Below the pieces are notes generated by a model that worked only from the letters and a program-made list of their open reading frames with translations, searched no databases and had not been told where the DNA came from. A DNA stretch of 38,270 bases. Source: an uncultured bacterium (lineage in GTDB: Bacteria > Nitrospirota > Thermodesulfovibrionia > Thermodesulfovibrionales > Thermodesulfovibrionaceae). The position numbers and the translations under genes were made by a program. Of this stretch, positions 1 through 38,270 are shown piece after piece (the stretch's first letter is position 1; the number at the start of each line of letters is the position of its first letter). The DNA lies in contig CALLBR010000023.1 of the NCBI GenBank assembly GCA_937998865.1, positions 1 through 38,270 on the forward strand, given 5' to 3'.

Positions 1-77
1 AATATTAGAATAAGCACTCCAATAAAGCTTATAAGTAAAGTCACGCCCCATGTGAGATGTTTTTTATCAGTTGCCAT
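1..77 (-). CDS. Partial membrane protein, N-terminus only
   Basis: The gene starts at the ATG at 77 and runs off the left edge, so only about 25 residues are visible. They read MATDKKHLTW followed by a hydrophobic stretch that looks like a first membrane helix. The start follows the stop codon of the TauE/SafE gene by one base. Its GGAGGAGGG ribosome site lies inside the last codons of that gene, so the two are almost certainly co-translated. A small membrane partner of the transporter is plausible, but too little sequence is present to name a family. Confidence 0.6.
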   Translation of the reverse strand, partial: MATDKKHLTWGVTLLISFIGVLILI

Positions 78-78
78 T

Positions 79-1347
79 TTATCCCTCCTCCCTAAAATTC
101 TTTAAATTTTTAAAGAAACTTCCTATTACCCAAATAGCAAAACCACCAATTGCTATCCAGAATACAATATTTCCGATCAGTATTATAATATCACAGGCTG
201 ATTTAGATATTGACCAAAGTTCAAGGCTTCTTAATTTATCAGGAACAACACTGGCTCTGTTGGCAAATCCTGCTAAAATCGTTAAAACCCAGAAACCTCT
301 GATGACCATTCCCGGAACTACTTTGGTAGTAAGAGCACCAATCTGGATTCCCACAAGAGAACCTAAAAGAAGACCCATTGCTAAAGTATAGAAAACATAA
401 CCATAAATGGCATACTGAGTTATTGATGAATATCCAGCAGTAAATATTATCTGTAAGATATCAGTTCCTACCGTTGTTGGAGTTGAAACTCCAAGTACAT
501 AAACAAATAATGGGAAAGTTATAAACCCTCCACCAACTCCCATAACTGCTGCAAGAATACCTACCACAAAACCACAGAGAGCAACAAATAACCATGATAT
601 TCTTCTTCCTCCAAAGTCCTCGTCAAAGGAAATCATAGGAGGAATATTAATCTTTTGAATATTGATTGCAAGCTTGGTTGTAGTCATAGGTCCACCGTGA
701 GCGTCTCCATGGGCATCTCCATCTGTCTGTGCTACTTTCTTACGAGCTTTGCTTAGCTTTATATAGTCTCTTAATCCATAAAATCCAAGAAATCCAAGTA
801 TTACAGCATAGACTATACTGATAAAGGCTTCACTTGCAACAGGATCCCAGTTATAAATAGATCTTTGAATGTAACCTCCTGTTGTGGCTCCTAAGACAGA
901 ACCAATTACAAAGGCTACTGCTAAACCAACACAAACATTACCAAGTTTTTTATGAATTACAGTTCCCATGATAGCCTTTGCAAAAATATGAAACTGATCT
1001 GTTCCTACTGCTAAAATTCCCTTAACTCCTGCTGCCATAAGTGCTGGTGCAATGATAAATCCTCCACCAGCTCCAATACATCCTGTGATGAGTCCTGCTG
1101 CAAGCCCAACTGCAATGGATGCTATAAAAATAGTTGTAGTGTAGTAGGATGGAGCATAGGCTGATTTCCCTCCAAGAAAATCAGCTGCTCCTAAAAAAGA
1201 TACAAGAAGTATTGGAGAAACAAGGGCAATCAAGATTAGCAGCCTCTTTTTGTTTTTCAAAATGTTGTCAGACATCTCTTTTTCCCATTTGGCTTGGTAT
1301 ATTGCACCAGCCATCATTAGTTCATAAACTTTTCTTAGCTTACTCAT
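79..1347 (-). CDS. TauE/SafE family sulfite/sulfur-anion exporter
   Basis: This is a 422-residue polytopic membrane protein of the TauE/SafE (DUF81) family, whose members export sulfite, sulfoacetate and related anions. The family's internal duplication is visible. The first half carries GAGGGFIIAPAL followed by VGTDQFHIFAKAIMG, and the second half carries GVGGGFITFPLFVYVLG followed by VGTDILQIIFTAG. A cytoplasmic His/Asp/Gly-rich loop (near DGDAHGDAHGG) separates the halves. The protein is longer than simple TauE proteins of about 260 residues because of an N-terminal extension and this loop. A GGAGGAGG ribosome site precedes the ATG. It lies downstream of a 48-codon small ORF and a sigma-54-type promoter, and upstream of a partial membrane gene. 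The substrate is not determined by sequence. Confidence 0.85.
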   Translation of the reverse strand: MSKLRKVYELMMAGAIYQAKWEKEMSDNILKNKKRLLILIALVSPILLVSFLGAADFLGGKSAYAPSYYTTTIFIASIAVGLAAGLITGCIGAGGGFIIAPALMAAGVKGILAVGTDQFHIFAKAIMGTVIHKKLGNVCVGLAVAFVIGSVLGATTGGYIQRSIYNWDPVASEAFISIVYAVILGFLGFYGLRDYIKLSKARKKVAQTDGDAHGDAHGGPMTTTKLAINIQKINIPPMISFDEDFGGRRISWLFVALCGFVVGILAAVMGVGGGFITFPLFVYVLGVSTPTTVGTDILQIIFTAGYSSITQYAIYGYVFYTLAMGLLLGSLVGIQIGALTTKVVPGMVIRGFWVLTILAGFANRASVVPDKLRSLELWSISKSACDIIILIGNIVFWIAIGGFAIWVIGSFFKNLKNFREEG

Positions 1348-1404
1348 TCCACAGCCTCCTCCTTTTTAATTTTTTACTTCTTTAAATAATTTCTTTCTTC
1401 TCTA

Positions 1405-1551
1405 CTATATACGACTTTTTTTATTTTTCTTTTTCCCACCTCCTTTCTTTTTGTTTTTCCCCAACTTTTTTTTAAGCCTGTCAAACTCTTTTGTTTTTGA
1501 GAAAGTTATTGATAGGAGCAAATCTTTTACCTTTTTCCAAACTTTTTTCAT
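1405..1551 (-). CDS. Small basic protein (48 aa), operon leader gene
   Basis: This short ORF starts at the ATG at 1551 and stops with TAG at 1407-1405. The product begins MKKVWKKVKDLLLSITF and continues as a lysine/glycine-rich tail containing KKKG-GG-KKK, so it is strongly basic with one short hydrophobic patch. No Shine-Dalgarno site is present. The ATG lies 15 nt downstream of the C of a sigma-54-type -12 element, so the transcript would have about 3 leader bases. That position is the main reason to believe the ORF is translated. It may be a small membrane- or nucleic-acid-associated protein, or a leader peptide for the TauE/SafE gene. I do not recognise a family. The A-rich composition means a chance ORF cannot be excluded. 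Confidence 0.5.
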   Translation of the reverse strand: MKKVWKKVKDLLLSITFSKTKEFDRLKKKLGKNKKKGGGKKKNKKSRI

Positions 1552-1564
1552 TATCTAATTTTAA

Positions 1565-1580
1565 TGCAACAAACATACCA
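1565..1580 (-). promoter_or_regulatory. Sigma-54-type (-24/-12) promoter for the TauE/SafE operon
   Basis: On the minus strand the sequence is TGGTAT-gtttg-TTGCA, against the consensus TGGCAC-N5-TTGCA. The invariant GG and GC have the required spacing. The predicted start is near 1554, just before the ATG of the 48-codon ORF. A large dyad is centred 61 bp upstream of the -24 element, the usual place for an activator site, and a sigma-54 activator gene ends just beyond it. Confidence 0.6.
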
Positions 1581-1619
1581 AGCACAGAAGAGTTTAAATA
1601 TAAGACATTAGAGGTAGAT

Positions 1620-1662
1620 TAAAAATATAAAATGCAACACATAGTTGCATTTTATATTTTTA
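1620..1662. promoter_or_regulatory. 19-bp perfect inverted repeat: terminator and/or activator site
   Basis: The arms are TAAAAATATAAAATGCAAC and its exact complement, around the 5-nt loop ACATA. It begins 60 bp after the stop of the sigma-54 activator gene (minus) and could end that transcript, since the outer arm supplies a T-run. Its core TGCAAC-N5-GTTGCA is also centred 61 bp upstream of the -24 element of the next operon, where an enhancer-binding protein would be expected to bind. Both roles are possible. Confidence 0.65.
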
Positions 1663-1721
1663 GATTTAAATTATTCAGAAAATTAATAGAAATTACTGCA
1701 ATAAATTGTTTCAGTTAAAAT

Positions 1722-3014
1722 TTATGTAGCAATTTTAAACTGTTTTAGTTTTCTTTGTAATTGTTGTCTATGTATTCCAAGAATTTCAGCTGCTTTAGAA
1801 ATATTTCCTCTGCTTTTTTGAAGAGCTGACCATATTAATTCCTTTTCAAAATTATCCACTGCTTCTCTTAATGTGCCTGTCAGAGGTTTCTTTGCAGAAT
1901 GATTTTTTTGAAGATAGGCCGGAAGATCTTTAACGGTTATCTCTGGCGAGTTGGTAAAGGCAATAGCTCTTTCTATGATGTTTTCAAGCTCTCTTACATT
2001 GCCAGGGAAAGAATAATTCATTAAAGCATCAATGGCTTCGTCAGTAATGCCTCTAATTTGGATGTCTTTTCTTTTTAGAGAGTGTTTTTTTATAAAGGTA
2101 TCTATGAGGGCAGGAATGTCTTCTTTTCTGCTTCTAAGAGGGGGAATTTCGATGTGAATAACATTTAATCTGTAAAAAAGATCTTCTCTGAAAGTTCCGT
2201 CTTTACATGTCTTAAGAAGATCTCTATTGGTGGCTGCTATAAACCTTACATCTACTTTTACGTAAGATGTTCCTCCTATTCTTATGAATTCACTCTCTTG
2301 AATCACTCTTAGAATTTTAGTTTGAAAGAGAGGTGAAACATCTCCTATTTCATCAAAGAATAATGTACCACCGTCAGCCCATTCAATCAAACCTTTTTTT
2401 GTGTAATTGGCGCCGGTAAAGGCTCCCTTTTCAAAACCAAATAGCTCTGATTCAAGTAAAGTATCTGGTATGGCTGTGCAGTTTATTACTACAAAAGGCT
2501 TGTCTTTTCTATCACTTAATCTATGAATTGCTCTTGCCACAAGCTCTTTACCAGTTCCTGATTCCCCAGTAATGAGAACATTACTATCTGTAAGAGCAGC
2601 TTTTCTAATACCGCAGTAAACATTCTCCATTATTCTGCTTGTACCTATTATTCCTTCTATTTCTATTTTTGGTTTGTCTTGAAATTGTTCGAAAAATTCC
2701 TTAACTTCTGTATTTTTCAAGGGTTTTTGAAGAAAATCTCTTGCTCCTAATTTCATGGATTTTACTGCTTTCTTTATGTCTGGTCTACCAAAAGCAATAA
2801 CGGGCAGGTGTTGTTTAAGTTCTATTAATCTGTTTTCCCATCCCTCAGCATCTATGTCAAGGAACGCTATATCGTAGGAAGATAAATTTGAGAAGGTTTG
2901 TTTTTTAGAGGAAGTGGATTTTCTTAAAGTAATTCCTATTGAATCAAAGATATCATAAACTTCTTTTGCTTCATCAGAGATTACAAGAATATTAAAGGAT
3001 TTTAAATAAAACAT
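1722..3014 (-). CDS. Sigma-54-dependent NtrC-family response regulator
   Basis: This 430-residue enhancer-binding protein activates sigma-54 RNA polymerase. Residues 6-110 form a CheY-like receiver with the likely phospho-acceptor D53 (FLDID) and conserved K97 (LQKP). Residues about 120-350 form the AAA+ domain, with Walker A GESGTGKE (150-157), the sigma-54 contact loop GAFTGA (197-202), DEIG (221-224) and a FYRLNV motif. The last 45 residues are a Fis-type helix-turn-helix (GNISKAAEILGIHRQQLQRKL). The acidic pocket near residue 14 is SDE rather than the usual DDE. No histidine kinase gene is visible in the window. It is followed on the same strand by a sigma-54-type promoter, so the TauE/SafE operon is its most obvious target. 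It could also serve the two symporter operons at 21-26 kb. Confidence 0.93.
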   Translation of the reverse strand: MFYLKSFNILVISDEAKEVYDIFDSIGITLRKSTSSKKQTFSNLSSYDIAFLDIDAEGWENRLIELKQHLPVIAFGRPDIKKAVKSMKLGARDFLQKPLKNTEVKEFFEQFQDKPKIEIEGIIGTSRIMENVYCGIRKAALTDSNVLITGESGTGKELVARAIHRLSDRKDKPFVVINCTAIPDTLLESELFGFEKGAFTGANYTKKGLIEWADGGTLFFDEIGDVSPLFQTKILRVIQESEFIRIGGTSYVKVDVRFIAATNRDLLKTCKDGTFREDLFYRLNVIHIEIPPLRSRKEDIPALIDTFIKKHSLKRKDIQIRGITDEAIDALMNYSFPGNVRELENIIERAIAFTNSPEITVKDLPAYLQKNHSAKKPLTGTLREAVDNFEKELIWSALQKSRGNISKAAEILGIHRQQLQRKLKQFKIAT

Positions 3015-3024
3015 TTGATGTTAA

Positions 3025-3052
3025 AATATAATTTTTGAAATTCTTTTGTCAA
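3025..3052 (-). promoter_or_regulatory. Sigma-70 promoter for the NtrC-type regulator
   Basis: A perfect -35 box, TTGACA (complement of 3047-3052), and the -10 box TATATT (3025-3030) are 16 bp apart on the minus strand. An alternative -10, TATTTT, would give an 18-bp spacer. The ATG is only 10 nt after the -10 and has no Shine-Dalgarno site, so the transcript should be nearly leaderless. The -35 lies just past the 3' end of the AEC permease gene. Confidence 0.6.
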
Positions 3053-3066
3053 TTAAAAATTTTTAA

Positions 3067-3990
3067 TCAGTTTAAAAGAAAAATAAAAAAAACCATGTTA
3101 AAGAAAAAACCGATGGTAGTAATAAAAATCATCTCTACTGAAGTACGCATATCTACTCCAAATACCGCTGCGAATATCATACTCAGTAACATAGAAGGTG
3201 TTCCTGCTTCTATTATGCAGACATTTAAGGGAATTCCTGAAAGACCAAAGATTATTCCATATGTTACAGCAAACAAGGGTGCTATAAATAGTTTTATAAT
3301 TATCGCTGGCAAGGATATAATGAGCTTTTTGGGTGTCACAGCTTTGATAGATAATCCAACAATTAATAGCATAAGAAAGGTCACATGAGATGAGGTTAGA
3401 TCTATAGCTTTAATAAAATTTTGAGGAATGCTTATATTTATTTCTCTTAAAAAAAATCCTACAACCAAACCCCAAATAGGAGGAATTTTAAGGATAGTTA
3501 ATAGAGAATTTTTTACTTTTATCCCTTTTTCTCTCCCAAAATACATACATACTGCCACTGCTAAAGTCCATGTCAAGGGTGTGCTTGCTAAAAAATCATA
3601 GGTAAATGCATAGCTCATGCCTTCGTTGCCATAAAGTTTCGTTAAAATTGGTAAACCAAGATAAAGAACATTTCCGAAGGCAGAACACATAATGAGAGCT
3701 CCTATAACCTTAGATTCAAGTTGATTTCTTAAATTTTTATACACTAACCAGCATACTAAAACTGAGCTTATGATTGTTAGATTTGCCACCAAAGAAACTT
3801 TTAAGTGACTTAAAGTTAAGGGCATGGTATAAGTGGTTTTAAAACATATAAAGGGAATTACATAATAGAAGACAAATTTATTGATTTTGTCACGAAGAAA
3901 ATCAATTTTTTCAGGATTTATTCCTACTACTGTTAAGAGAATTCTTAAGGCTAGTCCAATTACAATGAAAATTGATAATTCAAAAAACAT
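3067..3990 (-). CDS. AEC-family permease (auxin efflux carrier-like)
   Basis: This 307-residue, highly hydrophobic protein has about ten predicted membrane helices in two halves, typical of the AEC (Mem_trans) family of malate, malonate and other anion permeases. Family hallmarks include FVFYYVIPFICFK in helix 2, the GNVLYLGLPI motif near residue 110 and the C-terminal GTPSMLLSMIFA segment. The gene starts 9 bp after the feoB stop with no good ribosome site, so it is probably expressed from the feo transcript by coupling. A functional link to iron is not evident. The substrate is unknown. Confidence 0.8.
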   Translation of the reverse strand: MFFELSIFIVIGLALRILLTVVGINPEKIDFLRDKINKFVFYYVIPFICFKTTYTMPLTLSHLKVSLVANLTIISSVLVCWLVYKNLRNQLESKVIGALIMCSAFGNVLYLGLPILTKLYGNEGMSYAFTYDFLASTPLTWTLAVAVCMYFGREKGIKVKNSLLTILKIPPIWGLVVGFFLREINISIPQNFIKAIDLTSSHVTFLMLLIVGLSIKAVTPKKLIISLPAIIIKLFIAPLFAVTYGIIFGLSGIPLNVCIIEAGTPSMLLSMIFAAVFGVDMRTSVEMIFITTIGFFFNMVFFIFLLN

Positions 3991-3999
3991 GATGATTTT

Positions 4000-5910
4000 T
4001 TAGAATAAAGAGAGAATCAATCTTGCAAGGCTTGATAGAGTTAAGGCAATAAAGATGGAAATTATTATTATTAATACTGTTCTTTTAGTTCCCAATTCTT
4101 TTATTAATGCTCCTATAGTTCCTATACAGGGAATATAAAAAATTATGAATATGGTGAAAATAATCATTTGAATTTTTGTCATTACCGTACTTAAATTTGT
4201 TGTATCAAATGCTTGGAAAAGCATTATCATGCTAAGTTCTTTTCGCAAAATTCCGAAAATAAGAGTTATTCCGCTCTTTTCAGGTAAACCAAGAATCCAA
4301 GTCACTAAGGGAGAAAAAATTTTATTTAACAATATGTCAAGCTGAAAGAATTCAAGACAACTTAAAATTACACTGCTTATTACAAGGAGAGGCCAAGCTA
4401 CTAACATAAAATCCTTTAATCTCAACCAAGTTTTCATCAACATATTTTTAAAGGTAGGTATTCTCAAGGGTGGAATTTCCATTATTAATCCGGGAGTTAT
4501 TTCAGGTATGAATTTAGTAAATATGGCTCCTAAGATCATAATGATTAAAATGTTAAAAAAGTATAATGCTGCAGTAGCCACTCCACCAATGTAGGCTCCT
4601 ACAAGACCAAAAATTACGGTGGTTCTGGCAGCACAGGGAACAAATACCGATAGAGCAGCTGTGATAAATCTATCTCTTGGTGATTCAAGTATTCGAGTTG
4701 CCATAACACCAGGGACATTACAACCATAGGAAACTATAAAAGGTAAGACACTTTTACCATGTAATCCAATTCTATGCATAATCGTATCCATTAAAAAAGC
4801 CATTCTTGGTAGGTAACCTATATCTTCAAGAATAGTCAATCCTATGAAAAAGGGAATTAAATAAGGTATTGCCACTCCTAATCCACCAGAGAAACCCTCT
4901 AATAATCCTTTTACAATGAAAAAGCTAAAGGATTCTGGAGAAATGTATTGTGGAAGTTTTTGGATAAAGGAATCGAATATAGAGATGATCGGTTCTTCAA
5001 TAATTTTTCCTACTTCAAAGACCATGAAAAATATCAGAAAGAGGATAAAGATCAAAAGAGGGTAGCCTAAATACTTATTTGTTAGAATATCATCAATTTT
5101 TTCTCTTAGAGTTTTTGTTGGTTCGCCTATTTTTGTAACCTCTTCAAAAATATTCATTGTGAGGGCATGTCTTTCAGAGGAAATTACAGTATCTGCAGGA
5201 CTTCCATGAGAAATCTTTATCTCTTCTCTTATTTTATGAACTTTATTTAGCAAATCATTGTAGATTTTCATTTCTTCAAAAAGTTCTCTGTCACCCTCTA
5301 ATAATTTAATTGCAAGATATCTTATTGGGACCTTAGGGATAAAATTGGCAGGAATAATTTTTTCAATTTCACTAATATAATTTTCTATATCCTTATGAAA
5401 ACTTTGCATCTTTGGAATGAGTTTATTAAAATAAGCTTCTTTGGCAGATGTGAAAATTTTATCAAGGCCAATACCTTTATTTGCGATTGTTTCAATAACG
5501 GGAACGCCGAAAATTTTTGATAGTTTCTCTGAATTTATATCAAGACCTTTTCTTTTTGCTTCATCTATCATATTTAGACAAATGACCATAGGAACTTGTA
5601 ATTCTGCAATTTGGAGAGTAAGTTCAAGGCTTCTTGACAATGTGGAAGCATCAATAATATTTATAACTACATCTGCTTGTCCAGATAGAATAAAATTTCT
5701 CGTCTCAATCTCTGCTTTGTCTAAGGCTGTCAGGGAATATATACCTGGCAGGTCAACTATTTCGAAGATTTCATCACCTAATCTTACTTTACTTATTGTA
5801 TAGTTAACTGTTTGACCTGGGAAATTTGCAGTAATAGTTTTGTAGCCAGCAAGTCCATTAAATATGGTGCTTTTGCCTGCATTAGGTTGTCCTAAAAAGG
5901 CAATTTTCAT
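4000..5910 (-). CDS. feoB: Ferrous iron transporter FeoB
   Basis: FeoB (636 residues) is the inner-membrane Fe2+ transporter with an N-terminal G-protein domain. Motifs seen are G1 GQPNAGKST (7-15), G3 DLPG and G4 NMID, followed by a helical spacer. The membrane part has two Gate regions, including the conserved GYGCNVPG-like segment (here SYGCNVPGVMATRIL) and the later GLPEKSGITLIFGILRKELS segment. It is shorter than the roughly 770-residue E. coli protein, mainly through fewer C-terminal residues, as in many anaerobes. It overlaps feoA by 4 bp (ATGA), so the two are translationally coupled, and an AEC permease follows. Confidence 0.95.
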   Translation of the reverse strand: MKIAFLGQPNAGKSTIFNGLAGYKTITANFPGQTVNYTISKVRLGDEIFEIVDLPGIYSLTALDKAEIETRNFILSGQADVVINIIDASTLSRSLELTLQIAELQVPMVICLNMIDEAKRKGLDINSEKLSKIFGVPVIETIANKGIGLDKIFTSAKEAYFNKLIPKMQSFHKDIENYISEIEKIIPANFIPKVPIRYLAIKLLEGDRELFEEMKIYNDLLNKVHKIREEIKISHGSPADTVISSERHALTMNIFEEVTKIGEPTKTLREKIDDILTNKYLGYPLLIFILFLIFFMVFEVGKIIEEPIISIFDSFIQKLPQYISPESFSFFIVKGLLEGFSGGLGVAIPYLIPFFIGLTILEDIGYLPRMAFLMDTIMHRIGLHGKSVLPFIVSYGCNVPGVMATRILESPRDRFITAALSVFVPCAARTTVIFGLVGAYIGGVATAALYFFNILIIMILGAIFTKFIPEITPGLIMEIPPLRIPTFKNMLMKTWLRLKDFMLVAWPLLVISSVILSCLEFFQLDILLNKIFSPLVTWILGLPEKSGITLIFGILRKELSMIMLFQAFDTTNLSTVMTKIQMIIFTIFIIFYIPCIGTIGALIKELGTKRTVLIIIISIFIALTLSSLARLILSLF

Positions 5911-6140
5911 TCCAATTCCTCTACTTCAATTTTTGAGGCAATTCCTTTACCCAATGCTACATCGCACCCATTTATCTCTAAAAGGACTGGTCCTCCTAGG
6001 AAGGAACTTTTTTTAATTGTTACAATGTCACCGATGTGAATACCAAGACATTGAAGATGCTGTCTTATTCTGTGACCACCGGAGATTTTCAAAATTTTTA
6101 CTTTTTTTCGATCATTTATATTAACTAACGTTTTCATCAT
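5907..6140 (-). CDS. feoA: Ferrous iron transport protein A (FeoA)
   Basis: This 77-residue SH3-like FeoA protein is a cytosolic partner that supports FeoB-mediated Fe2+ uptake. The pattern KILKISGGHRIRQHLQCLGIHIGDIV and the closing IASKIEVEE segment match the family, and the length is normal. It begins with two consecutive ATG codons and the first is taken here. It is the first gene of feoA-feoB-AEC, transcribed from a strong sigma-70 promoter at 6168-6197. A symmetric site covers the predicted start point, consistent with iron- or metal-dependent repression. Confidence 0.92.
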   Translation of the reverse strand: MMKTLVNINDRKKVKILKISGGHRIRQHLQCLGIHIGDIVTIKKSSFLGGPVLLEINGCDVALGKGIASKIEVEELE

Positions 6141-6147
6141 AACTCTG

Positions 6148-6164
6148 AATTAGTAAAACTAATT
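6148..6164. promoter_or_regulatory. Candidate metal-regulator operator at the feoA start site
   Basis: AATTAGTAAAACTAATT is a perfect dyad with 7-bp arms and a 3-nt centre. It begins 4 bp downstream of the feoA -10 box, over the predicted transcription start. The TTAGT/ACTAA half-sites recall DtxR/MntR-type operators more than a classical Fur box, but the regulator is an inference. Confidence 0.5.
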
Positions 6165-6167
6165 TAG

Positions 6168-6197
6168 ATAATAAAACATTTTTATATAAACTGTCAA
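6168..6197 (-). promoter_or_regulatory. Sigma-70 promoter of the feo operon
   Basis: On the minus strand there is a perfect TTGACA (complement of 6192-6197), an 18-bp spacer and TATTAT (complement of 6168-6173). The feoA ATG is 27 nt downstream of the -10. It diverges from the cydA promoter. Confidence 0.75.
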
Positions 6198-6260
6198 CAA
6201 ACAAAGAAAAATATTGTATATACTTCACAGATGTGTTTTTGTTAAAAAGTGTTAGAGTTT

Positions 6261-6289
6261 TTGACGAAATTTTTAAAATTGGATAAAAT
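6261..6289 (+). promoter_or_regulatory. Sigma-70 promoter of the cydAB operon
   Basis: TTGACG (6261-6266), a 17-bp spacer and TAAAAT (6284-6289) precede cydA. The ATG is 30 nt further on, behind the strong ribosome site GGAGGGAGG. A small palindrome, CACAGATGTG, at 6226-6235 sits upstream and might be a regulator site. Confidence 0.75.
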
Positions 6290-6319
6290 TAGGCAACAAT
6301 AAAATTTTAGGAGGGAGGT

Positions 6320-7624
6320 ATGGATACATTATTATTAAGTAGGCTACAGTTCGCTATCACTGCTGCTTTTCATTTTATTTTTGTACCACTTACGCTCGGA
6401 CTTTCTATTCTCATTGCCTACATGGAGACGAAGTATTTGAGAACTGGAGACAAAGACTACTTAAGGATGGCAAAGTTTTGGGGAAGGCTTTTCATTATTA
6501 ATTTTGCTTTAGGTGTTGTGACAGGCATCACTATGGAGTTTCAATTTGGCATGAACTGGGCTGAATACTCTCGCTATGTAGGTGATATCTTTGGTTCACC
6601 CCTTGCAATTGAGGCAACTGTTGCCTTTTTCCTTGAGTCCACATTTCTTGGTGTTTGGATTTTTGGTTGGAACAGAATCTCCCCTAAGATGCATGCTCTA
6701 TCTATATGGCTTGTTGCCTTAGCAACTAATCTTTCAGCTCTATGGATTTTAATTGCTAATGGTTGGATGCAAAATCCTGTTGGTTATGTAATTAACAATG
6801 GCAGGGCAGAGATGGTTGATTTCTGGGCAGTTGTAACTAATCCTTATGGACTTCTTAAATTTGGTCATACTGTACTTTCTGGATGGGTAGTTGCAGGATT
6901 TTTTGTTCTGGGTGTGTCTGCTTATCATATTTTGAGGAAAAATGAGACTGAATTCTTCAAAAAGTCTTTTAAAATTGGAGTAATATTTGCCCTTGTAAGC
7001 TCTATATTGGTGGCGGGAATTGGTGATTTTCATGCAAAGGAAGTGGCAGCCACTCAGCCAACAAAGCTTGCTGCTATGGAATCCCTTTGGGAAACCACTA
7101 AGGATGCACCTATGTATCTTTTGCTAATACCAGACCAAAAAAATGAGAGAAATTCTGTTGAAGCAATTGGCATACCTTCCATGTTAAGTATTCTTGCAGG
7201 ACAGAAAGAAGTGAGAGGATTAAAAGATTTTCCTCCTTCTGAAAGACCACCCGTTACTCTTACATTTATAAGCTTTCGGCTAATGGTAGGATTAGGTTTC
7301 CTCTTTATTTTGCTCTCTTTATGGGCATTAGTTAAGTCTAAAAGGATTGAAAACTCAACAACTTTACTTAGGATTCTTCTATGGTCAATTCCTCTTCCTT
7401 ATATTGCAGCTCAACTTGGATGGATTGTAGCAGAGGTAGGAAGACAACCTTGGATTGTTTATGGTCTACTTAAAACCTCTGATGCTATATCTAAGAGTGT
7501 TGAACCTTCACAGGTTTTAGCATCTCTTATTGGATTTACTCTCTTTTACGGTGCGTTAGGGGTCATTGATATATATCTTCTTGCAAAGTATGCAAGAAAA
7601 GGTCCTCAACCAAAGGAGGTGTAA
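6320..7624 (+). CDS. cydA: Cytochrome bd ubiquinol/menaquinol oxidase subunit I
   Basis: CydA (434 residues) is the quinol-oxidising, haem-bearing subunit of cytochrome bd, which reduces O2 to water with high affinity. Equivalents of the haem ligands and key residues are visible: H18 (b595), H183 in KFGHTVLSG and M322 in SFRLMVG (b558). E99 and E106 in the proton path are also present, as is GRQPW (374-378). The protein is much shorter than E. coli CydA (about 520) because the C-terminal part of the Q-loop is missing, which is the short Q-loop type common outside Enterobacteria. Menaquinol is the likely donor, given mqnD in the same window. It is followed 2 bp later by cydB. Confidence 0.96.
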   Translation: MDTLLLSRLQFAITAAFHFIFVPLTLGLSILIAYMETKYLRTGDKDYLRMAKFWGRLFIINFALGVVTGITMEFQFGMNWAEYSRYVGDIFGSPLAIEATVAFFLESTFLGVWIFGWNRISPKMHALSIWLVALATNLSALWILIANGWMQNPVGYVINNGRAEMVDFWAVVTNPYGLLKFGHTVLSGWVVAGFFVLGVSAYHILRKNETEFFKKSFKIGVIFALVSSILVAGIGDFHAKEVAATQPTKLAAMESLWETTKDAPMYLLLIPDQKNERNSVEAIGIPSMLSILAGQKEVRGLKDFPPSERPPVTLTFISFRLMVGLGFLFILLSLWALVKSKRIENSTTLLRILLWSIPLPYIAAQLGWIVAEVGRQPWIVYGLLKTSDAISKSVEPSQVLASLIGFTLFYGALGVIDIYLLAKYARKGPQPKEV

Positions 7625-7626
7625 AA

Positions 7627-8649
7627 ATGGAGTTTCAGGTAATTTGGTTTATTTTATGGGGATTACTTTGGGCAGTTTATTTTGCCCTTGATGGTTTTGA
7701 TTTTGGAGCAGGCATTCTTTATCCCTTTATTGCAAAAAATGAGATGGATAAAAGGGCTGTAATTCATGCAATTGGTCCTGTTTGGAATGGCAATGAAGTA
7801 TGGCTAATTACTGCTGGTGGTGCAACTTTTGCTGCTTTCCCAACTACTTATGCTTACATGTTTAGCTATCTTTACACGCCTCTTTTGATTATTCTTTTTG
7901 CCCTTATCTTAAGAGGTGTTGCTGTAGAATTTAGACCAAAAGCTCCTACAGAAGCACAAAAAAAACTTTGGGATGCAGGAATACTTATTGGTAGCTTTAT
8001 CCCAGCTTTGCTTTTTGGTGTTGCCTTCGGAAACATATTTATGGGACTAAGATTTGATGAATCTGGTTACTATGGAACCCTTTTTAGCCTTCTTAATCCT
8101 TATGGACTTCTTGTGGGATTACTTTTCCTTTTTAGTTTTATTGTTCATGGAGGACTATGGGTATCTCTGAGAGTGCCAAATTCCTTAGCTGAAAAAGCTC
8201 TCAGTAGAGCTAAAAAATTTTGGTATCCTCAATTAATCTGTGCAATACTCTTTTTGATTTTGACAGCCTTTTACACAAGACTTTATGATAATTTTATTAA
8301 ATACCCTATATGGTTTTTTGTGCCAACATTAGCTGTGGTCTTTTTATTATTAACTGGTGTCATGATAAGGAAAAATAAAAAAGGAAAGGCATTTATCTGT
8401 TCTGCTTTATTTATCATAACCTTAGTATTCAGTGGAGTGATTGGACTTTATCCAAATCTAATTCCTTCAGCCATTGATCCTAAATACAGCTTTACGATAT
8501 TTAACTCTTCTTCAAGTCCCTATACCTTAAAGATTATGACAATAGTTGTAATAATTTTTGTACCTATTGTTCTTTTTTATCAGGCTTGGACATATAAAAC
8601 ATTTATGTACAAAATTACAGAAAAAGAGCTAAAGGAGGAAAACTATTAA
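7627..8649 (+). CDS. cydB: Cytochrome bd oxidase subunit II
   Basis: CydB (340 residues) is the second membrane subunit of cytochrome bd. The N-terminal YFALDGFDFGAGIL and the segment GPVWNGNEVWLITAGGATFAAFP are diagnostic, and about eight or nine membrane helices follow. It begins 2 bp after cydA, with an AGGAGG-type site inside the cydA 3' end. Its own stop TAA overlaps the proposed AUU start of the Rrf2 gene, making cydA-cydB-rrf2 one coupled unit. Confidence 0.95.
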   Translation: MEFQVIWFILWGLLWAVYFALDGFDFGAGILYPFIAKNEMDKRAVIHAIGPVWNGNEVWLITAGGATFAAFPTTYAYMFSYLYTPLLIILFALILRGVAVEFRPKAPTEAQKKLWDAGILIGSFIPALLFGVAFGNIFMGLRFDESGYYGTLFSLLNPYGLLVGLLFLFSFIVHGGLWVSLRVPNSLAEKALSRAKKFWYPQLICAILFLILTAFYTRLYDNFIKYPIWFFVPTLAVVFLLLTGVMIRKNKKGKAFICSALFIITLVFSGVIGLYPNLIPSAIDPKYSFTIFNSSSSPYTLKIMTIVVIIFVPIVLFYQAWTYKTFMYKITEKELKEENY

Positions 8650-9064
8650 GGGTTTACAAATTAAAAGAGAAACAGACTATGCTATAAGAATAGTTCTTTA
8701 TCTTTCTGGTAAAAAGAACTATTATGCGAAAGCAGAGGAGATTGCTGAGGCGATGAAAATACCTAAATATTTCTTGAGAAAGATAGTTAAAGAGCTTGAA
8801 AAAAATGGTTTGGTTCGACTTAAAAGAGGATTAGGCGGCGGTATAAAATTACTGAAGCTACCAGAGCATATAACTCTCTATGATGTCATAATTATTATTG
8901 AGAAAAAAATAGCCTTAAACAGATGTGTAGTGAACAAAAAAATCTGTGGATTAATTAATCATTGTCCTGTTCATCCTGTGTGGTACAAAATTAGGGAAAA
9001 GTTTGTGGATTCCTTAAAAGAAGTTAATTTTCAAAAACTCACAATGGATGGGGCTGCTCTATAA
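8645..9064 (+). CDS. Rrf2-family Fe-S transcriptional regulator with AUU start
   Basis: This 139-residue Rrf2 protein (IscR/NsrR relatives) has an N-terminal winged helix (IKRETDYAIRIVLYL, then EEIAEAMKIPKYFLRKIVKELEKNG and a GGGIKL wing). Three cysteines (C94, C101, C107) are spaced as in Fe-S cluster members. The first ATG in frame (8753) would delete half the DNA-binding domain. Between the upstream stop at 8630 and 8753 there is no ATG, GTG or TTG. ATT at 8645 fits: GGAGG lies 6 nt upstream, it overlaps the cydB stop (ATTAA), and it yields a normal Rrf2 N-terminus. ATT at 8660 is the alternative. The regulator probably senses O2, NO or Fe-S status and controls cydAB. Confidence 0.85.
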   Translation: MKGLQIKRETDYAIRIVLYLSGKKNYYAKAEEIAEAMKIPKYFLRKIVKELEKNGLVRLKRGLGGGIKLLKLPEHITLYDVIIIIEKKIALNRCVVNKKICGLINHCPVHPVWYKIREKFVDSLKEVNFQKLTMDGAAL

Positions 9065-9072
9065 AGCAGCCC
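9051..9072 (+). terminator. Hairpin terminator at the end of cydAB-rrf2
   Basis: GGGCTGCT (9051-9058) pairs perfectly with AGCAGCCC (9065-9072) around a 6-nt loop, followed by a short TTTC tract. It spans the overlapping 3' ends of the Rrf2 and HD-domain genes. The T-run is weak, so termination is likely but not certain. Confidence 0.55.
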
Positions 9073-9604
9073 TTTCAAAAATTTCAATCCAATTTTTAAA
9101 AATTTTAACTTTTTCTTCGCCATATCTTGAAAGATCTCTAATTATCTCATCAATAGTTCTTACTCTCACAGAACCATCAGATTGTTTTGAGAAAAATTTA
9201 TCTGCGTAAGCAATTATTTTTTCTTCTAAGGTAATTGGTATCATATCGCGACAGGGAAGGGGAAGATTATTTTTTATGATTTCCTCTTTTGTTATTCCAA
9301 CACCTGTATGCCTTTCACACACCAGAGCATGTTTTAGAAATCCCTCTTTTTCAAGTAGTTCTCTACCAAGGTAGCCATGGGCTATGTAGGGATAGAAACC
9401 ATAACAATATAAATGAGGTGTATTTGTCTTAAAAATTCCTAAATCATGAAGCATAGCTGCTTCGAAGATAAATTTAGTGTCTAAGGAAAATTTTTCTCCA
9501 ATTCCTACTGCTTTTTCTGCTACAGCTTTTGAATGATTAACTAAAATTTGAAAGGCTTTTGACTTTGGGTTATAGTATTTTCTTATTATTTCTAAGGGCT
9601 CCAT
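9059..9604 (-). CDS. HD-domain hydrolase (HDIG-type), substrate unknown
   Basis: This 181-residue metal-dependent phosphohydrolase-like protein has the HD signature: H24 early, the H53-D54 pair in AAMLHDLGIF, a later histidine in CERHTGVG and an aspartate in IAYADKFF. Such proteins hydrolyse nucleotides or phosphodiesters, but the substrate cannot be read from sequence. Its 3' end overlaps the convergent Rrf2 gene by 6 bp. Its 5' end is 20 bp from ogt, transcribed divergently. No Shine-Dalgarno site precedes the ATG, and a TATAAT lies exactly 6 nt upstream, so it is predicted to be leaderless. Confidence 0.8.
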   Translation of the reverse strand: MEPLEIIRKYYNPKSKAFQILVNHSKAVAEKAVGIGEKFSLDTKFIFEAAMLHDLGIFKTNTPHLYCYGFYPYIAHGYLGRELLEKEGFLKHALVCERHTGVGITKEEIIKNNLPLPCRDMIPITLEEKIIAYADKFFSKQSDGSVRVRTIDEIIRDLSRYGEEKVKIFKNWIEIFERAAL

Positions 9605-9639
9605 TTTTCTATTATAATCAATTTATGTTTTTTGCTCAT
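9590..9639. promoter_or_regulatory. Divergent promoter with one palindromic -10 shared by both strands
   Basis: The 8-bp palindrome ATTATAAT (9611-9618) supplies TATAAT on both strands. On plus it is followed by 6 nt and then the ogt ATG (9625). On minus it is followed by 6 nt and then the ATG of the HD gene (9604). Weak -35-like hexamers lie 17 bp away on each side: TTCTAA at 9590-9595 (plus) and ATGAGC, the complement of 9634-9639 (minus). Both transcripts would begin at the ATG. Confidence 0.55.
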
Positions 9640-10128
9640 CTTTATACGCCCATAGGTTTTATAAAGTTGTCCTTTGATAAGAAGTTTGTTTTATTAAAAA
9701 TAGCAAAATCAACCCCTCCTAAGGACTCAAAATCTGAAGAATATCCTAACTCTGTAAAATTTCTAATTGAATCTATAGAGAATTATTTTACTGGCAGACT
9801 GTTAAAGATTGAATATCCTGTTAATTTAAAAGGGCTTTCAAAATTTGATAGAAAAGTTTTAGATTTTATAATGAAAATTCCTTATGGTAAAACAGTCACT
9901 TACAAATTTATTGCGGAGGAACTTCATACATCACCAAGAGCAATAGGACAGGCATTACATAGAAATCCTTTTCCTTTAATAATCCCCTGTCATCGTATTG
10001 TAAAATCAGACGGCACTTTAGGTGGTTATTCCCTTGGATTAGAGGCAAAAAAATGGTTATTAGAACATGAAAGGACTATCTTATATAAGCTTCTGTCACA
10101 TAAAATCTTACCATTCTATGGGTATTAA
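9625..10128 (+). CDS. ogt: Methylated-DNA-protein cysteine methyltransferase
   Basis: This protein of about 167 residues repairs O6-alkylguanine by transferring the alkyl group to its own cysteine. The C-terminal half holds the signature IPCHRIV with the acceptor cysteine, preceded by the recognition helix (SPRAIGQALHRNPFP) and followed by GGYSLGLEAKKWLLEHE. The start at 9625 (MFFAHLYTPIG) is preferred over an in-frame ATG at 9559, because the latter lies inside the divergent HD gene and upstream of the predicted promoter. No ribosome site is present, so it is probably leaderless. The 3' end overlaps the convergent phosphorylase gene by 53 bp. Confidence 0.9.
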   Translation: MFFAHLYTPIGFIKLSFDKKFVLLKIAKSTPPKDSKSEEYPNSVKFLIESIENYFTGRLLKIEYPVNLKGLSKFDRKVLDFIMKIPYGKTVTYKFIAEELHTSPRAIGQALHRNPFPLIIPCHRIVKSDGTLGGYSLGLEAKKWLLEHERTILYKLLSHKILPFYGY

Positions 10129-11770
10129 AATAGTATGCATTTAAAGCAATGGCATTTTTCATTATTTTAATCCATACTTCTCTCCTTTCATAGAATATTG
10201 GTAAAATTTCAGTGGAAAGTTTGTAATATAAGTCTTCAGCATCCCTTTTGGGATCAGAGGTTTCCTCTAATGTTCCGATGGACCAGCCAGTATAACTTTC
10301 AATCCAACCCTCAATCCACCATCCGTCTAGCACACTAAAATTAGGAACACCGTTGTGGGCAGCTTTCATTCCCGAGGTTCCAGAAGCCTCATAAGGTTTA
10401 AGAGGATTGTTAAGCCAAAGATCTACTCCAGCTACTAGCTTCATTGCGATTTCCATGTCATAATTTGGCAAGTAAACAATTTTTACCTTGTCTTTTAATT
10501 TTTCCTTTATATCAAAAATTTTTTTTATAAGTTCCTTACCTTCTTCGTCTTTTGGATGTGCTTTTCCTCCATAAATAATTTGAACTCTCCCTTCCCCTAT
10601 GATTGCAAGTCTCTCTGGATCGGAAAGCAATAAATCTGCCCTTTTGTATGGTGTAGCTCTCCTGGCAAATCCTATGGTGAAAGTATCATAATTAAGATTT
10701 GCGCCTGTGATTTTGTTAACAAAATTAATTAAAGAACGTTTAACTTGCATATGAGTATCCCATATTTCTTCCGAAGGAATTTTCCAGGCTCGGACAAAAA
10801 TTTCTGGTTCATTTGCCCAACCAGGAAGATATTTGTTATATAATGCTTTGAAAGGTTCAGAAACCCAAGTATAGCTATGCACACCATTAGTGATTGCATG
10901 AATTTCAAAACCTGGAAACATTCTTTCTGATACTTCTTCATGTTTTTTGGATACTCCATTTATATACTCACTTAAATTAAATCCAAGCAAGGTCATGTTA
11001 AGCATACCATCTCCAGCAAGTTTCTTTATTAACCATAGGGGAACAGGTTCTCCAAGAATTTTTTGAACAAGATCATAAGGAAATCTATCATGACCAGCTT
11101 CTACTGGAGTGTGAGTTGTAAAGACACAGAGATTTCTCACTTTTTCTATATCCCATACAAGTTCTTCAGACCATACTTCCTCTATGGGTCTTTTAAATCT
11201 GTTAAGAAGCTCCAAGGTCAAGAGGCTTGAATGTCCCTCATTCATGTGATATTTCCTTATATCAAAACCTAATTCTTCCAGCATTCTAACGCCACCAATA
11301 CCTAAGATTATTTCTTGCTTTAGTCGATAAGTTAAATCTCCACCATAGAGAAAATAAGTCAACTTCCTACTTTCAGGATCATTTTCTGGAATATCAGTGT
11401 CAAGGAACAGTACAGGTACTTTGCCACCTGAAATACTCTCAATAATATAATACCAAGCTGTAATGTAGACTTCTTTTCCTTCTATGGTAACTGATACTTT
11501 TGTATCAATTTTCTTAAGATATTTATCTATATCCCAAGGATCAGGATGTTCAATTTGTCTGCCGAAGGGATTAATTTCCTGTCTGAAATAGCCCATACGG
11601 TGAATTAATGTTATTCCCACCATTGGAATTCTTAAGTCAGCTGCAGATTTTAGAGTATCACCAGCTAAAATACCAAGACCTCCGCTGTAGGTATGCATTT
11701 CAGGTCTAATTCCTATTTCCATGGAAAAATAAGCAATACTTATATTTTTTACAAATGATAACAATTCCAT
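10076..11770 (-). CDS. Alpha-glucan (glycogen/maltodextrin) phosphorylase
   Basis: This 564-residue GT35-family phosphorylase of the short form found in thermophiles and many anaerobes releases glucose-1-phosphate from alpha-1,4-glucans. Seen are YFSMEIGIRPEMHTYSGGLGILAGD at the start, the HMNEGHSSLLTLE active-site segment, GFARRATPYKRADL and the pyridoxal-phosphate lysine region EASGTSGMKAAHNG near residue 470. It is much shorter than the roughly 800-residue E. coli enzymes but complete for the short type. The start overlaps the mqnD stop by 22 bp and has an AGGAGG site. Its link to mqnD is positional only. It mobilises storage glucan. Confidence 0.92.
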   Translation of the reverse strand: MELLSFVKNISIAYFSMEIGIRPEMHTYSGGLGILAGDTLKSAADLRIPMVGITLIHRMGYFRQEINPFGRQIEHPDPWDIDKYLKKIDTKVSVTIEGKEVYITAWYYIIESISGGKVPVLFLDTDIPENDPESRKLTYFLYGGDLTYRLKQEIILGIGGVRMLEELGFDIRKYHMNEGHSSLLTLELLNRFKRPIEEVWSEELVWDIEKVRNLCVFTTHTPVEAGHDRFPYDLVQKILGEPVPLWLIKKLAGDGMLNMTLLGFNLSEYINGVSKKHEEVSERMFPGFEIHAITNGVHSYTWVSEPFKALYNKYLPGWANEPEIFVRAWKIPSEEIWDTHMQVKRSLINFVNKITGANLNYDTFTIGFARRATPYKRADLLLSDPERLAIIGEGRVQIIYGGKAHPKDEEGKELIKKIFDIKEKLKDKVKIVYLPNYDMEIAMKLVAGVDLWLNNPLKPYEASGTSGMKAAHNGVPNFSVLDGWWIEGWIESYTGWSIGTLEETSDPKRDAEDLYYKLSTEILPIFYERREVWIKIMKNAIALNAYYFNTHRMVRFYVTEAYIR

Positions 11771-12567
11771 ATTCCCTCCTCTTTTAGTTTATTCATAAAA
11801 ACACTTATCGATTCTCTACCTATGTGACCTAAATCAATAGAAAAATTATTTACATAAGTATTTATATGAGCCATTATTACCCTTTCATCAAGTTCTTTAG
11901 CATAATTTTTTATGAAAGGTAAAACTTCCTTAGTATTATTTTTTGCATAATAAATGCTTTCTCTGATCATTCTCTCAAGGATTTCTTTGTTTCCATGATT
12001 CTTTTGGGCAACAATACATCCTAAAGGGATTGGAGTTCCTGTCTCTCTTTTCCAAAACTCACCCAGGTCTACTAACAAATCAAGACCGCAGGAATTATAT
12101 ATGAATCTACCTTCATGAATTAAAACCCCGAGATCTACTTCATCTTTTTTGAGCAATTCTAAGATTTCATTAAAATTTACAAATTTTAGGGCGTAACTTT
12201 TATGGAAAAAAAATTTTTTCCAATAAAACCACATAAGAGCAGAAGCAGTTGTAAGCTTACCGGGAAGTGCTATTTTTAGATGAGAGGATTTATGAATTTT
12301 TTCTAAATTTTTTGTTACAACAACAGGTCCAAATTCTGAAATAGCAGCTCCTGAATTAAGTAAATTGTAATCTCTCTGTAAATAGTAAAAGGCATGTACT
12401 GAAACTTTTGATACTTCCAATTCTTTTGAAAGACAGAGGTTATTAAGTGTCTCTACGTCTTCAATGAAAAATTTGAACTCTTCATCTGCGAAAGTAATTT
12501 TTTTATTCAATATCCCATAAAAGATAAAAATATCATTCGGACATGATGAGATTCCTATTTTTAGCAT
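11749..12567 (-). CDS. mqnD: 1,4-dihydroxy-6-naphthoate synthase MqnD
   Basis: MqnD (272 residues) converts cyclic dehypoxanthine futalosine to 1,4-dihydroxy-6-naphthoate in the futalosine route to menaquinone. Diagnostic parts are the N-terminal SSCPNDIFIFYGIL, the KVSVHAFYY segment, the GKLTTASALMW loop and VDLGVLIHEGRFIYNSCGLDLLVDLGEFW. The motif TGTPIPLGCI follows. The fold resembles periplasmic binding proteins, but the enzyme is cytosolic. No other mqn genes are in the window. The ATG is 7 nt after a TAAAAT -10 box with no Shine-Dalgarno site, so a leaderless transcript is likely. Menaquinol is the likely donor for the cytochrome bd here. Confidence 0.92.
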   Translation of the reverse strand: MLKIGISSCPNDIFIFYGILNKKITFADEEFKFFIEDVETLNNLCLSKELEVSKVSVHAFYYLQRDYNLLNSGAAISEFGPVVVTKNLEKIHKSSHLKIALPGKLTTASALMWFYWKKFFFHKSYALKFVNFNEILELLKKDEVDLGVLIHEGRFIYNSCGLDLLVDLGEFWKRETGTPIPLGCIVAQKNHGNKEILERMIRESIYYAKNNTKEVLPFIKNYAKELDERVIMAHINTYVNNFSIDLGHIGRESISVFMNKLKEEGIWNCYHL

Positions 12568-12574
12568 AAAAATA

Positions 12575-12604
12575 ATTTTACAGATATTGAAACATTTATG
12601 TAAA
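12575..12604 (-). promoter_or_regulatory. Sigma-70 promoter of mqnD
   Basis: TTTACA (complement of 12599-12604), an 18-bp spacer and TAAAAT (complement of 12575-12580) lie 7 nt before the mqnD ATG. It overlaps the divergent rpsT promoter, so the two may compete for polymerase. Confidence 0.6.
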
Positions 12605-12616
12605 CTGTGTTATTTT
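12587..12616 (+). promoter_or_regulatory. Sigma-70 promoter of rpsT
   Basis: TTGAAA (12587-12592), an 18-bp spacer and TATTTT (12611-12616) precede rpsT. It gives a leader of about 30 nt containing AGGAGG. Confidence 0.5.
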
Positions 12617-12652
12617 AATTTAATTAATCTTTAAAAGAAAAGGAGGACAATT

Positions 12653-12961
12653 TTGGCCACTACAAGATCAACAGTTAAAAAAAGAAGCAAGTCTGTATTG
12701 AAAAGAATAAGACAGAATGAAAAAAGAAGGTTAAGGAATCAATCATGGCAGACAAGAATTAAAACTTCCATAAAAAAAATTGAAGAAGCAATAGAAAAAA
12801 AGGAAAAAGAGACTATCCAAAATTTAGTTAAAGAAGCAATTAAAATAATTAACAAAGCTGCCTCGAAGGGTATCATCCATAAAAATACTGCTTCAAGAAA
12901 AATATCAAGACTAATGAAAAAGGTTAATTCAGCTTTATTATCTTCTTCATCTAATAATTAA
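12653..12961 (+). CDS. rpsT: 30S ribosomal protein S20 (TTG start)
   Basis: S20 (102 residues) binds 16S rRNA early in 30S assembly. The lysine/arginine-rich helices RSTVKKRSKSVLKRIRQNEKRR and the C-terminal KGIIHKNTASRKISRLMKKVN are characteristic. The length is slightly above the usual 85-90 because of a serine/asparagine tail. The start codon is TTG, with AGGAGG 6 nt upstream. E. coli rpsT also starts with UUG, where it takes part in autogenous control, so the same may apply here. It is probably transcribed alone. Confidence 0.95.
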   Translation: MATTRSTVKKRSKSVLKRIRQNEKRRLRNQSWQTRIKTSIKKIEEAIEKKEKETIQNLVKEAIKIINKAASKGIIHKNTASRKISRLMKKVNSALLSSSSNN

Positions 12962-12970
12962 GGATTTTAG

Positions 12971-12997
12971 GTCCCCGTTACCCATAGAAACGGGGAC
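12971..12997. repeat. Stable hairpin after rpsT in a 219-bp gene-free gap
   Basis: GTCCCCGTT (12971-12979) pairs with AACGGGGAC (12989-12997) around a 9-nt loop. No T-run follows on either strand, so it is a weak intrinsic terminator candidate or an mRNA 3'-end stabiliser. Further along, AAAGATT/AATCTTT (13089-13120) followed by T7 is a second, AT-rich terminator-like element. Nothing else is evident before the MFS promoter. Confidence 0.5.
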
Positions 12998-13168
12998 TAT
13001 TCACTACCTACAAAACAAAAGCTCCTGAAAATTGTTAAAGAAAATTTCAACCTTTTTATACAAAAACGGGACTAAACAGAGAATTAAAAAAGATTGTGTA
13101 ATTTATAGGAAAAAATCTTTATTTTTTTAAATTTTAGAAAGTTATTACTAACTTACAAGAAAATTTTA

Positions 13169-13174
13169 TATAAT
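13169..13174 (+). promoter_or_regulatory. Extended -10 box of the MFS gene, leaderless spacing
   Basis: TATAAT ends exactly 6 nt before the ATG at 13181 and no Shine-Dalgarno site is present. Only a weak TTACTA-like -35 lies 18 bp upstream. The same TATAAT-N6-ATG geometry occurs at ogt and the HD gene. Confidence 0.5.
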
Positions 13175-13180
13175 ATTTAG

Positions 13181-14680
13181 ATGAAAAGATTCTGGATAGT
13201 AATTACAGTAATGCTTCCAACTTTTATTGAAATTCTTGATACTACCATAAATAATGTGGCCTTAAGACATATTCAGGGTGATATGTCAGCAGGTATTGAT
13301 GAATCTACATGGATTATAACATCTTATCTTGTAGCCAATGCTGTAGTTATTCCTATGACAGGTTGGCTTAGTAGAATTTTCGGAAGAAAGAATTATTTAA
13401 TTTTCTCCATTTCATTATTTACTTTTGCCTCTTTTCTTTGTGGAATCGCTACAAATTTGAGCACCTTAATTATTTTTAGAATACTTCAAGGAATTGGAGG
13501 TGGAGGACTTCAACCACTAAGTCAAAGCATTCTTCTTGAAATTTTTCCAAAAAATCAATATGGTAAGGCTATGGCAATATATGGAATGGGTATAATTTTA
13601 GCACCCATTCTGGGTCCTATGTTAGGTGGTTGGATTGCTGATAATTTTTCTTGGAGGTGGATTTATTATATTAATATTCCCATTGGGATAATTTCTATTT
13701 TAATGACTTATTTAGTAATAGAGGATCCTCCCTACTTAAAGAGGGAAAAACTTAAAATTGATTATCCAGGAATCATTTTTCTATCTCTTGGCATTGGTTG
13801 TCTTCAAGTTGTTCTTGATAAAGGTGAAAGGGAAGATTGGTTCGAATCAAATTTCATAATTGCTTTATCTATAATAAGTTTTATTAGTTTGATAGCTTTA
13901 GTATGGTGGGAGTTAAAGAAAGCTAAAAATCCTGTTGTCAATCTTAAATTATTTAAGGATAGAAATTTTTTCTTTGGTAACTTAGTTATGTTTTTTACTT
14001 TTGTAAATCTCTTTGGAAGTATAATTTTATTACCAATTTATGTGCAATCCCTCATGGGATATACTGCTTTTTTAGCAGGTTTAGTTCTTGGTCCTGCAGG
14101 AATTGTCCAACTGATAGCATTTCCAATAAGTGGTAAAATCTCAGATAAGATAAATCCTAAAATACCTCTTTCCTTTGGAATTATTATGTGTGCTTATTCT
14201 ACTTATTTAATGAGTCTTTTAAATCTTCAGACAGATTTTTGGAATTTTGTTTATCCAAGAGCTGTTTTAGCCTTAGGTATGGCTTTTGTAATCACACCAT
14301 TAGCAGTAATGACAGTAGCTTTTATTCCTAAGGAAAAAATGCAAGATGCAACACCTTTAAGTGCTGTTATTAGAAATATTGGAGGGTCCGTAGGAACAGC
14401 CATCGTAACAACCATTGTAAGTCAAAGAGCTCAATTTCATCAATCAAGACTAGTGGAAAACTTAACGCCATATGAACTTCCATATCAAACAGCTATAGAC
14501 AAATTACAAGATTTTCTATTTACCATGCCTTCTTTATCAGCAGAGTCATTAATATACAAAGAATTACTACGACAAGCACAAGCAATAGCATTTAATGAGG
14601 CTTTTTGGATTTTGAGCGTATCAATGTTTTCAATGCTTTTGACAGTGCTCTTTTTTAAAAGACCTTACTTTAAAAAATAG
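13181..14680 (+). CDS. DHA2-family MFS drug efflux transporter (EmrB/QacA type)
   Basis: This 499-residue inner-membrane proton antiporter has about 14 predicted helices, the DHA2 number. Family signatures are FIEILDTTINNVALRHI in helix 1 (motif D1), GWLSRIFGRKNYL (motif A), RILQGIGGGGLQPLSQSI (motif B) and GPMLGGWIADNFSWRWIYYINIPIG (motif C region), the last typical of EmrB. No membrane-fusion partner (EmrA) is adjacent, so it may act alone or with a distant partner. The substrate is unknown. It converges on acs, with a shared bidirectional terminator. Confidence 0.9.
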   Translation: MKRFWIVITVMLPTFIEILDTTINNVALRHIQGDMSAGIDESTWIITSYLVANAVVIPMTGWLSRIFGRKNYLIFSISLFTFASFLCGIATNLSTLIIFRILQGIGGGGLQPLSQSILLEIFPKNQYGKAMAIYGMGIILAPILGPMLGGWIADNFSWRWIYYINIPIGIISILMTYLVIEDPPYLKREKLKIDYPGIIFLSLGIGCLQVVLDKGEREDWFESNFIIALSIISFISLIALVWWELKKAKNPVVNLKLFKDRNFFFGNLVMFFTFVNLFGSIILLPIYVQSLMGYTAFLAGLVLGPAGIVQLIAFPISGKISDKINPKIPLSFGIIMCAYSTYLMSLLNLQTDFWNFVYPRAVLALGMAFVITPLAVMTVAFIPKEKMQDATPLSAVIRNIGGSVGTAIVTTIVSQRAQFHQSRLVENLTPYELPYQTAIDKLQDFLFTMPSLSAESLIYKELLRQAQAIAFNEAFWILSVSMFSMLLTVLFFKRPYFKK

Positions 14681-14707
14681 AGAAGAGAGGGGAATGCCCT
14701 CTCTTCT
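14681..14707. terminator. Bidirectional terminator between the MFS gene and acs
   Basis: AGAAGAGAGGG (14681-14691) pairs perfectly with CCCTCTCTTCT (14697-14707) around the loop GAATG. Plus-strand reading continues into TAGTTTTA. Minus-strand reading continues into CTATTTTTTAAA, so it serves both convergent genes. It starts directly after the MFS stop codon. Confidence 0.9.
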
Positions 14708-14712
14708 TAGTT

Positions 14713-16680
14713 TTACTTTCTTCCTGATATTAATTCTTCAACTACTGAAGGATCAGCTAAGGCGGTTGTATCACCAAGTTCCTCTAAAGCACCAGAAGCT
14801 ATTTTTCTTAAAATTCTTCTCATTATTTTTCCGCTTCTTGTTTTAGGAAGTCCTCCAGCAAATTGAATTTTATCGGGGGTAGCAATGGGACCTATCATCT
14901 GTCTTATATGAGATACGAGCAATTTTTCCAGATCTTTTGATGGTTCATAGCCCTCTTTCAGAACCACATAAACATATATTCCTTCTCCTTTTATCTCATG
15001 AGGAAAACCAACTACTGCTGCTTCTGCAACAGAGGGATGAGCCACTAAGGCTGATTCAACTTCTGCTGTTCCAAGTCTGTGACCAGAGACATTTATAACA
15101 TCATCAATTCTACCCATAAGCCAATAATCTCCATCTTCATCTACTCTTGCTCCATCACCTGTGAAATATTTTCCTGGAAAACGAGAGAAATAAACTTCTT
15201 TTATTCTCTTATTTTCAGGATCTCCCCAAGTTCCTCTTAGCATTCCGGGCCAAGGTTTTTCGATTACTAAATAGCCTCCTTCGTTTACTCCAGCGGGAGA
15301 GCCATCCTCTTTAAGAACTTTTGGAACCACACCAAAGAATGGCTTTGTAGCAGAACCAGGTTTTAGATTCATAGCACCTGGAAGAGGAGTAATCATAAAC
15401 CCACCTGTTTCAGTCTGCCACCAAGTATCCACAATGGGGCAACGTTGCTGTCCTACATACTTGTAATACCACATCCATGCTTCAGGATTTATAGGTTCAC
15501 CTACTGTACCAAGAATTCTTAAGCTTGAGAGGTTATATTTTTGAGGCCATTTTTCTCCCTCACGCATAAGTGCTCTTATGGCAGTGGGAGCTGTATAGAA
15601 TATATTTACTCTATGTTTATCAACTATCTCCCAAAATCTACCAGGATTTGGATAAGTAGGTACACCTTCAAACATAAGAGATGTTGCTCCTGCGCTTAAG
15701 GGACCATAGACAATATAGCTGTGTCCAGTTACCCATCCAATATCAGCTGTGCAGAAGAAGGTTTCCTCTGGTTTATAATCGAATACATATTTAAAAGTTA
15801 TATTTGTATACACCATATATCCACCTGTTGTATGTAAGACTCCTTTGGGTTTGCCTGTGGAACCTGATGTATAAAGAATAAAAAGAGGGTCTTCTGCGTC
15901 CATTTGCTCAGGTTCGCAGTAATCTTCAATTTCAGGATAATTAATTAAATCATGCCACCAGAAATCTCTCTGGGGATCCATATCTACGAAATTAGTGGTT
16001 CTCTTGACCACAATAACTTTTTCTATAGAGGGTGCTCCTTCTAAGGCTTGGTCTGCATTGGCTTTTAGTTGAACAAGTCTTCCTCCTCTAATACCTTGAT
16101 TTGCTGTTATAAGTAATTTTGCTCCGCAGTCATTTATTCTATCTCTGAGGGATTGAGCTGAAAATCCTGCAAATACCACACTGTGAATTGCACCAATCCT
16201 TGCACAGGCAAGGAGGGTTATTGGAAGTTCAGGAATCATGGGAAGATATACAGAGACTCTATCACCTTTTTTTATTCCTAGTTTTTTCAAAACATTAGCA
16301 AATCTATTTACTTCTCTGTAGAGTTGCCAGTAGGTGTAAGTTTTTACTTCTCCATCATCAGCTTCCCAGATTAGAGCAGCCTTATTTCCTAAATTTGCCA
16401 AATGGCGATCCAAACAATTATAGGAAGCATTCAGTTTTCCCCCTATGAACCACTTTATATAAGGCTTATTGAAGTCATAATCTAAAACTTTATCCCACTT
16501 TTTGTACCAGGTAATATTTTGTTCTGCTATTTCAGACCAGAAACCTTCAGGATCTTCTACTGAGCGCTTATAGAGTTGTTCATATTCAGCCAAGCTTTTA
16601 ATGTAAGCTTTTTCTGAGATTTCCTTAGGGGGAGGGAAGACCCTCTGTTCCTTGAGTAATACATCAATTCCTTGTGTCAT
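14713..16680 (-). CDS. acs: Acetyl-CoA synthetase (AMP-forming)
   Basis: Acs (655 residues, normal length) activates acetate to acetyl-CoA through acetyl-AMP. The ANL-family core is clear: [16 protein letters not shown] (P-loop), WWQTETGG (adenylate-binding motif) and [41 protein letters not shown]. The C-terminal [15 protein letters not shown] contains the lysine that is acetylated in regulation of this family. It has an AAGGAGG site and follows actP by 44 bp as the last gene of operon B. ActP imports acetate and Acs traps it. Confidence 0.96.
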
Positions 16681-16724
16681 ATTCTTACCTCCTTTTTTTC
16701 TATTGATTTTAACATTTTTTATTT

Positions 16725-18266
16725 TTATTCGGCACCTATACCAAGATAGGATCTTATTTTTTCAGTCTCAAATTTAACCTCAGCTTCTTTTTCTTTTGTA
16801 GCAAGAGAGACAATAATACCAACAATAAAAGAGCCAAAAAAGGATACAATTCCGGGATTTTTCAAGGGAAAGATTGGTTGAGCATTTTTTAATATATCTA
16901 CCCATACAGTAGGACTTAAGATTATTAAGATAACACTAAGAAATAACCCAGTGTATATACTCCATATTGCTCCTTGGGTAGTAAATTTTTTCCAAAATAT
17001 AGACATGAACAAGGCTGGGAAATTAGCGGATGCAGCTACAGCAAAGGCTAAACCAACCATAAAAGCCACATTCTGACCTTTAAAAATAATTCCGAGTATT
17101 ATTGCCAAAAGACCGAGACAAAGAGTGGATATTTTAGCAGCCTTTACTTCTTGTTTTTCATCTGCTTTCCCTCTTTTTATGACTCCTACATATATATCAT
17201 GAGATACAGCAGAAGCACCAGCAAGAGTCAAACCTGCAACGACTGCTAAAATTGTTGCAAAGGCAACGGCAGCTAAAAATCCTAAGAAAATTTCTCCACC
17301 AAGGGCTTCAGCAAGTAATGGTGCAGCCATGTTCCCACCCTTATCAATTTTACTTATTATCTCATGTCCAACCAAAGCAGCAGCGCCAAATCCAATTATG
17401 AAGGTAAGTATATAAAAGTAACCTATAAATCCAGTTGCATAAAATACCGATTTTCTAGCCTCTTTAGCATCAGGGACAGTATAAAATCTCATTAAAATAT
17501 GAGGAAGGCCTGCGGTTCCGAACATTAAGGCGATCCCAAGGGATATAGCATCGATTGGGTTTTTTATTAGACCACCTGGTTGTACAAATTTATCACCATA
17601 CTTTGTTGTAACGTCTGTAAAAAGTGCAACATAATTAAAGCCAAATTTGTATAGGGTTAAAAATACTAAAATTGTTGCTCCTCCCAGTAGAAGGCAGGCT
17701 TTTATAATCTGAACCCATGTGGTGGCAAGCATTCCGCCAAAAAGAACATAGGCAATCATTAGGCATCCTACAATTATAATTGCTAATTCATAGGGAAGAC
17801 CAAACATCAACTTTATTAAAGAACCTGCACCAACCATCTGAGCAATCAGATAAAGTAGAACAGTTATCAAAGCTCCTGTTGCAGCAGCTGTCCTGATTGG
17901 TCTTTGCTTTAGTCTGTAGGCTACCACATCTGCAAAAGTATATTTACCAAGATTTCTTAAGGGTTCTGCTATTAAAAAAGTAACAATAGGCCAGCCCACT
18001 AACCATCCTACCGCGTAGATAAGCCCATCATAACCTTTTAGGGAAACAAGTCCAGCAATACCAAGAAAACTTGCTGCCGACATATAATCTCCTGCAAGGG
18101 CAAGACCATTTTGTAATCCTGTAATACTTCTGCCAGCAGCATAAAACTCTGCTGTTGTTCTTGTTCTTTTTGCAGCCCAATAAGTTATATAAAGAGTGGC
18201 GCTAACAAATAATAGAAAAAAAACTATACCTGTTAAAGTAGGCTCTCCTAAGACAGTTTCTTTCAT
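16725..18266 (-). CDS. actP: Cation/acetate symporter ActP-like (SSS family)
   Basis: This 513-residue sodium:solute symporter has about 13 predicted helices. It shows the family's [43 protein letters not shown] at residues 30-75 and the [24 protein letters not shown] segment typical of ActP, which takes up acetate and other short acids. It starts on the last base of the DUF485 stop codon (TAATG), a coupling seen in E. coli yjcH-actP, and precedes acs. The acetate assignment rests on family motifs and the acs and DUF485 neighbours. Confidence 0.92.
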
Positions 18267-18562
18267 TATTCACCTCCTAACTTTTCTTTGATTTTTGTTA
18301 CTCTCTCGTCATAAACTTTGTTTGACCATAAAACATAAATACCTGTAAGTACCCAGCTTAGTACAATAACTCCTATACCTATTGGTATACCTACTGTAAC
18401 AGGACCATAAAATTTTTGACTTAGAAATTCTTTGTTATAGGCAATTAACAAAACAAAGCCGAAATAGAGAATTAACTCTAATAAAGTTAAAATAAGAGAA
18501 ATAGAATTTTTGCTTTTTAATAGCTTTTTAAATTCTGATGATTCCAATATCTCTTTTTTCAT
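18266..18562 (-). CDS. DUF485 small membrane protein (YjcH-like)
   Basis: This 98-residue protein has two central hydrophobic helices and charged ends, matching the DUF485/YjcH family that is encoded directly upstream of ActP in many bacteria. The segment [16 protein letters not shown] and the closing [27 protein letters not shown] fit. It has AAGGAGG before its ATG. It is thought to be an accessory or small subunit of the symporter, but its mechanism is not known. It parallels the DUF4212 protein beside the second symporter. Confidence 0.85.
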
Positions 18563-18574
18563 AATGAGTCCTCC

Positions 18575-19267
18575 TTATAATTGATAAGCTTCTTTTTTGG
18601 CAATATCTTGATAACTACAAATATCTGGACAAGCTATATTTAAAAGTTCTCCTAGGGTTAATATTTTTAAATTTGCCAGATAAACGAGCAGCTTCTGGAA
18701 AATTTGAGCAGTTATGTAGGCATCAGAAAGAGCATTATGTAACTCCTTTGCTTCAATACCTAAGGATAGAGCAATATTTTCTAGGGAATTATTTTTCATA
18801 TAATCCGAAGGTAATATTCCTTTCTTGATAAGCCATTTATATATAAGAAGAGTATCTACACTGAAAGGTTCGAAATTATAGTCAATATTGCTTTTGATCT
18901 CTCTTTTTAAAAAACTTAAGTCAAGGTTTACACAATGTCCAACAACTATATTATCCTTTGCAAATGATATAAATTCTTTTAAAATAGGCTTTATTTCAGG
19001 ACATTTTTCCAATTCAGAGGGAGTAATTTCATGAATCATTATGCTTTCTTTTCTGAATTTTTTTGTGGATGGACTTACAGTTCTATAAAAGATATCTCCT
19101 ATTTTTATAGTGCGTCCAATCATTTTTATTGCACCAATGGCTATGATATTATCTCTAAATTCATTCAATCCTGTAAGTTCTGTGTCAACAACAACAAAAT
19201 TTGTATCGATTATCATTTGTTGTGATATTAATTTTTTTTCTTTGCTTTTTCTAAAAAATTTAATCAT
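18575..19267 (-). CDS. DnaQ-like DEDDh 3'-5' exonuclease (operon B copy)
   Basis: This 230-residue RNase T/DnaQ-type exonuclease has motif I VVDTELTGLN (D and E), motif II VGHCVNLDLSFLKREI and motif III LHNALSDAYITAQIF (H and D), so a complete DEDDh active site. The C-terminal 50 residues after the fold are specific to this group. A paralogue with the same motifs and C-terminal extension lies at 25656-26333. The gene sits 6 bp after a DUF294 gene and 12 bp before DUF485. Its operon partners are transport and signalling proteins, so the substrate may be an oligonucleotide or nucleotidylated signal rather than replication errors. That is inference. Confidence 0.85.
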   Translation of the reverse strand: MIKFFRKSKEKKLISQQMIIDTNFVVVDTELTGLNEFRDNIIAIGAIKMIGRTIKIGDIFYRTVSPSTKKFRKESIMIHEITPSELEKCPEIKPILKEFISFAKDNIVVGHCVNLDLSFLKREIKSNIDYNFEPFSVDTLLIYKWLIKKGILPSDYMKNNSLENIALSLGIEAKELHNALSDAYITAQIFQKLLVYLANLKILTLGELLNIACPDICSYQDIAKKEAYQL

Positions 19268-19273
19268 TGCTGC

Positions 19274-21175
19274 TTATATAATCATTAATTTATATCTCTC
19301 AATAAGAATATCCTGGAGTTTAGAGATAAGTTGAAAAGTATCTTTAAGTAATTTTTTTTCAAGATTGCTAAGTGATTCGGGATCAATAAAATTATCAGGT
19401 ACATTTCCTTGTAAAACTTGCTCATATTGATGGCGCATTCTTAAGAGCATTAAAAATTCAAAAGCATAAATTATTTCATCAGCATAATCTCTGACAACAG
19501 TGTGTTTATTCCTTAAGGAATCTATTCTTTCTAATGTGGAGGTTTCTCTAACGCTCTTCTCTAAGCTAAAAAGTCTAATAATATCAACAATAGGCGCTAT
19601 TCCTTTTATTTTTAAATTTAATTTATCCTTGTGTTCTCCGCTCTTTTCAACAACAAATGTTTTAAAAAATCCCAAGGGAGGTTTATTTCTAACGGCAAGA
19701 TTAGCTAAATACCCGAGAAATACTTTTTGATCTTTCACAATATTTAGTAGATAGTCTCTTAGATTTTCCTCTAAGGATAAGTCACCATAAATTCCTCTGA
19801 AATCAAAAAATATATTTGACAGATTTATATTTTCACCCTTTGGAGTGTAAATCCATTGAGAAAAATACTTCTTCCAGGTTTTAAGGGGCTGACACCACTT
19901 GGGATTACTTGCCATAATATCTCCGGGGCAAGGAGGAAACCCGCATTTTAGTAAACTTTCCTTTATGTATTTAGTAAATTCCAAAAAATATTTTTGCACT
20001 GCTTCTTGCTCTGATGGTGAGGGATCAGCATATACTAATGCGTTGTCTTGATCTGTTTTAAAGGTTTGTTCCTTTCTGCCTTCTGAACCTAAAGCAAGCC
20101 AACAATATGGAACTGGAGGTTGACCGAATTCTCTTTCAGCAAATTGGATTATTTTTTTTACAATTCTATCATTAATCTCAGTAATGATTCTTGTAATATT
20201 ACTTGCTTTTGCACCCTGAGAAATTAGATTTCCCACGATGATATTAACTCCCTTTGAGGCATTAATTAAGCCTTCAATTGTTTGTTGTATTTCTAAGTCT
20301 CTTACAATAGTTATGGGAGAAAGTCCCTGAAGCATCATTATGTCGTGATTGGTTATTATTCCATGGATTTTTCCATTTTTTATAACTAGCAGATGGTGTA
20401 TATTGTATTTAAGCATTCTTACCACAGCTTCAAAGCAAAAATCCTTAGCATCGATCTTAATTATGGGATAACTCATTATGTTTTTAACAGGTTCATCTAC
20501 GTTTCTTGCTGAGGCAACAACTTTTTTTCTCAAATCTTTATCTGTAATTATTCCTACAGGAATTCCGTTACTATCCATTATTATTAAGGAGCTTATGGAA
20601 TTTTCACACATAATTTTAGCTGCTTCTTTGATAGAAGTATTCTCTGTAACAGAAATAACCTCTTTTGTAGCAATTTCCTCAACTGGTGTAGTAAAAAGAA
20701 TTTTGTCAACAGTGGAAGTTATAGATCTTTTATATTGTTCTTCTCTGTAACCTTTATCAAGATATATGTTCATAAAAGAACGGAGGAAGAAATCTCTTAC
20801 TTCCGAATATTTATTTATTAGACCTAAAATTATATCCTTAGGGATTAGATAGCATATGGTATCATCAATTGCTACTACGTTTGCTCTTGACTTGTCACCG
20901 CTCATGAGAGAGACAAAACCGAAGCTGTCGCCCTCACTTCTATAGTCTATTACAATATCTTCGTTTTCAACTCTTCTGAAAACTTTTACTCCGCCTTTTT
21001 TTATTACATATAGAAATTCACTGGGAGCACCATCCTGAAGAAGGATATAGGTTCCTTTGGGATAATATTCTAAGGATGTCTTTACTGTAACAGAATTAAT
21101 TACTTCGTCACTTAAAAATTCAAAAGGAGGAACTGATTTAAGAAAATCAATTACATCTTCGATTATTTTAACCAT
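19274..21175 (-). CDS. cNMP-binding/CBS/DUF294 nucleotidyltransferase-like protein (copy 2)
   Basis: This 633-residue cytosolic signalling protein has, in order, a cyclic-nucleotide-binding domain (about 12-130), two CBS motifs (about 160-285) and a GlnD-like nucleotidyltransferase domain (DUF294). The last carries GSEGRKEQ (363-370) and TDQDN (374-378), followed by the DUF294 C-terminal helical domain. The GS and DxD-type residues are intact, so catalysis is possible. CBS pairs often bind adenine nucleotides. It is the first gene of operon B, starting about 4 nt after the predicted sigma-54 start. Similar proteins often neighbour acetate symporters, but their substrate is not established. 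Confidence 0.88.
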   Translation of the reverse strand: MVKIIEDVIDFLKSVPPFEFLSDEVINSVTVKTSLEYYPKGTYILLQDGAPSEFLYVIKKGGVKVFRRVENEDIVIDYRSEGDSFGFVSLMSGDKSRANVVAIDDTICYLIPKDIILGLINKYSEVRDFFLRSFMNIYLDKGYREEQYKRSITSTVDKILFTTPVEEIATKEVISVTENTSIKEAAKIMCENSISSLIIMDSNGIPVGIITDKDLRKKVVASARNVDEPVKNIMSYPIIKIDAKDFCFEAVVRMLKYNIHHLLVIKNGKIHGIITNHDIMMLQGLSPITIVRDLEIQQTIEGLINASKGVNIIVGNLISQGAKASNITRIITEINDRIVKKIIQFAEREFGQPPVPYCWLALGSEGRKEQTFKTDQDNALVYADPSPSEQEAVQKYFLEFTKYIKESLLKCGFPPCPGDIMASNPKWCQPLKTWKKYFSQWIYTPKGENINLSNIFFDFRGIYGDLSLEENLRDYLLNIVKDQKVFLGYLANLAVRNKPPLGFFKTFVVEKSGEHKDKLNLKIKGIAPIVDIIRLFSLEKSVRETSTLERIDSLRNKHTVVRDYADEIIYAFEFLMLLRMRHQYEQVLQGNVPDNFIDPESLSNLEKKLLKDTFQLISKLQDILIERYKLMII

Positions 21176-21189
21176 ACGTTAATAACAAA

Positions 21190-21205
21190 TGCAAAGGTTA
21201 TGCCA
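21190..21205 (-). promoter_or_regulatory. Sigma-54 promoter of the acetate operon (operon B)
   Basis: On the minus strand TGGCAT-aacct-TTGCA matches the -24/-12 consensus at all but one defined base. The predicted start, near 21179, is about 4 nt before the ATG at 21175. A perfect dyad lies 51-67 bp upstream of the -24 element. Confidence 0.75.
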
Positions 21206-21255
21206 AATGTAAATTATTGTTTTTGGAAGGGGATTCTTTTAGAAACATAAAAAAA

Positions 21256-21294
21256 TGTTACTAAAAGTAACAAAAGATGTTTATTTTGGTAACA
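21256..21294. promoter_or_regulatory. Enhancer (UAS) of operon B: dyad plus third half-site
   Basis: TGTTACTAAAAGTAACA (21256-21272) is a perfect dyad with 7-bp arms. A third GTAACA half-site lies at 21289-21294. The dyad is centred 59 bp upstream of the sigma-54 -24 element, a normal position for an NtrC-type activator. A matching arrangement lies before operon A at 26413-26448. Confidence 0.7.
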
Positions 21295-21297
21295 TTA

Positions 21298-23139
21298 TCA
21301 AGAAAAATAGCGAAGGTTATATTTATCAAAAAGTATTTTTTGAAATTCCTCTATTTTTTTAAAAACATCCTTAAGAATATCTTTTTCTGTCTTTGATAAT
21401 TCTGATAAATTTATGTAATTGTCTGGAGGAATTCTGTTTCTAATTTTTTTTGCTTGTGATTTAAGTCTCAAAGACATTAAAAATCGATATCCTTCCTCTA
21501 AGTCTCGACCAAAGTCATTAGTGAAAACAGAGAGTTCTCTTAATTTTCTGATTCTTTCGAAAGTATTAGAATTTCTAATTTCATTATGGAGTGATAAAAC
21601 TCTTACACCTTGAGTAATTGGGAAAATGCCGTATTTTTTAATGTCGATTTCTCCTTTGTGTTTTCCGAATTTTTCAGTTTTTATAGAGCCTAAAAAACCT
21701 AAGGGAGGTCTGAATTTTATTGCTTCGGAAGCTAAAAAAGGCAAAAAGTGTTTGGAAGTTTTAATTCTCTTGAATATGAAATTCCACAGTTCGTCTATTA
21801 ATTGATCTTCTCCATAAACATTTCTAAAATCAAAAAATATACTAATATTAAGAATATTTTCAGGTTTAGGATTTTCCATCCATTTTGTTATTTCATTAAA
21901 CCATTCCAATTTTGTTCTTCTCCAGTAAGGGTTATTTACCATCACATTGCCAGGACATGGTGGGAATCCCACTTCTGTAAGAGAATTGATATATTTTCCA
22001 GAGAATCTCTCAAAATACTCCCTTTTCTCTGAGTTATCTTCAAATATGAAGGCATTATCTTGGTCAGTGGTAAGACTTTGTTCTCTTCTGCCTTCTGAAC
22101 CTATGACCATAATGGAGTATTTACAAGGAGGTGTGCCCAATTCGTTTTCAACAATTTTGGCAACCCTTTTCATGAAATGGTCATTTAATTCAGCTATATA
22201 TTTGCCTACATATTCAGGATCTAAACCAGACATTACACCTTCTACAATACTTTCTTTTACAAGTGAATATAAGTAGGAGAGTTCTTCGGTGTTTTTAGCT
22301 CCATCAATTTCTTTAATGAGAAAAACTATGTTTTTGCTCTCGTGGGAAATAACTGTCCTGTCATCAAGTATTCCCCAAATTGCTCCTGCCTCTTTAATGA
22401 CTAATTTTCTTATTCCATATTTAGCCATTGTAAGCAGTGCATTGAAGAGAGGTTCAGAGGCATCCATAGAGATGATGGGAAAAGTAGCAATATCTTGAGC
22501 TTTTACTTCATAGGGATTTAACTGTTGCGCTAAAATTTTTTTTATTATATCTCTTTCGGTAATTATTCCAATATTACCATCTTTTTCCACAAGACAGAAG
22601 GTAGAGTCGTGGTTTGCCATAGTTTTTGCAGTCTCAATTATATTAGCATCACCTTTAATTAACAGTGGTTCCTTAATTTTAAGATCTTTTATTCTTAAGT
22701 TAAGGAGTCTTTCCATTTGGAAATAATTTTTTACAGAAGGAGCTATATGAACTCTTTTAGCGAGTTGTTTGGTGAAGTATCTAGAAAAATTTTCATTTTT
22801 ATTTATTAAATTTTTAAATTTTTCCTTGCTTATGAGTAAAATTTTTGTATAATCTTTCTCAATTATAGCAGTAGAGGCAGGTGACATTTCACTAACTAAC
22901 GAAACATAACCAAATATATCTCCTTTCTTAAGATGCACTATGAGATGAAAATCTTTTTCAAGTATTACTTCTCCTTCGAGGATTACATATAGGAAATCTA
23001 AGGGAGCATTGCCTTCTTTGAATAAAATTTCATTTTTTTTATAGATTTTTACTTCTGAAGACAGAGCAATATCCTCTATCTCTTCTAAGGAGAGGGTATT
23101 GAAAGGATGAATTTTTTTTAATATCTCTATTAGTTCCAT
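21298..23139 (-). CDS. cNMP-binding/CBS/DUF294 nucleotidyltransferase-like protein (copy 1)
   Basis: This 613-residue paralogue of the next gene has the same order: cyclic-nucleotide-binding domain (about 8-125), two CBS motifs (about 150-265), the nucleotidyltransferase motif GSEGRREQ (347-354) with TDQDN (358-362), and the DUF294 C-terminal domain. The two proteins are clearly related but diverged along their whole length, especially in the sensor half, which suggests different input signals. It is the last gene of operon A and starts 4 bp after the YggT gene. The sigma-54 enhancer of operon B begins a few bases past its stop codon. Confidence 0.88.
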   Translation of the reverse strand: MELIEILKKIHPFNTLSLEEIEDIALSSEVKIYKKNEILFKEGNAPLDFLYVILEGEVILEKDFHLIVHLKKGDIFGYVSLVSEMSPASTAIIEKDYTKILLISKEKFKNLINKNENFSRYFTKQLAKRVHIAPSVKNYFQMERLLNLRIKDLKIKEPLLIKGDANIIETAKTMANHDSTFCLVEKDGNIGIITERDIIKKILAQQLNPYEVKAQDIATFPIISMDASEPLFNALLTMAKYGIRKLVIKEAGAIWGILDDRTVISHESKNIVFLIKEIDGAKNTEELSYLYSLVKESIVEGVMSGLDPEYVGKYIAELNDHFMKRVAKIVENELGTPPCKYSIMVIGSEGRREQSLTTDQDNAFIFEDNSEKREYFERFSGKYINSLTEVGFPPCPGNVMVNNPYWRRTKLEWFNEITKWMENPKPENILNISIFFDFRNVYGEDQLIDELWNFIFKRIKTSKHFLPFLASEAIKFRPPLGFLGSIKTEKFGKHKGEIDIKKYGIFPITQGVRVLSLHNEIRNSNTFERIRKLRELSVFTNDFGRDLEEGYRFLMSLRLKSQAKKIRNRIPPDNYINLSELSKTEKDILKDVFKKIEEFQKILFDKYNLRYFS

Positions 23140-23143
23140 GGCA

Positions 23144-23377
23144 TCACAAATATTTTACTATTAGTATTCTAAGAATAAGTATGAATATAATAATAAAAAT
23201 TGTAGGGGCTATAGGAAAAATTTTTCTCACTAATTTGTAAATAGGTTCCGTTGCCATAAAAAAAATTCCAAAAATAGGATTTTTAGGGTCTTTTATAAAA
23301 ATAGAGAGAATGGCTCGTCCTATGACGAGCCACATGAGGAAGGAAAGGGTATAATTAAGGAAAAGCTTTAAAGTCAT
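23144..23377 (-). CDS. YggT-family small membrane protein
   Basis: This 77-residue protein has two membrane helices flanking a loop that reads AILSIFIKDPKNPIFGIFFMATEPIYKLVRKIFP. It matches the YggT pattern of Arg-Ala-Ile-Leu-Ser, then Asp-Pro-x-Asn-Pro and Thr-Glu-Pro. Its start overlaps the symporter stop by 4 bp (ATGA). YggT proteins are linked to osmotic tolerance and membrane or division functions, but the role inside a symporter operon is not established. Confidence 0.7.
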   Translation of the reverse strand: MTLKLFLNYTLSFLMWLVIGRAILSIFIKDPKNPIFGIFFMATEPIYKLVRKIFPIAPTIFIIIFILILRILIVKYL

Positions 23378-25383
23378 TCTTCCACTCCACCCTTTACAGC
23401 ACCTTTAGGATATCTGATATTATCAACAAATTCCTGCAATTCTTTAGAAGGTGCAGCAGTTATTCTTGATATAATTAAAGCTACGATTACATTGGCTGGC
23501 AAACCAAATATACCTGCAGCTATAGTTTTTATTCCGAACCAGTCTATACCATAAAATCTACTTCCAATTATATAAAATCCTGTTACAAGCAGTCCAACTA
23601 TCATTCCCGACACTGCTCCTGTTTTATTCATTCTCTTGTCCCAAATTCCAAAGACTACAGCAGGGAAGAAAGTGGCTGCAGCTAAGGAGAATGCCCAAGC
23701 AACGAGTTCTACAATTATTGCCAGCTTAAAGCTTGCTACATAAGCACCAATTGCTGCTACTACTAAAAGTAAAGCCTTTCCAATTTTCACTCTTGTGGAA
23801 GGAGAGATATTAGGATTAATAATTTTGTAATAAAGATCATGAGAAATGGCATTGGAAATTGTAATTAAAAGTCCATCAGCTGTGGAAAGAGCAGCTGCAA
23901 GTCCGCCAGCTGCAATTAAACCAGCCACTACATAGGGCAGTCCAGCTATTTCAGGCGTTGCAAGCACTACAGCATCAGCTTGAATTATTATCTCAGAAAA
24001 CTGTATTATTCCATCACCATTCATATCTTTAATAGATATTAATCCTACAGATGACCATTTTGCAACCCATTGAGGAAGGGCACTGAAAGCTTGACCAACA
24101 ATGTTTGTAAGAATTTCACTTCTTGCAAAGGCAGCATAAGCAGGTGCTGTGAAATATAGAAGAAATATGAAAAATAAAGCCCAAGCAGCAGAGCTTCTTG
24201 CTTCCTTTACAGTTGGAGTGGTGTAAAATCTCATCAATACATGGGGAAGGCCTGCTGTTCCCACCATTAGACAGAAGGTAAGGGCAAGGAAATTTATAAT
24301 TCCTTTTGTGTCTGCTGGGGGTGCAATATATGATTTAGGTGGTTTTGACATAGCTTGAGCTTGTTTCATTTGATTAGTCCATTTTTCCTTTGCCTCTTGG
24401 GGTGTTTTTGGATAATCCTTTAGAGCCTTTTCTGTTTTTGCTCTCTCAGGATCATTCTCTTTAAGTTGACTTAATTTTTCTTCCAGTTCAGATTTTCCCT
24501 TTTGCCAACTTTCAGGGAGTGTTTTAATCTTCATACTAATTTCTTCTGCTTTCTTTTTCCATTCTCCTCTTACTTCTATCTCCTTTACATCATTAAGGAG
24601 AGCTTTTTGCTTTGATTCAATTACTTGTAATGCCTGTCCATACATTATTTGAGGAATTGGAACTCCCGTATGCTTGTAGGATATGGCAATAACTGGTATC
24701 ATATAGGCTACTATGAGTATTATATATTGAGCTACTTGTGTCCACGTTACTGCTCTCATGCCTCCAAGAAAGGAGCATACCAATATACCTGCTAAACCAA
24801 GAAAAACTCCAGCCTCAAAAGGAATCCCAATAAATCTACTTGTAATAATTCCCACACCTGTAATTTGAGCTACTAGATAGGCAAAAGAAACTATTATAGC
24901 AGCGATTATTCCTATAAATCTTGGAATTTTTCCTCCGTATCTAGCCTCAAGAAAATCTGGGATAGTAAACTGCCCAAATTTTCTTATATAAGGAGCCACT
25001 AAAACAGCAAGTAAAACGTAACCGCCTGTCCATCCCATTATGAAGGCTAAACCATCGTATCCCTGTAAATACAAAGCACCAGCCATACCGATAAAAGAAG
25101 CAGCGCTCATCCAGTCTGAAGCAGTTGCCATACCATTGAATACAGCAGGTACTTTTCTACCAGCAACATAATATTCAGCTACAACTGAAGTTCTTGATAA
25201 AATACCTATTGCTGCATAAACACCTATTGTTCCGAATAAGAAAGCGTATCCAATATATTTTTGTGGAAGTCCCATATTTTCAGCAATCCAGAGTGAGATA
25301 ATGAAAAGAGCAAAAACACCAGTGTAAACTCCATAAATAAGTCTTAATTTCTTTTTCCATGCAGTCATTGCATCTTGTGCCAT
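23374..25383 (-). CDS. SSS-family sodium/solute symporter, VC_2705-type large subunit
   Basis: This 669-residue symporter has the family's core (SVVAEYYVAGRKVPAVFNGMATASDWMSAASFIGMAG near residues 65-102, GTAGLPHVLMRFYTTP near 375-390 and AAGGLAAALSTADGLL near 490-505). Two additions set it apart from ActP. A charged, helix-forming loop occupies about 251-350, and a full EF-hand-type loop, DMNGDGIIQFSE, lies at 453-464 between membrane segments. Its pairing with a DUF4212 gene by a 1-bp overlap marks the two-component VC_2705 group. The substrate is probably acetate or another small organic anion, inferred from the neighbouring acs operon and related motifs. Confidence 0.9.
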   Translation of the reverse strand: MAQDAMTAWKKKLRLIYGVYTGVFALFIISLWIAENMGLPQKYIGYAFLFGTIGVYAAIGILSRTSVVAEYYVAGRKVPAVFNGMATASDWMSAASFIGMAGALYLQGYDGLAFIMGWTGGYVLLAVLVAPYIRKFGQFTIPDFLEARYGGKIPRFIGIIAAIIVSFAYLVAQITGVGIITSRFIGIPFEAGVFLGLAGILVCSFLGGMRAVTWTQVAQYIILIVAYMIPVIAISYKHTGVPIPQIMYGQALQVIESKQKALLNDVKEIEVRGEWKKKAEEISMKIKTLPESWQKGKSELEEKLSQLKENDPERAKTEKALKDYPKTPQEAKEKWTNQMKQAQAMSKPPKSYIAPPADTKGIINFLALTFCLMVGTAGLPHVLMRFYTTPTVKEARSSAAWALFFIFLLYFTAPAYAAFARSEILTNIVGQAFSALPQWVAKWSSVGLISIKDMNGDGIIQFSEIIIQADAVVLATPEIAGLPYVVAGLIAAGGLAAALSTADGLLITISNAISHDLYYKIINPNISPSTRVKIGKALLLVVAAIGAYVASFKLAIIVELVAWAFSLAAATFFPAVVFGIWDKRMNKTGAVSGMIVGLLVTGFYIIGSRFYGIDWFGIKTIAAGIFGLPANVIVALIISRITAAPSKELQEFVDNIRYPKGAVKGGVEE

Positions 25384-25643
25384 TATTCTTCCTCCTGTAA
25401 TCCATATTTTTTGTCTAATTCATTTGTTTTTTTAGAATAAAGGACATTAAGAATCACAAAAACTATTAGAGAACCTTGTGCTCCCATGTAATAGCCCAGG
25501 GGAAACCCAAAAATTGTAATTTCGTTAAGATATGAAGCCACAATTGCTGCACCGTAAGAAATTATGAACCAAATTAGTAAAATCAGTAGCATGAGAGTTT
25601 TGTTTTCCCTCCAATAATTACTTAGTACGTCACTTTTAATCAT
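25383..25643 (-). CDS. DUF4212 symporter small subunit
   Basis: This 86-residue protein has two helices and the DUF4212 signature: YWRENKTLMLLILLIWFIISYG, then FGFPLGYYMGAQGSLIVFVILN and the C-terminal DKKYGLQEE. Members are the small subunit of the sodium/solute symporter encoded next to them. It has AAAGGAGG before its ATG, and its stop overlaps the symporter start (TAATG). It is the functional parallel of DUF485 in operon B. Confidence 0.9.
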   Translation of the reverse strand: MIKSDVLSNYWRENKTLMLLILLIWFIISYGAAIVASYLNEITIFGFPLGYYMGAQGSLIVFVILNVLYSKKTNELDKKYGLQEEE

Positions 25644-25655
25644 AAAACACCTCCT

Positions 25656-26333
25656 TTAGAATTGATAGTTTTTTTCATATTGACCAAACATGTATCCTGA
25701 TATATTTGGTCTGCCAATTTTTTTTATAAAATCAAACCATGAAAGCTGTACACTTTGAATAAGGGCTATCTCCCTTTGAAAAATCTGTGCAGTAATAAAA
25801 GCATCATAAAGAGCATCATGAAGAGTTTCAACTTTAATGTCAAAAGCTTCTGCTATTTGGGGTAAAGATTTGGCACCTTTGAATTTATGAGAAATTAAAC
25901 CTCTCTCAATCAACCAATTAAAAATAATATATGTATCAATTGCTACTGGCTCAAATTTGATTTTTAAGTTGTTTTTTATCTCTCTCTTTAAGAATTTAAG
26001 ATCAATCTCTAAGAAATGACCTACTATAGGTCTATCCTTTATAAAATTAACAAATTCCATTATAATAGGCTTTATTTCAGGACACTTCTCCAATTCCGAG
26101 TAGGTTAATTCATGGATTAGCACACTTTCCCGCTTTAGTTTACCCTGAGGATTTAAAATTCTATAAAAGATATCACCTAATGATATTCTTCTTTCTTTCA
26201 TAAGTATTGCACCAATGGAGATAATATGGTCTTCCTTTTCATTCAAACCTGTAAGTTCAGTATCAAGAACAACAAATTCTCTTTTCTGAAAAATTGTGGA
26301 TTCTATTCTTTTTTTTCTCAGGAAATTAAACAT
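25656..26333 (-). CDS. DnaQ-like DEDDh 3'-5' exonuclease (operon A copy)
   Basis: This 225-residue exonuclease has motif I VVLDTELTGLN, motif II VGHFLEIDLKFLKREI and motif III LHDALYDAFITAQIF, all catalytic residues present. It is a paralogue of the exonuclease in operon B, which also begins with a short basic segment (here MFNFLRKKR, there MIKFFRKSK). The start at 26333 is chosen over an in-frame ATG at 26357. The earlier ATG lies inside the predicted -24 element, and 26333 gives the same N-terminus as the paralogue. It is the first gene of operon A, about 3 nt after the predicted sigma-54 start. Its substrate is unknown; a signalling role is inferred from its neighbours. Confidence 0.83.
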   Translation of the reverse strand: MFNFLRKKRIESTIFQKREFVVLDTELTGLNEKEDHIISIGAILMKERRISLGDIFYRILNPQGKLKRESVLIHELTYSELEKCPEIKPIIMEFVNFIKDRPIVGHFLEIDLKFLKREIKNNLKIKFEPVAIDTYIIFNWLIERGLISHKFKGAKSLPQIAEAFDIKVETLHDALYDAFITAQIFQREIALIQSVQLSWFDFIKKIGRPNISGYMFGQYEKNYQF

Positions 26334-26345
26334 GAAGATTTTACA

Positions 26346-26361
26346 AACAATTCGCATGCCA
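26346..26361 (-). promoter_or_regulatory. Sigma-54-type promoter of operon A
   Basis: On the minus strand the sequence is TGGCAT-gcgaa-TTGTT. The -24 half is identical to that of operon B. The -12 half has GT in place of GC, so it may be weak or tightly controlled. The ATG at 26333 is 14 nt after the T of that pair, as at the other two sigma-54 promoters (15 and 16 nt). Confidence 0.55.
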
Positions 26362-26412
26362 TAAAAAATAATTTGAAAAATATAGGTTTTTTTTATATTT
26401 TGATTTTAAGAT

Positions 26413-26448
26413 CGTTACCTAAAGTAAAGATTGGGAAAAAATGTAACA
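26413..26448. promoter_or_regulatory. Enhancer (UAS) of operon A, related to that of operon B
   Basis: CGTTACCTAAAGTAAAG (26413-26429) agrees with the perfect operon B dyad at 12 of 17 positions. A third half-site, GTAACA, is at 26443-26448. Distances to the -24 element (52-68 bp and 82-87 bp) match those of operon B (51-67 and 84-89 bp). Otherwise the 188-bp gap between tRNA-Leu and the exonuclease shows no gene. Confidence 0.6.
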
Positions 26449-26545
26449 TAAAGTGAATTTAAAGGGGGTTTTAAAATAGTATTGTAAGAAGTTGTGATAG
26501 GACATACTAAATGTGCCTTATTTGAGGCGATGATAATCTATAAAA

Positions 26546-26626
26546 TGCGAGAGGAGGGATTTGAACCCTCACGGGTTGCCCCACTGGATTCTAAGTCCAG
26601 CGCGTCTGCCTTTCCGCCACTCTCGC
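26546..26626 (-). tRNA. tRNA-Leu (anticodon UAG)
   Basis: The minus strand folds as a tRNA with the 7-bp acceptor GCGAGAG/CTCTCGC, anticodon stem CTGGA/TCCAG with loop CTTAGAA (anticodon TAG, reading CUA-type leucine codons), a long class II variable arm (TGGGGCAACCCGT) and T-loop TTCAAAT. CCA is not encoded. It lies 22 bp after purD on the same strand, so it could be processed from the purD transcript or have its own promoter inside purD. Confidence 0.95.
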
Positions 26627-26648
26627 TAAGTTTTATTTTAATAGAACA

Positions 26649-27914
26649 TTAAACCTTTAATCCAATATCCTTTCTGTAGTGCATTCCTTCAAATTTTATG
26701 AATTCAATAGCACCATAGGCTTTCTGTCTCGCCTCCTTTAGATCTTTACCTAAGGCTGTTACTCCTAAGACCCTTCCGCCATTTGTTACGATTTTACCCT
26801 TATCATCAAACTTAGTGCCGGCATGAAAAATTGTAACATCTTTTAAATTTTTTAAAAATTCGAGTCCTTCTATGTTAAAGCCTTTTTTATATTTACCTGG
26901 ATATCCCTGAGAGGCTAAAATAACGCATAAAGAAGCATCAACTTTCCATTTAATATCTACTTTATTTAGCTTTCCATTAGCAATCCCCATAAACACATCC
27001 AATAAATCGGTCTCTAGTCTCGGTAAAATAACCTGAGTTTCAGGATCTCCGAACCGACAATTGAACTCTAATACATAAGGTTTATTATCCACAATCATTA
27101 ATCCAGCATAGAGAATTCCTTTATAAACAATTCCCTCTTGTTTTAATCCCTTAATTGTGGGTTTTATGATAGTTTCCAAGATAATTTTTTCTAGCTCAGG
27201 AGTTATGACGGGATTTGGACTATATGTTCCCATCCCACCTGTGTTTGGACCTTCATCATTATCAAGAAGTCTTTTATGATCCTTAGATGTTACCATAGGT
27301 AATATATTTTTGCCATCTGTGAAGATTAAGTATGAGGCTTCAACACCTTCTAAATATTCTTCAATAACAACTTTGTCACCAGCAGGACCGAAAATTTTAT
27401 CTTTCATAATTAGCTTCAAAGCATCTAAGGCTTCTTCATAACTTTTGCATACAAACACTCCCTTACCAGCTGCAAGTCCATCAGCCTTGACAACTATAGG
27501 AGTGCCTTTAAGTCTAATGTAATCTTCTGCATGAGTATAAGAGGTGAAAACCTTATATTCAGCAGTAGGAATTTTATGTCTTTTCATAAATTCTTTTGCA
27601 AATACCTTGCTACTTTCAAGCTGAGCTGCTGCTTTTGTGGGTCCTATAATCTTTCTTCCTTCTTTTTGAAAAAGATCTACTATTCCTTTTGCAAGAGGGT
27701 CTTCAGGACCTACAACTGTTAAATCTATCCATTCATACTTTACAAAATCTAAAAGATTTGAGAAGTCTCTACTTTCTACTTCTAAGCATTCAGCAATTTC
27801 AGCAATCCCAGCATTTCCCGGAACACAGTAAATTTTATCCACTACCCTTGATTGGGCAAGTTTCCAAACTATTGCGTGTTCTCTTCCACCAGAGCCAATT
27901 ACAAGAACTTTCAT
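26649..27914 (-). CDS. purD: Phosphoribosylamine-glycine ligase
   Basis: PurD (421 residues, normal length) makes glycinamide ribonucleotide from phosphoribosylamine, glycine and ATP, the second step of purine synthesis. The N-terminal [22 protein letters not shown], the ATP-grasp segment [18 protein letters not shown], the conserved [22 protein letters not shown] and [19 protein letters not shown] are all present. It overlaps the preceding globin-PsiE gene by 4 bp (ATGA), and no other early purine genes are nearby. Confidence 0.97.
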
Positions 27915-28807
27915 CTTCTGTCCTCCTCTGTCTTTTTAACTAACCAATAAATGAGACCTATTACAAGAACTGAAATCACCAATGCTCCTATAAATTCAAG
28001 GCTATCGTGTTTCAAAGTAGCAATCATAACTTCTCTTATTGTTGTTACAAGAGCAACTCCTATAAAAACACTTATTTTAAATTTACCACCTCTTAAATGG
28101 GCTATTTCTGTGTTTATTAATTCAAGCATTACCCATAGAATTAGAACTGAGCCTAAAGCAGTGATTATTGTCTGTTCTAATTTGCCAGTAAATATTTCGT
28201 ATATATCTCTTCCGCATAGAAAAATTACTGCTCCTGTTAGCAATATCAATCCTGAAATTAAAAAAACACTTGTAATTTGAGAGAATACTTCACCAAATCT
28301 AACTATTTTACCTTTAACTTTATAAACTGGCGAATATCCTCTTGCTTCTTCCTCCAAATAGGCAGATAGAATAATATCTAGATTTATATCGAGTATTTTA
28401 TTGATGGATATCAAGTAATTGTCTTTTTCTTCCTCCAGATCTGGTTCTTCACACACTAAACCAGCGGTTGTATTTCTAACAATATTTATAGCTCTAATCA
28501 AAAAATGAGGTTCAACACCGATTTTTTCATGTTTTTGCCCTATTTGGATAAGTTTGTCATAATAGAAATTATCATATTTTCCTGAGAAGAGATTAATAAA
28601 CCAAACTTTGATAACATTTTTTACATGCTTCATTAAAGACTCACTTCTAAAGACCTTTTTAGCAGACTCTGTAGCATTAATCCATTGAAAAATAGCATCC
28701 ATAACTCTATCAGCCCTTTTTTCCATTACTTCTTTAAGGGCTAGGAGCCTTTTTTCATCTTCTTTCGTAAAATAATAGTGGGCTTTAATTTCTTTAAATG
28801 GTCTCAT
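27911..28807 (-). CDS. Globin-coupled (protoglobin-like) sensor fused to PsiE membrane domain
   Basis: This 298-residue, two-part protein has residues about 1-155 resembling a sensor globin. They include an all-helical segment with WFINLFSGKYDNFYYDKL followed by IGQKHEKIGVEP, the globin-sensor signature in which H93 would be the proximal haem ligand. Residues about 175-290 form four hydrophobic helices matching the PsiE (phosphate-starvation-inducible) family, with IFLCGRDIYEIF, ILWVMLELINTEIAHLRGGKF and TTIREVMIATL. A cytosolic gas or redox sensor joined to a membrane module is the natural reading. It lies between purH (1-bp gap) and purD (4-bp overlap), so it is made with purine enzymes. 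The function is unknown and haem binding is unproven. Confidence 0.72.
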   Translation of the reverse strand: MRPFKEIKAHYYFTKEDEKRLLALKEVMEKRADRVMDAIFQWINATESAKKVFRSESLMKHVKNVIKVWFINLFSGKYDNFYYDKLIQIGQKHEKIGVEPHFLIRAINIVRNTTAGLVCEEPDLEEEKDNYLISINKILDINLDIILSAYLEEEARGYSPVYKVKGKIVRFGEVFSQITSVFLISGLILLTGAVIFLCGRDIYEIFTGKLEQTIITALGSVLILWVMLELINTEIAHLRGGKFKISVFIGVALVTTIREVMIATLKHDSLEFIGALVISVLVIGLIYWLVKKTEEDRR

Positions 28808-28808
28808 C

Positions 28809-30344
28809 TTAGTGCCTAAAATGCCTTATTCCTGTTAATACCATTGCTATATTATACTGATTTGCAGCATCAATTACTTCCTGATCACGAATAGAACCGC
28901 CGGGCTGAATTATGGCAGTCACTCCATTTTGTGCAAAAACATCAATATTGTCTCTGAAAGGGAAAAATCCATCAGAAGCCACAACACAACCTTTAAGGGG
29001 GCTTAAAGCATGCAGAGCTCCAATTTTAGATGAAAATACTCTGCTTGTCTGTCCTATTCCAAGACCTAAAGTGCGATCTTCTTTGGCATAAACTATAGCA
29101 TTTGATTTCACATGTTTGCAAACTTTCCAAGCAAATCTCAGAGCTTTCCATTCTTCCTCTGTTGGCTTTCTTTTAGTTACTATCTTAGCTTGAGCAAACT
29201 CATCATCCACCACATCCCAGTTTTGAACTATAAACCCACCAAGTATTCTTTTTAGGTCAAAGCCAGAGGGTATTATTTTTTCTTTTAATGCTGGGAATTT
29301 GATTATTCTTAGATTTTTCTTTGAAGTAAAAACATCTAAAGCTGACTTTTCAAAATCTGGTGCAATTATTACTTCATAGAAAGTTGAAATTATCTCTTCA
29401 GCTGTTTTCTCATCCAAAGCTCTATTAAAGGCAACTATTCCTCCGAAAGCACTTACTGGATCACACTCAAAGGCTTTTTTATAAGCATCATAAAGACTGT
29501 CAGCAATAGCAACACCGCAAGGATTGTTATGTTTTACTATTACGCATACAGGCTCATTAAACTCTGCAGCTAAAAGCACTGCTGAATGAGTATCCAGATA
29601 GTTATTGAAAGACATTTCTTTTCCTTGTAAAACTTCTGCCTCAATTAAGGAGGGTTTTTCATCCAATGCATAAAGAGCCGCCTTTTGATGAGGATTTTCA
29701 CCGTACCTAAGAGTTTCTACCATTTTTAGCTGTATAATCCAGTCTTTCTTGAATTCTAAAGTTTGGGTTAATTTTGTAAAATAATCTGCTATCATCGCAT
29801 CATATCTTGCTGTGTGAGAGAAAACTTTTTTTGCAAGTTCAAACCTTTTTTCCAGTGAAACATTTCCCTTTTTAATGTCTTCTAAGATGGAAGAGTAATC
29901 ATCAGGATCCACAATTACTAATACATCTTTATAATTTTTAGCAGCTGCTCTAAGCATGGTAGGTCCACCAATATCAATATTTTCAATGGCTTCCTCAAGA
30001 GTTACTCCTTCTTTTTTGATTGTTGCCTCAAAGGGATAAAGATTAACCACTACCATGTCAATTGGCTTAATGCCAAGATTTTCCATGGCTTCCAAGTCTT
30101 CTTTTTTGTCTCTTCTTGCCAGTATTCCTCCGTGTATGAGTGGATGAAGAGTTTTTACCCTTCCATCCATTATCTCTGGAAAACCTGTATAGTGAGAAAC
30201 ATCTATCACAGGTATACCAGATTCTCTTAATAATTTTGCAGTGCCACCTGTTGAAAGAATTTCCACCCCAAGCATGCTTAGGCTTTTTGCAAATTCTGAA
30301 ATTCCTCTTTTATCCCACACGCTAATTAATGCTCTCTTTATCAC
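28809..30344 (-). CDS. purH: AICAR transformylase / IMP cyclohydrolase
   Basis: This 511-residue bifunctional enzyme carries out the last two steps to IMP. The N-terminal cyclohydrolase domain of the MGS fold has [15 protein letters not shown] and [14 protein letters not shown] with [15 protein letters not shown]. The transformylase domain has [25 protein letters not shown] and [13 protein letters not shown], ending with [15 protein letters not shown] and TGIRHFRH. The start codon is GTG, overlapping the carB stop (GTGA), with AAGGAGG upstream. It therefore belongs to the same coupled transcript as the pyrimidine genes. Confidence 0.97.
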
Positions 30345-33300
30345 TGAAGCACCTCCTTATGATATTCCTGGATTGACCTTATACTTATAGGATGTTCTTT
30401 AAGTCTACGAATGGCTTTGACAATTGCTTTTGCTCCTGAAATAGTCGTAGTATAAGGAATTTTATATTGAAGAGCTCCTCTTCTTATGTACATAGAGTCT
30501 TTCTGAGCCTGTTTTCCAAACACTGTGTTTATTATAAAACTAATTTGCTTATTTTTAATTAAGTCAAGGACATTAGGCCTTCCCTCCTGAAGTTTGTTTA
30601 TTAACTCAACTTTCAGACCCTGATCCTGTAAAAACTTTGCCGTACCTCTTGTTGCTATAACAGTAAAACCAAGTTCTATAAACTCTTTTGCAATAGGTAA
30701 AACCTGTGCCTTGTCATTATCTTTAACACTAATAAAAACTCTACCATTTAGTGGAATTTTACCCATGGCACTCATCTGTGCCTTGGCATAGGCAAGGCCA
30801 AAGTCCTCATCAATCCCCATAACCTCTCCTGTTGACTTCATCTCAGGACCTAAAATTACATCCACTTCAGGGAATTTATCGAAGGGGAAAATAGCCTCTT
30901 TTACTGTAACATAGGGAATTTTTATATTATTAGAAAGTCCCAGTTCTCTTAAAGTTTTACCTACCATAATTTTGGCTGCCATTGCAGCCAGGGGAAATCC
31001 AATACTTTTACTTACATAGGGAATTGTTCTTGATGCCCGAGGATTAACCTCAAGCACATAAATTTCAGACTCTTTAATAGCATATTGAACATTCATAAGT
31101 CCTTTGACTTCAAGCTCTTTTGCAATAGCTATTGTTTCTTCTTTAATTTTTTCAATTATATCCTCTGAAAGAGAATAGGGGGGTAAGGAACAGGCAGAAT
31201 CACCAGAATGAATTCCAGCTTCCTCAATATGCTGCATTATGCCTGCTACAACAACATCTACTCCATCAGAAATTGCATCCACATCAATTTCAATAGCATC
31301 TTCTAAATATCTATCAATGAGAACGGGATGATCCTCTGAAGCTTTCACTGCCTCTCTCATATATCTTCTTAGAGATTCTTCATCATAAACAATTTCCATA
31401 GCTCTTCCACCAAGTACGTAGGAAGGTCTAACAAGAATGGGATATCCAAGCTCATCTGCTATTTTTAAAGCTTCCTCTAAAGAAGTGGCAGTGCCACTCG
31501 GGGGTTGTTTTAGCTTTAATTTATCCACAAGCTCTTTAAATCTCTTTCTATCCTCAGCTCTATCTATAGCATCAGCTTTTGTTCCCAGTATGTTTACTCC
31601 ATGGGCTTCCAAAGCCTTTGCAAGTTTAAGGGGTGTTTGTCCACCAAATTGAAGAATTACTCCAAGAGGTTTTTCCCTTTCAATAATATGCAGAACATCC
31701 TCAAGAGTAAGAGGTTCAAAATAGAGTCTGTCAGAGGTGTCATAATCAGTGCTTACTGTTTCTGGATTACAGTTTATCATTATTGTTTCATAGCCAAGCT
31801 CTCTTAAGCCAAAAACAGAGTGAACACAGCAGTAGTCAAACTCTATTCCTTGTCCTATTCTATTTGGTCCAGAGCCGAGAATGATAACTTTATTCCCATT
31901 ATCTGTAGGAGGTGCATCAGAAGCATAGTTTAACTCAGAGGAATTAATATGGCAGAATCCTCTCTCATAAGAAGAATACATATAAGGAGTATGAGCAACA
32001 AATTCAGCAGCGCAGGTATCAACAAGTTTGTAAGTAGGTTTTATATTCAGTCTTTCCCTTATTTTTCTTATTTGTTCTTCTGATGCTTCAAGAAGATTGG
32101 CTAATCTTCTATCTGAAATACCCTTTTGTTTAGCAGTAAAGATCAGTTCTTGCAATTCTTTATCTCTTATGCTCGTTAATTTAACTTCTTTTAGGCTTTC
32201 TTCAAAATCTACGATTTCTTTTATGTTATTTAAAAACCACGGATCTATTCCTGTTAATTCATATATTTCTTGAATAGTGAAACCCCTTCTTATTGCCTCA
32301 GCTATATACCAAAGTCTCTCTGCATTGGGATTTTTAAGTCTCCATCTAATCTCTTCTAAGGAGGCATTAATCTCTTCAAAACCATAAGAGCCAATCTCTA
32401 AGGACCGAATTGCTTTTCCTAAGGCTTCTTTAAAGGTTCTACCTATAGCCATTACTTCACCAACTGATTTCATCTGAGTTGTAAGAGTTGGATTAGCCTC
32501 TGGGAATTTTTCAAAGGTAAATCTTGGCACTTTTACTACCACATAATCCAAAGTAGGCTCAAAACTGGCTGGTGTTACTTTTGTTATGTCATTGGGGATT
32601 TCCTCAAGAGTATATCCTACGGCAAGTTTTGCTGCAATTTTTGCTATTGGGAAACCTGTTGCTTTACTTGCTAAAGCAGAACTACGGGAAACCCTTGGAT
32701 TCATCTCAATTATAACCATTCTACCATTTTGGGGATTTACAGCAAACTGAATATTGCTTCCTCCGGTGTCAACTCCTATTTCTCTTATTGCTTTTATAGC
32801 AGCATCACGCATTATTTGATATTCTCTGTCTGTAAGGGTTTGAACAGGAGCTACTGTGATTGAGTCTCCAGTGTGTACTCCCATTGGATCAAAGTTTTCA
32901 ATAGAGCAAACGATTACCACATTGTCTGCTTTATCTCTCATTACTTCCAGTTCATACTCTTTCCATCCAAGAAGGCTTTCTTCTACAAGCACTTGGCTTA
33001 CAGGGCTTAGTTTCAATGCTCTTTCAAGAAGTTCTTTATACTCTTCAATGTTGTATGCTACTCCGCCTCCTGTGCCTCCTAAGGTAAAGGCAGGCCTTAG
33101 TATGGCAGGAAAACCGATCCATTCAATTACTTCAAGACCTTGTTTAAAGCTATTTACAGCAGATGAACGAGGCAGATCAAGTCCAATTTTCATCATAGCT
33201 TTTTTGAATAGTTCTCTATCTTCTGCTTTTTTAATAGCCTGTAGATTTGCTCCTATGAGTTCTACGGAATATTTCTCAAGGACTCCAGATTCCCCAAGTT

Positions 33301-33601
33301 CCACAGCAAGATTAAGGGCAGTTTGGCCTCCAAGAGTAGGAAGTAAAGCCTGAGGTCTTTCCTTTTTTATGATGAGTTCTAATATTTCAGCTGTTAGAGG
33401 TTCAATGTAAGTTGAATCTGCCATAGATGGGTCTGTCATAATTGTAGCTGGATTTGAGTTTACAAGAACTACCTCATAACCTTCTTGCTTTAGGGCTTTA
33501 CAAGCCTGAGCACCAGAGTAGTCAAACTCACAGGCTTGACCAATTATAATGGGACCTGAACCTATGATTAATATCTTCCTTATGTCTGTTCTTTTTGGCA
33601 T
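30341..33601 (-). CDS. carB: Carbamoyl-phosphate synthase large chain
   Basis: CarB (1086 residues, full length) makes carbamoyl phosphate from glutamine-derived ammonia, bicarbonate and two ATP. It has two homologous ATP-grasp halves: the first begins [22 protein letters not shown] and has [12 protein letters not shown], and the second begins [22 protein letters not shown] and has [16 protein letters not shown]. An MGS-like allosteric domain closes the protein from about residue 940 ([25 protein letters not shown]). It is separated from carA by one small gene of unknown function and overlaps purH by 4 bp. Confidence 0.98.
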
Positions 33602-33602
33602 A

Positions 33603-33842
33603 CTATTTTAATAGTTCCTCCAATCCTTTTAATCTTTCCTTTTGTCTTTCAAGGGCAAGTTTTGTTTCATAGAGTTTTCTTATCCTTTTGTCGTTTAACA
33701 TATCTTCGGTTATTTCAGATACCTTTATTTGGAGAATTTCCTCCAGTTCCCTTATTTTTGTTTCGTAATCTTTTATGTAGTCCTGACAAATTTTGATCTC
33801 TCTCATGGTAGATATGAATACTTCATCATAAGTAATTCCCAT
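33603..33842 (-). CDS. Small coiled-coil protein between carA and carB
   Basis: This 79-residue, highly charged and almost wholly helical protein has heptad-like leucine/isoleucine spacing from about residue 20 to the end ([12 protein letters not shown], then [23 protein letters not shown]). It has no membrane segment, signal peptide or cysteine. It sits 16 bp after carA and 1 bp before the carB ATG, so it is co-translated with both subunits of carbamoyl-phosphate synthase. I do not recognise a family. It could be an assembly or tethering factor, or unrelated to the enzyme. Confidence 0.75.
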
Positions 33843-33858
33843 TTAAGATACCCCTTTC

Positions 33859-34950
33859 TCAGACTCTTTCATACTCTCTTACAATTTCTCTAAACCTTAC
33901 AAAAACATCTAATGCATCATTAGGACCCGGTCCAGCCTCAGGATGATGTTGTACTGAAAAAATTGGATATTCTACATGTTCCATTCCCTCTTCTGTTCCA
34001 TCGTAGAGGTTTCTATGAGTAAGTCTAAATTGATCTTTAAGGTTCTCTATATCAACGCAGTAGTTATGATTTTGAGCTGTTATGGAGATTTTTCCAGTTA
34101 TAAGGTCTTTTACAGGGTGATTCCCTCCATGATGACCAAACTTTAGTTTATATATTCTTCCACCTAAGGCAAGCCCAATTAATTGATGACCAAGACAAAT
34201 TCCAAAAAGAGGTTTTTTCCCAATTAGTCTCTTTACATTATCCACTGCGTAATTAAGAATCCTCGGGTCTCCTGGACCATTACTTAACATGATACATTGA
34301 GGGGACATTTGAAGGACCTCTTCAGGAGGAGTTTTACCAGAAACTACATATACTGAAAAACCTACTCTTTTTAAATTCCTAAGAATACTCCTTTTTACTC
34401 CAAAATCATAAACTACACATAAAGGTAGATTTTCTTCTTTATGGAACCAATATGGTTCTTTACACATTACAGTGCTTACATGATCAATTTCTGAAATGTC
34501 TGGATGGGCATTAACTTTACTGTAAAGACTTAAAGGATTTAAATCTACTGTGGAGATAATTCCCATCTGAGAGCCTTTGTCTCTTAAGTGTTTTGTTAAA
34601 GCACGAGTATCAATGCCCTGAATTCCTACTATTCCATATTTTTTTAAATAATCATTTAGACTTTCTTTAGCTCTCCAATTACTTGGATAGTCTTTGTATT
34701 CTCTTACTACAAAACCTTCTACCTTTGGTCCTCCAATAGATTCTATATCCTCCTCATTTACTCCATAGTTTCCAATCTGAGTGTATGTCATTACAACAAT
34801 CTGTCCTTTATAGGATGGATCTGTAAGGATTTCCTGATAACCTGTCATAGATGTGTTGAAAACTACTTCTCCTATGGATTCTCCTTGTGCACCGAAGGAG
34901 AAACCTTCAAAAAATGTTCCGTCTTTTAAAACCAAAAGAGCTTTTTTCAT
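33859..34950 (-). CDS. carA: Carbamoyl-phosphate synthase small chain (glutaminase)
   Basis: CarA (363 residues) hydrolyses glutamine to feed ammonia to CarB. The N-terminal domain has GYQEILTDPSYKGQIVVMTY. The class I amidotransferase triad is visible as cysteine in FGICLGHQLIGLALGG and His/Glu in SVQHHPEAGPGPND. It overlaps the pyrC 3' end by 4 bp (ATGA). Length and motifs are normal. Confidence 0.97.
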   Translation of the reverse strand: MKKALLVLKDGTFFEGFSFGAQGESIGEVVFNTSMTGYQEILTDPSYKGQIVVMTYTQIGNYGVNEEDIESIGGPKVEGFVVREYKDYPSNWRAKESLNDYLKKYGIVGIQGIDTRALTKHLRDKGSQMGIISTVDLNPLSLYSKVNAHPDISEIDHVSTVMCKEPYWFHKEENLPLCVVYDFGVKRSILRNLKRVGFSVYVVSGKTPPEEVLQMSPQCIMLSNGPGDPRILNYAVDNVKRLIGKKPLFGICLGHQLIGLALGGRIYKLKFGHHGGNHPVKDLITGKISITAQNHNYCVDIENLKDQFRLTHRNLYDGTEEGMEHVEYPIFSVQHHPEAGPGPNDALDVFVRFREIVREYERV

Positions 34951-36257
34951 TCCTCAGTCCTCATATCTAAAAATTTTTTTCCTTTTACGGTAAATAAAAC
35001 TTTTCCCTTAAGAGTCCAAAGGTCAAAGGGAGTATTTTTGCCAAGAGATACAAATTTATTTTTATCTACTTTCCATTCTTTGTTAATGTCAACGAGGATC
35101 AAGTCAGCCTGAGCCCCTTCTTTTATGCCTTCTTTGCGTATTTTTAAAATTTTTATAGGTGAAACTGTGAATTTTTCTATAAGTTCTTCTAAACTTAAAG
35201 TCCCCTCATGAACAAGTCTTAAGCTTAAAGAAAAGGCAGTTTCGAGTCCTGAAATTCCATTTAAGGCTTCTTGAAAAGGTACTTTTTTCTCATCGATGTG
35301 ATGAGGTGCATGGTCAGTAGCAATTACATCAATTATTCCTTCTTTAAGAGCAGATTTTATTGTCTCTAAGTCTTCTTCAGTTCTTAAGGGAGGATTCACC
35401 TTCGCATTGGTGTTGTAGTCTTTTACAGCCTCTTCTGTCAAAGTAAAGTAATGGGGACAGGTTTCAGCTGTAATGGGAATGCCTTGTTCTTTTGCAAATT
35501 TTATAAGCTCTACCGAACCTTTTGTAGAGACATGAGCAATATGAAGGTGCCCTTTTGTGTATTTGCTTAGAAGTATATCCCTTGCTACCATCACTTCCTC
35601 TGATGCCCTAGGAATCCCTTTTAGTCCAAGATAAAAAGAGAGTTTTCCTTCATTCATAACCCCATCTTCGCTAAGATTAATGTCTTCACAGTGTGAAATT
35701 ATAGGTGCACCTATTGCCTTTGAGTATTCAAGAGCTCTTTTCATAATTATTGAATTCATCACTGGCATGCCATCATCAGAAAAGGCTACACAGCCAGCCT
35801 CTCTAAGCATTGCCATTTCCGAGAGTTCTTCACCCTTTAGCCCTTTAGTTATTGCTCCTATGGGCAAGACATGACAACTTCCTTCTTCTTTTGCTTTCGC
35901 AAGAATGTAATAAGTAACCTCAGGATTATCATTAACTGGGAAGGTATTTGCCATACAGCAAACTGAAGTAAAACCTCCTCTTAAAGCGGCAAGGGTTCCA
36001 GTGCGGATTGTCTCTTTATATTCATAACCTGGCTCCCTTAAATGGGTATGCATATCTATAAGCCCAGGGAAAAGGTAGAGACCTTCAGCATTTATTTCAA
36101 GCATATTTTTTGATCCTGTTCCCTTTGTTTGGATTGGGGTGCTTTTTCTTTTTAGCTTAATTTTTGATATAACTCCATCTTCAATAATTATGTCAGCTAA
36201 GCCTTTAGTTTTTGTAATTGGGTCAAGTAGGTTAGCATTGTAAAATTTGATTAACAA
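34947..36257 (-). CDS. pyrC: Dihydroorotase (TTG start)
   Basis: PyrC (436 residues) closes carbamoyl-aspartate to dihydroorotate and is a class I, zinc-dependent amidohydrolase. Seen are the metal-binding HxH in DMHTHLREPG, further ligands in ISHCED and LHIAHVSTKG, and VIATDHAPHH with the catalytic aspartate. The start codon is TTG, directly after the pyrB TAA stop. The AAGGAGG ribosome site is formed by the last pyrB codons, so the genes are tightly coupled. Confidence 0.95.
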   Translation of the reverse strand: MLIKFYNANLLDPITKTKGLADIIIEDGVISKIKLKRKSTPIQTKGTGSKNMLEINAEGLYLFPGLIDMHTHLREPGYEYKETIRTGTLAALRGGFTSVCCMANTFPVNDNPEVTYYILAKAKEEGSCHVLPIGAITKGLKGEELSEMAMLREAGCVAFSDDGMPVMNSIIMKRALEYSKAIGAPIISHCEDINLSEDGVMNEGKLSFYLGLKGIPRASEEVMVARDILLSKYTKGHLHIAHVSTKGSVELIKFAKEQGIPITAETCPHYFTLTEEAVKDYNTNAKVNPPLRTEEDLETIKSALKEGIIDVIATDHAPHHIDEKKVPFQEALNGISGLETAFSLSLRLVHEGTLSLEELIEKFTVSPIKILKIRKEGIKEGAQADLILVDINKEWKVDKNKFVSLGKNTPFDLWTLKGKVLFTVKGKKFLDMRTEE

Positions 36258-37166
36258 TTAAACCTCCTTGGGGTTGAGCATGTATATTACAGCCATTCTT
36301 GTAGCAATTCCGTTTGTTACTTGCCTAAGGATAAGCGACTGACTACTGTCTGCTACCTCAGTAGAGATTTCAACTCCTCTATTCATAGGTCCAGGATGCA
36401 TCACAACAGCGTCTTTTTTTATGTAGTTAAGTAACTCTTTCTTTAATCCCCAGAAATGGGAATACTCTTTTAAGGAGGGGATGTAAGCACCTTTCTGCCT
36501 TTCCAATTGGATCCTTAGAATCATAACTACATCAACATCTTCTATTCCTTCTTGAAGATCAAAAAAAATTTTCACATTATCAGGGATTTCCTGTGGAAGA
36601 AGGGTAGGGGGACCTACAAATCTTATTTCTGTGTCAAATTTACTAAGAAGATATAGGTTAGAGCGAGCAACTCTACTGTGAATTATGTCTCCTACGATGG
36701 CAATTTTGAGACCATCAAGCCTTCCTTTAATTTCAAGGATACTAAAGGCATCCAATAATGCCTGGGTAGGATGCTCATTTGTGCCATCTCCAGCATTTAT
36801 TACAGAGGCAAAGGTATTTTCAGCTACAAATTTTGCTGCACCAGAGGAGGAATGCCTAATTACAATATAGTCTACATTGTAAGATTCAATGGTTTTCAGA
36901 GTATCATAGAGGGTTTCACCTTTTACAACACTACTGGTGCTTACAGAAAAATTAAGCACATCAAGGCTAAGGCGTTTTTCAGCAAGCTCAAAGGATGTGC
37001 GAGTTCTGGTGGAAGGTTCAAAAAAAAGATTTATTGCTGTCCTACCCCTTAGAGTAGGAACTTTTTTAATGTCTCTTTGAAGAACCTCTTTAAAAGCTTT
37101 AGCAGTATTGAGGATTTCCTCAATATCTTGTCTTGAAAGCTCTTTAATTCCTATTAAGTCCTTCAT
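36258..37166 (-). CDS. pyrB: Aspartate carbamoyltransferase catalytic chain
   Basis: PyrB (302 residues) joins carbamoyl phosphate and aspartate. The carbamoyl-phosphate loop FFEPSTRTRTSFELAEKRL, the segment EHPTQALLDAFSI and the aspartate-binding region VMHPGPMNRGVEI are clear. No regulatory chain (pyrI) is present, in keeping with a PyrR-controlled operon. Its start overlaps the pyrR stop by 4 bp. Confidence 0.97.
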   Translation of the reverse strand: MKDLIGIKELSRQDIEEILNTAKAFKEVLQRDIKKVPTLRGRTAINLFFEPSTRTRTSFELAEKRLSLDVLNFSVSTSSVVKGETLYDTLKTIESYNVDYIVIRHSSSGAAKFVAENTFASVINAGDGTNEHPTQALLDAFSILEIKGRLDGLKIAIVGDIIHSRVARSNLYLLSKFDTEIRFVGPPTLLPQEIPDNVKIFFDLQEGIEDVDVVMILRIQLERQKGAYIPSLKEYSHFWGLKKELLNYIKKDAVVMHPGPMNRGVEISTEVADSSQSLILRQVTNGIATRMAVIYMLNPKEV

Positions 37167-37693
37167 TGTGTGATTAAGACAACCGAATCCTTTCCAGTAA
37201 ATTCTTTAAGGTAAACCTTTATCTTTTCACTTCTTGAAGTTGGTATGTACTTGCCAGTGTAGTTTGCCATAATAGGAAGTTCTCTATGACCTCTGTCAAT
37301 TAAAACAGCAAGCTGAATCTCTGCAGGTCTACCAAAATCCATCAAGGCATCCATGGCAGCCCTTGTGGACCTACCGGTATAGAGAACATCATCAACAAGA
37401 ACAACCTTTTTATTATCAAGGCTAAAGGGAATGTTAGTAGGTTTTATTTTTTTTCTTGTTTTTGCCAGCTTAATGTCATCTCTATAGAAGGAAATATCAA
37501 GAATGCCGGTGGGTACATCAATTTTTTCTGTTTCATTAATTTTTCTTTTTATTCTCTCAGCAATATAAACACCGCCTGTTACAATTCCAATGAGGCATAT
37601 GTTTTCAGCGCCTTTGTTCTTTTCTAATATTTCGAAAGTTATCCTTGTAAGGATTCTCTCTATCTCTTGTTCGTTTAGAAGTTCTTTTTCCAT
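37163..37693 (-). CDS. pyrR: PyrR bifunctional regulator / uracil phosphoribosyltransferase
   Basis: PyrR (176 residues) has the PRPP-binding loop VVLVDDVLYTGRSTRAAMDAL and the family segments IGIVTGGVYIAERI and AVLIDRGHRELPI. In Gram-positive bacteria PyrR binds the pyr mRNA leader and causes attenuation, and it has uracil phosphoribosyltransferase activity. Here it leads the operon pyrR-pyrB-pyrC-carA. The leader from the predicted promoter is only about 20 nt, too short for the usual anti-terminator structure, so control by leader attenuation ahead of pyrR looks unlikely. Confidence 0.94.
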   Translation of the reverse strand: MEKELLNEQEIERILTRITFEILEKNKGAENICLIGIVTGGVYIAERIKRKINETEKIDVPTGILDISFYRDDIKLAKTRKKIKPTNIPFSLDNKKVVLVDDVLYTGRSTRAAMDALMDFGRPAEIQLAVLIDRGHRELPIMANYTGKYIPTSRSEKIKVYLKEFTGKDSVVLITQ

Positions 37694-37721
37694 GGCAGTG
37701 GACTAAACCTTAAATCATTAA

Positions 37722-37781
37722 ATTATACACAATTTAAGAAAAATTTTCCATTTTGTCATCCTCATGGTAAAGATGTCATCC
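37722..37781 (-). promoter_or_regulatory. Predicted pyr operon promoter and upstream direct repeats
   Basis: A perfect -10, TATAAT (complement of 37722-37727), lies 28 nt before the pyrR ATG, with no good -35. Upstream, GGATGACA occurs twice on the minus strand (complements of 37754-37761 and 37774-37781), exactly 20 bp apart, or about two helical turns. This would suit an activator or repressor bound near -45 and -65. The second copy touches the degenerate CRISPR repeat. Confidence 0.45.
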
Positions 37782-37961
37782 AAAACAATCCCTTCTAAAG
37801 GAGGTCTCGTTTCCTACGGGGATGAATCAATTAATATTACAGTAATAATAGATGGTCGCAATCCCTTCTAAATGAGGTCTCGTTTCCTTGAATTGTAATT
37901 TTTAAAATTGGTCATTTTGTTAATGGTCGCAATCCCTTCTAAATGAGGTCTCGTTTCCTTG
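37779..37961 (-). CRISPR. Short CRISPR array: two full repeats, one degenerate terminal repeat
   Basis: Copies at 37852-37890 and 37923-37961 are identical over 39 bp. A third copy, near 37779-37815, keeps the central part but diverges at both ends. Spacers are about 32-36 bp, at roughly 37816-37851 and 37891-37922. On the minus strand each repeat ends GGGATTGCGAC, like the ATTGAAAC-type handle of Cas6-processed repeats, so crRNA should be read on minus. Loss of the repeat end in the left copy fits the distal end of the array, placing the leader to the right, next to the cas6-like gene. Confidence 0.85.
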
Positions 37962-38183
37962 CACCCCCTATTTTTTATCTTATTTTTCAAAGGGTTATAA
38001 GCAGGGTTGTGAAAAATTTTTTCTATGATCCTACTTGTGGTAAAGGCATAAATCATTGATATTCCTCGATCTAAAGCATGTTTTAGATCGTTTATTTTCA
38101 ATGTTTTTTGTGTCTCTGCCTTATTTAAAGCTCTTCTTGTCAAAGAACAAAATTTATTTCAGATATATAAACACAAGTGCTCT
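37962..38183 (-). promoter_or_regulatory. Presumed CRISPR leader, with a 9-bp inverted repeat
   Basis: This 222-bp AT-rich stretch lies between the cas6-like stop and the first repeat, on the side where the leader is expected. It holds a perfect inverted repeat, CGATCTAAA (38067-38075) and TTTAGATCG (38082-38090), with a 6-nt loop. No T-run follows on the minus strand, so it is not an obvious terminator. Open frames here overlap the array or are low complexity, and I see no gene. Confidence 0.5.
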
Positions 38184-38270
38184 TCAAATGTCAATTTTTA
38201 TTTTATACTTACCAAGTCCAAAGGTTGTGTTTTTTCCAGCATGAAGAATTTCTCCAGTCTTAAGGATGGG
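38184..38270 (-). CDS. Cas6-like CRISPR RNA endonuclease, C-terminal fragment
   Basis: Only the last 28 codons are inside the window, ending with TGA at 38186-38184. They read ILHAGKNTTFGLGKYKI near the end, which matches the C-terminal glycine-rich loop of Cas6-type RAMP proteins (usually HxGKGTTFGLGKY). Cas6 cuts pre-crRNA within repeats. The position just upstream of a leader and a minus-strand CRISPR array supports this. Another RAMP protein (a Cmr or Csm subunit) shares similar loops and is the main alternative. Other cas genes should lie to the right, outside the window. Confidence 0.65.
   Translation of the reverse strand, partial: PILKTGEILHAGKNTTFGLGKYKIKIDI

Follow-up and report, generated by a model that had tools for sequence, protein, structure and literature searches.

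A conserved globin–PsiE fusion in Nitrospirota is a candidate membrane-anchored gas sensor

The window analysed here, a 38,270-nucleotide stretch from an uncultured member of the Thermodesulfovibrionaceae (assembly GCA_937998865.1, contig CALLBR010000023.1, positions 1 to 38,270), encodes a protein in which a globin is joined to a PsiE membrane domain, from a gene that lies between purH and purD (Table 1). The ATG of this gene is 1 bp past the end of purH, and purD begins within the last 4 bp of the fusion, which bears out the tight coupling to both genes described in the first-pass annotation. Further upstream we identified carB, carA, pyrC, pyrB and pyrR from a reading of the open reading frames (ORFs). 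Promoter-like matches occur within the operon and were given no weight. Comparison of the fusion with its 97% relative gave a dN/dS of about 0.07 for each half, which places both halves under purifying selection. The fusion is real: chance is excluded because these dN/dS values are accompanied by HMM scores far above the cut-off and by full-length recurrence in 58 of 296 genomes. Its presence in 58 genomes also ruled out a sequencing or assembly artefact.

Table 1. Positions of the fusion gene, its neighbours and selected residues in the window
Feature	Position	Strand	Basis
Globin–PsiE fusion gene, 298 aa	27911..28807	-	ORF with ATG start; Pfam; 58 full-length relatives
purH, upstream neighbour, 1 bp gap	28809..30344	-	ORF; NCBIfam equivalog
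purD, downstream neighbour, 4 bp overlap	26649..27914	-	ORF; NCBIfam equivalog
Protoglobin / sensor globin domain, residues 5-154	28346..28795	-	PF11563; 2w31 sequence, profile and fold matches
Phe40 at B10; Tyr there in O2-sensing globin-coupled sensors	28688..28690	-	Alignment
Ile66 at E11; His66 in Geobacter sensor	28610..28612	-	Alignment
His93, predicted proximal haem ligand (F8)	28529..28531	-	Aligns with 2w31 His93 and AfGcHK His99; invariant in 52/52
His101, second invariant His, start of G helix	28505..28507	-	Invariant in 52/52
PsiE four-helix membrane domain, residues 177-294	27926..28279	-	PF06146; hydropathy; model helices
Glu229, sole residue invariant across fused and standalone PsiE	28121..28123	-	Alignment
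Arg258, third membrane helix, >90% conserved in fused and standalone PsiE	28034..28036	-	Alignment

Elsewhere in the window, two adjacent, related cassettes at 16725-26357 contain symporter, DUF4212, exonuclease-like and cNMP-CBS-DUF294 genes. The sodium:solute symporter at 23374-25383 (minus strand, 669 aa) carries an extra charged insert and DMNGDGIIQFSE, resembling an EF-hand loop, and its paralogue at 16725-18266 has neither the insert nor DMNGDGIIQFSE. At 6320-9064, this member of a sulfate-reducing genus carries cytochrome bd oxidase genes and, after them, a short ORF for an Rrf2-family regulator; the regulator ORF encodes 103 aa, and its match starts at position 34 of the Rrf2 profile.

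The N-terminal half of the fusion matched the Protoglobin family (PF11563, residues 5-154, E = 1.1e-26, 94.2 bits against a cut-off of 25), with the IGxxHxxIGxxP signature present as IGQKHEKIGVEP at residues 89-100. Among solved structures, the nearest is that of the globin domain of a globin-coupled sensor from Geobacter sulfurreducens (GsGCS; 2w31), which was matched at E = 3e-27 by the single sequence and at E = 2e-50 over positions 1-160 by the family profile, AfGcHK following well behind. AlphaFold modelled the globin, free of haem, as a block with pLDDT of 80-95, and Foldseek placed the model on 2w31 at a TM of 0.92 over the target; AfGcHK and HemAT also superposed. Tyr11, Trp69, Gly76, Gly90, His93, His101, Asp140, Tyr150 and Glu153 were invariant in an alignment of 52 sequences, and across both halves the family-invariant residues include His93, His101, Trp69, Glu229, Glu234 and Arg258. 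The family match, the signature and the alignment of His93 uphold the N-terminal globin-sensor domain with an H93 signature that the first-pass annotation had claimed. The checks that it had proposed, structure prediction with comparison to globin-coupled sensors and HMM searches against the globin and PsiE families, returned a sensor-globin fold (the 2w31 superposition above) and matches to both families far above the cut-offs.

The C-terminal half matched PsiE (PF06146, residues 177-294, E = 9.5e-22, 77.9 bits against a cut-off of 23.9). Hydropathy revealed four hydrophobic stretches, centred near residues 180-192, 221-224, 253-256 and 278-284, with none before residue 160. Together with the models, these stretches and the PF06146 match confirm four PsiE-like membrane helices, as had been proposed from the first reading. 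In the AlphaFold model, helices 122-158 and 160-207 connect the globin to the first membrane helix; the PsiE bundle was predicted with moderate confidence (pLDDT roughly 60-80), and its fold had no significant match among PDB or viral models. The PsiE part is the more conserved of the two, with a dN to the relative at locus L001 of 0.009 versus 0.016 for the globin part. The alignments and models show a predicted sensor-globin domain with a proximal haem His, followed by near-continuous helices that run into a four-helix PsiE bundle.

With its N-terminal protoglobin-like domain, F8 His and C-terminal non-globin part, the protein has the make-up of a globin-coupled sensor, and it is very probably a membrane-anchored haem sensor. 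It shares His93 and the end signature DINLDI...EEE with GsGCS, its best sequence and fold match (residues 3-158), and the numbering of the two coincides. The distal sides differ: GsGCS has a second haem ligand, His66(E11), whereas the window protein has Ile66 and also a Phe at B10. Full-length GsGCS presumably carries a C-terminal membrane domain and may therefore have the same layout as the fusion. HemAT, AfGcHK, EcDosC/EcGReg and BpeGReg are likewise built from an N-terminal Protoglobin-family domain with a proximal His and a C-terminal output part, but their output is a chemoreceptor, kinase or cyclase, whereas that of the fusion would be the PsiE bundle. The distal Tyr of other globin-coupled sensors is missing from the window protein. 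PsiE proteins from E. coli and from a heat-resistance island (PMC7010813) have four membrane helices, and the Glu and Arg, in common with the fusion; standalone PsiE has no globin, and there are no phosphate genes near the fusion locus. Globin-coupled sensors are already known, and we regard the PsiE output as a new variant whose layout may be common to the Geobacter sensor.

Of the 296 Nitrospirota genomes sampled, 58 contained the full-length fusion, with the match extending over both domains; the genome scan used one close query. The first-pass annotation had found the domain pairing unusual and had suggested searching other genomes for the fusion and its neighbours. That search, which extended to the neighbours of 51 loci, instead revealed a family conserved across much of Nitrospirota; the specific proximity of the globin half to the Geobacter sensor also speaks against an unusual pairing. 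No named NCBI family matched the fusion at 0.001, and we found no account of a globin–PsiE protein in the literature searched, which covered a minority of journals. Viral or plasmid spread was rejected, as viral contigs held no relative and plasmid records never held both domains together. In a tree of 60 sequences, most families formed clusters of their own, and only 4 changes of purine context were required.

Alignment to solved structures placed B10 at position 40, E7 at position 62 and E11 at position 66. The window protein has Phe, Val and Ile at these positions, all apolar, and so has neither the B10 Tyr of the O2-sensing subgroup nor the E11 His of the bis-His GsGCS. The distal positions differ clade by clade around a fixed proximal His: His and Gln are found in most members of family f3, Ser or Asn together with Gln in f23, Glu or His with His at E11 in f8/f11, and Tyr at B10 with His at E7 in f26. 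Sister species within Thermodesulfovibrio mostly have Tyr, Val and Val/Ile at B10, E7 and E11, and Phe occupies B10 in the window protein and its 97% relative. The Thermodesulfovibrio genomes G000 (that of the window) and G205 combine Phe at B10 with the absence of NrfA, and the eight others shown have NrfA and Tyr; this correlation amounts to one evolutionary event and is a lead only.

These pockets bear on whether the globin might bind O2 and report oxygen exposure to the membrane domain of an anaerobe, which we consider a doubtful but credible alternative. NO and CO binding by haem needs no distal stabilising donor. In EcGReg, O2 is stabilised by distal Tyr43 (PMC5549716), and those globin-coupled sensors of c-di-GMP signalling that have been characterised sense O2 (PMC8846402). 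Most Thermodesulfovibrio orthologues and f26 have Tyr at B10, f26 with the additional His at E7, and the cytochrome bd oxidase encoded in the window indicates that the organism meets O2. However, the window protein presents Phe at B10 and no polar residue on its distal side, His, Ser, Asn, Asp or Glu occupies B10 in most other clades, and the f23 fusions neighbour genes for enzymes of NO and nitrite. Because the O2-stabilising distal Tyr is missing in most members, most of the family, including the window protein, appears to be built unlike standard O2 sensors.

The neighbourhood of the f23 fusions includes norCB, CBS-HPP and nrfHA genes. Genes for CBS and HPP (a membrane protein) stand beside the fusion in 13 of 13 f23 loci. 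Eight f23 genomes have a NorB, and in seven of these it is encoded on the same contig as the fusion at a distance of less than 10 kb, in three of them at less than 1 kb. The f23 NorB matched 3o0r at 4e-114; NrfH, confirmed by TIGR03153, and NrfA, also confirmed, are encoded in the vicinity of f23 and f10 fusions, with nrfHA adjoining the fusion in one f10 genome (L050). The NO-linked loci come mostly from one family and are not independent of each other; a binomial P calculated for the norB linkage disregards this kinship and was not taken as a probability. Since most members have no O2-stabilising Tyr and one family sits beside NO and nitrite reductase genes, NO would be the likeliest ligand in the family, an assignment that we hold with slightly less than even confidence. 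This link to NO is drawn from relatives that share about 50% identity, because neither NorB nor NrfA was found in the window's genome and its own fusion lies in a purine operon. The same genome encodes a prismane-family protein whose length matches that usual for the NO-linked hybrid cluster protein.

The respiratory N-oxide enzymes beside f23 fusions would also suit a redox switch, or a membrane enzyme that uses its haem to act on NO or nitrite, with PsiE as a mere anchor or an electron route. His at E11 in seven other family members, as in the bis-His Geobacter globin, would fit this reading, but E11 provides no second haem ligand in the window protein, and the fusion carries no reductase domain. 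Moreover, the higher conservation of PsiE than of the globin, and the Glu and Arg that never vary within its helices, exceed what an anchor needs. We consider such a function very unlikely.

The operon itself raises the question of a direct purine role, in which the fusion would tether PurH and PurD to the membrane, regulate them or act as a purine-linked transporter. Among the 51 loci, purD was adjacent or one gene away in 28 and purH adjacent in 26; the order was purH-fusion-purD in 25, fusion-purD in two and fusion-purH-purD in one. The first arrangement is conserved in several Thermodesulfovibrionales families and, with the translational coupling to purH and purD, favours such a role. Against it, pur genes are missing from the surroundings of almost half of the relatives, and in G142 and G170 purH lies directly beside purD with nothing between, leaving the pur operon intact without the fusion; a direct role is as improbable as the redox alternative. 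The idea from the first pass, that nucleotide synthesis and production of the protein keep pace, suits the Thermodesulfovibrio operon. It does not extend to the family as a general property, because many relatives lie elsewhere, one family sits beside NO and nitrite reductase genes, and the G142 and G170 operons do without the fusion. We read the predicted expression of the Thermodesulfovibrio fusion with purH and purD as growth co-expression rather than control of purine enzymes. Between purH and purD in G113 (locus L120, C83:3900-7400) lies an in-frame version in which residues 1-23 are joined to residues 176-294; this globin-less version is either a natural deletion or an assembly artefact. 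That version and the strongly variable distal pocket would fit a globin half that had lost haem and become a protein-interaction module, like Bacillus RsbR, but this is extremely improbable given the proximal His in 52 of 52 sequences, the purifying selection on both halves and the fact that RsbR is missing exactly that His (PMC4476040).

For the PsiE half, standalone relatives offer a candidate partner. On contig 4 of the window's genome (L078), a standalone PsiE gene (375-758) lies directly upstream of a P-type ATPase gene (781-3462). This ATPase is of the Ca2+-pump type, its best solved relatives being lmo0841, a Listeria pump, and human ATP2C1. A Ca2+-type P-type ATPase adjoins six of eight close standalone PsiE loci, in both gene orders; besides the window's genome, five others show this pairing. 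In five f26 loci a P-type ATPase gene lies close to the fusion, separated from it by a UspA gene on the opposite strand, and the window's fusion has no pump gene adjacent. The proteins of a heat-resistance island include PsiE and the transporter KefB (PMC7010813). Because close standalone PsiE genes adjoin the Ca2+-type ATPase, the likeliest task of PsiE would be to modulate a membrane cation transporter, a tentative and on balance improbable assignment.

The best explanation overall is a membrane-anchored globin-coupled sensor, with NO as its likeliest ligand, whose PsiE domain would adjust ion transport, a reading that we believe about as much as we doubt. In such a sensor, haem at His93 would bind a diatomic gas, and binding would shift the F and G/H helices. 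Passing along the H helix, the shift would reach the first membrane helix; the PsiE bundle would then change state and alter ion transport across the membrane. A broader version, in which PsiE is a general partner of cation pumps and the fusion its NO-gated form, tying ion transport to nitrosative stress, is unlikely.

PsiE is a widespread membrane family of unsettled function, and its fusion to a putative sensor with a colour change as readout gives a direct handle on it. The neighbourhoods point to NO as a candidate signal and to a Ca2+-type pump as a candidate target. A distal pocket that varies between clades, combined with a fixed proximal His and membrane core, provides a natural series on how globins choose their gas. 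If true, the reading of PsiE as a gas-controlled pump partner would be the first role assigned to this family.
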